This document shows, piece after piece, positions 1-64,000 of a stretch of 64,000 nucleotides of DNA. The translations under genes and the position numbers were made by a program. The DNA comes from Pseudactinotalea sp. HY158 (lineage in GTDB: Bacteria > Actinomycetota > Actinomycetes > Actinomycetales > Beutenbergiaceae). Numbering within the stretch: the first letter of the stretch is position 1; each line of letters opens with the position of its first letter. The notes beneath the pieces are model-generated. The model searched no databases. It was not told the origin of the DNA and saw only the letters and a program-made list of their open reading frames with translations. Where the stretch lies: assembly GCF_009660225.1 (NCBI RefSeq), contig NZ_CP045920.1, positions 2,554,079 through 2,618,078 of the forward strand. The letters run 5' to 3'.

Positions 1-1
1 G

Positions 2-1243
2 CGCGGGGTGGCGGCCTGCGTGCGGGAGCACGGGGCCGCCTCGATCGCGGTCGACTCCTGGGCGGTCGACTACGGGCTGCTGCGCGGGGACCGGCTCCTC
101 GGCGACCCGTTCCACTACCGGGATCCGCGCACGGCCCGCGGCGTGGCGTATGTGCACGAGCGGCTCGACTTCGCGGCGCTCTACGCGCGCACGGGCCTGC
201 AGTTCCTCCCCTTCAACACGCTCTACCAGCTCGCCGCCGAACGGGGCGGGGGCGTGCTCGAGGCGGCCGACTCGCTGCTGCTCATGCCGGACCTGGTGAA
301 CTTCCAGCTCACCGGGGTCCGCGCCACCGAACGCACGAACGCCTCGACCACGGGCATGCTCGACGTGCACACCGGCGACTGGGATCCGGGCATCCTGCGC
401 GCCGCCGGCGTCGACCGCGCGCTGCTGGCCCCGCTCGTCGACCCCGGCGAGCTGATCGGCCCGACCCACGCCCGGGCAAGCGAGTACTGGAACATCCCGG
501 CCGGGGTGCCGGTGCTGAGCGTGGGATCGCACGACACGGCCTCGGCCGTCGCGGCCGTGCCGATGGACCCCGGCACGAGCGCCTACGTCTCCTGCGGCAC
601 GTGGGGGCTCGTGGGCGTGGAGACCGCGGCGCCCGTGACCACGGAGGCCGCCCGCGCGGCGAACTTCACGAACGAGGGCGGCGTGGACGGGCGGATCCGG
701 CTGCTGCGCAACGTCATGGGGCTGTGGCTCCTGAGCGAATCGGTGCGCACGTGGCAGCGCTCGGGCCTGGACGTGAGCGTGCCCGCCCTGCTGCGGGAGG
801 CGGCCCGGGTCGAGGAGGCACCGCTCTTCGACGTCGACGACGAGGCGTTCCTCGCCCCGGGCGACATGCCCGCCCGGATCAGCGCCTGGTTCACCGGCCG
901 CGGCCTGCGCGCCCCCGCCGGGCCGGCCGCCGTGACCCGCTCGATCGTCGAGAGCCTCGCCGAGGCGTTCGCCCGCACCGCCCACGACGCCGCCCGGCTC
1001 GGCGGCATCACGCCCCTGCGCACGATCCACGTGGTCGGCGGCGGCTCGCTCAACGAACTGCTGTGTCAGCGCACGGCCGACCGTGCCGGCCTGCCCGTGG
1101 TCGCCGGTCCCGTCGAGGGGACGGCGCTGGGGAACGTGCTCGTACAGGCCCGCCATCACGGCTGGGTCACCGGCGGCCTCGAGGAGCTGCGGGCCGTGGT
1201 GGCGCGCTCGGTCGAGCTGCGCCGGTTCGAACCGGCGGCGTGA
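2..1243 (+). CDS. rhaB: Rhamnulokinase, 5'-truncated by window edge
   Basis: FGGY-family carbohydrate kinase that phosphorylates L-rhamnulose at O1 in cytoplasmic L-rhamnose catabolism. The frame is open to the left edge, so the N-terminal part (first ATP-loop strand) is missing and the start lies outside. About 413 residues are visible against roughly 480 for full-length RhaB. Family marks: the VDSWAVDYGLL segment near the visible start, a GSHDTASAV motif (sugar-binding and catalytic Asp region), a SCGTWGLVGVE phosphate-binding strand, and a C-terminal VVGGGSLNELLCQ adenosine-binding motif typical of rhamnulokinases. The rest of the rha operon is not in view. The stop is followed 53 nt later by a separately promoted toxin-antitoxin pair, so this is probably the end of its transcription unit. 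Confidence 0.9.
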   Translation, partial: RGVAACVREHGAASIAVDSWAVDYGLLRGDRLLGDPFHYRDPRTARGVAYVHERLDFAALYARTGLQFLPFNTLYQLAAERGGGVLEAADSLLLMPDLVNFQLTGVRATERTNASTTGMLDVHTGDWDPGILRAAGVDRALLAPLVDPGELIGPTHARASEYWNIPAGVPVLSVGSHDTASAVAAVPMDPGTSAYVSCGTWGLVGVETAAPVTTEAARAANFTNEGGVDGRIRLLRNVMGLWLLSESVRTWQRSGLDVSVPALLREAARVEEAPLFDVDDEAFLAPGDMPARISAWFTGRGLRAPAGPAAVTRSIVESLAEAFARTAHDAARLGGITPLRTIHVVGGGSLNELLCQRTADRAGLPVVAGPVEGTALGNVLVQARHHGWVTGGLEELRAVVARSVELRRFEPAA

Positions 1244-1280
1244 ACCCGGCGACATCGACACCGCCGAATTGCAGGCACTG

Positions 1281-1296
1281 CTGCTAAAATAGCTGC
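1281..1296 (+). promoter_or_regulatory. Extended -10 promoter of the toxin-antitoxin operon, leaderless
   Basis: TAAAAT (1285-1290) is preceded by TGC, giving an extended -10 (TGnTAAAAT). Exactly 6 nt separate it from the ATG at 1297, so transcription would start at or next to the start codon. There is no Shine-Dalgarno sequence before the ATG, which fits a leaderless mRNA. No convincing -35 is visible. Autorepression by the antitoxin is expected for the family, but no clean operator palindrome was seen. Confidence 0.6.
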
Positions 1297-1530
1297 ATGG
1301 TTGCGATCACGGTGCGGGACGTGCCCGACCACGTGCGGGCCGAGCTGGCCGTGCGCGCCGCCCGCGCCGGGATGTCACTCCAGGAGTACCTGCGCGGCAT
1401 GCTCGTGGCGAAGGCCGCGCGCCCCGATGTCGACGACGCGATCGCGCGCGCCCGGGCCCGGGTCGAGGCGACCGGAACCCGGGTCGATGCCGGATCGATC
1501 CTCGCCGCCCGTGACGCCGACCGGCGATGA
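1297..1530 (+). CDS. vapB: VapB/FitA-type ribbon-helix-helix antitoxin
   Basis: 77-residue antitoxin. Residues 1-40 (VAITVRDVPDHVRAELAVRAARAGMSLQEYLR, in part) form the beta-strand, helix, helix pattern of FitA/VapB ribbon-helix-helix proteins, which bind DNA as dimers and repress their own operon. The Ala/Arg-rich C-terminal half (about 45-77) would wrap the toxin. The stop overlaps the next start (ATGA at 1527-1530), the usual coupling for this pair. Inference: it neutralises the PIN-domain protein downstream. Length and order are normal for a type II module. Confidence 0.88.
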   Translation: MVAITVRDVPDHVRAELAVRAARAGMSLQEYLRGMLVAKAARPDVDDAIARARARVEATGTRVDAGSILAARDADRR

Positions 1531-1931
1531 AAGCGCAGGTCGTCTGCGACGCCTCGGCGGTGGTCGCCCTCCTGCTGGACTCCGGGGCCGACGGACGCTG
1601 GTCCACCGATGCGCTGATCGGCGCCGACCTCCACGCCCCCACGCTGCTCCCGTTCGAGGTCGCGAACATCCTCCGGCGCCACGAACTCGCCGGACTCGTC
1701 ACGTCCGATCAGGCGTCCGCCGCCCACGCCGATCTCCTCGGACTGGCCATCGAGCAGTGGCCCTATGAGCTTCTCGGCCCCAGGGCCTGGCAACTGCGGC
1801 CGAATCTGACGGCCTACGACGCCGGCTACGTCGCGCTGGCGGAGCTCCTGGACGCGACGCTCGTCACCCTCGACCGGCGGATCGGCCGGGCACCGGGCCT
1901 GCGCTGCGCGGTCGCGGCGCCGGAGCAGTAG
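1527..1931 (+). CDS. vapC: VapC-type PIN-domain ribonuclease toxin
   Basis: 134-residue PIN-domain protein. The acidic Mg2+-binding residues of the family can be placed: Asp near residue 8 in VCDASAVVALL, Glu in PFEVANIL near 49, Asp in TAYDAGYVALA near 96, and Asp in LVTLDRRI near 114. VapC toxins cleave specific RNAs, often tRNA or rRNA. Translationally coupled to the antitoxin by an ATGA overlap. All four catalytic acids are present, so the toxin looks intact. It is followed by a strong hairpin and converges on the GH95 gene. Confidence 0.88.
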   Translation: MKAQVVCDASAVVALLLDSGADGRWSTDALIGADLHAPTLLPFEVANILRRHELAGLVTSDQASAAHADLLGLAIEQWPYELLGPRAWQLRPNLTAYDAGYVALAELLDATLVTLDRRIGRAPGLRCAVAAPEQ

Positions 1932-1936
1932 CCGAA

Positions 1937-1979
1937 CGCGGGATTCTGTCGAGGGCGTCGACCTCGACAGAATCCCGCG
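1937..1979. terminator. Bidirectional hairpin terminator
   Basis: Perfect 18-bp inverted repeat: arms 1937-1954 and 1962-1979, loop GCGTCGA. It lies between the convergent vapC and GH95 genes with no clear U-tract, the usual form of terminator in high-GC actinobacteria, and could serve both strands. Confidence 0.85.
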
Positions 1980-1987
1980 CTGGATCC

Positions 1988-4900
1988 TCAGGCTGCGGAG
2001 GAACGGCGCCGCAGCAGCATCAGGCACCCGGCCGCGGCCAGGATCGTTGCCACAGCGGCCGCCACCCCAACCTTGGCCCCCGTGTCAGGCAGGGTGTCAG
2101 CCGGATCGTCACCGGCCTGGTCCGCACCGGCCTGAGAGTCTGCGCCACCCGTGGGTGCCGGCTCCGTCGGGGCCGGATCGCTGGAATCCGTCGGCGCCGG
2201 GTCCGTCGGGGCGGGATCCGTCGGCACCGGATCCGTGGGTGCCGGATCGGTCGGCTCCGGATCGGTCGGCGTCGGCTCGGGGGCGGCGACGAACTCGGCG
2301 CGCCGATAGGTGTCCTCCGCCACGGTGACCGCGTATTCGGCGTCGGCGGAGACCTCCGCGCCGGCCTCGTCGACCCACCGGTCGAACGCGAATCCGGACT
2401 CCGGCTCGGCCACCAGGGCGACCTGCGCGCCGTCGGGCACGCGACCCTCGTAGCTGCCGGCCGCCGGTGCCCCGGCGACGGAGACCGCGCCCCCGTCACC
2501 GGCCTCGACCGTGAGGTCGTGGGCGCGGACGAGCCGGTAGGTCTGCCCGGCCTCGGTCTCGAACCCGATCGTGTCCTCGGTCCGTTCCGTCAGCGCGACC
2601 TGGTCGCCGGCGCCGTCGAGGACGACGAAGTCGGCGAGGCCGGGGTTCTCGAGCAGCAGGTCCTGCCCGCTTCCCGATTCGATCGTCGCCTCGACCAGAC
2701 GGGAGTCCTGCCACCGGTAGTCGAGCTCGAAGTCGCCGCGCGCCTTGATGCCGGCGATGCTGCCGTCGGCCCACTCGTCCGGGAGGGCGGGCAGGAGCTG
2801 GACCCGGTCGAGATGGCTCTGGATGAGCATCTCGGCGATGCCGGCGGTCAGCCCCATGTTGCCCTCGATCTGGAACACGGGCCGCTCGTCGTGGTTCGTG
2901 CCCTGGCCGTGGGAGTCGAGCAGGTTGTCCATGATCCCGGCGTAGCCGTTCGGGGTGCCGACCATCGAGGTGAGTGCCCGGTAGGCACCCTCCGCGTCGA
3001 GGGCACGGGCCCACAGGTTGATCCGGTGGGCCTTGCCCCATCCGGTCGACTCGAAGCCCCGCTCCTCGAGGGAGACGCGCGCCGCGGCGAGTTCGGCCGG
3101 GTCCTCCTTGCTCAGCAGGGTGCCCGGGTAGAGCCCCACGAGGTGGGAGAGGTGGCGGTGCGGCAGCGGCCGGTATCCGGCGTTGAAGTTGGGGATGTCG
3201 ACCTCGGCGAGGTCACCGGCCTGGGCCCGCCCCGGGGTCGTCTCCTCGTACCACTCCTTGATCTGGCCGGCCTCGCCGATCATGATCGGATCGAGCCGGG
3301 CCTGCGCCGCGCGCCACTCCTGGGCGAGCTCCTCGTCGACCCCGAGCTCCGTCGCGGAGTCGATGGCGTCCTCGAAGAGTTCCCACACGAGCGACTGGTC
3401 GTAGGTCGACCCGTTGACCGTGGGGCCTTGTTCGGCCGAGACCGACGGCGTGACCACGAGCCGGTCCTGGTACTCGCTGTACCAGAGGTAGTCGAGCCAG
3501 AAGTCGGCCATCTCCCGCTGCATCGGGTAGATCTCCTCGCGGAGGTACTCCCGGTCCTGGGTGAACTTGTAGTACTCGCCGACGTTCTGCATGGCCCACG
3601 TGGACCCGCCGATGTTCCAGCCGAACTCCTGCACGGCGTACGGGGCGGTCAGGCCGAAGATGTTGTTCACCGTGTGGACGATGAAGCCGTTCTCCTCCCC
3701 CGGGCCGCTCGGGCTGGCCGAGGTCGCCCCGGCGGTCACCCGCCCCGGCTCGCGCAGGCTCTCCATGTAGTCGTTGAACGGCACGGCGGTCTCGGCGAGG
3801 TTGGTCACGAGGTTCGGCCAGTAGTTCATCTGCACGTTGACGTTGAAGTGGTAGTCGGCGTTCCAGAACTGCGAGCCGCTGCCGATCATCCACACGCCGT
3901 TGAGGTTCGAGGGCAGCGTGCCCTCCCGCGACGTCGCGATCGTGAGGTAGCGGCCGAACTGGAACAGCAGCGCCTCGAGCGCCGGGTCTGCCCCGCCGTC
4001 GCGGTAGGCCTGGATCCGCTCGTCGGTCGGCAGGTCCGTGCGTCCCTGCCCCAGGTCGAGCTGGACGCGGGAGAAGAGTTCCGCGTGGTCGGCCACGTGG
4101 TCGGCGCGGACGGCCTCGTATCCCTTGGCTGCGGCGCCGGTGACCCGCTCGGTCACCGGCTCGTGGGGGTGATCGCCGCGATACGTCGGGTAGTCGTTCT
4201 CATAGTCGGTGCCGGTGGCCAGGTACAGGGTGACCGTGTCGGCGCCGGTGACCTGGAGGCCGTCGCCGGCGCGGGCGACCTGCCCGCCGTCGGCGACGAC
4301 CTTGACCTGGGCCTCGTACTGCAGCTGGTTGTCGCGCAGGGCGCCGGCGAGGGTGATCGTGTCGCCGGAGACGCTCGTCGAACCGGCCCGCTGGGCGTCG
4401 TCGAGGCTCACGCCGACCGTGATCGAGGCCGCCTCGTCGGCGCTCAGGCGCACCGCCAGCACGTTGTCCGGGTAGCTCGTGAACACCTCCCGCTCATAGG
4501 CCACGCCGCCCGCCGTGTACGAGACGCCGGCGATGGCGGTCTCGAGGTCGAGGTCGCGGATGTAGTCCTCGACCTCTCCCTCGGCCGGGGCGTCCTCGCC
4601 GAAGTCGAGGCGGATGTCCCCGAAGTCCTGGTACATCCCCATGCCGTTCTTCCAGGCGGACGGGTCGATGATCTCGCGGGTGAGGATGCGGTTGGCCTCG
4701 TCGAACGGCAGGCCGAACACGTCCGTGCTCTTGTCGTCGAGCTGCTCGGCGAAGTCGGTCAGCTGCCCCCGGGTGACCGGGGTCGTGCGGTTGGAGCCGT
4801 TGTAGTCGGGGCGCGACTCGGCGGGCCCGCCCGACCACAGGGTCTTGTCGTTGAAGTGGATCCGCTCCTGCTGGACCCCTCCGAACACGAGCCCGCCCAT

Positions 4901-5104
4901 GTAGCCGTTCCCGATCGGGAGCACGGTCGACTGCCACTGATTGCGGTCGGTGTCCACCGGAGCGGGCTCGTCGAACCAGAGCAGGTTCTGCTGGGACTGC
5001 GCAGGCGCGTCCGGGCCGTCGTCCGCCAGGCTCGCCCCCGCGGTCGCCACGAGCATTCCCGCTGCCATTGTCATGATTCCAACCTGCTTCAAGCGTTTAT
5101 ACAT
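1988..5104 (-). CDS. Cell-wall-anchored GH95 family glycosidase (fucosidase/galactosidase-like)
   Basis: 1038-residue secreted enzyme. Signal peptide at 1-27; N-terminal beta-domain with LPIGNGYMGGLVFGG and NDKTLWSGGP; then the (alpha/alpha)6 GH95 catalytic domain to about 860. GH95 members hydrolyse alpha-1,2-L-fucosides or alpha-L-galactosides with inversion. Key motifs: NVNVQMNYWP near 420 (the Asn pair), TPSVSAEQGP near 555 (general-acid Glu), and FQIEGNMG near 746, where characterised fucosidases have FQIDGNFG. A beta-repeat domain (about 880-950) is followed by a Pro/Thr/Asp spacer and a sortase signal, LPDTG at about 1005 plus a membrane segment and RRR. SD GGAGGAG precedes the ATG. 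The substrate is uncertain, because the base-site Asp appears to be Glu. Neighbours are unrelated, so it is probably monocistronic. Confidence 0.88.
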   Translation of the reverse strand: MYKRLKQVGIMTMAAGMLVATAGASLADDGPDAPAQSQQNLLWFDEPAPVDTDRNQWQSTVLPIGNGYMGGLVFGGVQQERIHFNDKTLWSGGPAESRPDYNGSNRTTPVTRGQLTDFAEQLDDKSTDVFGLPFDEANRILTREIIDPSAWKNGMGMYQDFGDIRLDFGEDAPAEGEVEDYIRDLDLETAIAGVSYTAGGVAYEREVFTSYPDNVLAVRLSADEAASITVGVSLDDAQRAGSTSVSGDTITLAGALRDNQLQYEAQVKVVADGGQVARAGDGLQVTGADTVTLYLATGTDYENDYPTYRGDHPHEPVTERVTGAAAKGYEAVRADHVADHAELFSRVQLDLGQGRTDLPTDERIQAYRDGGADPALEALLFQFGRYLTIATSREGTLPSNLNGVWMIGSGSQFWNADYHFNVNVQMNYWPNLVTNLAETAVPFNDYMESLREPGRVTAGATSASPSGPGEENGFIVHTVNNIFGLTAPYAVQEFGWNIGGSTWAMQNVGEYYKFTQDREYLREEIYPMQREMADFWLDYLWYSEYQDRLVVTPSVSAEQGPTVNGSTYDQSLVWELFEDAIDSATELGVDEELAQEWRAAQARLDPIMIGEAGQIKEWYEETTPGRAQAGDLAEVDIPNFNAGYRPLPHRHLSHLVGLYPGTLLSKEDPAELAAARVSLEERGFESTGWGKAHRINLWARALDAEGAYRALTSMVGTPNGYAGIMDNLLDSHGQGTNHDERPVFQIEGNMGLTAGIAEMLIQSHLDRVQLLPALPDEWADGSIAGIKARGDFELDYRWQDSRLVEATIESGSGQDLLLENPGLADFVVLDGAGDQVALTERTEDTIGFETEAGQTYRLVRAHDLTVEAGDGGAVSVAGAPAAGSYEGRVPDGAQVALVAEPESGFAFDRWVDEAGAEVSADAEYAVTVAEDTYRRAEFVAAPEPTPTDPEPTDPAPTDPVPTDPAPTDPAPTDSSDPAPTEPAPTGGADSQAGADQAGDDPADTLPDTGAKVGVAAAVATILAAAGCLMLLRRRSSAA

Positions 5105-5213
5105 CCGATCTCCTCCGCGAGTCTACGGTGACTGGGTCGACTGGCGACGATATCAGAGGTCCAAACATCGGATCTGTCGTTGCGGCGTCCGGCACCCGAA
5201 TCGTCCGCGGCGA

Positions 5214-5225
5214 TACACTCACGGC
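5214..5225 (+). promoter_or_regulatory. -10 element (TACACT), leaderless arrangement
   Basis: TACACT at 5214-5219 lies exactly 6 nt before the GTG start at 5226, and no SD is present. No good -35 is seen 16-18 bp upstream. The same 6-nt spacing recurs at five other starts in this window, which supports the call. Confidence 0.45.
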
Positions 5226-6089
5226 GTGAGAACGGACGAGCAGCCGGAGTTCCTCGGGACCGCCCGGGCCCGCTCCCGCGCCGTTCGAGCCGGGAGAGCG
5301 AGCGCGCTGGGACGGCGGTCCTGGACCTGGGGCCGGGGCGCGCCGTTGCTCGTGGCCGTCGGCACCGTCGCCGGTGTCGTGATCGCGACGGCATGGACGA
5401 CGACGCAGCCCCGTTCCGTACAGCTGCTCGCCGTCGCCGGGGTGCTCGCGGCGGGTGCCGCGGCCTTCGCGGCGACCCGCGCCCTCGTCGGCGCGATCGC
5501 GGTTCGCCGGCGCATCGAGCGGGAGCGCCGGGCCTGGGCCGAGGCGCGGGGGTGGGCGTACGCGGGCGCCGAGACCGCCGCGGATCCGGCGACGGCCGGC
5601 CTCGTGCTGCCGCGCGGGTGGCGGGCACCGGTGGCGTTCGGCTCGCTCCGCGGGGTGATCGGTGGCCGCGAGGCGCTCGTGCAGTCGTGGCACCTGCGGT
5701 CGGCGTCGACGTCGAAGCGGCAGAGCACGTATCGGGAGATCGTCTCGGTCCGCGCCCGCACGCGCGGGCACCGCGTGGCCGTCCTGAGCGGCGTGGGCCT
5801 CGACCCCGCGCTCATGAAGCCGGCCTGGGTCGACCTGCGCACCCGGGAGCGGGATCGGCGCGATCGCGGCTCCCGCGCCCACGTCGACGGCGACCCCCGC
5901 GTGCTCGACACGTGGGGAGCGGCGATCCGGTCGGCCGTGGACGCCCGCGCCGACCTGCCCGTGACCGTCGTGGCGGGCGCGGACCGGGTGGTCGTGTGCG
6001 CGCTCGACGATCCTCGGATCGCCACGGCACAGGAACGGCTCGAGCTGGCGGTCGAGGTGGCCCGGATCGTCGATCCCACCGGCCGGTAG
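5226..6089 (+). CDS. Two-TM membrane protein of unknown function
   Basis: 287 residues from a GTG start. A basic N-terminus is followed by two hydrophobic segments (about 39-57 and 66-90), then a charged linker RRRIERERRAWAEARGW and a cytosolic or extracytosolic domain of about 190 residues. No catalytic motif is recognised. The domain after ARGWAYAG looks like those actinobacterial two-TM proteins that carry a mixed alpha/beta tail, but no family can be named. It is flanked by the divergent GH95 gene and a tRNA on the other strand, so it is likely monocistronic. Confidence 0.75.
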   Translation: MRTDEQPEFLGTARARSRAVRAGRASALGRRSWTWGRGAPLLVAVGTVAGVVIATAWTTTQPRSVQLLAVAGVLAAGAAAFAATRALVGAIAVRRRIERERRAWAEARGWAYAGAETAADPATAGLVLPRGWRAPVAFGSLRGVIGGREALVQSWHLRSASTSKRQSTYREIVSVRARTRGHRVAVLSGVGLDPALMKPAWVDLRTRERDRRDRGSRAHVDGDPRVLDTWGAAIRSAVDARADLPVTVVAGADRVVVCALDDPRIATAQERLELAVEVARIVDPTGR

Positions 6090-6101
6090 CCCCCGGGCCC
6101 C

Positions 6102-6178
6102 TGGTCGGGATGACAGGATTTGAACCTGCGACCTTCCGCTCCCAAAGCGGACGCGCTACCAACCTGCGCCACATCCCG
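6102..6178 (-). tRNA. tRNA-Pro (anticodon TGG)
   Basis: Cloverleaf on the minus strand: the 7-bp acceptor stem CGGGATG/CATCCCG pairs at the two ends, the anticodon loop TTTGGGA sits on a CCGCT/AGCGG stem, and the T-arm contains GGTTCAAATCC. CCA is encoded at 6102-6104. The anticodon TGG reads proline CCN codons. Confidence 0.95.
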
Positions 6179-6256
6179 ATGCGTGCCGGTGCTCCGGCCA
6201 GGCTCAGTGTAGTGGTCTTTTCCAGTGCCGCCGATCGGGTACTCTGGGGCTGCACT

Positions 6257-6330
<74 letters not shown>

Positions 6331-6391
6331 CGGATGATCACCGGAAGCCCCGGTCGAGGGTGAGTGACGGGAGGCGTAGGCGCCGACACTC

Positions 6392-6979
6392 TTACTCACG
6401 CTTCGCGCGGATCTCCCGGATGACCTGCGGGGCGACTGCGACAGTGCCCGCGACGCCAGTGAGAGCGGCGCCCACCGGAAGCCCGGCGAACGCCAAGGCA
6501 ACCGTTGCGGCGTAGGCAACGGCCGGGAACAGCGACCACGCGATCGACGCGATCTTCAGCGCAGTGGCCTCTGCATATATTGGGACCATCTCAGCAGCCA
6601 CGCGAGCATCCTGGGACTTCTCCGCCATTCGGAGGATCCGATGAGCAGCGCCTGAAAGAACCTGTTCGTATCCCGCGAACTCTTCCACCGGCGGCAAGGG
6701 AGCCTGCCGAACGTAGGTGAACTCTAGGCCTGGGATCGAGTCTTGATGTCCCTCTGGATGGAATCCATCGCCGCTCTCAAGGTCCGGCTCACGTCGTCCC
6801 AAGCTTCCGCTTCGTAGTCGGTCGACGCCGCCCTCTGGCTCATCTCGTGTAAGTGAGCCGTGTCTCTCGTGAAGGCGATCTTCGTGCCGCGGCGCAGGCC
6901 CCTCATCACGGCCTCTCGTGTCGGGCTCATGCTTGGACTCTACCTCCTCCGAGTTCTCCGGCCCCTCATTATGGCTCAT
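6392..6979 (-). CDS. DUF2335 family membrane protein
   Basis: 195 residues. The first 85 or so are charged and low in complexity (rich in Glu, His, Arg, Asp). The remainder matches DUF2335: PPVEEFAGYEQVLSGAAHRILRMAEKSQDAR, in part (about 95-130), then a hydrophobic stretch of about 155-185 that makes one or two membrane passes, and a basic end. The family's function is unknown and it is often found in mobile or defence-rich regions. The start at 6979 is preceded by GGGAGAGG, a good SD. The gene is clearly lower in GC than its neighbours and sits just downstream of tRNA-Gly, so horizontal acquisition is plausible. Confidence 0.75.
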   Translation of the reverse strand: MSHNEGPENSEEVESKHEPDTRGRDEGPAPRHEDRLHERHGSLTRDEPEGGVDRLRSGSLGRREPDLESGDGFHPEGHQDSIPGLEFTYVRQAPLPPVEEFAGYEQVLSGAAHRILRMAEKSQDARVAAEMVPIYAEATALKIASIAWSLFPAVAYAATVALAFAGLPVGAALTGVAGTVAVAPQVIREIRAKRE

Positions 6980-7219
6980 GGCCTCTCCCTTGGCACCAGT
7001 GTCATCTCACTCGCCGACTCCGTGTCTTCGTCACCACGCTCGATCCCGAGGTTTCGCCAATCGACCGCCCCAACCGCCATACACAGATTCGTCGATGCCG
7101 CGGCGGGCCTCGTCACCCGGTTAACGCACGCTCCAACTCTGGCAGATACGCCCAGAAACATCTACTCCCCGTCAGGACCACCACGTCCCCCTCCCCACGG
7201 GTTCCTCCGTCGTCTCGTC

Positions 7220-7231
7220 TAGAATCCCGTC
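7220..7231 (+). promoter_or_regulatory. -10 element TAGAAT upstream of the CNNM transporter
   Basis: TAGAAT (7220-7225) is a near-consensus -10 and lies exactly 6 nt before an ATG at 7232 that opens a 17-codon leader frame. The -35 is weak or absent. Transcription would begin at that ATG. Confidence 0.5.
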
Positions 7232-7285
7232 ATGGACGACCCCCGGCCCAGCCGCCGTTCGCGCCGCGCGGGCGAACGAGCCTGA
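7232..7285 (+). CDS. Possible 17-residue leader peptide
   Basis: ATG at 7232 opens a 17-codon frame (MDDPRPSRRSRRAGERA) whose stop TGA overlaps the ATG of the CNNM gene (TGATG at 7283-7287). It is strongly basic (7 Arg). With a -10 just 6 nt upstream, the mRNA may begin on this codon and deliver ribosomes to the overlapping start, which has no SD of its own. This is inferred from layout; no homologue is recognised. Confidence 0.35.
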   Translation: MDDPRPSRRSRRAGERA

Positions 7286-8580
7286 TGGACACCGACACCC
7301 TCGCCAGCTTCGGCCTCGTCGTCCTCTTCGTGATCGTCGGCGGGGTCTTCGCCGCGACCGAGATCGCCCTCGTCTCACTCCGCGACAGTCAGCTCACGCA
7401 ACTGGAACGCCAGGGGGCCCGCGGCGCCCGGGTGGCGGCGGTCGCCCGGAACCCGAACCGCTTCCTCGCCGCGGTGCAGATCGGGGTGACGGTCGCCGGC
7501 TTCTTCAGCGCGGCCTACGGCGGCTCGACCCTCGCCCCCGACCTCGCCCCCTACCTGCAACGCCTCGGCCTGTCGGAGTCCGCCGCGGCCACGACCGCCC
7601 TGCTCGCGATGACCCTGCTCATCGCCTACCTCTCGCTCGTGCTCGGCGAACTGGTGCCCAAGCGCCTCGCCCTGCAGAACTCCGCCGGACTGTCGCTGCT
7701 CGCCACCCCGTCCCTCGACCGGTTCGCCACCGTGATGCGGCCGGTCATCTGGTTGCTGTCGGTCTCGACCAACGCCCTCGTCCGGCTCCTCGGCGGCGAC
7801 CCCGAGGCGACCCGGGAGGAGCTGAGCGAGCGGGAGCTGCGCGACCTCGTGGCCACGCACGACGGGCTCGAGGACGACGAGCGGCAGATCATCCAGGACG
7901 TCCTCGGAGCGGCCCAGACCCTCCTGCGCGAGGCGATGCGGCCACGCACCGACGTCGTCTTCATCGACGCCGACATGCCGCTGCGGGACGCGGCCCCCTG
8001 GGCACGCCGGCAGGGGTTCTCCCGCTATCCGGTCATCGGCGAGGGCTTCGACGACGTCCTCGGCTACCTGCACGCGCGAGACCTGATAGACCTGCGAGTG
8101 GACGAGACCCGCCGCGTCCACGACGTGATCCGGGAGGTGCTCGTGCTGCCGGGGACCAACCGGGTCCTCCCCGCGGTCTCGCAGATGCGCCACGCCGGAA
8201 CCCACCTGGCCGTGGTCGTCGACGAGTACGGCGGCACGGACGGCATCGTCACCCTCGAGGACCTCGTCGAGGAACTGGTCGGCGACATCCGCGACGAGTA
8301 CGACGCCCGGCCGGCGCCGTCGATGCAGGACCCCTCGATCGTGCCGGGAAGTTCGACCCTCGAAGAGTTCGCCGAGGCCACCGGGGTCGAGCTCCCCGAC
8401 GACGGCAGCTACGAGACCGTGGCCGGTTACGTCATCGCCCGGCTGGGCCGGATCGCCGCAGTCGGCGACACGGTGGCGGTCGACGACCACACGCTCGCGG
8501 TGACGCGGATGACCGGCACCCGGATCACCGAGCTCGCGTGGCACCCGGCCGAACCACAGCCCCCCGTGCCACCGGCCTGA
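7285..8580 (+). CDS. CNNM/CorC-HlyC family membrane protein (hemolysin-like divalent-cation transporter)
   Basis: 431 residues. An N-terminal DUF21/CNNM domain with four membrane segments (about 1-200, including FAATEIALVSLRDSQL and LVLGELVPKRLALQ) is followed by a pair of CBS domains (about 210-330, with MRPRTDVVFIDADMPL and VVVDEYGGTDGIVTLEDLVEELVGD, in part) and a C-terminal CorC_HlyC domain (about 345-425). Family members are linked to Mg2+/Co2+ efflux or Na+/Mg2+ exchange in the cytoplasmic membrane; CBS domains usually sense adenine nucleotides. The start overlaps the preceding short leader frame. It converges on the ScyD-like gene, with a hairpin between them. Confidence 0.92.
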   Translation: MDTDTLASFGLVVLFVIVGGVFAATEIALVSLRDSQLTQLERQGARGARVAAVARNPNRFLAAVQIGVTVAGFFSAAYGGSTLAPDLAPYLQRLGLSESAAATTALLAMTLLIAYLSLVLGELVPKRLALQNSAGLSLLATPSLDRFATVMRPVIWLLSVSTNALVRLLGGDPEATREELSERELRDLVATHDGLEDDERQIIQDVLGAAQTLLREAMRPRTDVVFIDADMPLRDAAPWARRQGFSRYPVIGEGFDDVLGYLHARDLIDLRVDETRRVHDVIREVLVLPGTNRVLPAVSQMRHAGTHLAVVVDEYGGTDGIVTLEDLVEELVGDIRDEYDARPAPSMQDPSIVPGSSTLEEFAEATGVELPDDGSYETVAGYVIARLGRIAAVGDTVAVDDHTLAVTRMTGTRITELAWHPAEPQPPVPPA

Positions 8581-8588
8581 CCGGGTGC

Positions 8589-8618
8589 GGGAGGCGCCGT
8601 CCATGATCGACGCCTCCC
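8589..8618. terminator. Hairpin between convergent genes
   Basis: GGGAGGCG (8589-8596) pairs with CGCCTCCC (8611-8618) across a 14-nt loop, between two convergent stop codons only about 50 nt apart. It probably ends both transcripts. Confidence 0.6.
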
Positions 8619-8632
8619 ACGCCCGAGCGGAC

Positions 8633-9964
8633 TCAACGCCCGAGCGGAACCCGCACCACCTCTCCCCCGCCGGGAAGGATGCTGCCGGTCGTCACGTAGG
8701 CCGACCGGCCGTGCAGCGCCACCCCGTACGGCGCGAACAGCCCGCCCGCGACGGTCGTGACCTCGTGCCCACGACGGTGCGAGATCCGCACGAGCGCCCC
8801 GTTCGTGGGCCCGGCCGGTGAGGCGAGCCCGGTCGAGGAGATCTGCACTGCGTACAGGTCGCCGCCCGGGGCGAGCGCCAGGTCGGTCACGTTCGTCAGG
8901 CCGGTCGCGTACGGCACGGCGCGCGCGTCGCGGTGACCGCGGGCCGGGAACACCTGCCAGATCGTCGACCCGCCCTCGGGGAACGGGAAGCCGGTCAGCT
9001 GGCTCACGAAATAGGACCCGTGGGGCCCCGGAACGGCGCTCGTCGGCACGAACTGCATCGGCATCTCGTTGCCCGAATTCGGCGGGAACTCGACCATGAC
9101 GTCGTCGAACGAGGCGACGAGCGAGGTCCGCCCGCGCCGGCCGACGTCGACGACCGTGTTGCCGCCCGCGTCGGCGACCACGTAGCCGCCGCGCACGCGC
9201 TCGACGGACGCCGGGTTGCTGTCCGGGCCGTCGACCGGGTTATGCTCGGCCTCGAATCCGGCGAGGTCGGCGACGGTGCGCCACTGACCGCACTCCCGAG
9301 AGTCGCCGCCGTGACGCCCGTGGCCGCCTTGATGCCCGCGGCCGGCGTGACGCCCGTGGCCGCCCTGGCGCCCGTCCCGCGAACACGAGTGCGAAAGCCG
9401 TCCCTCGACGAGGGAGGCGAATCCCTCGGGCAGCGTCTGGGCGGTGTCGCCGTCCTGGCTCGTGGCCGCCCCCTCGGCGAGCGCGGCCGGCGGGGCGCCG
9501 AGTCCGATGCTCGCCACGTAATGGGATCCGAACACGGCGACGTCGCTCGGGCCCGTGGCGCTGCCGCCCTTGACCACGGGCGCCTGGCCCGGCTGCGCGG
9601 GGGGCAGGTTCGCGGGCGGGGCGAGCGAGGGCAGGCCCGTGACCACCCGGCGCTGCGACCAGTCGCCCCGGTGGTGCGTGATCCGCGTGATCGCACCCGT
9701 GGGCCCGTAGCAGGCGAACACGCCCTCCGACGTCGTGATGCAGGGGCCGTCGCCCCCGACCCCGGACTCCGCGACGTACAGCGCGCCGCCCGGTCCCACG
9801 CTCAGCTGCCGGGGATTGTCGAGCCCGGTGGCGATCACCACGGGATCCGCATCCGGCCCGGGCGGATGCCCGCGCCCGTGTGCTCCCGCCGGGGCCACAC
9901 CCGCCACCGCGGCCAGCAGCACACCCGCCGCAACCGCGATCGACCGAGGAATTCGTCGATTCAT
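8633..9964 (-). CDS. Secreted ScyD/ScyE-family beta-propeller protein
   Basis: 443 residues from the ATG at 9964, which is chosen because GGAAGGAA lies just upstream. Signal peptide at 1-31 (ending APAGAHG). The mature protein is a beta-propeller with repeated strands such as ATGLDNPRQLSVGPGGALYV and YATGLTNVTDLALAPGGDLY, as in the ScyD/ScyE family named after cyanobacterial scytonemin genes; in actinobacteria the role is unknown. An unusual Gly/His/Arg-rich insert (about residues 195-225, GRQGGHGRHAGRGHQGGHG) interrupts one blade and could bind metal. No membrane anchor, so probably released. It stands alone, without related neighbours. Confidence 0.8.
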   Translation of the reverse strand: MNRRIPRSIAVAAGVLLAAVAGVAPAGAHGRGHPPGPDADPVVIATGLDNPRQLSVGPGGALYVAESGVGGDGPCITTSEGVFACYGPTGAITRITHHRGDWSQRRVVTGLPSLAPPANLPPAQPGQAPVVKGGSATGPSDVAVFGSHYVASIGLGAPPAALAEGAATSQDGDTAQTLPEGFASLVEGRLSHSCSRDGRQGGHGRHAGRGHQGGHGRHGGDSRECGQWRTVADLAGFEAEHNPVDGPDSNPASVERVRGGYVVADAGGNTVVDVGRRGRTSLVASFDDVMVEFPPNSGNEMPMQFVPTSAVPGPHGSYFVSQLTGFPFPEGGSTIWQVFPARGHRDARAVPYATGLTNVTDLALAPGGDLYAVQISSTGLASPAGPTNGALVRISHRRGHEVTTVAGGLFAPYGVALHGRSAYVTTGSILPGGGEVVRVPLGR

Positions 9965-10396
9965 TGCCGTTCCTTCCCAGAGACCCGCGCGGCACGTGGC
10001 ACGCCCGGGGCGAACCGAGCCCGCGCCGCCCGGCCGGGCACCTCGCGGGTCGTCTTCGTCAAGAATGGGTCGAGGTGGGCCGTCCGGTCCGGGTGGCCGC
10101 ATCCGACCGACAGGTCATCGTCACGGGTGGACGCGGCAGCCGGGACATCGCGCCGACACGCCCCGGTCGGGGAATGTCGGCACGCGCGGTGGAACGGCGG
10201 CGCGTCGATCGAGGTCAACGCTACTGCCGCCCGGAGCGGGGCGGAAGGCGTCCGCCCGGGTGGGTGCGGCCGGCGGTGCGGGCGATGGCCGGTGGCTGGT
10301 GGGGACGGCGTGAACATCGGGCACGCGGGTGTCTTGTATCGGGCACACGGGGAAACTCGTCGGTGCGGGGCAACGGGAGGCTTCCCCGGAAACGAG
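9965..10396. other. Gene-free stretch upstream of the ScyD-like gene
   Basis: About 430 nt between the ScyD-like start and the terminator palindrome of the sugar operon. It must hold the ScyD-like promoter on the minus strand, but no convincing -35/-10 pair was found; a TTGACG occurs near 10050 without a good -10. No small gene, repeat or RNA structure was recognised apart from the palindrome annotated separately. Confidence 0.5.
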
Positions 10397-10444
10397 CAGG
10401 GTCACATCCCTGGAATCGGATCCGATTCCAGGGATGTGACCCTG
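10397..10444. terminator. Perfect 48-bp palindrome, terminator of the first sugar operon
   Basis: 24-nt arms meet at a central TCGGATCCGA with no spacer (centre 10420/10421). It lies 77 nt beyond the stop of the last gene of the minus-strand sugar operon. The RNA could fold into a 20+ bp hairpin, so termination is the simplest role. A similarly built palindrome follows xylose isomerase at 61.1 kb. Confidence 0.7.
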
Positions 10445-10520
10445 GTCAGCGATAGAACCGCTGTGTGACGCCGAACGACGGCGGCGCCCGGTGTGCCTCA
10501 GCGGGTGGAGCCGGTGCGCC

Positions 10521-11522
10521 TCAGCGGGTGGAGAAGGCGGCGTCGAAGGCCGCATCCGAGGTCTTGAACGAGAGCGAGCGCACGAACTCGAGCGCCTTCG
10601 GTCCGCCCACGAGCCGGTCCATCCCGGCGTCCTCCCACTCGACCGAGAGCGGGCCGTCGTAGCCGATGGCGTTGAGCATGCGGATCGCGTCCTCCCACGG
10701 CACGTCGCCGTGACCGGTCGAGATGAAGTCCCAGCCCCGGCGCGGGTCCGCCCACGGCAGGTGCGATCCGAGCCGGCCGTTGCGCCCGTTGAGGCGCCGC
10801 TTGGAGTCCTTGCAGTGCACGTGGAAGATCTTGTCGCGGAAGTCCCACAGGAACGAGACCGGGTCGAGGTCCTGCCACATGAAGTGGGAGGGGTCCCAGT
10901 TGAGGCCGAACGCCTCCCGGTGCCCGATCGCCTCGAGGGTGCGCTGCGTCGTCCAGTAGTCGTAGGCGATCTCGGAGGGGTGCGGCTCGAGCGCGAACCG
11001 GACACCCTCGGCGTCGAAGACGTCGAGGATCGGGTTCCAGCGGTCGGCGAAGTCCCGGTAGCCGGCCTCGACCAGCTCCTCCGACACCGGCGGGAACATC
11101 GCCACGTACTTCCAGATGGAGCTGCCGGTGAAGCCGCTCACGGTCTTGACGCCGAGCCGGGCCGCGGCCGTCGCCGTCACCTTGAGCTCCTCCGCCGCAC
11201 GCCGGCGCACGCCCTCGGGGTCGCCGTCGCCCCAGATCCGGTCCGGCAGTATGCCCCGGTGACGCTCGTCGATCGGGTCGTCGCAGACGGCCTGACCCTT
11301 GAGGTGGTTGGAGATGGTGAAGACCTGCAGGCCGTTCTTCTCCAGGATGTCGAGGCGGTTGCGCACGTAGGCGTCGTCCTCGGCGGCGCGCCACGGGTCG
11401 AGGTGATCGCCCCAGGAGGCGATCTCGAGGCCGTCGTAGCCCCACTCGCCCGCGAGCCGGGCCACCTCCTCGAACGGCAGGTCGGCCCACTGGCCGGTGA
11501 ACAGCGTGATCGGTCGTGCCAT
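10521..11522 (-). CDS. Sugar phosphate isomerase/epimerase, TIM barrel
   Basis: 333 residues of the AP-endonuclease-2/xylose-isomerase-like superfamily. Recognisable segments: [20 protein letters not shown] (about 23-42), [15 protein letters not shown] (about 120-135), [14 protein letters not shown] with a metal-ligand Glu (about 174-187), [12 protein letters not shown] with Asp/His ligands (about 204-215), HVHCKDSK (about 232) and SVEWED (about 297). Members isomerise or epimerise sugars, or act on 3-keto sugars and inositols. It is the last gene of the operon, 68 nt behind the Gfo/Idh gene, and SD AAAGGA precedes the ATG. The exact substrate cannot be read from the sequence. Confidence 0.88.
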
Positions 11523-11589
11523 GGATGGCGTCCTTTCTCGTGATGGCGGCGGCGGTGCCGCCGGTGGTTCGTGACCGTGCCCGACGGCG

Positions 11590-12765
11590 TCAGTCGCCCA
11601 CGGCCGTGAAGGCGCCCTGGGCAGTGCTCGAGCGTTCGACGGCGGCCAGGACCTGTTGCACGTGCAGCCCGTCGGCGAAGGACGGCGCGGGGTCGTGCCC
11701 GCCCGCGATCGCCTCGACGAGATCGACGGCCTGGTGGGTGAAGCCGTGTTCGTAGCCGAGACCGTGCCCGGGCGGCCACCAGGCCGCGATGTACGGGTGA
11801 TCCGATTCGGTCACGAGGATCCGCCGGAATCCGCCGTCGCAGGCGGGGGTCGAGGCGTCGTAGTGGTGGAGGATGTTCATCTCCTCGAAGTCGAATGCGA
11901 GCGTTCCCGTGCTGCCCGAGATCTCGAAGCGCATCGCGTTCTTCCGGCCCCAGGCCACGCGGGTCGCCTCGAGCACCGCCGTGCCGCCGCCGCTGAGACG
12001 GGCGGTGAACGCGGCCGCGTCGTCGACCGTGACCCGGCCCCGTCCGGTCCCGGCCGTGCTGCTCAGGCCGTCCGAGCTGCCCGCGGTCGGGCGCTCGTGC
12101 ACGAACGTCTCGAGCATCCCGGAGACCCCGACGTAGCGCTCCCCGGTGACGAACTCGGTCAGGTCGACGATGTGCGCGCCGATGTCGCCGAGCGCCCCGG
12201 AGCCGGCCCGGTCCTTGTCGAGCCGCCACGACAGCGGCGCCTCATCGTCGGCGAGCCAGTCCTGAAGGTACTGGGCGCGCACCTGGCGCACCTGCCCGAT
12301 CCGGCCCTCGGCCACGAGTTGGCGGGCGAGGGCGACCGCGGGCACGCGCCGGTAGGTGAAGCCGACCATCGCCCGGGCGCCGCTCCCGCGGGCGTCCTCG
12401 GCGGCCGCGACCATCGCCTCGGCCTCGGCGACCGAGTTGGCCATCGGCTTCTCCACGAGCACGTGCTTGCCGGCGCGCAATGCCGCCGCGGCGATCTCGG
12501 CGTGCGTATCGCCCGGCGTGCAGATGTCGACGAGGTCGACGTCGTCTCGTTCGACGACGCGGCGCCAGTCGGTCTCCACCTCCGCCCAGCCGAGCCTGCC
12601 GGCCGCCGCCGTGGCCGCCGCCTCGTTCCGTCCGACGAGCAGCCCCATGCGGGGCTCGAGCGGGAGGTCGAAGAACCTCGGGGCCACCCGCCACGCCTGG
12701 GAGTGGGCCCGCCCCATGAAGGCGTATCCGATCATCGCGACATTCAGTCGGCCTTGCTTATTCAA
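11590..12765 (-). CDS. Gfo/Idh/MocA family NAD(P)-dependent oxidoreductase (operon 1)
   Basis: 391 residues. N-terminal Rossmann fold with the nucleotide motif around [17 protein letters not shown] (about 8-24), [16 protein letters not shown] (about 75-90) and [14 protein letters not shown], whose EKP Lys is the family's catalytic residue; the C-terminal alpha/beta domain holds [11 protein letters not shown] (about 192-202, including the active-site His). Such enzymes oxidise sugars or inositols, often at C3. The start is a TTG at 12765 with GAAGGGG 8 nt upstream; the nearby ATG at 12773 is out of frame. Upstream lies the binding-protein gene and a 13-bp hairpin. Confidence 0.88.
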
Positions 12766-12818
12766 TGTGTCATCCCCTTCTGCGGTGGTGCCGGACCCAC
12801 CGGGCCCGGCAACGACGA

Positions 12819-12850
12819 GGCGGCGTGCCGGCCCTTCCCGGCACGCCGCC
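12819..12850 (-). terminator. Intercistronic hairpin behind the binding-protein gene
   Basis: 13-bp perfect stem (12819-12831 with 12838-12850), loop CCCTTC, starting 7 nt past the binding-protein stop. Inside the operon it probably protects or partly terminates the message so that the binding protein is made in excess; a 13-bp hairpin follows the binding-protein gene of the second sugar operon too. Confidence 0.65.
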
Positions 12851-12856
12851 CGCGAC

Positions 12857-13918
12857 TCAGGACTCGAACGCGGCGTCGATGAACTGGTCGACGTTGTCCG
12901 AGGTCACGACCGGGGCGTACAGCTGCACCTTGCGGGGCACCTGCACCTCGGCGAGGTCCGCCATCGCCTTGTCCTGCACGAGCAGTCGCGCGAGGCGCAC
13001 GCCGTCGGCGGCCTGGGTCGCCGGGTAGAGCACCGTGGCCTCGACCACCGAGTCGCCCTCCTGGATGTGACGCATCATGTTCGCCGAGCCGGCACCGCCG
13101 ACGAGGAAGAACTCGTCGCGGTCGGCGGCGTCGATCGCCGAGAGCACGCCGACGCCCTGGTCGTCGTCGTGGTTCCAGATCGCGTCGATCTTCGGGGCGG
13201 CCTGCAGCAGGTTGGAGGTCGACTCCTCCCCGCCCTGGACCGTGAAGTCGGCGGCGACGCGGTTGGAGACCTCGAGGCCGCAGTCGCCGAGGGCGTCCGC
13301 GAAGCCCTGGCTCCGGTCCTGGGTCAGGGGCAGGCTGTCGATCCCGGCGATCTCGGCGATCACCGCGTCGTCCTGGCCGCCGAGGCGCTCACAGATGTAC
13401 TCGCCGGCGCTCACGCCCATGCCGTAGTTGTCGCCGAGCACGGTCACGCGGGAGGCGTTGGAGTCCGAGAACTCGCGGTCGACGTTGATCACCGGGATGC
13501 CCGCGGCCATGGCCTCGAGGGCCACGCCGGTGAGGGCCGCGCCGTCGAAGGGGACCATGACGATCGCGTCGACCCCGTTGTTGATGAAGGTCTGGATCTG
13601 GGTGATCTGCAGGGCGACGTCGTTCGTGCCCTCGGCGACCTGAAGGTCGACGTCCTCGAACTTCGCGGCCTCGGCCTGCGCGAGGGTGGTCATGGCGCCC
13701 ATCCAGCCGTGGTCGGCGGCCGGGGCGGAGAAGCCGATCGTGACCGTGTCACCCGGCTCGTCGTTGCCCGAGGCGGCCGGCGCGGAGTCCGAGCCGGTGT
13801 CGGAGCCGCCCTCACCGGAGGTGTCCTCCGGGGTGTTGCTCACGCAGCCGGCGAGCAGCAGCATGGTGGAGAGTCCGGCGGCGACGGTGAGCCGGCGACG
13901 CGTGATGGTCCGTGACAT
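12857..13918 (-). CDS. Sugar ABC transporter substrate-binding lipoprotein (operon 1)
   Basis: 353 residues from the ATG at 13918, chosen for SD AAGGAGG upstream; in-frame codons further 5' lack one. Lipobox LLLAGC with Cys25, then an acidic Ser/Gly/Asp linker and a periplasmic-binding-protein type 1 fold like RbsB: VTIGFSAPAADHGWMGAM (about 59-76), QIQTFINNGVDAIVMVPFDG (about 105-124), GIPVINVDREF, and IDAIWNHDDDQGVGVLSAI (about 240). It binds a sugar outside the membrane and docks on the permease encoded upstream. It shares the family's hinge pattern; ligand unknown. Confidence 0.92.
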   Translation of the reverse strand: MSRTITRRRLTVAAGLSTMLLLAGCVSNTPEDTSGEGGSDTGSDSAPAASGNDEPGDTVTIGFSAPAADHGWMGAMTTLAQAEAAKFEDVDLQVAEGTNDVALQITQIQTFINNGVDAIVMVPFDGAALTGVALEAMAAGIPVINVDREFSDSNASRVTVLGDNYGMGVSAGEYICERLGGQDDAVIAEIAGIDSLPLTQDRSQGFADALGDCGLEVSNRVAADFTVQGGEESTSNLLQAAPKIDAIWNHDDDQGVGVLSAIDAADRDEFFLVGGAGSANMMRHIQEGDSVVEATVLYPATQAADGVRLARLLVQDKAMADLAEVQVPRKVQLYAPVVTSDNVDQFIDAAFES

Positions 13919-13984
13919 AGGTGTCCTCCTTGACGTAGTGACAGGTGAATCGGGAGCTGATGATGGATGCGGAATCACCGCGGG

Positions 13985-14989
13985 CTAACTCGACCCGCGA
14001 TTGGCGAAGCGCTGCTGCAGGAGCACCGCGATGACGATGATGGCGCCCTTGACGAGCGACTGGGCCGATGTGGACAGGTTGTTCTGGATGAAGACGTTCG
14101 TGAGGGTGGAGAAGATGAGCACGCCCAGGACCGTGCCGAAGATGGTCCCGCGCCCTCCCATGAGCAGCGTGCCGCCGATCACCACGGCGGCGATCGCGTC
14201 CAGCTCGTACATGGTGCCGTTCGTGGACGAGCCGGAGCGGGTGCGCGCAAGCATCGTGATCGCGGCGATCCCGACGGTGGTGCCCGCGAGCGCGTAGAGG
14301 TACATGGTGTGGCGCTTGACCTTGATTCCGGCCAGGCGAGCCGCCTCCGGGTTTCCGCCCACCGCGATGGTGCGTCGGCCGAAGGTCGTGCGGTTGAGCA
14401 GGAACCAGCCGGCGACGGCCACGACGAGGAACATCCACACGATCGCGGGCACGCCCAGGACGTCCGCCCGGAACACGTCGAGGAACGCGTCGTTGTCGAC
14501 GAGCTGGGTGTGGCGGCCGGAGATGATCTCGGCCAGGCCGCGCGCACCGACCATCATGGCCAGCGTCGCGATGAACGCCTCGACCCGGCCGTAGGCGATG
14601 ATGATGCCGTTGACCAGCCCGACTCCGGCGCCCACGAGGACTGCCGTGACGGCGATGACGAACCAGCCGCTGCTGGCGGCCATCGTCTGGGTGGCCAGCG
14701 TCGTCGCCCAGACGGTCGCGAGGCCGAGCATCGAGCCGACCGAGAGGTCGATCCCGCCGCCGGTGATCACGAACGTCATCCCGATGGACATGATGCCGAT
14801 GGTCGCGGCGCTGCTGAGGATGACCATGAGGTTCGCGGAGCTGACGAACTGGTCGCCCGAGGTCACCGCGCCCACGACGCACAAGAGCACGAGGGCGATG
14901 ATGAGGCCGAGGTTGCGCACGAGCCCCGGGCTGCTCCGAACTCGCGCGAGGGGTCCGGCGGACTGGACCGCCGATACGTTCTCGCTCAT
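13985..14989 (-). CDS. Sugar ABC transporter permease, RbsC-like (operon 1)
   Basis: 334 residues with about eight to ten hydrophobic segments and the BPD_transp_2 signatures: GIMSIGMTFVITGGGIDLSVGS (in part, about 64-85), LNRTTFGRRTIAVGGNPEAA (cytoplasmic loop contacting the ATPase, about 200-219), AGIKV, and LDAIAAVVIGGTLLMGGRGT (about 265-284). The start overlaps the ATPase stop (14986-14989). The single permease presumably homodimerises. Confidence 0.92.
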   Translation of the reverse strand: MSENVSAVQSAGPLARVRSSPGLVRNLGLIIALVLLCVVGAVTSGDQFVSSANLMVILSSAATIGIMSIGMTFVITGGGIDLSVGSMLGLATVWATTLATQTMAASSGWFVIAVTAVLVGAGVGLVNGIIIAYGRVEAFIATLAMMVGARGLAEIISGRHTQLVDNDAFLDVFRADVLGVPAIVWMFLVVAVAGWFLLNRTTFGRRTIAVGGNPEAARLAGIKVKRHTMYLYALAGTTVGIAAITMLARTRSGSSTNGTMYELDAIAAVVIGGTLLMGGRGTIFGTVLGVLIFSTLTNVFIQNNLSTSAQSLVKGAIIVIAVLLQQRFANRGSS

Positions 14990-16503
14990 ACGCTGGTTCC
15001 TTCCATGATGAGGTCGAGCACTCCGTGCTCGTCGATCTGATCGGCCGGTCCCTCGTGGACTACGCGGCCGTCGGCGATGACCAGCACCCGGTCCGCCAGG
15101 CCGAGCACCTCCTCGATCTCGCTCGAGACCATGAGGACGGCGGCGCCTTGGGCCGCGAGGGTACGGATAAGGGCGTAGATCTCGGCTCGGGCGCCGACGT
15201 CCACGCCGCGGGTCGGCTCGTCGAGGATGAGGACCTCGCAGCCGTGGACGAGCCAGCGGGCGAGCATCGCCTTCTGCTGGTTGCCGCCAGAGAGGGTCCG
15301 GATCCGCCGGTCCGGATCGCCCGGGGCCAGCTGCAGGGACGCGATCTGTTCGCGGGCGGCGGCGCGCTCGGCGCGCTCCTTGAGGAAGCCGCCGCGGGCG
15401 AAGCGCGCGAAGGTGGACAGCGTGATGTTGCGGTAGACGGGCTCGTCGAGGAGCAGGCCCTGGCTCTTGCGCTCCTCGGGGGCGAGCCCGATGCCGTGCG
15501 CGACGGCGCGCTCCACGGAGCCCCGGCGCAGCGCCTTGCCGTTCACCCGCACCGTGCCGCCGGTCGAGGTGCGCGCGCCGTAGACGCTCTCGACGATCTC
15601 CGAACGGCCGGCCCCGACGAGCCCGGCCAGGCCGACGATCTCCCCGGCGCGGACGGTGAAGGAGACGTGCTCGAAGACCCCGGCGAGTTCGAGGTCCTCG
15701 ACCTCGAGTCGCACCTCGCCGATCTCACCCGTGCGGGCGCCGCCGAAGTCGGCGGCGATGACGCGACCGGTCATGAGTTCGATGAGTTCCGGCGTCGAGG
15801 TCTCGGAGACCTGGAGGCCGCTCGCGACCGTCTTGCCGTCCTTGAGCACGGTGATCCGGTCGCCGATGCGGCGGATCTCCTCGAGTCGGTGGGAGATGTA
15901 GATGACCGCGACGCCTTCGGCGGTCACGGACTCCACCACCGTGAACAGGTTGTCGACCTCCTCGGGGTCGAGCACCGCCGAGGGCTCGTCCATGACGATC
16001 ACGCGGGCGTTGCGCGAGAGTGCCCGCGCCATCGAGACGATCTGGCGGCCGGCGGCGGACAGCTGCCCGACCTCCTGGCCCGGCCGGATCTCCGGATGTC
16101 CGAGCCGCGCGAGGAGCTTCCTCGTTCGGTCGTGGGCCTCGCCCCGGCGGAGCACCCCGCCGCGGGCGAGCTCGTGCCCGAGGAAGATGTTCTCGGCGAC
16201 GCTCAGCCCGTCGACGACGTCGAGCTCCTGGTACATCGTCGCGATCCCGATCTCGAGTGCGACGGAGGGCGAGGCGATCGTGACGTCCTCCCCGTTCCAT
16301 CGCACCTGCCCGGAGTCGAGCTGATGGGCGCCCGCGAGCACCTTGATGAGGGTGGACTTGCCGGCACCGTTCTGGCCGAGGAGGCAGTGCACCTCGCCCG
16401 TACGCACGTCGAAGTCGACCCCGTCGAGCGCCTTGGCACCAGGGAAGTGTTTGATGAGCCCCGTCACGCTCAGGAGCGGTGTGGAGGGGTCTGCTGTGAC
16501 CAT
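14986..16503 (-). CDS. Sugar ABC transporter ATPase, RbsA-like fusion of two cassettes (operon 1)
   Basis: 505 residues, two ABC domains in tandem. Cassette 1: Walker A GQNGAGKST (43-51), signature around LSAAGRQIVSMARAL, Walker B RVIVMDEP. Cassette 2: degenerate Walker A GLVGAGRSE (Arg replaces Lys, normal for the second half of this family), signature LSGGNQQKAMLARW, VLILDEPTRGVDVG. It energises uptake of a monosaccharide-type substrate. Start choice: an ATG at 16503 sits 6 nt after a -10 box and there is no SD, so the mRNA is probably leaderless; an in-frame GTG at 16509 would abut the -10 and is less likely. First gene of the operon, divergent from the ROK regulator. Confidence 0.9.
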   Translation of the reverse strand: MVTADPSTPLLSVTGLIKHFPGAKALDGVDFDVRTGEVHCLLGQNGAGKSTLIKVLAGAHQLDSGQVRWNGEDVTIASPSVALEIGIATMYQELDVVDGLSVAENIFLGHELARGGVLRRGEAHDRTRKLLARLGHPEIRPGQEVGQLSAAGRQIVSMARALSRNARVIVMDEPSAVLDPEEVDNLFTVVESVTAEGVAVIYISHRLEEIRRIGDRITVLKDGKTVASGLQVSETSTPELIELMTGRVIAADFGGARTGEIGEVRLEVEDLELAGVFEHVSFTVRAGEIVGLAGLVGAGRSEIVESVYGARTSTGGTVRVNGKALRRGSVERAVAHGIGLAPEERKSQGLLLDEPVYRNITLSTFARFARGGFLKERAERAAAREQIASLQLAPGDPDRRIRTLSGGNQQKAMLARWLVHGCEVLILDEPTRGVDVGARAEIYALIRTLAAQGAAVLMVSSEIEEVLGLADRVLVIADGRVVHEGPADQIDEHGVLDLIMEGTSV

Positions 16504-16509
16504 AGCCAC

Positions 16510-16546
16510 AGACTAGCGCCACTTATGGAACGAGTCAACCAAAAGT
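16510..16546 (-). promoter_or_regulatory. Promoter plus putative operator of sugar operon 1
   Basis: On the minus strand TTGACT (16533-16538) and TAGTCT (16510-16515) are 17 bp apart, 6 nt before the ATG at 16503. The box GTCAACCAAAAGT (16534-16546 on the plus strand) overlaps the -35; with its flanks it forms CAAC-N5-GTTG. The same 13 bases occur unchanged at the promoter of the second sugar operon (42690-42702). A repressor bound here would block the polymerase. Confidence 0.75.
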
Positions 16547-16619
16547 TGCGCCGTGTCCGAATCGTAACTCGCCGCCCGTTCCTAAAAGCTGGGGCACTTC
16601 GGGGTGGTTAACTTGTCCC

Positions 16620-17837
16620 ATGACAGACACCGACACCCGAGTCTCCCAGCTCGTGGCCGCCAAGCCACGGGGGAACGATCCTCGTTCCGCCGGAGCCCTG
16701 TTCCAGTTCGTCCGCGACGGACTCCCCCACACGCGCGCCGAGCTGGCCGCGGCGACGAGGTTCGCGCGGCCGACGGTGGCCGCCCGGGTCGACGAGCTCC
16801 TCGCCTCCGGCCTCCTCATCGCCACGGGCGAGGCGGTCTCCACCGGCGGGCGCCCGCCCGCCACGTTCGCGTTCAACGCCGGCGTGCGCCTCATCCTCGT
16901 CGCCGACATCGGCGCGAGCCACTACCGGCTGGCCATCACCGACCTCGCCGCCAACATCGTGAGCGAGCGCTCGCTGCCGGTCACGATCAGCGCCGGCCCC
17001 GAGCCGGTGCTCGACTCGGTCGCGGCCGAGTTCGAGCAGATGCTCATCGAGATCGACCGGCCGGTCACCGACGTCCTCGGGGTGGGGATCGGGCTGCCGG
17101 GCCCGGTCCAGCACGACACGGGCCAGCCGATCAGCCCTCCGATCATGCCCGGCTGGGACGGCTTCGACGTGCCCGCACGGATGCAGCGGACGTTCCCGGT
17201 CCCCGTGCTGGTCGACAACGACGTGAACATCATGGCGCTCGGCGAGCACCGGTCGCAGTGGCCCGACGTCGCGAACCTGCTGTTCATCAAGGTCGCCACG
17301 GGCGTCGGCTCGGGGATCATCTCGGACGGCGAGCTGCGGCGGGGCGCGCAGGGGGCCGCCGGCGACCTCGGGCACATCGCGGTCCCCCGCGGGGAACCGG
17401 TGCCCTGCCGCTGTGGCAACCTCGGCTGCCTCGAGGCACTCGCCAGCGGCCACGCGATCGTGGAGTCACTGCGCGAGCAGGGGTACGACATCGAGGCCAC
17501 GGCCGAGATCGTCGACCTCGTGCGCGCCGGCGACACGCGCACGATGCAGGCCGTGCGCCAGGCCGGTCGCGACATCGGCGACGTGGTCGCCGGGTGCGTC
17601 AACCTGCTCAATCCGTCGGTCATCGTCATCGGCGGGGTCATCGCCGATGCGGGCGAGCACCTGCTCGCCGGCCTGCGCGAGGTGGTCTACAGCCGCTCGC
17701 TGCCGCTGGCCACCGAGCACCTGCGGATCGTCACCTCCCAGACCGCCGGCCGGGCCGGGATCCTCGGGGCCGCCCGGATGGTGGCCAAGCGGGTGCTCGA
17801 CGCGCCCGCGATCGACGAGTTCCTCGCCGGCGCCTGA
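16620..17837 (+). CDS. ROK family transcriptional regulator (divergent from sugar operon 1)
   Basis: 405 residues. N-terminal winged helix (about 22-75, HTRAELAAATRFARPTVAARVD, in part) plus a ROK sugar-kinase-like domain: VADIGASHYRLAITDL (about 93-108), VDNDVNIMALGEHR (about 198), and the zinc motif CRCGNLGCLE (about 263-272). Members are usually repressors released by a sugar or sugar phosphate. The DNA-binding domain marks this as a regulator rather than a kinase. No SD; a TAACTT lies just upstream, so it may also be leaderless. It lies 110 nt from the operon promoter, the expected position for its regulator; the shared operator suggests wider control. Confidence 0.9.
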   Translation: MTDTDTRVSQLVAAKPRGNDPRSAGALFQFVRDGLPHTRAELAAATRFARPTVAARVDELLASGLLIATGEAVSTGGRPPATFAFNAGVRLILVADIGASHYRLAITDLAANIVSERSLPVTISAGPEPVLDSVAAEFEQMLIEIDRPVTDVLGVGIGLPGPVQHDTGQPISPPIMPGWDGFDVPARMQRTFPVPVLVDNDVNIMALGEHRSQWPDVANLLFIKVATGVGSGIISDGELRRGAQGAAGDLGHIAVPRGEPVPCRCGNLGCLEALASGHAIVESLREQGYDIEATAEIVDLVRAGDTRTMQAVRQAGRDIGDVVAGCVNLLNPSVIVIGGVIADAGEHLLAGLREVVYSRSLPLATEHLRIVTSQTAGRAGILGAARMVAKRVLDAPAIDEFLAGA

Positions 17838-17894
17838 TCGTCGGCCCGCTCCCCGGCGATACTCACCAGGGAACGGACCGACGTCACGCACGTC

Positions 17895-22832
<4,938 letters not shown>

Positions 22833-23160
22833 GGATCCTCCTCGAGTCGTGTGTAAGGTGCGCAGCCCGCCCGCCCGGATGGTGGTCGGTCAGCGCGCTT
22901 CGGCGGGATTCCGCCGGTGTCCCCCGGGTCCGTCGTCGGATCCGGGGCGAGCGGCCGGCGCCGTCATGCGCGACTACCGATCCACGACAGGACGACATGT
23001 GACGCAAGCCACGATCCGCAATCTACCGACCTTTTGTTGTTCCGTCAAACATAAGTGCGTCATCATCTGCCCCCCTTCAAGCGCCGCTTGCAGCGATCGC
23101 TCGGGTGGGCTGGGCTCGGATATGTCACTGAATACGCGTGGATTCGGGTTCAGACACACC
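22833..23160. promoter_or_regulatory. Promoter region of exoprotein 1
   Basis: Minus strand: TTGACG (23043-23048), 17-bp spacer, TAGATT (23020-23025), leaving a leader of about 180 nt with a normal SD. GTCAAACATAAGT (23044-23056) overlaps the -35 and resembles the box of the sugar operons. No gene was found in the rest of this interval. Confidence 0.7.
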
Positions 23161-23193
23161 GATGGCCGGGCCCCGAGCGGGGACCCGGCCATC
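23161..23193 (-). terminator. Terminator of exoprotein 2 gene
   Basis: GATGGCCGGG pairs with CCCGGCCATC around an inner CCCC-GAGC-GGGG hairpin, with one bulged A. It starts 21 nt beyond the stop at 23214. Confidence 0.75.
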
Positions 23194-23213
23194 GGCGGCC
23201 GTCTACGGCGTGA

Positions 23214-26200
23214 TCAGGCGCGTTCGCGCCGTGCGCGCAGCACGACCCCGGCGCCGGCGATGAGCAGCAGCGCGCCGAGCACGACGGCCGGCATCACGCC
23301 CGCCCCCGTGTCGGGAAGCGCGCCGCCCGGCACCGTGGCGTCGTCGCCGGGAGTCTGCCCGTCGGCACCGTCGGCACCGTCAGCAGCCCCGTCGGCACCG
23401 TCGGCGCCATCAGCAGCCCCGTCGGCCCCGTCGGCGCCATCAGCAGCCCCGTCGGCCCCGTCGGCACCGTCAGCAGCCCCGTCGGCACCGTCGGCGCCGT
23501 CGGTCGGCGGGTCGGTCGGCTCGACGTCCGAGACGCCGAAGACGAGGGAGTCGACCTCGAGGCCACCGGTCGTGGTCACGTAGACCGTGCCGGAGCCCTC
23601 CGGGATCGAGTCGAACACGGCCGCGACATCCTGCCAGCCCGCCCCGCCCGTGAAGGTGAGCTCGGCGAACGGCTCGGCGCGGTACTCGTCCCAGCGGAGC
23701 GAGAGGGTGCCCTCACCGCTGGCCCGGGCCGTCACCAGGTCGATCGCCTCGCCGCTCGGTGCGTGCTGGAGCGTCATCGGTCGGAAGGCGAACCAGTCGC
23801 CGACGTCGAAGGAGGCGACCTTCTTCAGCGCCTCGGCCGACTCGTCCGCGACGATCTCGACCCCCTGGGCGTCGTCGAACCACTCGGCCTGCTGCTCGGC
23901 GGGCTTGAGCACGAGCGTCGCCTCACCGGTCGCGGCCGGGACGTCGCCCTGCGGGTTGTCCGTGTAGGTGACCACGAGGGTGCCGTAGAGCTTCTCGCCC
24001 GCACCGTGCTCGAGCGCGCTCTCACTGGTCTCGATCGTGAATTCGCAACCCGTTCCCGAGACCTCGGGGTGAGCGTGCTCGTTGTGTCCGAGCCCGAAGG
24101 TCCAGTTCACACGCGAGCAGTCGACGGTCGAGGGCTCCGGGTCGGGGGCGTCGGCGTAGGCGGCGAGCAGGTCGGCCACCATCTCCGCCGTGAGCGCTCC
24201 GCCCGACAACGCCACGAGGTCCTCGAGCGGCACACCCGCGGCCGCGGCGAGCGCGTCGGCGGGAACGCCGAGCACGTCGAGCAGGATCGGGCCGCCGAGA
24301 GCGTCCGAGAGCCACTGGCCGACGGTGGATCGGGCGGTGAGGGTCCGCTCGTACTCGACCCCCTCACCCCCGGCCGCGTCGTCCTCGGCGTCGGTCACCG
24401 TGACCGAGACGGGGACGTCGTCGCCCCAGCTGAAGAGCGAACCGTTCGGAACGCTGAGGCTCACCTCGGGGGCCGTGTTCCCGACCGTGATCTGAACGGT
24501 CGCCAGCCCGAACTTGCCGGCCTCGTCGGTCACGCGAAGCGTCACGTGGAACTGGCCGAGGTTCTCATAGGTGTGCGTGGCGGTCGGCCCGCCCTCGACG
24601 AACTCACCCGATCCGTCGAAGTCCCACTCGTAGGTGAGGTCCCCGCCCTCGGGGTCACGCGAGTCCGAGGCGTCGAAGGTCACGGTCAGCGGCACGTCGC
24701 TGCTGGAGATCGGGTCGGCGGTGACGAAGGCCTGCGGGGTCTTGTTCCCCTCGGCGTAGTCGACCCGGTAGAGCCCGGCGTCCGGGTTCTGACGGAAGAA
24801 GCCGTCGCCGTACTCGAGCACATACATCGAACCGTCGGGTCCGAACTCCATGTCCATGACGTTGTCCCAGATGGGCTGGGCGGCGTCGCTCAGGAAGGCG
24901 TTGGGAAGGAAGTTCTCGATCTGGGTGACCTGACCGGCCGAGCTGAGCTCGTCCAGCGTGATCGCTGCGACGTAGTCCATGGAGAACTCGGCCATGAAGG
25001 CCTTGCCGTCCCAGTACTCCGGGAACTGCGCGGGGGACTCGTTCGCCGGGTCGTAGCGGAAGATCGGGCCACCCATGGGGGCCTGGCCACGGCCGGTGCT
25101 GAACTCGATCAGTTCGTCCCACGGCTGGTCCCCGACGCTGTCGCCGTACCAGATCTGCGGCTGCGTGACCGCCGGGAGCTCGGTCAGGCCGGTGTTCCAG
25201 GTGGAGTTGTTCACCGGGGCGGCGCAGTCGAAGAACTCACCGGGGGTGCCGGTCTCGTAGTCCCACTCGTTGTAGGCGCCGCCGTCGTTCGGCCCGTGGC
25301 AGTACGGCCAGCCGCCGTTCATCGGCTCGGTCGTCAGTTGCCACTCGACATACCCCATGGGGCCGCGGTCGTCCTGCGCGGTGGCGGAGTCCGGGCCGTA
25401 GTCGCCCCAGACCAGCGCGCCGGACTCGGCATCGACGTCCATGCGGAACGGATTGCGCACTCCCATGACGTAGATCTCCTCGCGCACGAGGTCCGGGTCG
25501 TACTCGGGTGAGTCGAAGAGGTTCCCGGCCGGGATGTCGTACGTGCTCCCGGGACCGGGCTCGGCACCCTCGGCGATGCTCTCGCGCACGTCGATCCGCA
25601 GGATCTTTCCGCGCAGGTCGTTGCTGTTGCCCGCGCCGCGGCGGGAGTCGAAGCCCGGGTTCATCCCCGGGGCGTTGTTGATCGGGGTGAACCCGTTCGC
25701 ACCGGGCGTGCCCGCGGGGGTGTTGTCGCCCGAGGACAGATAGAGGTTGCCGTCCCCGTCGAAGGCGATGTCGGCACCGACGTGGCAGCACTGACCGCGC
25801 TGGGCGGTGATCTTGATGATCTCCTGCTCGCTCGTCAGGTCGAGGGTGTTCGAGGCGCCGTCCCACTGGAACCGGGACAGCACGTTGTAGCCGACCCACT
25901 GGTCCCAGTACGTCTCGGCATCCTCACCGTCCGGGAGCTGCTCGGGGGCGCTGCCCTCGGGTGTCGTCTCCGGGTAGGCGACCCCGGTCGGCGAGGTCCC
26001 CGCCATGACGCGCGGGGCGTAGACGAGGTAGACCCAGTTGTTCTCCTCGAAGTCCGGGTCGATGGCGATGCCCTGGAGGCCGTCCTCGGAGTTGTGATAG
26101 ACGTCGAGCTTCCCGGCCTCGGTGGTCAGGCCCGTCGACGGGTCCGTCAGGCGGACGACGCCGTCGCGCGCCGTGTGCAGCACGCGCGAGTCGGGCAGCA

Positions 26201-26426
26201 CCGCCAGGTCGATCGGCTCACCGGTGTCCTTGGTGAGCAGGATCTTCTCGTAGTTGTTCCAGTCGAGCGCGGGATCCTCCGCCGCGAGGACGGCGGCGGA
26301 TCCATCGCCCCCGTGCCCGGGAGCGGCGACCGCTCCCGTCATCGCCAGCGGCACGACCAATCCGGCGGCCATCGCCACCGCCGCGCCTCGGACCGACCAT
26401 CGGCCGGCCCCAGTCTGTCTGACCAT
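23214..26426 (-). CDS. LPXTG-anchored sugar-dehydrogenase propeller protein (exoprotein 2)
   Basis: 1070 residues. The ATG at 26426 is preferred because AAGGAGGA is placed for it; a GTG 15 nt upstream contains that SD. Signal peptide 1-35; glucose/sorbosone-dehydrogenase-type propeller about 45-550 (DSRVLHTARDGVVRLTDPS, QRGQCCHVGADIAFDGDGNL, VMGVRNPFRMD); PKD about 555-648; a cadherin-like region with a unique 75-residue insert (about 698-772); CBM6-like about 843-967; a Gly-Ala-Asp repeat spacer about 972-1022; LPDTG at about 1037, a membrane segment and RARRERA. It would be linked to peptidoglycan by a sortase encoded elsewhere. It lacks the ThuA domain of exoprotein 1 and is close kin to exoprotein 4 through the propeller. 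Confidence 0.87.
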   Translation of the reverse strand: MVRQTGAGRWSVRGAAVAMAAGLVVPLAMTGAVAAPGHGGDGSAAVLAAEDPALDWNNYEKILLTKDTGEPIDLAVLPDSRVLHTARDGVVRLTDPSTGLTTEAGKLDVYHNSEDGLQGIAIDPDFEENNWVYLVYAPRVMAGTSPTGVAYPETTPEGSAPEQLPDGEDAETYWDQWVGYNVLSRFQWDGASNTLDLTSEQEIIKITAQRGQCCHVGADIAFDGDGNLYLSSGDNTPAGTPGANGFTPINNAPGMNPGFDSRRGAGNSNDLRGKILRIDVRESIAEGAEPGPGSTYDIPAGNLFDSPEYDPDLVREEIYVMGVRNPFRMDVDAESGALVWGDYGPDSATAQDDRGPMGYVEWQLTTEPMNGGWPYCHGPNDGGAYNEWDYETGTPGEFFDCAAPVNNSTWNTGLTELPAVTQPQIWYGDSVGDQPWDELIEFSTGRGQAPMGGPIFRYDPANESPAQFPEYWDGKAFMAEFSMDYVAAITLDELSSAGQVTQIENFLPNAFLSDAAQPIWDNVMDMEFGPDGSMYVLEYGDGFFRQNPDAGLYRVDYAEGNKTPQAFVTADPISSSDVPLTVTFDASDSRDPEGGDLTYEWDFDGSGEFVEGGPTATHTYENLGQFHVTLRVTDEAGKFGLATVQITVGNTAPEVSLSVPNGSLFSWGDDVPVSVTVTDAEDDAAGGEGVEYERTLTARSTVGQWLSDALGGPILLDVLGVPADALAAAAGVPLEDLVALSGGALTAEMVADLLAAYADAPDPEPSTVDCSRVNWTFGLGHNEHAHPEVSGTGCEFTIETSESALEHGAGEKLYGTLVVTYTDNPQGDVPAATGEATLVLKPAEQQAEWFDDAQGVEIVADESAEALKKVASFDVGDWFAFRPMTLQHAPSGEAIDLVTARASGEGTLSLRWDEYRAEPFAELTFTGGAGWQDVAAVFDSIPEGSGTVYVTTTGGLEVDSLVFGVSDVEPTDPPTDGADGADGAADGADGADGAADGADGADGAADGADGADGAADGADGADGQTPGDDATVPGGALPDTGAGVMPAVVLGALLLIAGAGVVLRARRERA
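23361..23510 (-). repeat. 30-bp tandem repeats encoding a DGADGADGAA spacer
   Basis: About four to five copies of a 30-bp unit (CAGCAGCCCCGTCGG and so on, plus strand), in frame with exoprotein 2, giving an acidic, flexible stalk before the LPDTG signal. Copies differ only at a few third positions, so expansion is recent. Confidence 0.85.
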
Positions 26427-26605
26427 TCTCTCCTCCTTCACGTGGCCGGAGCACAGCGCGCGGCCGCTCGCCGACGGGCGGGCAGCAGCGGCGTGCGACC
26501 CGGGGCCACACTTCGGTGTGCTCTGGCATGGATACCGAGCTCTCAGCAGAGAGAGCTCCCTGTGACCCCTGATCGATGAATCGACGGCGGATCACACAAT
26601 CGACG

Positions 26606-26644
26606 ATCTTAGGGAGAGACTTTCGATACTGTCAAGACAAAAGT
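26606..26644 (-). promoter_or_regulatory. Promoter of exoprotein 2 with putative operator
   Basis: Minus strand TTGACA (26630-26635), 18-bp spacer, TAAGAT (26606-26611), leader about 170 nt. GTCAAGACAAAAGT (26631-26644) overlaps the -35, followed by CTGGAG, exactly as at the exoprotein 4 promoter. Apart from this, 26427-26686 shows no gene. Confidence 0.7.
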
Positions 26645-26686
26645 CTGGAGACGGCACTCATCGTTACACGACTGTGTTGATGGCCT

Positions 26687-27202
26687 TCACGGCACGACCG
26701 ACTCCATGACGAGAGTCGGTTCACAGGATGGGCGGTCTCCCGCTGATGTGGTGGAGCTCGCGGAGCGTCCGCGGCGTGCGCGCAGCACGACCCCGGCGCC
26801 GGTGATGAGCAGCAGCGCCGCGAGCGAGACGACCAGCGTCACGTCCGTCCCCGTGTCGGGAAGTGAGCCGCCCGGCGCCGTGCTGTCGTCGCCGGGGGTC
26901 TGCCCGTCTGCCCCCTCAGCGGCTCCGGCCGCTGCGCTGTCCTCACCGTCGGCGCCGTCCGCGCTATCGGTCGCGGGATCGGTCGGCTCACCTGTCGGGT
27001 CCGCCGTCGCCGTCGGGTCCGCCGTCGGGGTGATCTCGACGTCGACGGCGACTCCATCGCCGTCCGCCGCGCCGGTCGTCTCCGCGCCGGCGGTCACGGC
27101 GCCCGCAGTCACGGCCGTGGAGATCCCCACGATCAGCATGAGCGCGGTCAAGCAGGTGATCAGCCAGGTGGTCCTGCTGCGTGTCTGGGTGGCGCCGGTC
27201 AT
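26687..27202 (-). CDS. Small LPXTG surface protein of the WxL-like locus
   Basis: 171 residues: signal/transmembrane segment (about 12-35), a Thr/Pro/Asp/Ala-rich low-complexity stalk (VAVDVEITPTADPTATADP onward), LPDTG near 115, a hydrophobic segment and RARRGR. Unusually, about 24 residues (SASSTTSAGDRPSCEPTLV and more) follow the basic stop-transfer, whereas sorting signals normally end there. The start overlaps the stop of the DUF916 gene (ATGA, 27199-27202). Small LPXTG proteins accompany WxL and DUF916 genes in Firmicutes surface clusters; here it probably plays the same supporting role at the wall. The function itself is not known. Confidence 0.75.
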   Translation of the reverse strand: MTGATQTRSRTTWLITCLTALMLIVGISTAVTAGAVTAGAETTGAADGDGVAVDVEITPTADPTATADPTGEPTDPATDSADGADGEDSAAAGAAEGADGQTPGDDSTAPGGSLPDTGTDVTLVVSLAALLLITGAGVVLRARRGRSASSTTSAGDRPSCEPTLVMESVVP

Positions 27203-28272
27203 GTGTCCTCACTCGTCGTGCTCGTCGATGTCTGTGCTGCTTCCAGGCGCCCCGCCTGCCTGGCTTCCTCCAAGAGGGTCTGGAACCGTCGCTTGGATCG
27301 GATGCGGTTCCCGAAGAGTGCCGCCAGGATGAGCAGCACCCCCACGAGCAGGAGTGCCTGTGACCAGGGCCAGGCCCACATCCCGACCGGCACCGACAGT
27401 GGGGGCACCGTCAACACGGTTCCATCCATCGCGCTCGATGTCGGCTCGAGATCGACCGTGCCGGTCACCCGCACGCTCGGCCACGTGGCCGGTGCCACGA
27501 CCTCGAACCCGCGGCTCTCACCGGGCAGAAGTTCCTGTCGGCGTTCGTCCGCAGCGGGGAAGGCGATCTCCTGCCCCCCGATCCGCAGGACGCCGGCCGC
27601 GTCCAGCGTGGTGTTGCCCTCGTTCGTCACCTCGAAGGAGACCGTCGCCCGGCCGGGCACGAACGGGTTCCACGACTGCTCGTACCGTGCCCCGCTCACC
27701 TCGAGCCCGGCCGCGGGATCGAGGGTGCCGCGCACCCGGGTCTCGACCCGGATACCGATCCTGCTCTCCACGCCGACCCCGGCCCCGCCGTCCTCGCTCG
27801 ACTGCACGGACATGACCGAGGCCGCGACGCCCGCCGCGTGATCCCCGGGCTCGGCCCGCTCGGGGACCTCGATCGTCACCGGCACGACCGCCATCTCGCC
27901 CGCGGCGATGGTGACCTCCTGCGGCAACGAGATCCACGTGCCCGCCCCGACCGACTCCTCACCCGAGGCGAGCATGTCGAATCGGCCGCTGCGGGTGAAG
28001 TAGCCGTCGGCCGCGGAGAGCTGGAAGGTGACCTCCTGCTCGCTGAGGTTCCGGACCGCGATGTGTTCCTTCACCCGCTCCCCCGGGTCGAGCTCGTGCT
28101 CGATCCGGATGCGGCCGTCCGGCCCCTCAGCATCCGCGGGAGCGACGGTCCAGGTGATGGACTCGTCCTCCTGGACATCGGCCGCGGAGGGACCGGCCGG
28201 GAACACGATCGATCCGACGAGCACGAGCAGCAGGCCGACAATGCCCAACCCACGACGGGAATATGTAGTCAT
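27199..28272 (-). CDS. DUF916 / WxL-interacting-protein-like membrane-anchored protein
   Basis: 357 residues: signal peptide 1-31 (ends GPSAAD); two Ig-like beta domains, the first with ITWTVAPADAEGPDGRIRIE and VRNLSEQEVTFQLSAADGYF (about 38-150), the second around VSFEVTNEGNTTLDAAGVLRIGG (in part, about 205-290); a C-terminal membrane segment about 305-327 followed by RIRSKRR. This is the layout of DUF916-type WxL-interacting proteins, which bind WxL proteins to the cell wall in Firmicutes. It lies 62 nt downstream of the WxL-like gene and overlaps the small LPXTG gene. Assignment rests on fold pattern and context. Confidence 0.75.
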   Translation of the reverse strand: MTTYSRRGLGIVGLLLVLVGSIVFPAGPSAADVQEDESITWTVAPADAEGPDGRIRIEHELDPGERVKEHIAVRNLSEQEVTFQLSAADGYFTRSGRFDMLASGEESVGAGTWISLPQEVTIAAGEMAVVPVTIEVPERAEPGDHAAGVAASVMSVQSSEDGGAGVGVESRIGIRVETRVRGTLDPAAGLEVSGARYEQSWNPFVPGRATVSFEVTNEGNTTLDAAGVLRIGGQEIAFPAADERRQELLPGESRGFEVVAPATWPSVRVTGTVDLEPTSSAMDGTVLTVPPLSVPVGMWAWPWSQALLLVGVLLILAALFGNRIRSKRRFQTLLEEARQAGRLEAAQTSTSTTSEDT

Positions 28273-28333
28273 CAGTTCCTCAGCCTAGAGGGTCGCGCAC
28301 CGGGCCCATCGCCCGTGCTCGGTCAGGGTCGGG

Positions 28334-28975
28334 TCACTGTCCGTCTTCGAAGAGCGAGAGGGTCAGCACCGAGGAATAGCTGCCCGGGGCCACATCGGTC
28401 TCGGTACGCAGCACCAGGTCCGCATTCGCCGTCCAACTGCCGTTCTCCGCCTGCGCCTCCTGGGAGTCGAGCGTCAGCAGGAACAACTCCTCACCCGCCA
28501 ACCCGGGACCCTCGCCGACCGCGTCGAGCACGGTACCGACCTCCTGACCCTCACCCACGGCCCCGCTCGAACTCTCGGTCACCATCGCCGGCGTCCACCC
28601 CAGGTGCTCCGGACCGATCGGGGCCTGCCCCGCATCACCCACGAAGTCACTCGCCTGACCCACCACATACCAGTACACGCCCTCGGGCGCGTCACTGCGA
28701 TCATCGGTCACCGTCACATTCGGCAACTCGCCCGTGAACTGACGAAACTCCTCGGTCGACCCGTCCTCGACCAGCGTCGACTCCGTGCCATCGACCGTCA
28801 TCGTCAACGCACCCACCGACTCGATCTCGACACCGATCTCGACCGCACTGGTGTCCTCGGCATCCGGATGCGCGGCCATCGCCGCCGTCCCCACACCCAC
28901 GAGCATCACACCACCGACCGCACCGACCACGGCACGCCCGACCACACCGCGCTGAACCACACTGCGCTTGACCAT
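28334..28975 (-). CDS. WxL-like surface protein, copy A
   Basis: 213 residues from the ATG at 28975 (GGGAGAAG upstream). Signal peptide about 1-35 (AAMAAHPD). The mature part resembles WxL-domain proteins: LPNVTVTDDRSDAPEGVYWY (about 84-103) corresponds to the conserved VTDTR...GW strand, SGSWTANADLVLRTE-type strands lie near the end (NGSWTANADLVLRT), and APGSYSSVLTLSLFE is the terminal strand. The canonical W-x-L tripeptides are altered, so this is a divergent member. WxL proteins attach non-covalently to peptidoglycan. Next genes: the DUF916 protein and the small LPXTG protein, the classical WxL trio. It differs from the copy at 43.6 kb by one residue (Pro versus Ser). Confidence 0.72.
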   Translation of the reverse strand: MVKRSVVQRGVVGRAVVGAVGGVMLVGVGTAAMAAHPDAEDTSAVEIGVEIESVGALTMTVDGTESTLVEDGSTEEFRQFTGELPNVTVTDDRSDAPEGVYWYVVGQASDFVGDAGQAPIGPEHLGWTPAMVTESSSGAVGEGQEVGTVLDAVGEGPGLAGEELFLLTLDSQEAQAENGSWTANADLVLRTETDVAPGSYSSVLTLSLFEDGQ

Positions 28976-29097
28976 CTTCTTCTCCCATTCCGGCTCAACA
29001 CCGAACCGATCGATACGACACAGGCCCACCGGACCCGCGAACCACACATCACAACAACGACCCGGCCACCCGCACGAGTGGCCGGCCGGGGCCGGCC

Positions 29098-29125
29098 CGC
29101 CCCCGGGAACACACACCCCCGGGGA
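29098..29125 (-). terminator. GC-rich hairpin after exoprotein 3
   Basis: CCCCCGGG and CCCGGGG flank AACACACAC, just past the exoprotein 3 stop, and an adjacent GGCCGGCC palindrome adds a second stem. It probably ends or attenuates the long operon message before the WxL-like gene. The same structure lies in copy B near 44.39-44.41 kb. Confidence 0.5.
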
Positions 29126-29151
29126 ACGGACCGACCACCGACCCACTCGAC

Positions 29152-32100
29152 CTACGAGCAGGACACCGCCTCGTAGGCGAGCACCTCCTGCCCATCCAGC
29201 CCGTCGCCACCCATCGCATCGACGGTCAGCTCACCACCATCGATCGCAACCGACCGCGTCGTGAACGCCAGCGACTTCGTCGCACCATCGGCCAGACCCA
29301 CAACAGACCTGGTACCGAAGGCCGTCTCCACACTCACATCGAGCGGCGCACCGGCCACATTCGTCACCGACGCCACCAACACCTGCCGACCGGCCACACA
29401 CCGAGTCGTCACCGACGTCTCCGTCAGCACCTCTGCCGGCGGCTCCGGCTCGTCCGCGGCGATCGAGAACGACAGCTCGCCGTCCTCGCTCACGTTGCCG
29501 GCGGCGTCGGTCGCGCGGAAGGCGACCGTGTGGTCGCCCGCCTCCTCGACCGTCACGTCGCCCTCGTAGGCAAGCCATTCGCCGCCGTCGAGGGAGTACT
29601 CGACCAGGTCGACGCCCGACCCGTCGCCGTCGTCCGCCGACAGGGCCAGCGTCGCCGGCCCGTCGTAGGAGACGAGGTCCGCGCAGTAGATCGGCAGGCC
29701 GGGTGCCTGCGACTCGTGGATCATGATCGACAGCGGCTCCTGGCGGGTGAGCCAGTCCGCGCTGCCGAATCCGACGGCCACACCCTGCGCGTTGGGAACC
29801 AACGAGCCCTCCGGGTCGTTCGTGGAGGAGGCCCAGATCTCGTTCGGCGGGGCGTGCACGCCGTCGGGGTCGTTCATGTAGTGCTCCTGAGCGACCTCAC
29901 AGCTTCCGGCGTGCAGGTGCGACGGGTACGTCTGCCCGGGGATGAGGCCGGCGGCCTGCACCCGGAGCTTGGTACCGGACTCGGACTTCGTCAGGGTCGC
30001 GGTGCCGTCGACCTCCAGGCTCGTGGGCCGGCCCGTCGACTCGAATCCGCCCGTCAGGGTGCCGAGCACGTTGCCCGTCACCGTCGGGGCGGTCTCGTCC
30101 ACCGGCGGCTCGGTCTCGCCGTCGACCAGTCGGAAGTAGTCGAAGCTGACGGTCGCCGGCCTCGTCTGCTCCGGTCCGATCGCGACGAGCCCGAAGGTGT
30201 TCAGGTCACCGGGATGGGTGACCGGATCCCCGACGGAGGTCCAGTTCTGACCGTCCTCGCTGACCCAGCCCTCGTACGTGTCGCCCGTGCGGGTGAGCCG
30301 CAGATGCCAGGACTGGCTCTCGGGGGTTCCGCCGAGATCGATCCCGACGTTGCCACCGGCGCCGAAGCCGCCGTTCACCTCCGAGACCAACTCGGCCCCG
30401 AGGAACAGGCTCTGGCCGGGCTGGTTCTTGGCGACGATGTCGAACTTCACGTACTCGTCGTCACTGCCGTAGGCCAGCAGACCCGCGTACTGCCACCGGT
30501 GTTCGAGCGGAGCCTGGAATCGGGTCTCGATCGTCCAGTCCCCCTCCGGCGCACTCTGGAGGATGAAGTTCTCCGGCGAGATCGGGTTGTCGTTGTTCAC
30601 GTCCCCCGGCTGGGTGGAGATGTGCAGCTTGCCGTCGTGCACGGACAGGTTGTCCGGGTTGTAGCGGACGGTGCTGTCCCAGCGGCAGCCGTCGAGGGCG
30701 TCGCCCTCGAACTCGTCGCCGGGCTCACGCTCGCCGGTGTCACCGCTCTCCGGGGTCACCCGGAAGTAGTCGATGTTCGCGACCGTCTCCGGTGTGCCCG
30801 TGTCGCCGGCGGCGATGAGGCCGAAGGTCGCATCGGGGCCGTACGAGGGCGCACCGCTCAGGGTGGTGTAGCTCTCACCGTCGAAGGAGTAGGCGGCCTC
30901 GAGGCTGTCCCCGTCACTGGTCAGTCGCAGGAACACGGTCTCCGGATCACCGGCGGAGAGCTGGACGTTGTCGGCGTAGTTCGTGCGCGAACCGGAGTCC
31001 TCACCCCAGAATTCGATGAACCGGCCGCCGTCCTGACCCTTGGTGAGGGCCAGCTTGCGGTAGTCGTCGTCGCCGGAGTGCACGAGCAGGCCGCTGTACT
31101 GCCATTCGTGGGTCTGCTCGATGGTGACCTTCGTGTCGACCTGCCACTCACCGCCCGGAACGGGCTGCCCGATGTAGCTGATCGGCCCGGTGTTCGAGCC
31201 GTCGATGTCGGCACCGGTGACCGGGAGGCGGAGCACGCCGTCGGACACCGTGATCGGCAGGGCCGGGTCGTTGCGCACCGTGGTCCAGCGGGCGGCGTTG
31301 AGGGTGCTGCCGCCGAACTCATCGCTCATCGGGCCGTCGCACACCGGCACCGGACCGGGCTCCTCCGGATCCGGGAAGTCCGGATCGTCGTCGAACACGA
31401 AGTCGGAGAAGACGACCTCGCTCGTCTCGGTGGAGTTGTGCGCCGTGACGAACAGCCCGAGGTCCTGGACGGACGCGGCACCGGGCAGTGCGACCGGGCC
31501 GCCGATCGGGGCGAAGGTCTCCCCGTCGGTGCTCCAGTACGCCTGGTAGTCCTCGCCGTTGCGCTCGAGGCGCACCCACGCCGGGTAGCTCGTCGAGCCA
31601 CCGGAGTCGGAGGCGTTGAGCTGCCCCGAGCCGTCACTCGACCGGAGCCACTCGAAGCCGCCGCTGGGGCGGATGCCGAGCGCACCGTAGCCGGCGGACG
31701 TGCCGGGGGCGGTCACGTCGTTGCGCACGAACAGTCCGGCCTTGGCGCTGCCGGCGCTGTTGCCCTGGCTGGCGATCTTCACCGTGGCGGACCAGTCCTC
31801 GTCGGCGCCGGCGGGCAGGTAGAGCGAGCTGTACTCGTCGACCCCCTGCCACATGTTGGCGCCGCCGGAGTCGATGACGAAGGATCCGTCCTGGCCCCGG
31901 CTGAACTCGCCGCCGACGTTGGAGAACGTGCTGAAGTCGCCGAACGGCGCACCGATCGTGACGGGCACGATCCGCGAGGTGGTCGAGACCCCGTTGTCGT
32001 TCGTCGCCACCGCGGTGAGCTGGAAGAAGGACTCCTCCGCCGGCGTCCACGTGGCGCTGTAGGGCGCCTCAGTGTCGACTCCGAGGGACGCCTCGCCGAC

Positions 32101-35100
32101 GAAGAACTCGACCTGGGTGATCGTGTTCTCGGCGTCGCTCGCCTCCGCCGTCACGGTGATCTCACCGAGCTCGAGATCGTCGGTGACGGTCGGAGCGGTG
32201 ATCGCGACATCGGGCTTGGTCGTGGGCGAGACGCCCTTGCCGTCGGCCTCGATGAAGTTGAGGCGCCGCTCGCCCTCACCGGGGAAGACCGCGACGAGGG
32301 TGAAGGACTCACCCGGGTCCTCGATCACGACCGGAACGTCGATGTAGCTCGTCAGGCCGCCGGTCGGGGGAACCTGTGCCGTGGCGAGCAGCTCGCCGTC
32401 GGCGCTGTCGCGCCGCAGCTCGATGTCCCCGCCGGTGGCCGAGGCCACTCGCAGCAGCAGGCGGTCGATGCCGACGAGGTTGACCGGCTCGTAGGAGGCC
32501 CATGCGCCGTCCTGTCCGCTGATCGAGGTGCCGTGGCCCTCGACGTCGCGGGAGTCGCTCGCCGTCACCCCCTCGGACTCGGCGTAGAACTCCGCCTCAC
32601 GGGTCTTGGCGAACAGCAGCGACGTGTCCGAGCCGGTGAGGCTGGGGACGTCTCCGGTGCCGCCGGAGTCCTCGTAGCGGGCGTCGAGAACGTAGAACAC
32701 GTTCATGTCGTCGCTGTGTCCGCCGCCGAGGCTCGTGGCGACCGATCCGGTCCGGCCCGAGGACGCCACGGCCGGGTGGGCGTGGCTGTCGTGGCCGAGG
32801 GCGGGCTGCACGATGAGGTTGGAGTCGCTGATCTCGTCCTCGGCGTCGCTCGCGTCGATGTCCCAGCTCACGGTGTCACCGAAGTCGAAGAACGCGCCCG
32901 TCGGAGGCAGGTTGAACTGGATCTCCGGGCGGGTGTTGCCGACCGTGATCGGCACCGTGGTCGTACCGGTCTTGCCGAACGGGTCGGTGACCGTCAGCCG
33001 CGCGTCGTACACGCCGTTCTCGGTGTAGGTCCACTCCGCGGTGAGATCGGTCGAGTCGACCACCCCGTCGTCGTCGAAGTCCCACTCGTAGAGCAGTTCC
33101 TCGTTCTCGGGGTCGCTGCTGTCCGAGCCGTCGAAGGCGACCTCGAGCGGCGCCTGGCCGCTGTCCGGGGTCGCGACGGCGACCGCCGAGGGCGACCGCG
33201 AACCGGAGACGTAGTCGATCCGGTGCAGGCCCGAGTCCGGGTTGTGCCGGCCGAAGCCGCCACCCCAGTCGAGTACGTACATGGAGCCGTCGGGGCCGAA
33301 CTTCGCCTCGATCGGGGCCATGAACGGCTCGGAGGGCAGGAAGGAGTTGACCTTCTCCAGGCCCGTGCCGTCCTCGGTCAGGAGGAAGGAGTACATCTTG
33401 TTCCGGGCCCACTCGAAGAAGAAGGGCTGGCCGTCGAAGTACTCGGGGAACTTGGTGTCGGACTCGCTGTCGGCGTCGTAGTTGTAGAACGGGCCGCCCA
33501 TCGGGGCCAGGCCGCCGCCCTGCGTGATGATCTCCGGGTGCGAGGCCCGCTGGTAGCCGTACCACATGTCGGCCGGCACGGCCGCCGGGAGCTCGGTCAG
33601 GCCGGTGTTGTGGATCGAGTCGTTCACCGGGGCGTCGCAGTCGAAGTAGTCCCCGACCGTGACCGGGCTGGTCGTGTAGTCGACGTCGCGGAAGGGCTCG
33701 TTGTCGCCCATGCACAGCGGCCACCCGTAGAAGCCGGGCTCCTCGATGAGCATCCACTCGGCGATCCCGGCGGGACCGCGGTCGGCGGGGTTGTCGCTGC
33801 CGTTGTCCGGGGAGTAGTCGGCCAGGGAGATGTTGCCGGTCTTCTCGTCGATCGCGAACTGGAACGGGTTGCGGAAGCCCATCGCGTAGATCTCGGGCAG
33901 CGTCTTGTCGCCCGAGTCCTCGGTCTCCGGGAACATGTTGCCCTCGGGGATCGTGTACGTGCTCCCGAGGCCGGGCTCGGTGCCCGCCGGGATGTCCTGG
34001 ATCGGGGTGATCCGCAGGATCTTCCCGCGCAGGTCGTTCGTGTTGGCCGAGGTGGCGCGGGCGTCGTGGAACGTGCCCTCCCGCTCGGAGAGCGGGGCGT
34101 AGCCGCCGGACGGCTCCGAGTGCGGGTTGACGTCGTCGCCCACCCCGAGGAAGAGGTTGCCGTCGGGGCCGATCTCGACGACGCCGCCGGTGTGCCCCGG
34201 CTCGTCCGGCTCGCGCCGGGCGGGGACCTCGAGGATCTCGCGCTCACTGGCCGGGTCGATCAGGCCGGTCTCCTGGTCCATCGTGAACCGGGAGAGCACG
34301 CTGAAGAAGTTCGCGGGGTCGGAGTTGTCCGGGCTGTTCGGGGAACGGTAGACGTACAGGTGCCCGTTCTCGAGGAAGTCCCGGTCCAGGGCGATGCCGA
34401 GGAGGCCGTCCTCACCGCCGGAGTAGACGTCCAGCTCGAGGGCCGTGGTCGTGGTGCGGGAGGCGGGGTCGTAGACCTGCACCTGGCCGCGCACGAGCTC
34501 GGTGTAGAAGACCCGGCCGTCGTCGGCCACGTCCATACCGAAGGGCGCCGAGGTGTTCTCGTCGAGCGGGATGCGCTCGTACATGCCCCAGTCGGTGCCG
34601 CCGCAGTCGCCCTCGACGAGGCCGGCGGCCCATTCGACGCCGCCGACCATGTGCTGGACCAGGTTCGCCTCCTGGTAGTAGGAGCCCTCGTGGCCCATAC
34701 CGGTGACCCAGGCGCGCCCGCCGTCGTACTTCTTGCACCAGGTGATCGGGTGGTCGTAGCCCATGGCGTTGCCGCCCGGCGCGTAGGTCGTCTCGTCGAG
34801 CGTGGCGAGCACGTGCGCCTCACCGCGGACGTTCGTCGCGTAGTTGTACCACTCGTCCTCGCGCTCCCAGCGCTCCGGGAGGTGAGCGGTCGAGGGGTGG
34901 GTCCGGTCCTCGACCCGGACCGTGCCGGTCTGGCCGCCGGCGGCGTGGCCGGGCATGGTCGAGCCGACCAGGTCATCCCACCACTTGTAGTCTCCGCGCA
35001 TGTCGGTGGCGTTGTGGATCGCGACGATCCCGCCGCCGGCCTGCTGGTAGCGTTCCATCGCGGCCTTCTCGTCGGCCGTCCACGGGTCGCCCGAGGCCTG

Positions 35101-35409
35101 GAACATGACGAGGGCGTCGAACTTCGCGAGGTCCTCGTCGTTGAACACGCTCGAGTCCTCGGTGTGGACCGAGGAGATCCCGACGTCGGCGAAGGCGTCG
35201 ATGAGCACCGGGGTGCCCTCGTCGATCGCGCTCGTGTGCCGGTACTGCGTGGTCTCGGTGAAGATGAGGACCTGGGGGGTGTCCAGGTCCGGAATGGGCG
35301 GGTCCACCGCCGCCGCCGCCGGCAGCGTCGTCAGCAAGGTGACGCCCAGGGCACCGGCGCTGACCGCGACGGCACCCCGTTTCAAACTCTTTCCCAGAGC
35401 GTTGAACAT
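29152..35409 (-). CDS. Giant secreted ThuA / sugar-dehydrogenase multidomain protein (exoprotein 3)
   Basis: 2085 residues; the ATG at 35409 has GGAAGGAA upstream. Signal peptide about 1-37; ThuA-like about 46-266 (VLIFTETTQYRHTSAI, GGGIVAIHNATDMRGDYKWW); sugar-dehydrogenase propeller about 270-730 (LLGIALDRDFLENGHLYVY, LPEIYAMGFRNPFQF); PKD about 735-825; CBM6-like about 933-1058; Ig-like about 1063-1151; three DUF1349-like domains about 1153-1343, 1356-1546 and 1560-1760; a CHRD-like domain about 1773-1923 (TYPSHLHAGSC); an OmpL47-type domain about 1923-1983 (VEYSLDGGEWLAYEG); the shared C-terminal domain about 1990-2085. No sorting signal. It lies 86 nt behind the epimerase gene, so it may be the last gene of sugar operon 2. 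Probably an extracellular polysaccharide-binding oxidase. Confidence 0.85.
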   Translation of the reverse strand: MFNALGKSLKRGAVAVSAGALGVTLLTTLPAAAAVDPPIPDLDTPQVLIFTETTQYRHTSAIDEGTPVLIDAFADVGISSVHTEDSSVFNDEDLAKFDALVMFQASGDPWTADEKAAMERYQQAGGGIVAIHNATDMRGDYKWWDDLVGSTMPGHAAGGQTGTVRVEDRTHPSTAHLPERWEREDEWYNYATNVRGEAHVLATLDETTYAPGGNAMGYDHPITWCKKYDGGRAWVTGMGHEGSYYQEANLVQHMVGGVEWAAGLVEGDCGGTDWGMYERIPLDENTSAPFGMDVADDGRVFYTELVRGQVQVYDPASRTTTTALELDVYSGGEDGLLGIALDRDFLENGHLYVYRSPNSPDNSDPANFFSVLSRFTMDQETGLIDPASEREILEVPARREPDEPGHTGGVVEIGPDGNLFLGVGDDVNPHSEPSGGYAPLSEREGTFHDARATSANTNDLRGKILRITPIQDIPAGTEPGLGSTYTIPEGNMFPETEDSGDKTLPEIYAMGFRNPFQFAIDEKTGNISLADYSPDNGSDNPADRGPAGIAEWMLIEEPGFYGWPLCMGDNEPFRDVDYTTSPVTVGDYFDCDAPVNDSIHNTGLTELPAAVPADMWYGYQRASHPEIITQGGGLAPMGGPFYNYDADSESDTKFPEYFDGQPFFFEWARNKMYSFLLTEDGTGLEKVNSFLPSEPFMAPIEAKFGPDGSMYVLDWGGGFGRHNPDSGLHRIDYVSGSRSPSAVAVATPDSGQAPLEVAFDGSDSSDPENEELLYEWDFDDDGVVDSTDLTAEWTYTENGVYDARLTVTDPFGKTGTTTVPITVGNTRPEIQFNLPPTGAFFDFGDTVSWDIDASDAEDEISDSNLIVQPALGHDSHAHPAVASSGRTGSVATSLGGGHSDDMNVFYVLDARYEDSGGTGDVPSLTGSDTSLLFAKTREAEFYAESEGVTASDSRDVEGHGTSISGQDGAWASYEPVNLVGIDRLLLRVASATGGDIELRRDSADGELLATAQVPPTGGLTSYIDVPVVIEDPGESFTLVAVFPGEGERRLNFIEADGKGVSPTTKPDVAITAPTVTDDLELGEITVTAEASDAENTITQVEFFVGEASLGVDTEAPYSATWTPAEESFFQLTAVATNDNGVSTTSRIVPVTIGAPFGDFSTFSNVGGEFSRGQDGSFVIDSGGANMWQGVDEYSSLYLPAGADEDWSATVKIASQGNSAGSAKAGLFVRNDVTAPGTSAGYGALGIRPSGGFEWLRSSDGSGQLNASDSGGSTSYPAWVRLERNGEDYQAYWSTDGETFAPIGGPVALPGAASVQDLGLFVTAHNSTETSEVVFSDFVFDDDPDFPDPEEPGPVPVCDGPMSDEFGGSTLNAARWTTVRNDPALPITVSDGVLRLPVTGADIDGSNTGPISYIGQPVPGGEWQVDTKVTIEQTHEWQYSGLLVHSGDDDYRKLALTKGQDGGRFIEFWGEDSGSRTNYADNVQLSAGDPETVFLRLTSDGDSLEAAYSFDGESYTTLSGAPSYGPDATFGLIAAGDTGTPETVANIDYFRVTPESGDTGEREPGDEFEGDALDGCRWDSTVRYNPDNLSVHDGKLHISTQPGDVNNDNPISPENFILQSAPEGDWTIETRFQAPLEHRWQYAGLLAYGSDDEYVKFDIVAKNQPGQSLFLGAELVSEVNGGFGAGGNVGIDLGGTPESQSWHLRLTRTGDTYEGWVSEDGQNWTSVGDPVTHPGDLNTFGLVAIGPEQTRPATVSFDYFRLVDGETEPPVDETAPTVTGNVLGTLTGGFESTGRPTSLEVDGTATLTKSESGTKLRVQAAGLIPGQTYPSHLHAGSCEVAQEHYMNDPDGVHAPPNEIWASSTNDPEGSLVPNAQGVAVGFGSADWLTRQEPLSIMIHESQAPGLPIYCADLVSYDGPATLALSADDGDGSGVDLVEYSLDGGEWLAYEGDVTVEEAGDHTVAFRATDAAGNVSEDGELSFSIAADEPEPPAEVLTETSVTTRCVAGRQVLVASVTNVAGAPLDVSVETAFGTRSVVGLADGATKSLAFTTRSVAIDGGELTVDAMGGDGLDGQEVLAYEAVSCS

Positions 35410-35494
35410 CGGGTTCCTTCCAGATGAGAAAGCTCGAACTCGGCGGCGCTCGGCCACCGACACTGGTGGGGCGCGCGCGGCGCCTCGGGCTACG

Positions 35495-36361
35495 TCACGC
35501 GGGGGGCATCACCGCCTGGAGGTGGGCGAGACCGTCGACCGCGATGGCGTCCTGGCTCGCTGCGAGCGGGCGCCAGATCGAGGCGGCGGTGGCGATGGTC
35601 GCGTTCTCCGCGGTGAAGGACTCGATGCACACCGGCCCGGTGTATTCCGCATCGTCGAGCGCGGCCACGATCTCGGGCCACGGCAGGTGGTCGGCGCCGG
35701 GGGCCCCGCGATCATTCGCGCAGACCTGCACGTGCGCGATCCGGGAGCCGGCCCGCCGGATCGCGGCCGGCACGTCGGTCTCCTCGATGTTCATGTGATA
35801 GACGTCGAGCAGCAGGCCGACCTCGGGCACGTCCGCCAGCGCCGTGAGCGCCTGGTCGACCGTGTTGATGAGCGAGGTCTCGTAGCGGTTGAGCGGTTCG
35901 ACGGCGATGCTCACCCCGGCCTCGCGGCCGTGGGCTGCGACCGGCGCGAGGTGGGCGGCCAGCTCGTCGTAGCAGCCGGCGCGTTCGGCCTCGCTCATCC
36001 GCCAGGTGCGCCCGACCGAGGCGTAGGCGGGCCCGGCGATGACGGACGCGCCGACGGTGTGGGCGGCATCGATCACGCCGCGCAGGTAGTCCTGGGTCAC
36101 TCGCACGGTCGCGGGGTCCGTGGCCACGAGCTCACGGCCCGGCCCCATGACGAGGGTGACGGTCGCGCCCAGGCCGAGGTCGGCCAGCAGCGCCGCGGCC
36201 GCGACGGGGTCCCAGTCGCCGAGGTTCTCGACCGGCAGCTCGATGAGGTCGAAGCCCCAGTCCTTGATGGTCGGCGCGAGCCGGCGCAGGGACTCGTCGG
36301 TCAGGGGGGAGGTCCACACCCAGGTGTTGACGCCCAGGGCGCGTCGAATACGGGACGGCAT
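35495..36361 (-). CDS. Sugar epimerase/isomerase of the D-tagatose 3-epimerase type (operon 2)
   Basis: 288-residue TIM barrel from the ATG at 36361. Metal/substrate motifs follow the D-tagatose/D-psicose 3-epimerase pattern: VAVEPLNRYETSLINT (about 145-160, the first metal Glu), LLLDVYHMNIEET (about 180, Asp and His), HVQVCANDRGAPG (about 205, His) and CIESF (about 240, second Glu). Such enzymes invert C3 of ketohexoses or act on related keto-acids and inositols. It lies between the binding-protein gene and exoprotein 3, about 200 nt after two hairpins. The SD is weak (GTGGA). The substrate is unproven. Confidence 0.86.
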   Translation of the reverse strand: MPSRIRRALGVNTWVWTSPLTDESLRRLAPTIKDWGFDLIELPVENLGDWDPVAAAALLADLGLGATVTLVMGPGRELVATDPATVRVTQDYLRGVIDAAHTVGASVIAGPAYASVGRTWRMSEAERAGCYDELAAHLAPVAAHGREAGVSIAVEPLNRYETSLINTVDQALTALADVPEVGLLLDVYHMNIEETDVPAAIRRAGSRIAHVQVCANDRGAPGADHLPWPEIVAALDDAEYTGPVCIESFTAENATIATAASIWRPLAASQDAIAVDGLAHLQAVMPPA

Positions 36362-36415
36362 CGTCGATCCACTTCGTCGGGGAGAAAGGGCCGCGTGATC
36401 GCGGCGGGAGATCGC

Positions 36416-36503
36416 GGGGCGCGGCGCGTGCTGCGTGCTGGACGCGCCGCGCCCCACGGATCGGGGTGACTCGGCCGGGTCACCGGGACCGGTCGGCCGA
36501 GTC
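36416..36503 (-). terminator. Two hairpins behind the operon 2 binding-protein gene
   Basis: Minus-strand order: GACTCGGCCG (36494-36503) pairs with CGGCCGAGTC (36468-36477), then a 13-bp stem of 36443-36455 with 36416-36428 around a 14-nt loop. As in operon 1, they lie directly after the binding-protein gene and likely give partial termination or mRNA protection. Confidence 0.65.
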
Positions 36504-36559
36504 GTCAACCGGTGTCAGGCCGGTGCCGGCCGGTGCCGGCTGGTGTCGGCTGAGTCGGC

Positions 36560-37801
36560 TCAGCGACCCTGCCAGGCCTCCGGGAAGCCGGGAAGGTCCT
36601 CGCCGCCGAACTTGGCGTAGTGGAGCGAGGGCATGTCCGCGTTCCGCTCGAGGTAGTCGCCGAGGTCGTCACCGGTGATCGGGGCCTGCGGGAGCACCCA
36701 TTCGGCCGGGACCTCCTCGCCGTTCCAGATCATCTCGGCCGCGAGCACCGGGGTGCGCCACTGGAAGTTCGAGTAGCTCATGCCGACCGCGGTCATGCCG
36801 GTGTCCTGCCACTTGCGCATGAAGCTCAGCTCGTCCTCACCCACGAAGACGGGGTAGTCGACGCCCATGTCCTCGAAGGCCTCGACGGCCGCGACGGCGC
36901 CGTCACCGGCGTCCATCCAGATGCCGTCGACGTCGCCGCGCTGGAGGTACTGCGTGACGATGTCCTTGATCTTGGCGGCGTCGCCCTCGGTGAACTCGAC
37001 GCCGACGACCTCGAGCTCGCTGTTCGCGAAGATGTCGTTCGCCGCACCCCAGCGGTGCTCGAGCACGTCGACGCCGGGCAGGATGCGCAGCGCGAGCACC
37101 TTCGAGCCGGGCTCGAGGTTGTCGACGAGGAACTCCGCACCGGTGGCGCCGTAGGCGTAGCCGCCGATCGGGTGGATGTAGGTGACCGCGCAGTCGGTGT
37201 TCACGCCGCGGTCGAAGACGATGACCGGCGCGCCGCTCTCGCAGGCCGCCTCGACGGCCGGGGTGAGGGTGGCGGTCGTCGACGGCGAGATGACGATCGC
37301 GTCGCAGTCGCCGTCGGAGATGAAGGACTGGATGTCCGAGATCTGCTTGTTGTCGTCGTCGGCCGCGTCCGCGACGCGGAACTCACCGATGACGCCCTCC
37401 TCCTGGAGGACCTTGACCTGCTGCTGCATCGTGGTGAAGCCGGTGACTCGCCACGGGTTCGAGACCGAGGCGTTGGAGAAGCACAGGGTCGCGTCGCCGC
37501 CCTCGGTGGCGAACTCGGAGGTGTCGACCATCTCGATCGGCTCGATCATCTGCAGCCACGGCGTGGCCGGGTCGCCCTCGGGCGTCATGTCGCGCTGCGC
37601 GAGCTCGGTCTCGTAGTCGGCGCGCACGAAGAACTCGCCCTCGGGCGTGCCGCCCTCGGCGGTGCCGGCGTCGGTCTCGCCGTCGGTGCCCTGAGTCGTC
37701 TCGGCGGCCTCCGGCGTCTCGTTCGAGGCATCGGTCGTACAGGCGACGAGCACGAGGCCGAGGCTGAGGAATCCGGCGGTCATTCGAAGCTTATGCTTCA
37801 T
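36560..37801 (-). CDS. Sugar ABC transporter substrate-binding lipoprotein (operon 2)
   Basis: 413 residues, SD AAGGAGG. Lipobox LVLVAC with Cys21, then a long acidic Thr/Glu/Gly-rich linker to about 60, and a type 1 periplasmic-binding fold: ATLCFSNASVSNPWRVTGFT (about 105-124), QISDIQSFISDGDCDAIVIS (about 154-173), APVIVFDRGVNTDCAVTYIH (about 190-210) and VDGIWMDAGDGAVAAVEAF (about 292). It is longer than the operon 1 protein and not a close paralogue, so the two systems probably bind different ligands. It is read after both permease genes. Confidence 0.9.
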   Translation of the reverse strand: MKHKLRMTAGFLSLGLVLVACTTDASNETPEAAETTQGTDGETDAGTAEGGTPEGEFFVRADYETELAQRDMTPEGDPATPWLQMIEPIEMVDTSEFATEGGDATLCFSNASVSNPWRVTGFTTMQQQVKVLQEEGVIGEFRVADAADDDNKQISDIQSFISDGDCDAIVISPSTTATLTPAVEAACESGAPVIVFDRGVNTDCAVTYIHPIGGYAYGATGAEFLVDNLEPGSKVLALRILPGVDVLEHRWGAANDIFANSELEVVGVEFTEGDAAKIKDIVTQYLQRGDVDGIWMDAGDGAVAAVEAFEDMGVDYPVFVGEDELSFMRKWQDTGMTAVGMSYSNFQWRTPVLAAEMIWNGEEVPAEWVLPQAPITGDDLGDYLERNADMPSLHYAKFGGEDLPGFPEAWQGR

Positions 37802-37889
37802 CTTTACCCTCCTTGGTATGAGATGAGAGATGGGTTGGGTTGGTCGAAGGGACGGGTACGGGGAGTCCGGGTGGCGGCGCGAGGTCAGG

Positions 37890-38927
37890 TCATCCGACTC
37901 CCACGGGGCTCGGCTCGGCCGGGGCCTGGGCCGCGACCTTCGTGCGCCGGGTGCGGGACTGATTCGCGGCGAAGGCGACGGCCGCGATGATGATGACCCC
38001 CTGGATCAGCGGATTGAGGGTCGAGGGCATCGCCAGCTGCACGAGCAGCCGCTCGAGCAGCTGATAGGTGAGCGCACCGGCGATGGCGCCGACGATCCAG
38101 CCGCGACCGCCGCCGAGGAGCACGCCACCGAGCACGACGGCGGTGATCGCCGTGAACTCCATGCCCTGCCCGACCTGGGCGGTGACGCCGGCGAAGCCGC
38201 CGATGAGGATGCCCGCCACGGTCGCCATGAGCGAGGAGAGGACGAACGCGCCCGTGCGCACGAGCCAGACCCGCCCGCCGGCGAACGTGGCGGCGGTGTC
38301 GTTGTCGCCGGTCACCACGAGCACCTGGCCGTAGGAGGAGCGCATGACGTAGATCCCGACGACCGCGATGACCACCATGATGATCGCCGCGTACGGCAGC
38401 TGGCGCAGCACCGGCATCTCGATGCCCATGCGGCCCCACTGCCGGAAGCTCTCCGAGAGGGCGCCCGTGGGGGAACCGCCCGTCCACATCCGGATCGCCC
38501 CGTAGAGCATGAGCATCGTGCCGAGCGTCGTGATGAACGACGGGACCCGCAGCAGCGTCGTCGCAAGGCCGTTGACGAGACCGACGACGAGCCCGAAGCC
38601 GATCATGAGGGCGATGACGGGCCACGTGCGGCTCTCCTCGCCGTCGATCAGGCGCGCCGCGATGACGACCTGGGCGCCCACGAGGCTGCCGACCGACAGG
38701 TCGAACTCCCCGGAGACGATGACGAAGTACTGGCCGATCGCCAGGATGACGAGCGGCGCCGCGGAGCGCAGGAACGCCATGAGCGAGGGCGGCTCGTAGA
38801 AGCCCGGGTTGAGGAAGACCATGACGAGCGCGAGGGCGACGAGCACGACGAACACGGGGGCGCTGCCGTTGTGCTTGAGGCGCTCCAGCAGGGCGGGCCT
38901 GGGCAGCTGCGTGGGTGCGGCGGTCAT
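37890..38927 (-). CDS. Sugar ABC transporter permease (operon 2, second)
   Basis: 345 residues, BPD_transp_2 family, eight to ten membrane segments. Marks: LVILAIGQYFVIVSGEFDLSVGS (in part, about 53-75), MRSSYGQVLVVTGDNDTAATFAG (in part, the coupling loop) and TAITAVVLGGVLLGGGRG (about 260). It overlaps the preceding permease by ATGA (38924-38927), so the two probably form a heterodimeric channel, unlike operon 1 with its single permease. Confidence 0.92.
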   Translation of the reverse strand: MTAAPTQLPRPALLERLKHNGSAPVFVVLVALALVMVFLNPGFYEPPSLMAFLRSAAPLVILAIGQYFVIVSGEFDLSVGSLVGAQVVIAARLIDGEESRTWPVIALMIGFGLVVGLVNGLATTLLRVPSFITTLGTMLMLYGAIRMWTGGSPTGALSESFRQWGRMGIEMPVLRQLPYAAIIMVVIAVVGIYVMRSSYGQVLVVTGDNDTAATFAGGRVWLVRTGAFVLSSLMATVAGILIGGFAGVTAQVGQGMEFTAITAVVLGGVLLGGGRGWIVGAIAGALTYQLLERLLVQLAMPSTLNPLIQGVIIIAAVAFAANQSRTRRTKVAAQAPAEPSPVGVG

Positions 38928-40018
38928 GAGCGTCCTCCTTGGGCTGCGCGGGCGGCGGCTCTCCGGCCACGCGAGGTCAGTTCACGGAACCTCGTCCTCG
39001 CCTTGTTCGGGTCGATCTGACGGCGGGCGTAGAGCGCGACGGCCGCGATGATGATGACGCCGCGGAGCACGTCGCGGGCGAACGGATCGATCTGCAGCTC
39101 GTTGAACACGCTGTCGAGCACGCCGAGGATGAACACGGCGGCGATCGTGCCGCCGATGCCGCCCCGGCCGCCGAGCAGGAGCGTGCCGCCGAGGACGACC
39201 GCGGCGATCGAGTCGAGGTCGTAGCCGGCGCTGTAGATCTGCGCCCCCACCCCGGTGCTGAACCGGGCCGCGAGGAGCAGGCCGGCCAGGCCCGCCATGA
39301 GCGAGCTGGCCACGTGGGCGAGGATGAGGGTGCGGTCCGTGCGGATGCCGGACAGGCGCGCGACGTCGATGTTCCCGCCGACGGCGAACATGCTGTGGCC
39401 GGTGCGCGTGCGCTGCAGCACGATGATCCCGACGACGGCGATGACGAGCATGATGATCGTCGAGAGCGGCAGGATGCCGATGCGCGTGTAGCCGAACGCC
39501 ACGAACGAGTTCGGCACGGAGCCGGACGGGCCGGGGTACTGGGTGTCGAGGAAGCCCTTGATCATGAGGCCGGCGCCGAGGGTGGTGATGAAGGCGTGGA
39601 CTCCGAGCTTCGTGGTGACCACGCCGTTGAAGAACCCGACGGCGGCGGAGACGGCGAGCGCCGCGACGATCCCGAGGACGACCCGGGACTCCTGTCCGTT
39701 CATGACGACGGCCGCGACGATACTCGACAGCGCGGCGACGTAGCCGACCGAGAGGTCGAGCGAGCGGCACAGGATGACGAACGTCTGCCCAATGGCGATG
39801 AAGCCGAGCAGGCTCGATCGGGTGAGGATGTCGACGATCGACCCGCCGCTGAAGAGGTTCTCGCCCTCGGTGGCGAGCAGCACGGCGCCGACGGCGACGA
39901 CGATGACGAGGGCGACGTAGATGAGCGGGAACGAGCGCAGCCTCGACTGCAGGGAGGAGCTCCCGGTGCCCGTTCGGGACGCCGGCGCGGCGGCGCGCGA
40001 TTCGGTCGGGGCGGTCAT
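38924..40018 (-). CDS. Sugar ABC transporter permease (operon 2, first)
   Basis: 364 residues. After a Ser/Ala/Thr-rich cytoplasmic N-terminus (about 35 residues) it shows the RbsC pattern: LGFIAIGQTFVILCRSLDLSVG (in part), RTGHSMFAVGGNIDVARLSGI (in part, coupling loop) and LDSIAAVVLGGTLLLGGRGG. The start overlaps the ATPase stop (ATGA, 40015-40018). The C-terminal tail is long and very basic (RRQIDPNKARTRFRELTSRG). Confidence 0.92.
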   Translation of the reverse strand: MTAPTESRAAAPASRTGTGSSSLQSRLRSFPLIYVALVIVVAVGAVLLATEGENLFSGGSIVDILTRSSLLGFIAIGQTFVILCRSLDLSVGYVAALSSIVAAVVMNGQESRVVLGIVAALAVSAAVGFFNGVVTTKLGVHAFITTLGAGLMIKGFLDTQYPGPSGSVPNSFVAFGYTRIGILPLSTIIMLVIAVVGIIVLQRTRTGHSMFAVGGNIDVARLSGIRTDRTLILAHVASSLMAGLAGLLLAARFSTGVGAQIYSAGYDLDSIAAVVLGGTLLLGGRGGIGGTIAAVFILGVLDSVFNELQIDPFARDVLRGVIIIAAVALYARRQIDPNKARTRFRELTSRGRRAAARAAQGGRS

Positions 40019-41523
40019 GCGAGTTCCTCGATTGCGTCGGTGCGGATGGCCAGGGCCATGACTTCCTCCTCGTCGGCGCCACCGGGCAGTTCGCCGCTGA
40101 TCTCGCCGTCGCCCAGCACGATGATGCGGTCGGCCATGCCGATGACCTCGGGCAGTTCCGAGGAGATGAGCACGATCGCCACCCCCCGGGCCGCCAGGTC
40201 GCGCATGAGTTCGTACACCGCGTGCTTGGCGCCGACGTCGATGCCGCGGGTGGGCTCGTCCATGATGATGACGCCCGGGTCGGTCAGCAACCACTTGGCG
40301 AGGACGACCTTCTGCTGGTTGCCGCCGGAGAGGAACCGGACCTCGTGGCCGCCGCTGCGGGCGGCGAGTTCGAGCGACGAGAGGACCCCGGGGGCACGGC
40401 GGGCGCCGGCCTTGGCCTTGCGCGGCATGACGGCGTCGAGCACGAGCCGGACGTTGGCCGCGACCGACTGGTTGAGGGCGAGCCCCTCGGCCTTGCGGTC
40501 CTCGGTCACGAGGGCGAGCCCGGCGCGGACGGCGTCGCGCGGACTGCGCGGGTCGATGCGGGTGCCGTCGACGGCGATCTCGCCGGTGACGAACCGCTCG
40601 ACGCCGAAGATCCCGTGGGCGATCTCGGTGCGGCCACTGCCCTGCAGGCCCGCGAGGGCCACGATCTCGCCGCCGTGGACGTCGAAGTCGATGCCGCGGA
40701 CCATCCCGTTGCCGGCGCCGCGCACGCTCAGGCGGACGTCACCGACACTCGTGCCCTCGCGCTTCTCCGGGAACATCGCGCTCATCGAGCGGCCCACCAT
40801 CTTGCGCACGAGTTCGTCGGTGGTGATGTCGGCCGCGTCGACCGAGTCGACCAGGGCGCCGTCCTTGAGGATGGTGATGCGGTCGCAGAGGTCGAAGATC
40901 TCCTTGAGCCGGTGGGAGACGTAGAGCACGGCCACCCCGCGCTCCTGCAACCGGTGCACGAGGCCGTAGAGGAGCTCGACCTCGTGGTCGGCGAGCGCGG
41001 CGGTCGGCTCGTCCATCGAGATGATGCGGGCGTCGAAGCTCATCGCCTTGACGATCTCGACGACCTGCTGCTCGGCGACGGAGAGGCTGCGCACCCTCGT
41101 GTGGGCGGAGATGCCGTCGATGCCCAGGTCGTCGAACAGGGCGGTCGTCTCGCGCACCATCCGCGCCCGGTCGACCAGGCCGTGCTTACGGGGCTCGCGG
41201 CCCAGGTAGACGTTCTCGGCCACGGTGCGCTCGGGGAGCAGGTTGAACTCCTGGAAGACCGTGGTCACCCCGGCGGCCTGAGCCTCGAGGGGATGGGAGA
41301 AGGCGACCTCGCGGCCGTCGAGGGTGATCGTGCCGCCGTCGGCCTGGTGGACCCCCGCGAGGATCTTCATGACCGTGGACTTGCCGGCGCCGTTCTCGCC
41401 GACGAGGGCATGCACCTCACCGGCGCGGACCTCGAGGTCGATGCCGTGCAGGACCTCGACGCCGAAGAACGACTTCGTGATCCCGCTCATTCGGAGCAAC
41501 GGCGCCCCTGTCGTCTTCGTCAC
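40015..41523 (-). CDS. Sugar ABC transporter ATPase, two cassettes (operon 2)
   Basis: 502 residues from a GTG at 41523 that overlaps the Gfo/Idh stop (GTGA) and has GGAGG about 9 nt upstream; an ATG at 41541 is the alternative. Cassette 1: Walker A GENGAGKST (about 41-49), LSVAEQQVVEIVKAMS signature region, RIISMDEPTAAL. Cassette 2: GLQGSGRTE (degenerate Walker A), FLSGGNQQKVVLAKWL, VIIMDEPTRGIDVG. Same family as the operon 1 ATPase and the RbsA/MglA group. It energises import with the two downstream permeases. Confidence 0.92.
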   Translation of the reverse strand: MTKTTGAPLLRMSGITKSFFGVEVLHGIDLEVRAGEVHALVGENGAGKSTVMKILAGVHQADGGTITLDGREVAFSHPLEAQAAGVTTVFQEFNLLPERTVAENVYLGREPRKHGLVDRARMVRETTALFDDLGIDGISAHTRVRSLSVAEQQVVEIVKAMSFDARIISMDEPTAALADHEVELLYGLVHRLQERGVAVLYVSHRLKEIFDLCDRITILKDGALVDSVDAADITTDELVRKMVGRSMSAMFPEKREGTSVGDVRLSVRGAGNGMVRGIDFDVHGGEIVALAGLQGSGRTEIAHGIFGVERFVTGEIAVDGTRIDPRSPRDAVRAGLALVTEDRKAEGLALNQSVAANVRLVLDAVMPRKAKAGARRAPGVLSSLELAARSGGHEVRFLSGGNQQKVVLAKWLLTDPGVIIMDEPTRGIDVGAKHAVYELMRDLAARGVAIVLISSELPEVIGMADRIIVLGDGEISGELPGGADEEEVMALAIRTDAIEELA

Positions 41524-42659
41524 CGGTCGACCTCCACCCATGTCTGTGATGCCGCGGACCGAACGACCGCGTCGGCGAGCCGGGCGGCCCGGAGGCCGTC
41601 GGCGAAGGTCGGCAGTCCGTCCGGCGCCTCGCCCGCGATCGCGCTCGCGGTGTCCGCGACGAAGCCCGCGAAGCACTCCTGGTACCCCTGTGGGTGCCCG
41701 GCGGGGACCGTGGTGTAGCGGGCGGCGGCCGGGGAGAGCGTCTCGGGGTCGCGGACGAGGAGCTGGGAGCCCTCGCGCCGGCCGACCCACAGCTTCTCCG
41801 ACTCCTCCTGGTCGAAGGCCAGGGTCGACTCGGTGCCCGAGACCTCGAGCAGCAGCCGGTTCTTCCGGCCGGGCGAGACCTGGGAGATGGTCGCGGTGCC
41901 GAGCACGCCGCCCCGGGTCTCGAACTGCATGACCACGAGGTCCTCGGTGTCCACCGCGTGCCGGGAGTCGACGCCACGGGTCGCATTCACGGTGTTGCTC
42001 CGGGCGCTCAGCGAGGTGATCGTGTCGCCGCTGACGAATTCGAGCAGGTCGCACCAGTGGGAGCCGATGTCACCGAACGCGCGCGTCTGGCCGCCCTGGC
42101 GCGCATCCACCCGCCAGTTGTCGTCCGTGGCGGCGCAGAGCCAGTCCTGCAGGTAGGCGCCGTGGGCGAGCAGCAGCCGACCGAGCTCGCCGCGGCGCAC
42201 CCGGTCGCGGGCCTCGCGGACCATCGGGTGGAACCGGTAGACGAAGGGGACGGTGCCGACGGCGCCGGTCTGTTCGATGGCCTGCCACATGTCGTGGGCA
42301 TCGCCGGGGTTCGTGGCGAGCGGCTTCTCGCACACGATGTGCTTGCCGGCCTCGATGGCGCGCATGACGAGCGGGTGGTGCAGGTAGTTGGGGGTGCACA
42401 CGTGCACGACGTCCACGTCGTCTGCGCTGAGCAGCTCGTCGACGTTTGCGATCGTACGGGTCGCCAGGAGCGCCTCGCTCGCCTCGGCGGAACGCTCGGG
42501 ATTGGACGCGACGACGCCGACCACCTCGCCCCCGTTGACACGGATCGCACGAGCATGGACACCGCCCATGAAACCGGCGCCGATGATCCCGGCCCGGTAT
42601 GTGGTCGTTGCCGCGACAGCGCGCGCTCTCTTGTCGACAGTGACGTCAGTTACAGCCAT
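41520..42659 (-). CDS. Gfo/Idh/MocA family oxidoreductase (operon 2)
   Basis: 379 residues; first gene of operon 2. Rossmann motif AGIIGAGFMGGVHARAI (about 24-40), VDVVHVCTPNYLHHPLVM (about 82-99), EKPLATNPGDAHDMW (catalytic Lys, about 114-128) and FGDIGSHWCDLLEFVSGD (about 199-216, active-site His). The C-terminal domain is typical of sugar/inositol dehydrogenases. The start at 42659 is 6 nt from the -10, so the message is probably leaderless. Together with the epimerase and transporter it suggests oxidation of an imported sugar or of a keto-sugar product. Confidence 0.9.
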   Translation of the reverse strand: MAVTDVTVDKRARAVAATTTYRAGIIGAGFMGGVHARAIRVNGGEVVGVVASNPERSAEASEALLATRTIANVDELLSADDVDVVHVCTPNYLHHPLVMRAIEAGKHIVCEKPLATNPGDAHDMWQAIEQTGAVGTVPFVYRFHPMVREARDRVRRGELGRLLLAHGAYLQDWLCAATDDNWRVDARQGGQTRAFGDIGSHWCDLLEFVSGDTITSLSARSNTVNATRGVDSRHAVDTEDLVVMQFETRGGVLGTATISQVSPGRKNRLLLEVSGTESTLAFDQEESEKLWVGRREGSQLLVRDPETLSPAAARYTTVPAGHPQGYQECFAGFVADTASAIAGEAPDGLPTFADGLRAARLADAVVRSAASQTWVEVDR

Positions 42660-42665
42660 GGGGAG

Positions 42666-42702
42666 ACCGTAGAGGAACTTCTAGAACCTGTCAACCAAAA
42701 GT
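42666..42702 (-). promoter_or_regulatory. Promoter plus putative operator of sugar operon 2
   Basis: Minus strand TTGACA (42689-42694), 17-bp spacer, TACGGT (42666-42671), then 6 nt to the ATG. GTCAACCAAAAGT (42690-42702) overlaps the -35 and is identical to the operon 1 box at 16534-16546, 26 kb away. Confidence 0.78.
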
Positions 42703-42958
42703 GCGGTTGCTGTGGCGCGACATCTGTGAAGCGGCACGGTTTGGCGGTCGTCGAACCGACGGAAACGTGAGCAACCGTGCCACTTTCATCGACGAAAGCG
42801 GCAACGCGCGGCGTCACGCCGGGGACGGCGCCCGACCCCCGGACGCCGTCCCACGGCCTGCCGACCTGGGGCCTGCCGGGCCCGGCAGGCCGCAGTCGGG
42901 CTCAGCAGGCCTCAGCAGGCCTCAGTCGGGCTGAGCAGGCCTCTCTGCTCAGCTCAGC
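42703..42958. other. Intergenic stretch with GC-rich hairpins and short repeats
   Basis: No gene is seen. CCTGCCGGGCCCGGCAGG (about 42873-42890) is a palindrome, followed by several AGCAGGCCTCAG-type direct repeats to about 42945, just past the stop of the LSTTG protein. It probably terminates that minus-strand gene. Confidence 0.5.
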
Positions 42959-43372
42959 TCACCTGCTGCGTGCGCGCCGGCGGACGGCGAGGTACACCAC
43001 GACGCCGACGGCGACGAGTGCGATCGCCGCGATGAGCAGGGGTTCGCCGAGGTCGAATCCGGTCGTCGACAACGCCCCGTCATCACTGGGCGACGCGCTC
43101 GACGTCGGACCCTCCGGCGAGGTGGGCCCCTCCGTCGAGGTCGGCCCGCCGGTCGGTGTCGCCGTCGGTGTCGCCGTCTCGGTCGGAGGCTCGGTCGGCG
43201 CCTCGGTCGGCGTCTCGGTCGACGTGATCTCCACGTCGACGTGCACGCCACTGTCGGCGTCCATGGTCTCGCTCGACGCGCCGTCGGTCGAGGCCCCCAT
43301 GACCGAAAGAGCCGCAATACCACCCGCAAAGAATCGGGCCGAAATACTATTCCAGCGTCGGTTACGAGCCAT
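42959..43372 (-). CDS. Small surface protein with atypical sorting signal (LSTTG)
   Basis: 137 residues from the ATG at 43372 (AGGAG upstream). Signal peptide about 1-29, then VHVDVEITSTETPTEAPTEP and a Thr/Pro/Ser/Gly-rich stalk, LSTTG at about 103, a hydrophobic segment (LLIAAIALVAVGVVVYLAV) and RRRARSR. Layout and the VDVEIT start of the stalk match the small LPXTG protein at 26.7-27.2 kb, so this is its counterpart beside the second WxL-like gene. LSTTG departs from LPXTG and from the LAXTG class; whether a sortase accepts it is open. Confidence 0.7.
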   Translation of the reverse strand: MARNRRWNSISARFFAGGIAALSVMGASTDGASSETMDADSGVHVDVEITSTETPTEAPTEPPTETATPTATPTGGPTSTEGPTSPEGPTSSASPSDDGALSTTGFDLGEPLLIAAIALVAVGVVVYLAVRRRARSR

Positions 43373-43520
43373 TAGTCCATACTCCTGTCGTCGTGCCCTC
43401 ATGCCCTCGAGATGCGTTCTGTAGCCCATACCCCCGGGCCCGCTCCGAGCATAGCGGCGATCTGCATCGATATCGAATTGCATTACCCGTCCAACGGTGC
43501 GCGGTAACGCACGGGCGAAC

Positions 43521-43554
43521 CGTGACCGGGTCCTGCGAACAGGACCCGGTCACG
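43521..43554 (-). terminator. Hairpin after the second WxL-like gene
   Basis: Perfect 15-bp stem (43521-43535 with 43540-43554) closed by a CGAA tetraloop. It lies about 65 nt beyond the stop at 43620. Confidence 0.85.
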
Positions 43555-43600
43555 GTCACTCGACGGATTCCGAGCACCGGAGCCTCTCCGTCCGGTCGGC

Positions 43601-44735
43601 GTGCTCGGTCAGGGTCGGGTCACTGTCCGTCTTCGAAGAGCGAGAGGGTCAGCACCGAGGAATAGCTGCCCGGGGCCACATCGGTCTCGGTACGCAGCAC
43701 CAGGTCCGCATTCGCCGTCCAACTGCCGTTCTCCGCCTGCGCCTCCTGGGAGTCGAGCGTCAGCAGGAACAACTCCTCACCCGCCAACCCGGGACCCTCG
43801 CCGACCGCGTCGAGCACGGTACCGACCTCCTGCCCCTCACCCACGGCCCCGCTCGAACTCTCGGTCACCATCGCCGGCGTCCACCCCAGGTGCTCCGGAC
43901 CGATCGAGGCCTGCCCCGCATCACCCACGAAGTCACTCGCCTGACCCACCACATACCAGTACACGCCCTCGGGCGCGTCACTGCGATCATCGGTCACGGT
44001 CACATTCGGCAACTCCCCGGTGAACTGACGGAACTCCTCGGTCGACCCGTCCTCGACCAGCGTCGACTCCGTGCCATCGACCGTCATCGTCAACGCACCC
44101 ACCGACTCGATCTCGACACCGATCTCGACCGCACTGGTGTCCTCGGCATCCGGATGCGCGGCCATCGCCGCCGTCCCCACACCCACGAGCATCACACCAC
44201 CGACCGCACCGACCACGGCACGCCCGACCACACCGCGCTGAACCACACTGCGCTTGACCATCTTCTTCTCCCATTCCGGCTCAACACCGAACCGATCGAT
44301 ACGACACAGGCCCACCGGGCCCGCGAACCACACATCACAACAACGACCCGGCCACCCGCGGGTGGCCGGCCGGGGCCGGCCCGCCCCCGGGAACACACAC
44401 CCCCGGGGAACGGACCGACCACCGACCCACTCGACCTACGAGCAGGACACCGCCTCGTAGGCGAGCACCTCCTGCCCATCCAGCCCGTCGCCGCCCGTCG
44501 CATCGACGGTGAGCTCACCGCCGTCGATCGCGACCGACCGCGTCGTGAACGCGAGCGACTTCGTCGCACCATCGGCCAGACCCACAACAGACCTGGTACC
44601 GAAGGCCGTCTCCACACTCACATCGAGCGGGACACCGGCCACATTCGTCACCGACGCCACCAACACCTGCCGACCGGCCACACACCGAGTCGTCACCGAC
44701 GTCTCCGTCAGCACCTCCGCCGGCGGCTCCGGCTC
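43601..44735. repeat. Large duplicated segment, copy B (1135 bp)
   Basis: Partner of 28315-29451. It contains the second WxL-like gene, its upstream region and the end of exoprotein 4. Outside these limits the two loci are unrelated: the DUF916 gene follows copy A, a terminator and the LSTTG gene follow copy B. The sharp boundaries suggest a recent duplication or ongoing gene conversion. Confidence 0.95.
43620..44261 (-). CDS. WxL-like surface protein, copy B
   Basis: 213 residues, identical to the protein at 28.3-29.0 kb except for one residue (GQASIGPEH here, GQAPIGPEH there). Same start (ATG 44261), SD and signal peptide. A terminator hairpin follows and no DUF916 gene is present, so if it needs a partner it must use the single DUF916 protein encoded at 27.2-28.3 kb or one outside the window. 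The LSTTG surface protein lies 248 nt downstream. Confidence 0.72.
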   Translation of the reverse strand: MVKRSVVQRGVVGRAVVGAVGGVMLVGVGTAAMAAHPDAEDTSAVEIGVEIESVGALTMTVDGTESTLVEDGSTEEFRQFTGELPNVTVTDDRSDAPEGVYWYVVGQASDFVGDAGQASIGPEHLGWTPAMVTESSSGAVGEGQEVGTVLDAVGEGPGLAGEELFLLTLDSQEAQAENGSWTANADLVLRTETDVAPGSYSSVLTLSLFEDGQ

Positions 44736-47700
44736 ACCGGCCTCGAGCCCGGTGAGGTACTCGAACCCGGTCGTCACGAACTCCTCACCCTGAGGGGCCA
44801 GGTCGTACTCCATCACGTAGTACGCGATATCGGCCTCGAGCGCCGCCGCCAGGATCGCCTGCAACGGCACATCGCCCTCACCGAGGTTCGTGAACTGCGG
44901 ACTTCCGGGACCGCCCAGGTTGATGGCGTCCTTGATGTGGAGCAGATCGATCCGGTCGCCGTAGGTCTCGAGCAGCGTCGGCACATCCACACCGGCATGG
45001 GCCGCCCAACCGACGTCCACCTGGAACGTCACGAACTCGGGATCGGTCTCGCGCACGAGGATCTCCCATGCCGAGAGCACCTCGCCCTCGTGCTCATAGG
45101 TCGTGGTGAACTCGCCGGCATGGTTGTGGCCGAAGAACTTGCCCACACCCGCCTCGACGGACCGCTGACCCAGCCGGTTCATCGCCTCGGCCGTGGCCAG
45201 CGTGTTCTCGTACGTGCCGATTCCCGGACTGGGGAATCCGCCCGAACCCACGTACTCCTGACCCACGGTCGAAACATACGCCAGCGTCTGATCGAAGCTG
45301 CCCTCGCTCACATTGTAGTGAGAGGACGGCACGCTCAATCCATTCGCATCCGCCAGTGCACGGAACTCCCCGGCCGTATAGCCGCTGTAGTTCCCGCCAT
45401 ACGGTTCGATATTCTCCAAACCGATCGAACCCAACCGGCCCAGCACCGACTCCAGCCCATCCGCATTCACCCATGGGATCAACGAATACAGCTGAATCGA
45501 CACCCGGTCGACCGGTACCACCACCGGCTCGACCGGCACCTCATCGACCACCCGGAAGTAGTCGAAGGCGACCTCGGTCGGCTCGGACTGGCTCTTGCCG
45601 ACCGTGAACAGGCCGGGCCCGGCGTCGCCGAGTCCGCTGTGCGTCACCGAGCCGGGCAGATCCGTCCACTCCTGGCCGTCATAGGAGAACGCTCCCGTGA
45701 ACGTATCGCCGGAGCGGCTGAGCCGGACGTAGTAGTCGCCGTTCTCGGAGAGCGGCAGGTCGGCGATGTCGGCCTGCTCGGGCTGCTGGAACTGCCCGTT
45801 CACCTCGGAACGGATCTCCAGGCGCAGGGGCGCCTCGTTGCCCGCCGTGTCGGCGGCGAAGACCGGGTCGACCTTGACGTAGTTGTCGGGGTCGGCGTAG
45901 ACCATGATCCCGGCCTGGTGCCACTGGCTCGAGAAGCCCGAGTTGAACTTGGTCTCCACGGTCCACTCGTCGCCCTCGACGACGGTCGAACGCAGGATGT
46001 TCGGAACGGGCTCGTTCACCGTGCCGTTGATGTCGGCATCGACCGTGGTCACCCGGTAGGCGCCGTCGCTGACCCCTGCCAGGGCCGGGTCGTAGTCGAT
46101 GATGTCCCAACGGCAGGCGTCGACCTCATCACCGTCGAACTCGTCGTCCGCCGAGATCTCGGCACCGGGGTTCGCGCACACGGGAGCCGCGGGGCCCTGC
46201 CCCGCGTCCGAGTGGAAGGCGAGCGAGTCGAGGTCGACTCCCCCGGTGCTGGTCACCACGAGCGAACCGGAACCCGCGGGGACGGTCTCGAGGGCCGCCT
46301 CGACGCTCTGCCAGCCGTCGGCTCCGGTGAACGCCAGTTCGGCGAACGGTGCCGGCTCGTCGTTCCAGCCCAGCGAGATCGTGCCCGTGCCCGTGCCCGT
46401 GGCGGTCACGGAGTCCATGACCTCACCGCTGGGAGCGTGCGTGAACGCGATCGGCGAGAAGGTGAGCGAATCGCCGTCGTCGAACTCGGTCACGTACGAG
46501 CCACCGCTGGCGCCGGCGTCGTTGACCACCGTGATGCCCTCGGCCGTGTCGTACCACTCGGCCTCCTGCAGCGTCGGCGTGAGGATGAGCGTGGCCTCCC
46601 CGGTCGTCGCCGGGACGTCGCCCTGGGCGTCGTCGGTGTAGCTCACCACGAGGGTTCCGAAGATCTTCTCTCCCGCCCCGTGGTCCTTCGCGCTCTCGCT
46701 CGTCTGGATCGTGAACTCGCACCCGGTGCCGGTGACCTCGGGGTGGGCGTGCTGGTCGTGGCCGAGCCCGAAGGTGTGCCCGACCCGCGCGCAGTCCGGT
46801 GTGTCGCCGTCCTCCGCGTCCGTGACGGACACGGTGATGTCGACGCTGTCGCCCCAGTCGAAGAACGAACCGTCGTCGACGTCGAGGGTGATCTCCGGCG
46901 CGGTGTTGCCGACCGTGATCTGCTGGACGGCCAGGCCGAAGAGGCCCTCCGGATCCGTCACGCGCAGGATCGCCTTGTACTGGCCGAGCTCGGAGTAGGT
47001 GTGGGTGATCGTCTCGCCCTGGTCGTCGATGACGCCGTCGCCGTCGAAGTCCCACTCGTAGGTGAGTGCCTCGCCCTCCGGATCGAAGGAGCCGGAGGCG
47101 TCGAAGGTCACGTCGAGCGGGGCGTCACTGCCGGAGACCTTGTCGACCGAGATCGCCGGCCGGGGGGTCTTGTTCTCCGGGTTGTAGTCGATGCGGTAGA
47201 TGCCCGCCTCCGGGTTCTGCCGGAAGAAGCCCTTGCCGTACTCGAGCACATAGAGGGAGCCGTCCGGCCCGAACTCCATGTCCATGATTCCCGACCACTC
47301 GGGTGCCGCCTGCTCGTAGAGAGCCGAGCTCGGCAGGAAGTTGGTCACGCCGGTGACCTCCCCGGCGCTCGAGAGCTCGTCCATCTCGATGGCCGCGACG
47401 TAGTCCTGGGAGAACTCGGCCATGAAGGCCTTGCCGTCCCAGTACTCCGGGAACTGAGTCGGTGAGGGGTTGGTCTCGTCGTAGCGGAAGACGGGCCCGC
47501 CCATCGGGGCCTGACCGCCGCGGCTCGAGAAGGTCACGAACTCGTCCCAGGGCTGGTCCCCGGCGTTGTCGCCGTACCAGATCTGCGGCTGCGTGACCGC
47601 CGGGAGCTCGGTCAGGCCGGTGTTCCAGGTGGAGTTGTTCACCGGGGCGGCGCAGTCGAAGAACTCACCGGGGGTGCCGGTCTCGTAGTCCCACTCGTTG

Positions 47701-48863
47701 TAGGCGCCGCCGTCGTTCGGCCCGTGGCAATAGGGCCAGCCGCCGTTCATCGGCTCGGTCGTCACCTGCCACTCGACATACCCCATGGGGCCGCGGTCGG
47801 CCTGGGCCGAACCGGAGTCGGGGCCGTAGTCGCCCCACATGAGCGCGCCGGACTCGAGGTCGTAGTCCATCCGGAACGGATTGCGCAGACCCGTGACGTA
47901 GATCTCCTCGCGCACGAGGTCCGGGTCGTACTCGGGTGAGTCGAAGAGGTTCCCGGCCGGGATGTCGTACGTGCTCCCGGGACCGGGCTCGGCGCCCTGC
48001 GCGATCTGGTCCAGAACGTCGATCCGCAGGATCGACCCGCGCAGGTCGTTGCTGTTGCCCGCGCCGCGGCGGGAGTCGAAGCCCGGGTTCATGCCCGGGG
48101 CGTTGTTGATCGGGGTGAACCCGTTCGCACCGGGCGTGCCCGCGGGGGTGTTGTCGCCCGAGGACAGATAGAGGTTGCCGTCCCCGTCGAAGGCGATGTC
48201 GGCACCGACGTGGCAGCACTGACCGCGCTGGGCGGTGATCTTGATGATCTCCTGCTCGCTCGTCAGGTCGAGGGTGTTCGAGGCGCCGTCCCACTGGAAC
48301 CGGGACAGCACGTTGTAGCCGAGCCACTGGTCCCAGTACGTGTCCGCGTCGGCTCCGTCCGGGAGCTGCTCGGGGGCGCTCCCCTGCGGTGTCGTCTCCG
48401 GGTAGGCGACCCCGGTCGGCGAGGTCCCCGCCATGACGCGCGGGGCGTAGACGAGGTAGACCCAGTTGTTCTCCTCGAAGTCCGGGTCGAGGGCGATGCC
48501 CTGGAGGCCGTCTTCGGAGTTGTTGTAGACGTCGATGTCTGCGACCTCACGGGTGAGGCCCGTCGACGGGTCCGTCAGGCGGACGACGCCGTCGCGCGCC
48601 GTGTGCAGCACGCGCGAGTCGGGCAGCACCGCCAGGTCGATCGGCTCACCGGTGTTCTTGGTGAGCAGGATCTTCTCGTAGTTGTCCCACTCGAGTGCGG
48701 GATCCTCCGCTGCGAGGGCGGCGGTACCGGCCGGGTCGGTGTCGCCGTCGTGCCCAGGATGAGCACTCGCCCCGCTGATCGCGAGCGGCAACACCAAGCC
48801 GGCGGCCATGACCGCCGCCGCGCCTCGGGCCGACCATCGGCCGGCCCTTCTCCTTCTGACCAC
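44436..48863 (-). CDS. Secreted sugar-dehydrogenase propeller fused to a TIM-barrel isomerase domain (exoprotein 4)
   Basis: 1475 residues from a GTG at 48863 with GGAGGA upstream; exoprotein 2 begins similarly (VRQ/VRR...GRWS). Signal peptide about 1-35; glucose/sorbosone-dehydrogenase propeller about 50-555, close to that of exoprotein 2 (QRGQCCHVGADIAFDGDGNL); PKD about 563-651; CBM6-like about 766-884; DUF1349-like about 898-1106; then, uniquely, a xylose-isomerase-like TIM barrel about 1118-1374 (VSIQLYSLIPWVNADGLESV, GLENIEPYGG, FFGHNHAGEF, FQVDVGWAAHAG, LLHIKDA); finally the shared C-terminal domain about 1378-1475. Codons of the TIM segment look less GC-biased than the rest, which hints that it was acquired separately. 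No LPXTG. A single exported chain thus pairs a sugar oxidase fold with a sugar isomerase fold. Confidence 0.86.
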   Translation of the reverse strand: MVRRRRAGRWSARGAAAVMAAGLVLPLAISGASAHPGHDGDTDPAGTAALAAEDPALEWDNYEKILLTKNTGEPIDLAVLPDSRVLHTARDGVVRLTDPSTGLTREVADIDVYNNSEDGLQGIALDPDFEENNWVYLVYAPRVMAGTSPTGVAYPETTPQGSAPEQLPDGADADTYWDQWLGYNVLSRFQWDGASNTLDLTSEQEIIKITAQRGQCCHVGADIAFDGDGNLYLSSGDNTPAGTPGANGFTPINNAPGMNPGFDSRRGAGNSNDLRGSILRIDVLDQIAQGAEPGPGSTYDIPAGNLFDSPEYDPDLVREEIYVTGLRNPFRMDYDLESGALMWGDYGPDSGSAQADRGPMGYVEWQVTTEPMNGGWPYCHGPNDGGAYNEWDYETGTPGEFFDCAAPVNNSTWNTGLTELPAVTQPQIWYGDNAGDQPWDEFVTFSSRGGQAPMGGPVFRYDETNPSPTQFPEYWDGKAFMAEFSQDYVAAIEMDELSSAGEVTGVTNFLPSSALYEQAAPEWSGIMDMEFGPDGSLYVLEYGKGFFRQNPEAGIYRIDYNPENKTPRPAISVDKVSGSDAPLDVTFDASGSFDPEGEALTYEWDFDGDGVIDDQGETITHTYSELGQYKAILRVTDPEGLFGLAVQQITVGNTAPEITLDVDDGSFFDWGDSVDITVSVTDAEDGDTPDCARVGHTFGLGHDQHAHPEVTGTGCEFTIQTSESAKDHGAGEKIFGTLVVSYTDDAQGDVPATTGEATLILTPTLQEAEWYDTAEGITVVNDAGASGGSYVTEFDDGDSLTFSPIAFTHAPSGEVMDSVTATGTGTGTISLGWNDEPAPFAELAFTGADGWQSVEAALETVPAGSGSLVVTSTGGVDLDSLAFHSDAGQGPAAPVCANPGAEISADDEFDGDEVDACRWDIIDYDPALAGVSDGAYRVTTVDADINGTVNEPVPNILRSTVVEGDEWTVETKFNSGFSSQWHQAGIMVYADPDNYVKVDPVFAADTAGNEAPLRLEIRSEVNGQFQQPEQADIADLPLSENGDYYVRLSRSGDTFTGAFSYDGQEWTDLPGSVTHSGLGDAGPGLFTVGKSQSEPTEVAFDYFRVVDEVPVEPVVVPVDRVSIQLYSLIPWVNADGLESVLGRLGSIGLENIEPYGGNYSGYTAGEFRALADANGLSVPSSHYNVSEGSFDQTLAYVSTVGQEYVGSGGFPSPGIGTYENTLATAEAMNRLGQRSVEAGVGKFFGHNHAGEFTTTYEHEGEVLSAWEILVRETDPEFVTFQVDVGWAAHAGVDVPTLLETYGDRIDLLHIKDAINLGGPGSPQFTNLGEGDVPLQAILAAALEADIAYYVMEYDLAPQGEEFVTTGFEYLTGLEAGEPEPPAEVLTETSVTTRCVAGRQVLVASVTNVAGVPLDVSVETAFGTRSVVGLADGATKSLAFTTRSVAIDGGELTVDATGGDGLDGQEVLAYEAVSCS

Positions 48864-49430
48864 ATTTCCTCCTCGAAATTGCGCGCCCAGATCGCGAGAT
48901 GGCACAGCAGCACGGCGACGTGAGCAGCGTCGGTTGGTCACGGGGGCGGCGTGGACACCACATGCGGCGGGCCACCGGCCCTGATTACCGTGATGTGTCC
49001 CACCCTAGTCGCAGTTTTGTAATCGTCAACCATGAAGTCTGGAGTGCAGACTCGCTCAAATGTCACACTTCTGCACAGAGAAGTCGCGTTCCGGTGCGTG
49101 ATGAACGAAAACGAGCGTCATGCCGATCGACGAGCGCGCGTTCTGCGCCGAAAACGAGCATCGAACGCCATCCTCCGGTCGAACGCCGAACCTCCCGATC
49201 GGTGACGACCATTCGGATGATCCGACCGACCGCACGTACGACATCACCCAAAGCCTCGGGCCATATGTCGATCCGCATTCCCGTTAATAGACTATCGGCT
49301 TATCCCGAAGTCACTTTCGTCGAATCGAATTCCTCGGCCATTCACCACCCGTGGCCCGGAGCGCGCCGACACGGACCGGCCACGCGGCGTCCGTCGCCTC
49401 CCGACGACCGACACGATCCGCAGCGCCGAC
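48864..49430. promoter_or_regulatory. Gene-free region with the exoprotein 4 promoter
   Basis: Minus strand TTGACG (49024-49029), 16-bp spacer, TAGGGT (49002-49007). GTCAACCATGAAGT (49025-49038) overlaps the -35 and is followed by CTGGAG as at exoprotein 2. The leader is about 140 nt. The remaining 390 nt (49040-49430) is lower in GC and contains nothing I can support. Confidence 0.65.
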
Positions 49431-50792
49431 TCAGCGCTCACACCGGGCCGGGCGGGCCTGGGCGTCCTCAGCGCCCCGTGTGTCCTGGGCGCCCCGTGTG
49501 TCCTGAGCGTCCCGTGTGTCCTGAGCGTCCCGTGTGTCCTGAGCGTCCCGTGTGTCCTGAGCGTCCCGTGTGTCCTGAGCGTCCCGTGTGTCCTGAGCGT
49601 CCCGTGTGTCCTGAGCGTCCCGTGTGTCCTGGGCGCCCTGCGTGACCTCCGCGTCCTGGGCGCCCTGGGCCGTGCCGGCCGCCGGTGCCGTGCGGGCCGT
49701 GCGGGCCGTGCGGGCCACATACTCGGCGGCGCCGTCGAGGGAGGCCTCGATCATCCCGGCGGCGCCGAGGAGTACCCGGGTCACCGCCGGCCCGAGCGCC
49801 GCGCCGGCCAGCGTCTCGCGGAGGCGCGCGAGCACCTCCCGCGCCTGCCGGTCGACCTCCACCGGCGCACCCGATCGGGCCAGCTCCGTGCGCATCGCCT
49901 CGGCGGTGGCCATGTCGAGGTCCGCGCGTCCGAGGTGATCGCGCAGGCTCGACCACACCGGCAGGGTGCGCGCGTGCAGCATGAGCGAGGTCGCCTTGCC
50001 CTCCCGCAGATCGGACAGCGAGCTCTTGCCCGTCACCTCCTCGGGCGCGAACAGCCCGACCAGGTCGTCGGCCAGCTGGAACGCGACCCCGAGGCCGTGC
50101 CCGATCTCGTCGAGCAGCTCGCGCGCGCCGGCGGGGGCGTCCGCCAGGATCGCCGCGGCCCGCACCGGGGCCTGGAAGGAGTAGAAGGCGGTCTTCTCCG
50201 CGGCGATCGACATCGCCTTCTCGTGCGAGACCTCCCACAGCCCGTGGCCCGCCGCGACGTCGTCGAGCTCACCGGCCACGCTCACGAAGATCGTGTCCCA
50301 CAGCAGCTCGGCGAGCTCCCCTCGGAGCCGGGCCGGGCCGTCCACCTCCGCCACGAGCCGGTGGGCCAGCCCGATCGCGAGATCGCCCGCGAGCACGGCG
50401 GAGGCCTCCGCGAAGTGCTGTGCCGGTGCGCTCCCCGCGCCGGCGGCCGCCGCGGCCGCATGCATGCCGGCGGCGAGGTTCGGCACCCCGCGGCGCACGG
50501 TGTCGTGATCGATGAGGTCATCGTGCACGAGGAAGCCGGCGTGCAGGAGTTCGAAGGCCGCGCCGAGCCGCGCGGCCGCCGGATGATCGCCGCCGCCGAG
50601 GCCGCGGTGCACGTCGATCACGAGCCGGCCGCGGAAGTGCTTGCCGCCGGCGACCGCGCGTCGCAACTCCCGCCACAGCAGGTCGCAGGCCGCGCCGTGG
50701 CCGGCCGCTCGGCGCCGGTTCTCGGCCATGAGCCCCTCGAGCACCGCCCCGACCTCGGGAGCGGGGCCCTGCGGGTACGCATCGTTGTTCAT
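49431..50792 (-). CDS. Polyprenyl diphosphate synthase with repeat tail
   Basis: 453 residues from the ATG at 50792 (GGAAGGTG upstream; earlier in-frame ATGs at 50912 and 50927 lie near the -10). Isoprenyl synthase fold about 30-350: FARM DDLIDHD (about 94), a Lys/Phe/Arg region at GGKHFRGRL, second Asp motif QLADDLVGLF and LREGKATSLM as in actinobacterial GGPP-type synthases. It condenses IPP with allylic diphosphates; chain length is not predictable here. The last 80 or so residues are an Ala/Arg/Thr linker and ten DTRDAQ-type hexapeptides, absent from normal family members. Divergent from the ebo-like operon, suggesting supply of the prenyl donor for the UbiA enzyme. Confidence 0.87.
   Translation of the reverse strand: MNNDAYPQGPAPEVGAVLEGLMAENRRRAAGHGAACDLLWRELRRAVAGGKHFRGRLVIDVHRGLGGGDHPAAARLGAAFELLHAGFLVHDDLIDHDTVRRGVPNLAAGMHAAAAAAGAGSAPAQHFAEASAVLAGDLAIGLAHRLVAEVDGPARLRGELAELLWDTIFVSVAGELDDVAAGHGLWEVSHEKAMSIAAEKTAFYSFQAPVRAAAILADAPAGARELLDEIGHGLGVAFQLADDLVGLFAPEEVTGKSSLSDLREGKATSLMLHARTLPVWSSLRDHLGRADLDMATAEAMRTELARSGAPVEVDRQAREVLARLRETLAGAALGPAVTRVLLGAAGMIEASLDGAAEYVARTARTARTAPAAGTAQGAQDAEVTQGAQDTRDAQDTRDAQDTRDAQDTRDAQDTRDAQDTRDAQDTRDAQDTRGAQDTRGAEDAQARPARCER
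49471..49650 (-). repeat. 18-bp tandem repeats in the prenyl synthase tail
   Basis: About ten in-frame copies of an 18-bp unit (CGTGTGTCCTGAGCGTCC on the plus strand) encoding DTRDAQ. The central eight copies are identical, the outer ones slightly diverged (DTRGAQ, DTRGAE). Length could change by slippage without breaking the frame. Confidence 0.93.
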
Positions 50793-50912
50793 CTCGGCAC
50801 CTTCCCGATCCTCACGCACTCCGGGCCCACGGTCTGGGCCCACGGTCTCCGTTCGGAGGAGCCCCCGGCGACCGTCGGCGCCTGCCGGCGGCTTCACCGG
50901 GGTGGCTTGCAT

Positions 50913-50995
50913 AGTGACGACTTTCATATAACCTGACCTGAGAGAGTGACGCAAGTTGCCGCACTTACGAACGCGAAGCCGCGACTAACGTAAGT
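50913..50995. promoter_or_regulatory. Divergent promoter region between prenyl synthase and the ebo-like operon
   Basis: Minus strand: TTGCGT, 18 bp, TATATG (50925-50930) for the synthase. An inverted repeat ACTTACG (50963-50969) and CGTAAGT (50989-50995), 19 nt apart, sits upstream, the type of site bound by a dimeric regulator acting on both directions. The plus-strand promoter of the cyclase gene was not identified with confidence. Confidence 0.5.
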
Positions 50996-51086
50996 CGGAC
51001 ACTTCGTTGCACCCTCGTCGATACAGATAGATCACAGCCGATCGCCGCTGCCACGGCGCGACGGTCACATCACAGAGGTGAGAGAT

Positions 51087-52277
51087 ATGACGACAAGCCA
51101 GGCACGTGACAACGTGGGCACGCAGGCAGGCACGGCCCGGACAGGCATCTGGTTCGTCGGAGCCCGGGGCTCGGTGGCCACGACCGCGACGATCGGAACC
51201 CTCGCCGTGAGCGCCGGGCTCTCGGACCGGACCGGACTGGTCTCCGAGCTCGAGCCGGTCGCGGCCGCGGGCCTCCTCGACGTCGGCACCCTCGTGACCG
51301 GCGGCCACGACGTCAGCAGCACCCCACTGACCGAACGCGCGCAGCTGCTCGCCGATTCCGGAGTCTTCCCGACCGCGCTCGTGCGGGCCCTGGACGCCGA
51401 GCTCGGCGCCGCCGACGCCCGCATCCGGCTCGCCCCGCAGCAGGCGACCCAGCGCGCCGTCCTCGACGCGATCGAGGCCGACATCCGCGCCTTCCAGCGG
51501 GACAACGACCTCGCCCGGGTCATCGTCGTGGACGTGAGCAACACCGAGGCCCCGGCCGCCTCCACGCCCGAACTCGACAGCCTCGCGGCGCTCGAGAGCG
51601 CGCTGGACGCCGGCGCCGCCCCCCTGCCGCAGAGCTCGGCCTACGCCTACGCCGCCTACCGGGCCGGCTGCCCGCTCGTCGCCTTCACCCCGAGCCCCGG
51701 CCCGGCCCCGGCGGCGCTCGGGGAACTGGCGGAGCAGCAGGGCCTGCCGTGGGCCGGCCGGGACGGCAAGACCGGGGAGACCCTCGTCAAGACGACCCTG
51801 GCCCCGATGTTCGCGACCCGCAACCTCGCCGTGCGGTCGTGGGCGTCCTACAACCTCCTCGGGGGCGGCGACGGCCAGGCACTCGCCGACCCGGTGGCCG
51901 TGGCGAGCAAGACCGCCACGAAGGGCGCCGGCGTCGACGCGATCCTCGGACACCACGTCGACGGCCCCCTGCGCATCGACTACGTCGAGGACCTCGGCGA
52001 CTGGAAGACCGCGTGGGACCACGTCTCCTTCGAGGGATTCCTCGGCACCCGGATGACTATGCAGTTCACCTGGCAGGGCTGCGACTCCGCCCTGGCCGCG
52101 CCCCTCGTGCTCGACCTCGTGCGGCTCGTGGCCCGGGCGCACGAGGCCGGACAGGTCGGCGTCATCGGCGCGCTGTCGTTCTTCTTCAAGGAGCCGATGG
52201 GCAGCGGTGAGCACTCGATCTCCGCACAGTGGACCGCCCTGACCGACTGGTGCGCGAAGCTCGCGCTGCCCGCATGA
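51087..52277 (+). CDS. myo-Inositol-1-phosphate-synthase-like cyclase
   Basis: 396 residues; ATG at 51087 with GAGG 9 nt upstream (an in-frame GTG lies at 51078). NAD-binding N-terminus WFVGARGSVATTATIG (about 22-37); central VVDVSNTEAPAA (about 150), then the catalytic/tetramer region with DGKTGETLVKTTLAPMF (about 230-246, with the conserved Lys), SYNLLGGGDGQ and SKTATKGAGV. MIPS enzymes convert glucose 6-phosphate to inositol 3-phosphate by oxidation, enolisation and aldol cyclisation. The GARGSVATT motif sets it apart from the mycobacterial Ino1 type, so a specialised rather than housekeeping role is likely. First gene of the ebo-like operon; its stop overlaps the UbiA gene. It takes the place of the sugar-cyclase EboD found in other ebo clusters (inference). 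Confidence 0.85.
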   Translation: MTTSQARDNVGTQAGTARTGIWFVGARGSVATTATIGTLAVSAGLSDRTGLVSELEPVAAAGLLDVGTLVTGGHDVSSTPLTERAQLLADSGVFPTALVRALDAELGAADARIRLAPQQATQRAVLDAIEADIRAFQRDNDLARVIVVDVSNTEAPAASTPELDSLAALESALDAGAAPLPQSSAYAYAAYRAGCPLVAFTPSPGPAPAALGELAEQQGLPWAGRDGKTGETLVKTTLAPMFATRNLAVRSWASYNLLGGGDGQALADPVAVASKTATKGAGVDAILGHHVDGPLRIDYVEDLGDWKTAWDHVSFEGFLGTRMTMQFTWQGCDSALAAPLVLDLVRLVARAHEAGQVGVIGALSFFFKEPMGSGEHSISAQWTALTDWCAKLALPA

Positions 52278-53146
52278 CCTCGCTGCGCGACCTCGCCGAA
52301 CTCGTGCGGCTCCCGGCCGCGCTCACCGCTCCCGGGGACGTGTTCTCGGGAGCGGCGGCGGCCGGGGCCCTGCGGGGCTGGCGGCCCGCCGCCCTCGCGG
52401 CCTCCTCCGTCTGCCTCTACTGGGCCGGGATGGCCCTGAACGACTACGCGGACCGAGACCTGGACGCCGTCGAGCGCCCGGAGCGGCCGATCCCCTCCGG
52501 CCGGGTGACCCCGGCCACCGCGCTGCGGCTCGCCGGCGGGCTCACCGCCACCGGCCTCGCCCTGGCGGCTGCGAGTGGACGGCGCCCGCTCGCCACCGCG
52601 ATCCCGCTCGCCGGCGCCGTCTGGGCATACGACCTGCTGGCGAAGCCGACCCCGGCGGGCCCGCTCGTCATGGGCTCGGCCCGGTTCCTCAACGTGCTCC
52701 TCGGCGCGTCCACCGCCCCGCGCGGCCGGCGCTCGGGCCTGCCGGCCGCACTCGCGGTCGGCACCCACGTCACGGCCGTCACCGCGCTGAGCCGCGGCGA
52801 GGTGCACGGCTCGTCCCCGGCGACCGCCCGAGCCGCGCTCTCGGTGACCGCCGCCGTCACGGCCACGGTCGCCGCGTCGTCCCTGCGCTCGGGCCGGCCG
52901 CCGGCGCGGCTGGCCGCGGCGGGGTGCGCCGCGGGATACGCGGCGAGCGTCGGACGCGCCCAGGCCGCCGCCGTCCGCAGCCCGGACGCCGGCACCGTGC
53001 GGCGGGCGACCCGCAGCGGGATCCACGGCCTCGTCCCGCTCCAGGCGGCGCTCATGGCCGGCCGGGGCGCGGTCGCGGCGGCCGCGGCCCTCCTGGCTGC
53101 CGGGCCCGCGCTGCGCGCCGGCGCGAAGCTGGTGTCGCCGACATGA
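52274..53146 (+). CDS. eboC: UbiA-family prenyltransferase (EboC)
   Basis: 290 residues, about eight membrane helices. First Asp motif NDYADRDLDAVERPERPIPSG (in part, about 55-76) is the NDxxDxxxD prenyl-diphosphate/Mg2+ site; the second site, usually DxxxD, appears as WAYDLLAK (about 117-124), weaker than usual. UbiA enzymes transfer a prenyl group to an aromatic or polar acceptor inside the membrane. The start overlaps the cyclase stop and the end overlaps the isomerase start (ATGA at both). The nearby prenyl diphosphate synthase is the obvious donor source. The acceptor is unknown; a cyclitol is suggested by context. Confidence 0.85.
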   Translation: MTSLRDLAELVRLPAALTAPGDVFSGAAAAGALRGWRPAALAASSVCLYWAGMALNDYADRDLDAVERPERPIPSGRVTPATALRLAGGLTATGLALAAASGRRPLATAIPLAGAVWAYDLLAKPTPAGPLVMGSARFLNVLLGASTAPRGRRSGLPAALAVGTHVTAVTALSRGEVHGSSPATARAALSVTAAVTATVAASSLRSGRPPARLAAAGCAAGYAASVGRAQAAAVRSPDAGTVRRATRSGIHGLVPLQAALMAGRGAVAAAAALLAAGPALRAGAKLVSPT

Positions 53147-54018
53147 GCCTGCGGCTGTCCTACGGCACGAACGGCTTCGGCGACCACCCGCTGCCCGCCG
53201 CGCTCGACGTCATCGCCGGCCTCGGCTACGACGGGGTCGCCCTCACCCTCGACCACCAGCACCTCGACCCGTTCGCGCCGGGCCTGCCCGCCCGGGTCGA
53301 CGCCGCCCGGGCCATGCTCACCGAACGCGGCCTCGGCGTGGTCGTCGAGACCGGCGCCCGGTACCTACTCGACCCCTGGCGCAAGCACGAGCCGACCCTC
53401 GTCTCGGCCGCCGGGCGCGAGCCGCGGCTCGAGCTGACCCGCCGGGCGGTCGAGATCGCGCGGGACCTCGGCGCCGACGTCGTGCACCTCTGGTCGGGGA
53501 TCCTCCCCGCCGCAGACTCCCCCGGGGCCGGCTGGGAGCGGCTGCTCGCCGGGATGTCGGAGCTCGTGCCCCACGCCGAGGCCGCGGGGGTCCGGCTCGC
53601 GTTCGAGCCGGAACCGGGGATGTTCATCGAGACCCTCGCCGACCTGCGAGAGCTGCGCCGCCGGCTCGGCTCACCGCCCACCCTGGGGGCCACGGTCGAC
53701 GTGGGCCATCTCGTGTGCATCGAGGACGAGTCGCCGGCCGACTGCATCCGCGGCGCCGCCGGCGACGTGCTGCACGTCCAGATCGAGGACATGCGCCGCG
53801 GCGTGCACGAGCACCTCGAGTTCGGCGAGGGCGAACTCGACCTGCCGGCCGCGCTCGGCGCGCTGCTCGAGATCGACTACCGCGGCCTCGTCTCGGTCGA
53901 GCTCGCCCGGCACAGCCCCACGGCCCCCGCCACCGCGGCCCGATCGATGCGGGCCCTGCGCGACGCGCTCGACCGGCTCCCCCGCTCCCCATCCCCCGCC
54001 ACCGAGGAGGCATCATGA
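53143..54018 (+). CDS. Sugar phosphate isomerase/epimerase-like TIM barrel in the ebo cluster
   Basis: 291 residues, AP-endonuclease-2-like. Motifs: LSYGTNGFGDHPLPAALDVI (about 4-23), GYDGVALTLDHQHLDPF, GADVVHLWSGIL (about 118), LAFEPEPGMFIET (about 155, metal Glu), ATVDVGHLVCIED (about 185, Asp/His), HVQIEDMRRGVHEH (about 210) and SVELARHS (about 248, second Glu). The metal site looks complete. It overlaps UbiA upstream and EboA downstream, so it is integral to the operon. It is related to but distinct from EboE two genes further on; probably acts on the cyclitol or sugar intermediate. Confidence 0.83.
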   Translation: MSLRLSYGTNGFGDHPLPAALDVIAGLGYDGVALTLDHQHLDPFAPGLPARVDAARAMLTERGLGVVVETGARYLLDPWRKHEPTLVSAAGREPRLELTRRAVEIARDLGADVVHLWSGILPAADSPGAGWERLLAGMSELVPHAEAAGVRLAFEPEPGMFIETLADLRELRRRLGSPPTLGATVDVGHLVCIEDESPADCIRGAAGDVLHVQIEDMRRGVHEHLEFGEGELDLPAALGALLEIDYRGLVSVELARHSPTAPATAARSMRALRDALDRLPRSPSPATEEAS

Positions 54019-54698
54019 CCCAGCGAGCCCGAGCCGCACTCGACGGGCGGCTCACGCCCGCCGCCGCCGACCGACTCACCGAGATGACCGCGGCGATCGC
54101 CGCCGATCCGGCCGCGATCGGGCGCCTGTTCCCGGCGGCGGCCCGCGAGGTCGCCCGCGGACCGCTCGACGAGGCGGATCCGACCGGCATCACCGGCCCG
54201 ACCCTCGACGACGCCGTCCGTGCGGTTCTGCTCGAGACCCTCGCCTCGGCGCAGCCGGACGAGCAGCGCGCCGCCGAGGTGGCGGCGCTGTACCGATACG
54301 GCGACGGCGACGAGAAGCGCGCGATCCTGCGCTCCCTGCCCGCCCTCGACGTCGGCGAGGGCGCCCGGGCGCTCGTGACCGATGCCCTGCGCACGAACGA
54401 CCTGCGCCTCGTGGGCGCGGCGATGGGCGCCTGGGCCGGGGAGCACCTCGACGACGACGCGTGGCGCCAGGGCGTGCTCAAGTGCCTGTTCATCGGGGTG
54501 CCGCTCGCGGCCGTCCAGCGCCTGCGCGAGCGGGCGGACGCCGAGCTCGCGCGGATGGTCGCGGCCTTCGGGCACGAGCGCTGCGCCGCGGGCCGGCCCA
54601 TCCCCCCGGACTCGCGCCTCGTACTCGACCACTTCCCCGAGGTCGCGGCCCGCTTCCCCGACGTCGCGGCGGCCCTGCCGACCGTCCCGGCGCCCTGA
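54015..54698 (+). CDS. eboA: EboA-domain protein
   Basis: 227 residues, alpha-helical and soluble. Recognised by the EboA pattern: a helical N-terminus, then GDGDEKRAILRSLPAL (about 97-112), TNDLRLVGAAMGAWAGEHLD (in part, about 127-146), WRQGVLKCLFIGVPL (about 150-164) and a terminal RPIPPDSRLVL. EboA is the name-giving member of the ebo cluster, required in cyanobacteria for moving a scytonemin precursor to the periplasm; its biochemical role is not known. It overlaps the isomerase stop by ATGA and precedes the TatD gene by 54 nt. Confidence 0.8.
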   Translation: MTQRARAALDGRLTPAAADRLTEMTAAIAADPAAIGRLFPAAAREVARGPLDEADPTGITGPTLDDAVRAVLLETLASAQPDEQRAAEVAALYRYGDGDEKRAILRSLPALDVGEGARALVTDALRTNDLRLVGAAMGAWAGEHLDDDAWRQGVLKCLFIGVPLAAVQRLRERADAELARMVAAFGHERCAAGRPIPPDSRLVLDHFPEVAARFPDVAAALPTVPAP

Positions 54699-54752
54699 CC
54701 TGTCCGATCACCCCCGATCCGCCGGCACCAGCCTGAACCAGGAGCAGCACCC

Positions 54753-55619
54753 ATGCGCATCTTCGACCCGCACATCCACATGTCCGCCCGCACGACCGAC
54801 GACTACGAGACCCTCCACGCCGCCGGGGTCCGGGGCCTGGTGGAACCGGCGTTCTGGCTCGGGCAGCCGCGCACGAGCGTCGAGTCCTTCGTGGACTATT
54901 TCGACTCGCTCCTGGGCTGGGAGCGGTTCCGGGCCTCGCAGTTCGGCATCGCCCACCACGCGACCATCGCGCTCAACCCGAAGGAGGCGAACGACCCCCG
55001 CTGCGTCGGCGTGCTCGATCTCCTCCCCCGCTACCTGGCCAAGGACGGCGTGGTCGCCGTCGGGGAGGTCGGGTTCGACTCGATGACGACGGCCGAGGAG
55101 TTCGCCTTCGCCCGCCAGCTCGAGCTCGCGATCGAGCACGGCCTGCCCGCGATGGTGCACACCCCGCACCGCGACAAGGCCGTGGGCACCCGGCGCACCC
55201 TCGACCTGGTCGAGGAGTCGGGGATCGACCCCGGCATGGTCGTGGTCGACCACCTGAACGAGACGACCGTGGACATGGTCGCCGACGCCGGCTGCTGGCT
55301 CGCGTTCTCCATCTACCCCGACACGAAGATGGACGAGGATCGGATGGTCGCGATCCTGCGCGAGCACGGCCTCGAGAAGGTGATGATCAACTCGGCGGCC
55401 GACTGGGGCCGCGCCGACGTGCTCAAGCCCCTCAAGACCGGTCGGGCGATGCTCGCGGGCGGCTTCAGCGAGGACGACGTGGACCGGCTGCTCTGGCGCA
55501 ACCCCGTGGAGTTCTTCGCCCAGAGCGGGCGGCTCATGCTCGACCGCGTCGAGGAGCCCGCGGCCGCGTTCGAGGGCAACTCGATCCTGCGCGGCGAGCG
55601 CAAGAGCGACGAGGACTGA
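54753..55619 (+). CDS. eboB: TatD-family metal-dependent hydrolase (EboB)
   Basis: 288 residues, amidohydrolase TIM barrel. Metal ligands in order: FDPHIHMS (HxH, about 4-11), VGEVGFDS (Glu, about 105), MVHTPHRDK (His, about 134), VVDHLNET (His, about 168) and NSAADWGRAD (Asp, about 216). TatD proteins are usually nucleases or phosphoesterases, but EboB members always occur in ebo clusters and may act on a small molecule. It follows EboA closely and is 4 nt from EboE, with GAGCAG-type SD upstream. Confidence 0.87.
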   Translation: MRIFDPHIHMSARTTDDYETLHAAGVRGLVEPAFWLGQPRTSVESFVDYFDSLLGWERFRASQFGIAHHATIALNPKEANDPRCVGVLDLLPRYLAKDGVVAVGEVGFDSMTTAEEFAFARQLELAIEHGLPAMVHTPHRDKAVGTRRTLDLVEESGIDPGMVVVDHLNETTVDMVADAGCWLAFSIYPDTKMDEDRMVAILREHGLEKVMINSAADWGRADVLKPLKTGRAMLAGGFSEDDVDRLLWRNPVEFFAQSGRLMLDRVEEPAAAFEGNSILRGERKSDED

Positions 55620-55623
55620 CCGG

Positions 55624-56793
55624 ATGCGCCTTCGACACCCGGACGGCTCCCTCATCCACCTGGCCTACTGCAGCAACGTCCACCCCGCCGAGGATCCGGA
55701 GGGGATCCACGCCCAGCTGCGGCGCTTCGCCGGGCCGGTGCGCGAGCGCCTCGGCGTGGACCGGCTCGGCGTGGGGCTGTGGCTGCCCGCCGCCACCGCC
55801 GCCCTCCTCGCCGCCGACGCCCGCAAGCTCGACGCGCTCCGGGCCGTGCTCGACGAGCAGGGCCTCGAGGTCGTCACCCTGAACGCGTTCCCCTACGGCG
55901 GATTCCACGACCGGGTGGTCAAGCACCGCGTGTACCGGCCGGACTGGACCGAGCCGGAGCGGCTCGCCTTCACCCTCGACGCGGCCACCGTGCTCGCCGG
56001 GCTGCTGCCCGGCGATGCGGCCCGCGGGAGCATCTCCACGCTCCCGCTCGCCTGGCACACGCCCTGGTCCGACGACGCCCGCGGCCTCGCCCGGGCCAAT
56101 CTGGACGCCCTCGCCGTCGGCCTGGAGCGGCTGCGCGAGCGCACCGGCCGGCACATCCGCGTCGGCTTCGAGCCGGAGCCGGGCTGCGTGATCGAGACGA
56201 CGGAGGAGGCGATCGCCGAACTCGCCGGGGTCGACACCACCCATCTGGGGGTGTGCGTCGACGCCTGCCACCTCGCCACCGCGTTCGAGGACGCCGGGAC
56301 GGCGGTCGCGGCCCTGGCCTCGGCCGGGCTGCCCGTGGTCAAGGCCCAGCTGTCCGCGGCGCTGCACGTGGCCGACCCGGCCGCGGCCGCGACCCGGGAG
56401 CTGCTCGAGGAGTTCGTGGAGGAGCGCTTCCTGCACCAGGTGCGCGAGCCGGCCCCGGGCGGGGGCCTGCTGCACCGCGACGACCTGCCGGACGCGCTCG
56501 CCGGCGACGCCCTGCCGGCGAGCGAACCCTGGCGGATCCACTTCCACCTGCCGCTGCACGCCGCCCCGAGCGCGCCGCTGGCAGGAACCGGCGCCGAACT
56601 CGTCGAGACCATGCGTGCACTCGTCGGCGGCGACCGGCCCCTGACCGACCACCTCGAGGTGGAGACCTATACCTGGACCGTGCTGCCCGAGGGGCAGCGC
56701 CCGACCGACGACGCGGGCCTCGTGGCCGGCATCGCCGCCGAGCTCGCCCAGGCCCGCAGCCACGCCCACGACCTCGGACTGGAGAACGCATGA
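55624..56793 (+). CDS. eboE: EboE, TIM-barrel 'metabolite traffic' protein
   Basis: 389 residues, xylose-isomerase-like barrel of the EboE type: LIHLAYCSNVHPAEDPEGI (in part, about 11-30), VVTLNAFPYGGFHDRVVK (about 82-99), GFEPEPGCVIETTEEA (about 181-196, metal Glu), LGVCVDACHLATAFED (about 209-224, Asp/His), VVKAQLSAALHV (about 239), and HFHLPLHAAP (about 303). EboE is essential in the studied cyanobacterial and Pseudomonas clusters, yet its reaction is undefined. The Glu and His/Asp ligands argue for a real isomerase or lyase. ATGA overlap with the EboF gene. Confidence 0.87.
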   Translation: MRLRHPDGSLIHLAYCSNVHPAEDPEGIHAQLRRFAGPVRERLGVDRLGVGLWLPAATAALLAADARKLDALRAVLDEQGLEVVTLNAFPYGGFHDRVVKHRVYRPDWTEPERLAFTLDAATVLAGLLPGDAARGSISTLPLAWHTPWSDDARGLARANLDALAVGLERLRERTGRHIRVGFEPEPGCVIETTEEAIAELAGVDTTHLGVCVDACHLATAFEDAGTAVAALASAGLPVVKAQLSAALHVADPAAAATRELLEEFVEERFLHQVREPAPGGGLLHRDDLPDALAGDALPASEPWRIHFHLPLHAAPSAPLAGTGAELVETMRALVGGDRPLTDHLEVETYTWTVLPEGQRPTDDAGLVAGIAAELAQARSHAHDLGLENA

Positions 56794-58160
56794 CCAAGCT
56801 GCTGGTGCTCGACGTCGTGGGGCTGACCCCCCGCCTGCTCGAGCACATGCCCCGACTGCGCCGGGTCGCCGACCGCGGCTACCAGGCCACCCTCGAGACC
56901 GTGCTGCCGGCGGTCACGTGCTCCGCCCAGTCGACGTTCCTCACCGGGCTGCTGCCCACCGACCACGGCATCGTGGGCAACGGCTGGCTGTTCCGCGACC
57001 TGGGCGATGTGCTCCTGTGGCGCCAGCACAACGGCCTCGTCGAGGGCGAGAAGCTGTGGGAGACCGCCCAGGCGACCCGTCCGGACCTGACCGTGGCGAA
57101 TATCTGCTGGTGGTACGCCATGGGCGCGACCGTCGACACGACCGTCACGCCCCGACCGGCCTACTACGCGGACGGGCGCAAGGAACCCGACTGCTGGACC
57201 TGGCCCCCCTCGGTCCACGACCGGCTCGTGGCCGAACTCGGCCCGTTCCCGCTGTTCACGTTCTGGGGCCCGGGCGCCTCGATCGCCAGCTCGGAGTGGA
57301 TCATCGGCGCGACCCGCATGCTCATGCCCGAGCACGACCTCACCCTGTCCTACGTGCCCCACCTCGACTACGACCTGCAGCGCTTCGGGCCCTCCGGACC
57401 GGAGGCGATCCGGGCCGCGCGCGAGGTCGACCGGGCGCTCGCCCCGCTGCTCGACGACGCCGACCGGCTCGGCGCCCGGGTCGTGGTGCTGAGCGAATAC
57501 GGGATCACCGACGTCTCCCGCGCGGTCGACGTCAACCGGGTGCTGCGCCGGGCCGGACTGCTGCACGTGCACCACAACGAGACGGGCGAGATCCTCGACA
57601 CCTGGACCTCACCGGCCTTCGCGGTCGCCGATCATCAGGTCGCCCACGTCTACGTGCGCGACGAGGACGACATCCCCCGGGTGCGCGACCTCCTCGCCGA
57701 CGTTCCCGGGGTCGGGCAGGTGCTCGACGCCGAGGGCAAGCGGGAGCAGGGGCTCGACCATCCCCGTTCGGGCGAGCTCGTGCTCGTGGCCGAGCCGGAT
57801 TCGTGGTTCACCTATTATTACTGGCTCGACGACGCGAACGCCCCCGACTTCGCCCGGCTCGTGGAGATCCACAAGAAGCCCGGCTACGACCCGGTCGAGC
57901 TGTTCATGGATCCGCAGGATCGCTGGGTCAAGCTCCGGGCGGGTGCGGCCCTCGCGCGGAAGAAGCTCGGGATGCGTTACATGATGGACGTCGTCCCCCT
58001 CGATCCCGCGCCGCTGCGCGGCAGCCACGGCAGGCTCCCGGCCGACCCGCTCGACGGGCCGGTGCTGCTGTGCTCGGACCCGGCCGCGCCGCGCACCCAG
58101 GTGCGGGCCGTCGAGGTGCGCGACCTGTTGCTCGACCTCGTCGGCGGCCGCGCCGGCTGA
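56790..58160 (+). CDS. eboF: Alkaline-phosphatase/nucleotide-pyrophosphatase superfamily protein (EboF-like)
   Basis: 456 residues. Metal and nucleophile sites: LLVLDVVGLTP (Asp8), PAVTCSAQSTFLTGLLPTDH (Thr/Ser nucleophile region, about 40-60), VPHLDYDLQRFG (about 190), VVLSEYGITDVS (about 232) and VADHQVAHVY (about 280). In most relatives the fourth motif is SDHG; here SEYG replaces it, so one metal site is altered, although cluster members may share this. Predicted to hydrolyse a phosphodiester or phosphate monoester of the pathway product. Last gene of the operon. Confidence 0.83.
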   Translation: MTKLLVLDVVGLTPRLLEHMPRLRRVADRGYQATLETVLPAVTCSAQSTFLTGLLPTDHGIVGNGWLFRDLGDVLLWRQHNGLVEGEKLWETAQATRPDLTVANICWWYAMGATVDTTVTPRPAYYADGRKEPDCWTWPPSVHDRLVAELGPFPLFTFWGPGASIASSEWIIGATRMLMPEHDLTLSYVPHLDYDLQRFGPSGPEAIRAAREVDRALAPLLDDADRLGARVVVLSEYGITDVSRAVDVNRVLRRAGLLHVHHNETGEILDTWTSPAFAVADHQVAHVYVRDEDDIPRVRDLLADVPGVGQVLDAEGKREQGLDHPRSGELVLVAEPDSWFTYYYWLDDANAPDFARLVEIHKKPGYDPVELFMDPQDRWVKLRAGAALARKKLGMRYMMDVVPLDPAPLRGSHGRLPADPLDGPVLLCSDPAAPRTQVRAVEVRDLLLDLVGGRAG

Positions 58161-58455
58161 GGCCCGTCCACGCGGGTCGTGCCGGCCCGTCCGGTCCGCA
58201 CGACCCGCCCATCCCGGCGTATCCGGCCCTGCGTATCCGTGCCGGCGTATCCGCCCCGGCGTATCCGCCCCGGCGTATGGACGGCGCCCGCTCGCCTCTC
58301 CCAGGGGCTCGCCTCTCCCAGGGACTCAGGGGCTCGCCTCTCCCAGGGACTCAGGGGCTCGCCTCTCCCAGGGGCGGCCGATCGCCGCGCTCGCCGAGGG
58401 CTCGCCGGCCACCGCACTGCCGTGGGGCCGGCGGATCCTCGGCGGGCCGAGCCGA
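58161..58455. repeat. Intergenic tandem repeats
   Basis: No gene. Two arrays: four or five copies of a CCGGCGTATCCG-type 15-bp unit (about 58210-58276), then GCTCGCCTCTCCCAGGG units, partly with ACTCAGGG (about 58291-58376). The convergent EboF-like and ROK genes end on either side, so these may contribute to termination; no clear hairpin was seen. Confidence 0.75.
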
Positions 58456-59838
58456 CTAGGCGGCGCCGTTGACCCAGGGGCTCGGGTCTGCGAGCACTCC
58501 CCGCAGCACCTCGCGGGCCCCGCCGGTGAGCGCGGCGAAGTCTCGGACCGGGGCGATGAGCAGGTCGACCGGTTCGTGCGGGGCGTAGAGGACCCCGCGG
58601 TCGAGCCATTCCCGGATGGCGGGCCGCAGCTGCTCGAACAGCGGGGCGTAGATCCCGCCGAGCACGACGGCCTCGACGTCGACGATGTTGACGTAGTCGG
58701 CCAGGGCCCGCCCGAGCGCATCGGCGGCCGTGGCCACGGCGGACCTGGCCCGCGCCCCCTGCTCCCCCGCGGACCGCAGGGCCGCGGTGAGGTCGTCGAG
58801 TCCGGCGGCGGGTGCGAGTCCGGCACCGGGTGCGAGTCCGGCACCGGGTGCGAGTCCGGAACCGGGTGCGAGTCCGGCACTGGGTGCGAGTCCGGCAGCG
58901 GGTGCGAGTCCGGCAGCGGGTGCGAGTCCGGCAGCGGGTGCGAGTCCGGCGGCGGCTTCGATTCCGGCAGCGGGTGCGAGTCCGGCAGCGGCGAGGATCG
59001 CCCCCTGGCCCGCGTACTGCTCGAGGCAGCCGTGGTTGCCGCACCGGCACACCGGCCCGCTCCGGTGCACGACCACGTGGCCGATCTCGCCGCTCCACCC
59101 GTGCCGGCCCTCGAACAGCTCGCGGTCGAACAGGATCGCCGAGCCGATCCCGACCCCGCCGGAGACGTAGACGAACGATCCGGGGAGCTCGACCTCGCCC
59201 CGGGTGCGCGCCGCGGCCCGCATCGGGGTCTGGGCGAGGCCGGCGAGCTTGGCCTCGTTGCGCACCCCCACGTCCATGCTGGACAGGCCGAGCGGTGCGA
59301 GCGGGTCGAGGTCGCGCCAGCCCAGGTTCGGGGCGATCTCGAGCCGCCCGGCGCTCGCGCGCACGAGTCCGGGCAGCGCGAGCCGGGCGCCCGCCACGGT
59401 CATTCCGCCGGCCTCGACCCCGCGGACGAGCTCGCGCGCCAGGTGCCCGAGCTGCCCGAGCACCTGGCCGGGCTCGGAGCCGGCGAAGTCGCCGCTGAGG
59501 ATCTCCTGCGCCACGACCTCGCCGGTGAGGTCGAGTATCCGCGCCCCGACGTAGCCGAGGTTCACCTCGAGGCCCAGGCCCACGAGCGATCGGGGCGCAG
59601 GGGCCAGGGGAACCCCCGGCCGGCCCACCCCGCGGGCCGCGGGCAACGGGAGCTCGCGCACGATGCGGGCGGAGATGAGCCGATCCACGAGGGTGGAGAC
59701 CGTCGCCCTCGTCAACCCCGTGCGGGCGGCGACGCCCGCACGCGAGGGCGGGGCTGCGTCGTCATAAATCACATCGACCACCGCGGCGAGGTTGAGTTCA
59801 CGCAGGCTGTGCTGCCCGGCGGCGGTGGTCGTAGTCAC
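58456..59838 (-). CDS. ROK family transcriptional regulator with repeat insert (divergent from xylA)
   Basis: 460 residues, GTG start. Winged helix about 12-62 (SRAGVAARTGLTRATVSTLVDRL, in part); ROK domain with LGLEVNLGYVGARILDLTGE (about 87), EAKLAGLA (about 198), and the zinc motif CRCGNHGCLEQYAG (about 265-278). Directly after the zinc motif comes an insert of roughly 65 residues, mostly GLAPAA hexapeptides, before the fold resumes at LDDLTAAL. Likely repressor of the adjacent xylA (XylR-like); the inducer would be xylose or a relative. The start is 6 nt from a -10 box. Confidence 0.87.
   Translation of the reverse strand: MTTTTAAGQHSLRELNLAAVVDVIYDDAAPPSRAGVAARTGLTRATVSTLVDRLISARIVRELPLPAARGVGRPGVPLAPAPRSLVGLGLEVNLGYVGARILDLTGEVVAQEILSGDFAGSEPGQVLGQLGHLARELVRGVEAGGMTVAGARLALPGLVRASAGRLEIAPNLGWRDLDPLAPLGLSSMDVGVRNEAKLAGLAQTPMRAAARTRGEVELPGSFVYVSGGVGIGSAILFDRELFEGRHGWSGEIGHVVVHRSGPVCRCGNHGCLEQYAGQGAILAAAGLAPAAGIEAAAGLAPAAGLAPAAGLAPAAGLAPSAGLAPGSGLAPGAGLAPGAGLAPAAGLDDLTAALRSAGEQGARARSAVATAADALGRALADYVNIVDVEAVVLGGIYAPLFEQLRPAIREWLDRGVLYAPHEPVDLLIAPVRDFAALTGGAREVLRGVLADPSPWVNGAA
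58798..58990 (-). repeat. 18-bp tandem repeats inside the ROK regulator gene
   Basis: About eleven copies of GCGAGTCCGGCAGCGGGT with minor variants, in frame, encoding (G/S)LAP(A/G)(A/G/S) hexapeptides. They fall in the loop after the zinc motif. Copy number may vary by slippage while the frame is kept. Confidence 0.92.
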
Positions 59839-59844
59839 GCCTTG

Positions 59845-59895
59845 ACCCTAGCAGCGCCGCATGAGTATGTTAATCCGTACAACTAATCGCGTTGT
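59845..59895. promoter_or_regulatory. xylA: Divergent control region of ROK regulator and xylA
   Basis: Minus strand: TTAACA (59868-59873), 17-bp spacer, TAGGGT (59845-59850), 6 nt before the GTG start of the ROK gene. ACAAC-N7-GTTGT (59879-59895) is a good dimer operator placed between this promoter and the xylA SD, consistent with repression of both genes by the ROK protein. Confidence 0.65.
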
Positions 59896-59919
59896 CCGAC
59901 TCGACGAGGAGCTTCACCC

Positions 59920-61089
59920 ATGACCGACGACATCAAGTACTCCTTCGGCCTCTGGACGGTCGGCTGGCAGGCCGTCGACCCGTTCGGCGAGGCGACCCGG
60001 CCCCCGCTCGACCCGGCCGACTCGGTGCGCAAGCTCGCCGAGATCGGGGCGTACGGGTTCACCTTCCACGACAACGACGTGTTCCCGTTCGACGCGGACG
60101 ACGCCGACCGCCGGGCGCGGATCGACTCGGTGCGCAGGGCCGCCGAGGAGACCGGGCTCTCGATCGAGATGGTCACCACGAACACGTTCACCCACCCGAT
60201 GTTCAAGGACGGCGCGTTCACCTCGAACAACCGCGGCGTACGACGCTTCGGGCTGCGCAAGGTGCTGCGCAACGTCGACCTGGCGGCCGAGCTCGGCGCG
60301 AAGACGTTCGTCATGTGGGGCGGGCGCGAGGGCACCGAGTACGACAACTCGAAGGACCTGCACGCCGCCCACGCCCGCTACGCCGAGGGGATCGACACGG
60401 TCGCGGCGTACATCAAGGAGCGCGGCTACTCGCTGCGGATCGCGATCGAGCCGAAGCCGAACGAGCCCCGCGGCGACATCTTCCTGCCCACGATCGGGCA
60501 CGCACTCGGGCTCATCGCCACCCTCGACCACCAGGACATCGTGGGCCTCAACCCCGAGACCGGGCACGAGCAGATGTCGAACCTCAACTACACGCACGGG
60601 CTCGCGCTCGCGCTGTACGCCGGCAAGCTGTTCCACATCGACCTGAACGGCCAGAACGGGCCGAAGTTCGACCAGGACCTCGTGTTCGGCCACGGCAACC
60701 TGCTCTCGGCGTTCTTCACGGTGGACCTGCTCGAGAACGGCTCCCCCGGCGGCGGGCCCGCGTTCGAGGGCACCCGCCACTTCGACTACAAGCCCTCCCG
60801 CACCGAGGGCTCCGAGGGCGTGTGGGAATCGGCCAAGGCGAACATGGAGATGTACTCGATGCTCGCGGCGAAGTCGAAGCAGTACCGGGCCGACCCCGAG
60901 GTGCAGGAGGCCCTCGCCCACGCGGGCGTGTTCGAGCTGGGCGAGTCCACGCTCGGCGCCGGGGAGACCTTCGAGCAGTTCCTCGCCGACCCGACCACGC
61001 GGGAGACCTTCGACGTCGACGCCGCGGCCGAGCGGGACTACGGCCTCGTGCGCCTGCACCAGCTCGCGCTGCGCCACCTGGTGGGCTGA
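59920..61089 (+). CDS. xylA: Xylose isomerase
   Basis: 389 residues, the usual length of actinobacterial class I enzymes. It interconverts D-xylose and D-xylulose (and glucose/fructose slowly) with two divalent metals. Motifs: [14 protein letters not shown] (catalytic His50, Asp53), [13 protein letters not shown] (about 132-144), [20 protein letters not shown] (in part, metal Glu and Lys, about 175-194), [11 protein letters not shown] (about 208-218), [16 protein letters not shown] (about 237-252) and [10 protein letters not shown] (about 287). SD GAGGAG before the ATG. No xylulokinase is adjacent; the gene is followed by a terminator palindrome. Confidence 0.97.
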
Positions 61090-61116
61090 GCCACTCCGTT
61101 CGGCACTGCCTCCGGT

Positions 61117-61158
61117 ACAACGGTGCGGTCGCGATCCGGATCGCGACCGCACCGTTGT
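61117..61158. terminator. Perfect 42-bp palindrome after xylA
   Basis: 21-nt arms meeting at GATCCGGATC (centre 61137/61138), 28 nt past the xylA stop. Built like the palindrome at 10397-10444. Probable terminator. Confidence 0.75.
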
Positions 61159-61180
61159 GTCTCGGCCCGGCGCCACCCAG

Positions 61181-62090
61181 CCGAGCAGGGCGAAACCCCG
61201 GTTCCAGAGCCGGATTCCCCGGAAACCACCCTGGTCGGCGACCGGAAGCCGGGTTTGGCCCTGGTCGCCGGCTGGATGCCGGGTTCTGACCCGGCCACGG
61301 GCGGCGCATCCGGGTGGCCGACCGGCGACCCTCCGGCCGAGCAGGGCGAAACCCCGGTTCCGGAGCCCGATTCCCCGGAAACGACCCTGGTCGCCGGCCG
61401 GAAGCCGGGTTTGGCCCTGGTCGCCGGCCGGAAGCCGGGTCTGGCCCGGCCACGGTCGACGCCTCCGGATGGCCGACCGACAACCCTCCGGCCGAGCAGG
61501 GCGAAACCCCGGTTCCAGAGCCGGATTCCCCGGAAACCACCCTGGTCGACGACCAGAAGCCGGGTTTGGCCCTGGTCGCCGGCCGGAAGCTCGGTTGGAC
61601 CCTGGTCGACGACCAGACGCCGGATCTGCCCCTGGTCAACGGCCGGATGCCGGGTTCTGCCCCAGCCACGGGCGGCGCATCCGGGTGGCCGACCGACACC
61701 CCTCCGGCCGAGCAGGGCGAAACCCCGGTTCCGGAGCCGGATTCCCCGGAAACGACCCTGGTCGACGACCAGACGCCGGGTTTGGCCCTGGTCGACGGCC
61801 GAAACCTCGGTTGGATCCTGGTCGACGACCAGACGCCGGATCTGCCCCTGGTCAACGGCCGGATGCCGGGTTCTGCCCCGGCCACGGGCGGCGCATCCGG
61901 GTGGCCTACCGGCGACCCCCCAGCCGACCAGGGCGAAACCCCGGTTCCGGAGCCGGATTCCCCGGAAACCACCCTGGTCGGCGACCAGATGCCGGGTTTG
62001 GCCCTGGTCGCTGGCTCGAAGCCGGATTCGACCCTGGTCGGCGACCGGAAGCCGGGGTCGACCCCGGTCGCGAGGAGAGCCCGCCGCCCG
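61181..62090. repeat. Complex tandem repeat array
   Basis: Five large units, each opening with GCCGAGCAGGGCGAAACCCC (GCCGACCAGG in the last), at about 61181, 61338, 61491, 61707 and 61922, hence 150-216 bp apart. Each continues with CCGGATTCCCCGGAAAC, then nested copies of a roughly 27-bp CCCTGGTCG-CGACC-GAAGCCGGGTTTGG element and a GGGCGGCGCATCCGGGTGGCC block. Long open frames occur on both strands simply because stop codons are absent from the unit; none resembles a known protein. It fills most of the space between xylA and the permease. Confidence 0.9.
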
Positions 62091-62167
62091 CCGACTCTGG
62101 GATGATCGAGCGACCCGCTCCCCACCCGGAACCCGCCCGTGCACCCGACCTCCATCCCCGCCGCCAC

Positions 62168-63085
62168 ATGAATGGCGTCGTCACGGGATTCGCCACGATC
62201 GTGGCGGTCATCGCCGTCGGCTACCTCGCGGCCCGGCGCGGGATCGTGCCCGGCGACGGCGACCGACTCCTCGCCCGGATCTCCTTCAGCATCGCGATGC
62301 CCGCGCTGCTGTTCCTCACGCTCATGGACGCCGACCCCGCCCGGGTGTTCTCCCCGCTGCTCGTGGGGATCCTGGTGAGCAGCCTGGCGATGGCGCTGGT
62401 CTACCTGCTCCTCGCCCGCCTCCGCCGCAGGCAGCCGCTCGGCGACCTCATCATCGGGGCACTGTCGTCGTCCTACGTCAACGCCGGCAACCTCGGCATC
62501 CCGATCGCGGCATACGTGCTCGGCGACGCCTCCTACGTGGCCCCGGTGCTGTTCACCCAGCTGCTCGTGCTCGCGCCGATCTCGCTCACGATCCTCGATC
62601 TGACCACGGCCGCCACGCTCACCCCGCGCTCCTGGCTGCGCCCGCTGCTCAATCCGATCATCCTCGCCTCCGCCGCGGGCCTCGCGCTCGGGGCGACCGG
62701 CTGGCGCCTGCCCGCCGTCATCCACGATCCGATCTCGCTCCTGGCCGGGGCCGCCGTGCCGCTCGCGCTGCTCACCTACGGCATCTCGCTGTGGGGCTCG
62801 GGCGGGCTTCGCGGCGTGCGTCCCTCCGCCGAGATGGGATTGGGGACGACGCTCAAGGCAGTCGTGCATCCCGCGTTCGCCTACTGTCTGGGTCGCTTCG
62901 TGCTGCACCTCGAGGCGCCCGACCTGTTCGCCCTTACCGTGCTCGCGGCGCTCCCGACGGCGCAGAACGTCTACGTGTACGCGCTCCGGTACTCCACCGG
63001 GGTCGCGCTCGCGCGTTCGACGATCCTCGTGACCACGGCGCTCTCGATCGGCGTCGTGACGGCCATCGCGGCCTTCCTCGGCTGA
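62168..63085 (+). CDS. AEC family (auxin efflux carrier-like) permease
   Basis: 305 residues, about ten hydrophobic segments. The ATG at 62168 is chosen because the upstream part of the open frame is only repeat sequence. Family marks: VIAVGYLAARRGIVPGDGD (about 13-31), SFSIAMPALLFLTL (about 39-52), SSSYVNAGNLGIPIAAYVLG (about 100-119, the conserved Asn-Gly-Asn-type helix break) and VLAALPTAQNVYVYA (about 262-276). AEC proteins move small organic anions such as malonate or malate. No partner gene is adjacent; substrate unknown. Confidence 0.88.
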   Translation: MNGVVTGFATIVAVIAVGYLAARRGIVPGDGDRLLARISFSIAMPALLFLTLMDADPARVFSPLLVGILVSSLAMALVYLLLARLRRRQPLGDLIIGALSSSYVNAGNLGIPIAAYVLGDASYVAPVLFTQLLVLAPISLTILDLTTAATLTPRSWLRPLLNPIILASAAGLALGATGWRLPAVIHDPISLLAGAAVPLALLTYGISLWGSGGLRGVRPSAEMGLGTTLKAVVHPAFAYCLGRFVLHLEAPDLFALTVLAALPTAQNVYVYALRYSTGVALARSTILVTTALSIGVVTAIAAFLG

Positions 63086-63100
63086 GGGCGCCGATAGCCG

Positions 63101-64000
63101 TCAGTCGTCGATCCCGGTTGTTCCGATGACGTCGATGATCTCGGCGAGCCACAGCCGTGCTTCCGCGACGTCGGGCAGGATCGAAGTGCGCCCGGCCACT
63201 CGAGTCTCTTCGCGTGCGTCGGCATAGCCCAACGCCCAGCCATCCATCGGACGCAACGGAAGCGGCGGCCACGGCTGCTGATCTCGCCACGCAAACGTCC
63301 GCACACAGAGACTGTGGAGACTCGGCAAATCCGGCTTCGCCTGCCAGAGTAGCTGCAGATCGACCAGGTCGTGTGCGCGCATGTACGCGGGATCGGTCAC
63401 GGCGTGAAGCTTCTGCGCAATCTGGTATTCGAGATCGACCACCGCGACGGGCCGAAACTCACCGAATCCGAAATGCGCACCGAACTGTGTGAGGTCGCGG
63501 TCGACCTCTCGTCGACTGTAGGCGTACGGATCGATCTCGGGATCGGAGACCTCGACGTCGAGCCCACCCCACGGGACGTCCAGAAACGCGATCGACACCC
63601 GGTACGGGTGCATGACGTATTCCGGCCGGGCGAGTCCCGGATCGTGGATCCGCCGCGCCCTCACTGTCGCTGTGAAGGCGATCCGGCTCATCGCCCCGGG
63701 ATTCCGTCGAGCCTCACGCTTCGACGGCGGAACCCTCCCCCAGCCCTCCGAGAGTCGCATTCGAAACGCCTGCGCGAATTCCTCCCCGCGAGCGCGCGTA
63801 GAAACATCGAGGTCCGACGTTGCTCGTGTGCCCGATTCCCCAAGTCTCAGTTTGATGCCCATCCCTCCCTTGACTGCAACGGCCTCGGGGAGCATCTGCG
63901 CTACGACGAGCGTGCACAGCATGACCCGAGCCCGGGCCACCGGTATCACCAGCCCTTCCGCAACCTCGGCCAGTCGCTCATTGAGCTGCGTGATATTCCG
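63101..64000 (-). CDS. AbiEii/AbiGii-type nucleotidyltransferase, truncated by window edge
   Basis: At least 299 residues; the frame is open to the right edge, so the N-terminus is outside. VAVKGGMGIKLRLGESGTRATSDLDVSTR (in part) holds the nucleotidyltransferase pattern: KGG, then GESGTR and the paired Asp of SDLDV. Further on, LEYQIAQKLHAVTDPAYMRAHDLVDL (in part) matches the C-terminal helical part of AbiEii, the toxin of type IV toxin-antitoxin/abortive-infection systems that nucleotidylates tRNA. Lower GC than its surroundings, which suggests transfer. The antitoxin (AbiEi, usually upstream and overlapping) would lie beyond the window. It ends close to the convergent permease gene. Confidence 0.85.
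   Translation of the reverse strand, partial: RNITQLNERLAEVAEGLVIPVARARVMLCTLVVAQMLPEAVAVKGGMGIKLRLGESGTRATSDLDVSTRARGEEFAQAFRMRLSEGWGRVPPSKREARRNPGAMSRIAFTATVRARRIHDPGLARPEYVMHPYRVSIAFLDVPWGGLDVEVSDPEIDPYAYSRREVDRDLTQFGAHFGFGEFRPVAVVDLEYQIAQKLHAVTDPAYMRAHDLVDLQLLWQAKPDLPSLHSLCVRTFAWRDQQPWPPLPLRPMDGWALGYADAREETRVAGRTSILPDVAEARLWLAEIIDVIGTTGIDD

Follow-up and report, generated by a model that had tools for sequence, protein, structure and literature searches.

The locus and its genes

The window considered here is a stretch of 64,000 nucleotides from the genome of the actinobacterium Pseudactinotalea sp. HY158. Its minus strand carries a long gene for a multi-module exoprotein, for which a GTG start at 48863 is preferred over the first codon of the longest frame (48941) because a GGAGG sequence sits just ahead of it. 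Residues of the barrel module consequently bear two numberings, 1144-1402 when counted in the 1501-residue frame and 1118-1374 when counted from the GTG. The gene and its modules are as follows.

44436-48941, minus strand: longest open reading frame of the fusion protein, 1501 residues, open throughout
44436..48863, minus strand: secreted fusion protein from its likely start (GTG at 48863, GGAGG close upstream), 1475 aa
48762..48863, minus strand: probable signal peptide VVRRRRAGRWSARGAAAVMAAGLVLPLAISGASA, read from the sequence; the genome's second barrel protein starts with a near-identical leader
47172..48701, minus strand: GSDH (PQQ-type sugar dehydrogenase) beta-propeller, from Pfam, structure model and domain alignment
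46938..47162, minus strand: PKD domain (PF18911, residues 594-668)
46212..46565, minus strand: CBM6 (PF03422, residues 793-910)
45549..45986, minus strand: DUF1349/GH43_C2 concanavalin-like module (Pfam, residues 986-1131)
44736..45512, minus strand: TIM barrel, predicted Mn-dependent 3-keto-glycoside 1,2-lyase (residues 1144-1402 of the long frame)
44436..44735, minus strand: C-terminal module of 99 aa, whose DNA matches the 3' end of another exoprotein gene (29152-35463)

The Pfam order is thus GSDH, PKD, CBM6, DUF1349/GH43_C2 and AP_endonuc_2, the last of these (PF01261) matching with an E-value of 3e-10, over the gathering score. A preliminary description of this DNA had proposed that a barrel is fused into a secreted protein with propeller, PKD and CBM6-like parts, and the open frame together with its Pfam modules bears this out.

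Further genes of the surroundings are as follows.

23214..26441, minus strand: paralogue with GSDH, PKD and CBM6, a sortase-type tail and no barrel; GSDH domain 87% identical
35495-36508, minus strand: separate psicose-3-epimerase-like barrel gene
within 35495..42054, minus strand: sugar ABC transporter genes (ATPase-like frame, permeases, binding protein)
41520..42659, minus strand: Gfo/Idh/MocA oxidoreductase, candidate 3-keto sugar reductase

Two further exoproteins, at 17895-22832 and 29152-35463 (1645 and 2103 aa), have the order ThuA-GSDH-PKD-CBM6 and are devoid of a barrel. Beside the exoproteins lie small secreted-looking proteins, one of LPXTG type at 26687-27202 and one resembling WxL-interacting proteins at 27199-28272; the frames 42959-43483 and 43620-44396 (region 42959-44396) resemble the LPXTG and WxL-interacting-like set at 26687-29146, and these small proteins possibly represent a WxL-type surface complex. 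The right flank (49431-63085) is occupied by an apparently unrelated Ebo-type cluster with matches to EboA, EboC and EboE, after which a xylose isomerase gene, xylA, is found at 59920-61089. In-frame AQDTRD... repeats at 49431-49800 form the C-terminus of a frame that resembles polyprenyl synthase by its motifs.

Outside the window, the genome encodes a second barrel protein (open frame G000:C1:2641251-2643764, equivalent to L047:6252-8765), which consists of a signal-like leader, two barrels with a short linker module between them, and an LPETG sortase-type tail. PF06439 has three matches elsewhere in the HY158 genome.

The propeller

The N-terminal propeller was modelled with a pLDDT of 90 and adopts the GSDH fold, with sGDH and Asd as the closest structures. 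In the alignment of GSDH domains (A2), H164, R273-N274 and G293-P294 are invariant. Judging by the sequence, two arginines that bind PQQ in Acinetobacter sGDH are apparently missing from the propeller, with the His, Arg-Asn and Gly-Pro motifs kept. A search of the HY158 genome for PqqC gave no match, but the search control was also without a match. The propeller is a putative C3 oxidase; no GSDH propeller is known to be specific for C3.

The barrel resembles 3-keto-glycoside 1,2-lyases

The preliminary description had read a complete xylose-isomerase-like barrel from the motifs IEPYGG, GHNHAGEF, FQVDVGW and LLHIKDA, and all four are in place within 44736-45512. The fold, a complete xylose-isomerase fold within a protein of 1475-1501 aa, was modelled with AlphaFold2 from an alignment of 65 relatives (pLDDT 96.5). 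The top solved structures for this model are BDI_3400 (3obe), the 3-keto-beta-glucopyranoside 1,2-lyases AL1 (8tcd, 8tcr) and BT1 (8tct), and 3l23, with Z-scores of 26.9-28.6; the next structural group below this set starts at Z 24.3, and xylose isomerases and epimerases follow at about 20. AL1 and AtOGE (8bvk) are also among the best sequence matches in the PDB, with the identity to characterised lyases being just 25-29%.

In AtOGE, the metal is held by His132, Asp163, His189 and, weakly, Glu233, and His134 serves as the catalytic base (PMC10628242). The residues H132, H134, D163, H189 and E233 of AtOGE correspond to H1272, H1274, D1309, H1335 and E1378 of the barrel, and these five are unchanged in all full-length relatives examined, including both copies of tandem barrels. 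The barrel thus combines a xylose-isomerase-type TIM fold nearest to characterised lyases with four metal ligands and the base H1274, and its assignment as a 3-keto-glycoside 1,2-lyase, for which sequence and structure model both give good support, is probably correct.

A degenerate barrel, which loss of metal-binding residues would have indicated, was considered and rejected, the metal site and the catalytic histidine being intact in the alignment with relatives. For the same reason it is scarcely credible that the barrel only binds sugars, as its place among binding modules might suggest: the full metal site and the catalytic histidine are invariant in the full-length copies. A secreted enzyme that epimerises or isomerises free sugars, the identity favoured in the preliminary description, would fit the shared superfamily PF01261 and the epimerases and isomerases that match at Z of about 20. 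These nevertheless rank under the lyases, which are the nearest solved structures; the only NCBIfam PF01261 equivalog match, to IolE, misses its cut-off with 29.8 bits against the 290 required; the first metal ligand is a histidine, as in AtOGE; and a keto-glycoside enzyme domain is found among the fusion partners of such barrels. An epimerase or isomerase is, on this evidence, improbable.

Recurrence of the fusion

A search of 396 genomes of the order placed the strong matches to the barrel (61-80% identity) in long frames of 837-2396 residues, in two families. Fusion loci were found in Georgenia, Oceanitalea, Cellulosimicrobium, Oerskovia, Ruania and Serinibacter, often with two barrels, and fall into three types: GSDH-PKD-CBM6-(DUF1349)-barrel(s); ThuA-GSDH-PKD-CBM6-...-barrel; and PA14-propeller-like-CBM35-PF06439 (3-keto-disaccharide hydrolase)-barrel(s), the last in some cases with SLH domains. 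The full order of the exoprotein, GSDH-PKD-CBM6-DUF1349-barrel, which the preliminary description had recommended looking for elsewhere, is also present in two Ruania genomes. As a separate observation, the ThuA-GSDH proteins of Georgenia and of another genome (G067) have the barrel near the C-terminal end.

Barrels of the fused type form a single clade (support 100/100), within which, by parsimony, the type of partner switches about ten times. Remoter relatives (approximately 50-58% identity) are short and start with leaders that resemble signal peptides. Four genomes have a gene for an unfused barrel, again with such a leader, immediately downstream of a GSDH-CBM6 gene, in the same orientation and after a short gap. 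The earlier statement that such enzymes are normally cytoplasmic is at odds with these leaders on close unfused relatives. Barrel and GSDH genes are linked across genomes, and fused, probably secreted forms recur. A wide spread over the phylum was not seen. In a sample of 396 genomes from across it, only three had a match at E 1e-40, namely HY158 itself and two genomes with short frames of the unfused type.

Because the fusion is found in several related actinobacteria, it represents a real design and no accident. Misassembly, together with a domain that otherwise occurs alone inside the cell, had been named as the finding that would explain the fusion away; it is excluded since many independent genomes contain this fusion and the window comes from a one-contig genome. 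The domain fusion is real, intact and recurrent, and sequence and structure model replace the isomerase label with that of a predicted lyase.

Composition and origin of the barrel

The preliminary description had also noted that the barrel segment is less GC-rich than its flanks, as if inserted. The compositional part of this claim is confirmed: GC3 is 0.82 in the barrel and 0.92 in the remainder of the protein, and a change-point scan selected residues 1142-1461 as the best low-GC3 segment, with a log-likelihood gain of 19.4, against which 60 shuffles reached 8.2 at most. The segment opens at the barrel boundary and extends into the tail domain. Ruania barrels are likewise lower in GC3 than their surroundings, and the two barrels of the second HY158 protein (GC3 0.95-0.98) are without a dip.

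At the DNA level, the 99-aa tail and that of the 29152-35463 exoprotein are 96.7% identical. This near-identity covers the 99-codon 3' ends (44436-44735 and 29152-29451), continues for about 60 bases downstream, and drops to chance from the end of the barrel; a third copy, 94.7% identical, is located at 17895. As the identity falls abruptly at the end of the barrel, this module edge is a recombination point, and the sequence bears signs of a recent gene conversion of the C-terminal module.

Outside the genome, the nearest relatives of the propeller, CBM6 and DUF1349 are in Ruania (80-82% identity for the propeller, its highest outside HY158), and those of the barrel are in Georgenia, Oerskovia and Cellulosimicrobium (78-79%, versus 73% to Ruania). 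An approximately unbiased (AU) test, however, did not reject a tree in which the barrel groups with Ruania and the second copy of its own genome (p 0.37), and gave no proof that the barrel was replaced by recombination. The compositional edge behind the "as if inserted" claim is real, and insertion from an outside source is possible. A stronger version, in which a recently inserted foreign barrel is functionally unlinked to the propeller, would draw on the GC3 shift, the divergent nearest relatives and the recent copying of the tail from that of the neighbour, or the reverse. Against it stand the five-module order shared with two Ruania genomes, the adjoining GSDH and barrel genes elsewhere, the grouping retained by the AU test and the similar GC3 dip in Ruania, all of which make it very improbable. 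The low-GC3 barrel and the tail copied from a neighbouring gene more likely reflect module shuffling, as far as the sequence can tell.

Proposed mechanism

In a published pathway, a glycoside is oxidised at C3, a Mn-dependent barrel eliminates the aglycone, the resulting glycal is hydrated and the 3-keto sugar is reduced (PMC10628242); the breakdown of levoglucosan involves the identical four steps (PMC7676230). For 3-ketolactose, a periplasmic route that involves a PF06439 protein has been proposed as well (PMC9007349). The domain set of the exoprotein fits the first two steps, placed outside the cell. The CBM6 and the concanavalin-like module would grip a plant or microbial glycan, and the propeller would oxidise the terminal sugar at C3. 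The C-terminal barrel could then bind the 3-keto sugar via a divalent metal (H1272, D1309, H1335, E1378), and His1274 would take the C2 proton, so that the glycosidic bond is broken by beta-elimination and a 2-hydroxy-3-keto-glycal is formed. This glycal might be hydrated by the same or another barrel, and hydration by the same or another lyase is considered possible (PMC13273386). The products would be taken up through the adjoining ABC transporter and reduced inside by Gfo/Idh/MocA enzymes.

The barrel could instead be mainly a hydratase of 2-hydroxy-3-keto-glycals, the bond being cut by ThuA, PF06439 or a partner protein. AtHYD (8ro4) is present in the list of structural matches, hydration is performed by another barrel from this superfamily in one published pathway (PMC10628242) and by a separate enzyme, LgdB2, when levoglucosan is broken down (PMC7676230), and the PF06439-barrel fusions of relatives would suit cleavage followed by hydration. 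AtHYD nonetheless ranks far lower than the lyases (E 8e-10 against 1e-15), and the barrel has the exact catalytic set of AtOGE, which renders a mainly hydrating enzyme unlikely, if clearly less so than an epimerase.

From sequence and models, the protein is probably an extracellular glycoside-cleaving enzyme that employs oxidation and elimination instead of hydrolysis. The more specific proposal, that one secreted chain performs both halves of the reaction, C3 oxidation by the propeller and beta-elimination by the metal-dependent barrel, on polymer-bound sugars, is more tentative and falls somewhat short of an even chance. The same reserve applies when it is joined to the view that the exoprotein may be one of a group of actinobacterial surface proteins that shuffle the propeller, ThuA, the 3-keto-disaccharide hydrolase and either one lyase barrel or two.

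The degradation of glycans by oxidation and elimination has been elucidated mostly for separate enzymes, either intracellular or in the Gram-negative periplasm. The present data suggest that some Gram-positive actinobacteria keep this pathway extracellular, on single chains that combine several modules, carbohydrate-binding ones included. If true, this would add a polymer-facing mode to a non-hydrolytic pathway, give the uncharacterised GSDH-PKD-CBM6 exoproteins a testable function and offer ready-made cascade enzymes. The barrel family is already known. Its extracellular multi-module use was not found described in the literature searched, and titles and abstracts of the open literature, queried for the domain combination and for keto-glycoside lyases, yielded no paper on this fusion, although a prior description is possible.

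Comparison with known systems

AL1 from Alistipes (8TCD/8TCR) and BT1 from B. thetaiotaomicron (8TCT) match the whole barrel in fold (Z 27.6-28.3) at 27-29% identity. They are single barrels, with solved chains of approximately 270-290 residues, whereas the barrel described here is one of several modules in an exoprotein of 1475 aa that also contains a dehydrogenase-type propeller. The Agrobacterium O-glycoside beta-eliminase AtOGE (8BVK) has all metal ligands and the catalytic histidine in common with the barrel, but it is a single-domain protein of a four-enzyme operon with separate oxidoreductases, in which C3 is oxidised by the flavoenzyme GlycDH (PMC10628242).

With the soluble PQQ sugar dehydrogenases (sGDH, Asd; PF07995), the exoprotein shares the propeller fold and the His, Arg-Asn and Gly-Pro motifs; it differs from them in the apparent loss of two PQQ arginines, the added PKD and CBM6 and the fused barrel. 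The periplasmic 3-keto-lactose route (LacABC and DUF1080) follows a common logic, C3 oxidation beyond the cytoplasm and then cleavage, yet employs separate proteins in a Gram-negative periplasm (PMC9007349). Its DUF1080/PF06439 domain is, in relatives of the exoprotein, fused to this very type of barrel.

Follow-up and report, generated by a model that had tools for sequence, protein, structure and literature searches.

The window (the whole 64,000-nucleotide stretch of DNA analysed here) contains a new, widespread form of the known ebo cluster, in which a cyclase of the myo-inositol-phosphate-synthase (MIPS) type takes the place of EboD. We consider it probable (at roughly 60%) that this cluster specifies an altered ebo pathway leading to a membrane-anchored prenyl-cyclitol, with the NAD-dependent MIPS-type cyclase replacing EboD. 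Like the previously described eboABCDEF cluster (Yurchenko 2016, PMC5133447; Klicki 2018, PMC6282210), it combines homologs of EboA, EboB, EboE and EboF with a UbiA protein and a sugar-phosphate cyclase in one operon. In that cluster, however, the cyclase is EboD, of the dehydroquinate-synthase type, whereas here it is a MIPS-type enzyme that uses NAD and retains the phosphate; the present form also has an extra TIM barrel, a UbiA protein of the SCO3242 subfamily and, often, flanking sugar-oxidation genes. For the EboD-type clusters, earlier work had put forward a product that joins a cyclitol to an isoprenoid (PMC5133447). No report linking MIPS with ebo was found in the open-licence literature searched.

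The operon (Table 1) is compact, spanning positions 51078–58160 in the order MIPS, UbiA, TIM barrel, EboA, EboB, EboE, EboF, and lies divergent from a prenyl diphosphate synthase gene. Four of its junctions are joined by 4-bp ATGA overlaps, including that between the adjoining MIPS and EboC genes. A promoter scan of the divergent region between the synthase and the operon found none. Pfam and NCBIfam profiles recovered every gene that the earlier note had named, including the divergent synthase, each where it had been placed; the note had left the additional TIM barrel out of the cyclase swap and had missed the flanking sugar-oxidation genes.

Table 1. The ebo-type operon and its neighbors, in positions of the window.
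Feature	Position	Strand	Evidence
Polyprenyl/prenyl diphosphate synthase, donor supply	49431..50792	-	PF00348 1.5e-42; start ATG 50792
Archaeal-type MIPS-like cyclase, in place of EboD	51078..52277	+	PF07994 4.7e-44, PF01658 2e-32
UbiA-superfamily prenyltransferase, EboC position, SCO3242 subfamily	52274..53146	+	NF045897 348 bits
TIM barrel, ketose-3-epimerase-like	53143..54018	+	PF01261 4.1e-43
EboA, all-helical protein	54015..54698	+	NF035938 157 bits
EboB, TatD-like metal hydrolase	54753..55619	+	PF01026 4e-12
EboE, xylose-isomerase-like TIM barrel	55624..56793	+	NF035939 421 bits
EboF, type I phosphodiesterase/nucleotide pyrophosphatase family	56790..58160	+	PF01663 8.4e-62
Multidomain protein, probably exported; neighbor, outside core operon	44436..48941	-	Pfam matches
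ROK-family regulator, recurrent neighbor type	58456..59838	-	PF00480 5e-29

The backbone proteins are readily recognized. EboE clears the curated cut-off of its model (250 bits), and EboB and EboF can be aligned with their counterparts from annotated EboD-type clusters. EboA clears the EboA domain model (cut-off 50) but not the stricter EboA_family model NF035937 (74 vs 320), and its AlphaFold structure (pLDDT 96) had no fold match when compared with the PDB. The TIM barrel that follows the UbiA gene is a near-constant companion of the MIPS/EboC pair; its AlphaFold model (pLDDT 93) is closest in Foldseek to UlaE and the D-tagatose 3-epimerases, with E-values of 1e-16 to 1e-15.

The MIPS-like protein has both Pfam domains and the catalytic lysines of the MIPS superfamily. 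Its nearest solved relative is the archaeal Ino1 of A. fulgidus (PDB 1u1i, 8.6e-65), whose catalytic residues are all retained (K274, K278, K306, K367, N255, D225, D261 and D332) and are invariant across all 168 sequences. These residues show the enzyme to be catalytically competent, and we infer its substrate; a relative with another product is known, the five-membered-cyclitol-phosphate synthase of PDB 6k96. Unlike the archaeal enzyme, the present protein is tied to ebo operons in Actinomycetota, and it is distinct from the mycothiol-type Ino1 of the same genome. Against the mycothiol Ino1 model TIGR03450 it reaches 21 bits (cut-off 638), whereas a separate gene elsewhere in the genome (L105) reaches 697.8. 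The MIPS-like gene is thus not the organism's sole inositol synthase, a result that would have counted against the reading of the earlier note, and the idea that it is the housekeeping inositol synthase was ruled out.

The association between MIPS and ebo is far beyond chance. Among 395 Actinomycetes genomes, 84 carried both the MIPS type and EboE and none carried the MIPS type without EboE (Fisher p about 2e-79 per genome, uncorrected for relatedness); 82 of the 88 MIPS copies lay within 8 kb of EboE. The proposal that the MIPS-like cyclase stands in for EboD agrees with the distribution of the latter. There is no EboD in the window, and none was found in 60 EboE-carrying Actinomycetes genomes, each searched whole, where no match exceeded 181 bits compared to at least 367 for ebo-linked EboD; the other finding that the earlier note had named as refuting its reading, a separate EboD in most genomes with this MIPS-like gene, was therefore not made. 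The possibility that the genome under study encodes an EboD away from the cluster was ruled out, since the only dehydroquinate-synthase-type gene there is AroB (339 bits, cut-off 305). When the two cyclases were tabulated, not one cluster had both among 107 of the MIPS type and 15 of the EboD type, the latter drawn from few phyla, cyanobacteria and Pseudomonas not among them. These 15, all from other sampled phyla, lacked MIPS, and four clusters (L095, L233, L257 and L283) had no cyclase at all.

Outside Actinomycetota, the MIPS type is present in Gemmatirosa (one genome) and in haloarchaea, in whose records genes for TatD, TIM, UbiA, TIM, MIPS and EboF are grouped together. Of 246 Planctomycetota genomes, 142 had a MIPS belonging to this broad type, unlinked to EboE where coordinates were comparable, and most of the planctomycete clusters observed had EboD. 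We considered whether this MIPS might explain the planctomycetes previously reported to lack eboD (PMC5133447), and ruled this out because it is not ebo-linked where comparable.

The swap of cyclases apparently took place about three times, in actinobacteria and in two more lineages. In the EboB and EboF trees, the MIPS-type rows from Gemmatirosa and haloarchaea grouped with EboD-type clusters, so that about three changes are needed on each; a single group of MIPS-type rows was rejected for both EboF (p-AU 0.0004) and EboB (p-AU 5e-58). The EboE tree, in which haloarchaeal rows were not included, still allowed a single MIPS-type clade (p-AU 0.11). By contrast with EboB and EboF, the MIPS-type EboCs of Actinomycetota, Gemmatirosa and haloarchaea formed one clade (support 99/98), and backbone-like placements of EboC were rejected (p-AU 0.014 and 0.0016); the haloarchaeal placement rests on the p of 0.014 and the Gemmatirosa case on one genome. 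This EboC tree was unrooted, because several housekeeping UbiA outgroup rows misbehaved in the rooted version. Thus, the type of EboC tracks the type of cyclase, and the cyclase and the prenyltransferase seem to travel as a unit. This co-segregation is the best evidence so far on the acceptor, and suggests that the prenyl chain is added to the product of the cyclase, perhaps after modification.

The UbiA protein itself clears the SCO3242-family model (348 bits, cut-off 260) but not the EboC equivalog model NF035940 (157 bits, cut-off 250); these two mutually related models are its top-scoring ones. The N-D-x-x-D-x-x-x-D motif is conserved, and a comparison of specificity-determining positions in EboC gave just four weak columns that differ. 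The earlier note had assigned the cluster a prenyl diphosphate synthase of its own. This enzyme, nearest in the PDB to the farnesyl diphosphate synthase 8f8f (1e-25) and with a C-terminal tail built from 18-bp tandem repeats, does recur beside about 9 of the 107 MIPS-type clusters (homologs at L015, L104, L204, L205, L207, L231, L237 and L239), but is not a constant component.

In the pathway that we propose, the MIPS-like enzyme would form an inositol phosphate by cyclizing a hexose 6-phosphate, for which glucose 6-phosphate is the simplest candidate, and the neighboring TIM barrel may epimerize or isomerize a keto form of the cyclized product. The SCO3242-type EboC would then add a prenyl chain to the cyclitol, as the co-segregation suggests; in this genome, the chain would presumably come from the synthase next to the operon. 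The molecule would be completed by EboB, EboE and EboF, the last a phosphate-ester hydrolase, perhaps with EboA as a scaffold, to give a prenyl-cyclitol anchored in the membrane and acting at or outside it. MIPS, EboC and the TIM barrel would thus form a head-group module that can trade places with EboD and its partner EboC while the rest of the backbone is conserved. The inositol-type cyclase and its matching prenyltransferase together suggest that the ebo product is a sugar alcohol ring with a lipid tail.

The cyclase might instead just make free inositol that goes into phosphatidylinositol, mycothiol or osmoprotection, its adjacency to ebo being a regulatory convenience, while the prenyl acceptor of EboC is an unrelated molecule, for instance an aromatic one. 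The unlinked planctomycete MIPS indicates a general role for the family, and the sole biochemistry on an ebo EboC is the in vitro farnesylation of an aromatic acceptor, 8-hydroxyquinoline-2-carboxylic acid (PMC9235831). We regard this explanation as unlikely, given the separate mycothiol Ino1, the lack of any ebo-type MIPS without EboE in the 395 Actinomycetes genomes, the mutual exclusion of MIPS and EboD, and the match between EboC and cyclase types on the tree. It is also conceivable, if rather doubtful, that the cell forms and uses the cyclitol without prenylating it, with cyclase and EboC on separate branches and their co-segregation a result of joint transfer of adjacent genes. The overlap of the two genes means that linkage alone could move both, and the poorly resolved MIPS tree did not reject a single origin of the module (p-AU 0.31). 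Linkage does not explain, however, why EboF and EboB did not move along in Gemmatirosa and haloarchaea, or why EboC was exchanged at each swap of the cyclase.

The flanking genes raise the question of whether the locus, ebo genes included, serves the catabolism of oxidized or anhydro sugars by a levoglucosan-type 3-keto pathway rather than lipid synthesis. The multidomain neighbor contains glucose/sorbosone dehydrogenase (GSDH), PKD, CBM6, DUF1349 and TIM barrel domains by Pfam, the last related to 3-keto-glycoside eliminases (similarity to PDB 8tcs, 8tcd and 8bvk). GSDH was found near 63 of the 107 MIPS-type loci (20 of 45 when the sample was anchored on EboE), compared to 0 of 15 EboD-type loci in the same test, and a ROK component at 35 loci. 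Genes for a levoglucosan-dehydrogenase-like Gfo/Idh protein, ThuA, 3-keto-disaccharide hydrolase and a sugar ABC transporter are also found nearby, and the haloarchaeal MIPS-type loci have similar neighbors. A pqqE search of the genome gave only a sub-threshold radical-SAM match. To our knowledge, no ebo genes, MIPS or prenyltransferase take part in the levoglucosan and 3-keto-glycoside pathways. The flanks resemble the levoglucosan dehydrogenase, eliminase-like TIM barrels and 3-keto-disaccharide hydrolase of those pathways (PMC7676230, PMC10628242), but here such genes are neighbors only. More than half of the EboE-anchored MIPS-type clusters lack them within 9 kb, a MIPS cyclase with a prenyltransferase is biosynthetic, and ebo clusters elsewhere function in the maturation of scytonemin (PMC6282210), making a catabolic function very improbable.

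Two further systems bear comparison with the prenyl-cyclitol pathway. Streptomyces coelicolor SCO3242 and SCO3243 share the UbiA family name and the adjacent MIPS annotation; they are listed with the CDA cluster in an expression table, just as a putative transferase and a MIPS (PMC3610822), and no link of this region to ebo was found in the literature searched. The BE-40644-type prenylated cyclitol-derived metabolites, cited as the isoprenoid-cyclitol precedent in PMC5133447, have a cyclase and a UbiA-superfamily prenyltransferase in common with the present cluster.

More tentatively, MIPS, the SCO3242-type EboC and the TIM barrel might be the exchangeable head-group module of a family of prenyl-cyclitols, anchored in the membrane and found across bacteria and archaea, with the MIPS-type product serving secreted sugar-oxidizing enzymes of the GSDH, ThuA and 3-keto-glycoside type as a required lipid or cofactor. 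This seems to us possible rather than likely; if true, it would also explain why scytonemin formation requires ebo genes for its periplasmic step. The repeated swap for an unrelated cyclase, with the prenyltransferase changing in step and the rest unchanged, points to the action of both enzymes on one molecule, and suggests a concrete pair for ebo chemistry, an inositol phosphate and a short prenyl diphosphate. Since the substrates and products of MIPS are well known and commercial, the actinobacterial form may give easier access to the ebo product than clusters with EboD do.

Family scans confirmed each ebo gene of the window, and the divergent prenyl diphosphate synthase, where the earlier note had placed them. 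The host is an actinobacterium with a complete genome of 3.65 Mb. Because ATGA overlaps occur at the MIPS/UbiA, UbiA/TIM, TIM/EboA and EboE/EboF junctions, translation is probably coupled across them. In curated-model scans, the UbiA protein passed the SCO3242 family model (348; cut-off 260) and fell below the EboC equivalog model (157; cut-off 250). EboA (54015-54698) was predicted with high confidence to be all-helical (pLDDT 96), and this model had no convincing fold match in the PDB. An 18-bp tandem repeat, with about ten in-frame copies each at 49464-49656 and 58797-58991, lies in genes that flank the operon on both sides (the tail of the prenyl diphosphate synthase and a ROK regulator). 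A longer array of 155/216-bp repeats occupies 61180-62070, downstream of a xylose isomerase gene.

Features of the ebo region in the window
Feature	Position	Strand	Basis
MIPS-like cyclase, UbiA prenyltransferase, TIM barrel, EboA, EboB, EboE, EboF, in that order	51078-58160	+	family scans
Prenyl diphosphate synthase, divergent from the operon	49431-50792	-	family scan
Exported-looking fusion: glucose/sorbosone dehydrogenase (GSDH), PKD, CBM6, DUF1349, TIM barrel related to 3-keto-glycoside eliminases	44436-48941	-	domain and PDB matches

The solved structure nearest to the window MIPS is A. fulgidus Ino1 (8.6e-65), whose residues K274, K278, K306, K367, N255, D225, D261 and D332 were invariant across 168 of 168 collected sequences. 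K278, K367 and N255 are sites mutated in deposited variants of that enzyme; K274, K306, D225, D261 and D332 we take to be key positions of the family. The window protein scored far under the mycothiol Ino1 model (21 vs. 638), and the same genome encodes a true mycothiol Ino1 elsewhere (698 bits; cut-off 638), while its single dehydroquinate-synthase family gene is AroB (339 vs. 305). Together, these observations make the ebo-linked MIPS an extra cyclase in Pseudactinotalea sp. HY158, apparently catalytically competent as judged from its sequence. In one Streptomyces genome (G633, locus L090), the cluster's own MIPS seems to be a fragment (C3:552927-553262), with a full copy on another contig.

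EboE-centred gene neighbourhoods were compared across a class sample (395 evenly drawn Actinomycetes), a phylum sample, plasmids and Planctomycetota. MIPS was present in 36/38 actinobacterial clusters of the class sample and 9/10 of the phylum sample, and EboD in none of these. Plasmid clusters of Pseudomonadota, Deinococcota and Bacteroidota (6/6) and planctomycete clusters (9/10) had EboD and no MIPS. When 60 EboE-bearing Actinomycetes genomes were searched in full with an EboD profile, no hit exceeded 181 bits, where ebo-linked EboD scores at least 367. MIPS scores were separated by a wide gap, with ebo-type copies at 295 bits or more, a handful at 134-241 and the rest at about 70 or less. 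Among the 395 genomes, 90 had EboE over the cut-off, 84 had EboE and ebo-type MIPS together, and none had this MIPS without EboE; 82 of the 88 MIPS copies lay within 8 kb of an EboE. The six EboE-only genomes comprised four with a lone EboE and no other ebo genes (G492, G516, G619, G738), one with an ebo cluster without MIPS (G483, locus L233) and one outside the extracted set (G699). In 80 further MIPS-anchored loci from a named collection, the full cluster including the TIM barrel was found in 57 and an ebo-type EboD in none.

Planctomycetota also commonly encode a MIPS of this broad type (142/246 genomes); there it is unlinked to EboE wherever coordinates allowed a comparison, and it can coexist with EboD clusters. 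The mutual exclusion proposed earlier therefore holds for ebo-linked genes and not for the MIPS family as a whole. The regions retrieved for the four cyclase-less ebo clusters (L095, L233, L257, L283) all include a Gfo/Idh oxidoreductase, and L095 additionally had an inositol-monophosphatase-family gene and an FAD oxidoreductase near EboC. Most planctomycete EboE genes (L248-L281) were solitary, with no further ebo gene less than 9 kb away, which may mean that EboE-like proteins also function elsewhere than in ebo pathways. Another recurrent MIPS cluster, without ebo genes, occurs on a Hymenobacter plasmid (L363, 7926-14552) and a Roseomonas plasmid (L364, 7971-15323); with its MIPS, Gfo/Idh oxidoreductase, YcaO-like protein, TIM barrel and PIG-L deacetylase, it looks like another cyclitol pathway.

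Outside Actinomycetota, MIPS-type clusters were found in Gemmatirosa kalamazoonensis (L112) and haloarchaea (L051, L052, L075, L094; annotated records in Natronococcus, Halobaculum and Halocatena). The haloarchaeal version reads TatD, TIM, UbiA, TIM, MIPS, EboF; EboA was not seen there, and no EboE exceeded the cut-off. Gemmatirosa fell among EboD-type bacterial clusters (Proteobacteria on the EboF tree, Deinococcus on the EboB tree), and haloarchaea beside EboD-type planctomycetes on both. Forcing all MIPS types together was rejected for EboF (p-AU 0.0004) and EboB (5e-58), with three changes on each tree; EboE pointed the same way non-significantly (p-AU 0.11). On the EboC tree, MIPS types formed one side of a branch (support 99/98). 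Two alternative placements were rejected there: haloarchaeal EboC grouped with planctomycetes (p-AU 0.014) and Gemmatirosa EboC grouped with Proteobacteria (p-AU 0.0016). The tested groups were chosen after a first quick tree, which makes these p values somewhat optimistic. On the tree of MIPS, a single origin was not rejected (p-AU 0.31). The simplest reading of these trees is that cyclase and prenyltransferase travel together, as one unit, onto differing ebo backbones.

The extra TIM barrel was present in 33/36 MIPS-type clusters of the class sample; Gemmatirosa has it as well (320 bits), and haloarchaea carry two copies that are more distant. The model of the window protein resembles ketose 3-epimerases, fitting a predicted action on a keto-cyclitol or keto-sugar. 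A prenyl diphosphate synthase homologue adjoined about 9/107 MIPS-type clusters, spread over several families, and none of the EboD-type clusters, and is thus a recurrent but optional partner. The earlier interpretation is supported in part and also extended, with support for replacement of EboD by MIPS and partial support for a dedicated prenyl diphosphate synthase. An isoprenoid-cyclitol product was proposed previously for EboD-type clusters (PMC5133447), and actinobacterial ebo genes are already named singly in databases (e.g., locus L111). A literature search of incomplete coverage found no paper on the MIPS replacement, the joint EboC change or the sugar-oxidation context described below, which together appear to be an undescribed variant of the known ebo cluster.

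GSDH genes like the one in the window fusion are repeated neighbours: they occurred within about 10 kb of 63/107 MIPS-type clusters (20/45 in the EboE-anchored sample), 0/15 EboD-type clusters and 0/31 isolated EboE loci. They were accompanied by ThuA, 3-keto-disaccharide hydrolase, levoglucosan-dehydrogenase-like Gfo/Idh proteins, more TIM barrels and sugar ABC transporters, with similar neighbours in haloarchaea. Beside one EboD-type cluster, from Salipiger, lies a PQQ-dependent dehydrogenase that belongs to a family other than GSDH. The TIM domain of the window fusion is related to 8bvk, which is AtOGE (PMC10628242). The joint movement of cyclase and prenyltransferase suggests, rather than proves, that they have an intermediate in common. 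More speculatively, an ebo product serving exported oxidising enzymes would match both the GSDH context and the periplasmic step of scytonemin formation to which ebo genes have been tied (PMC6282210).
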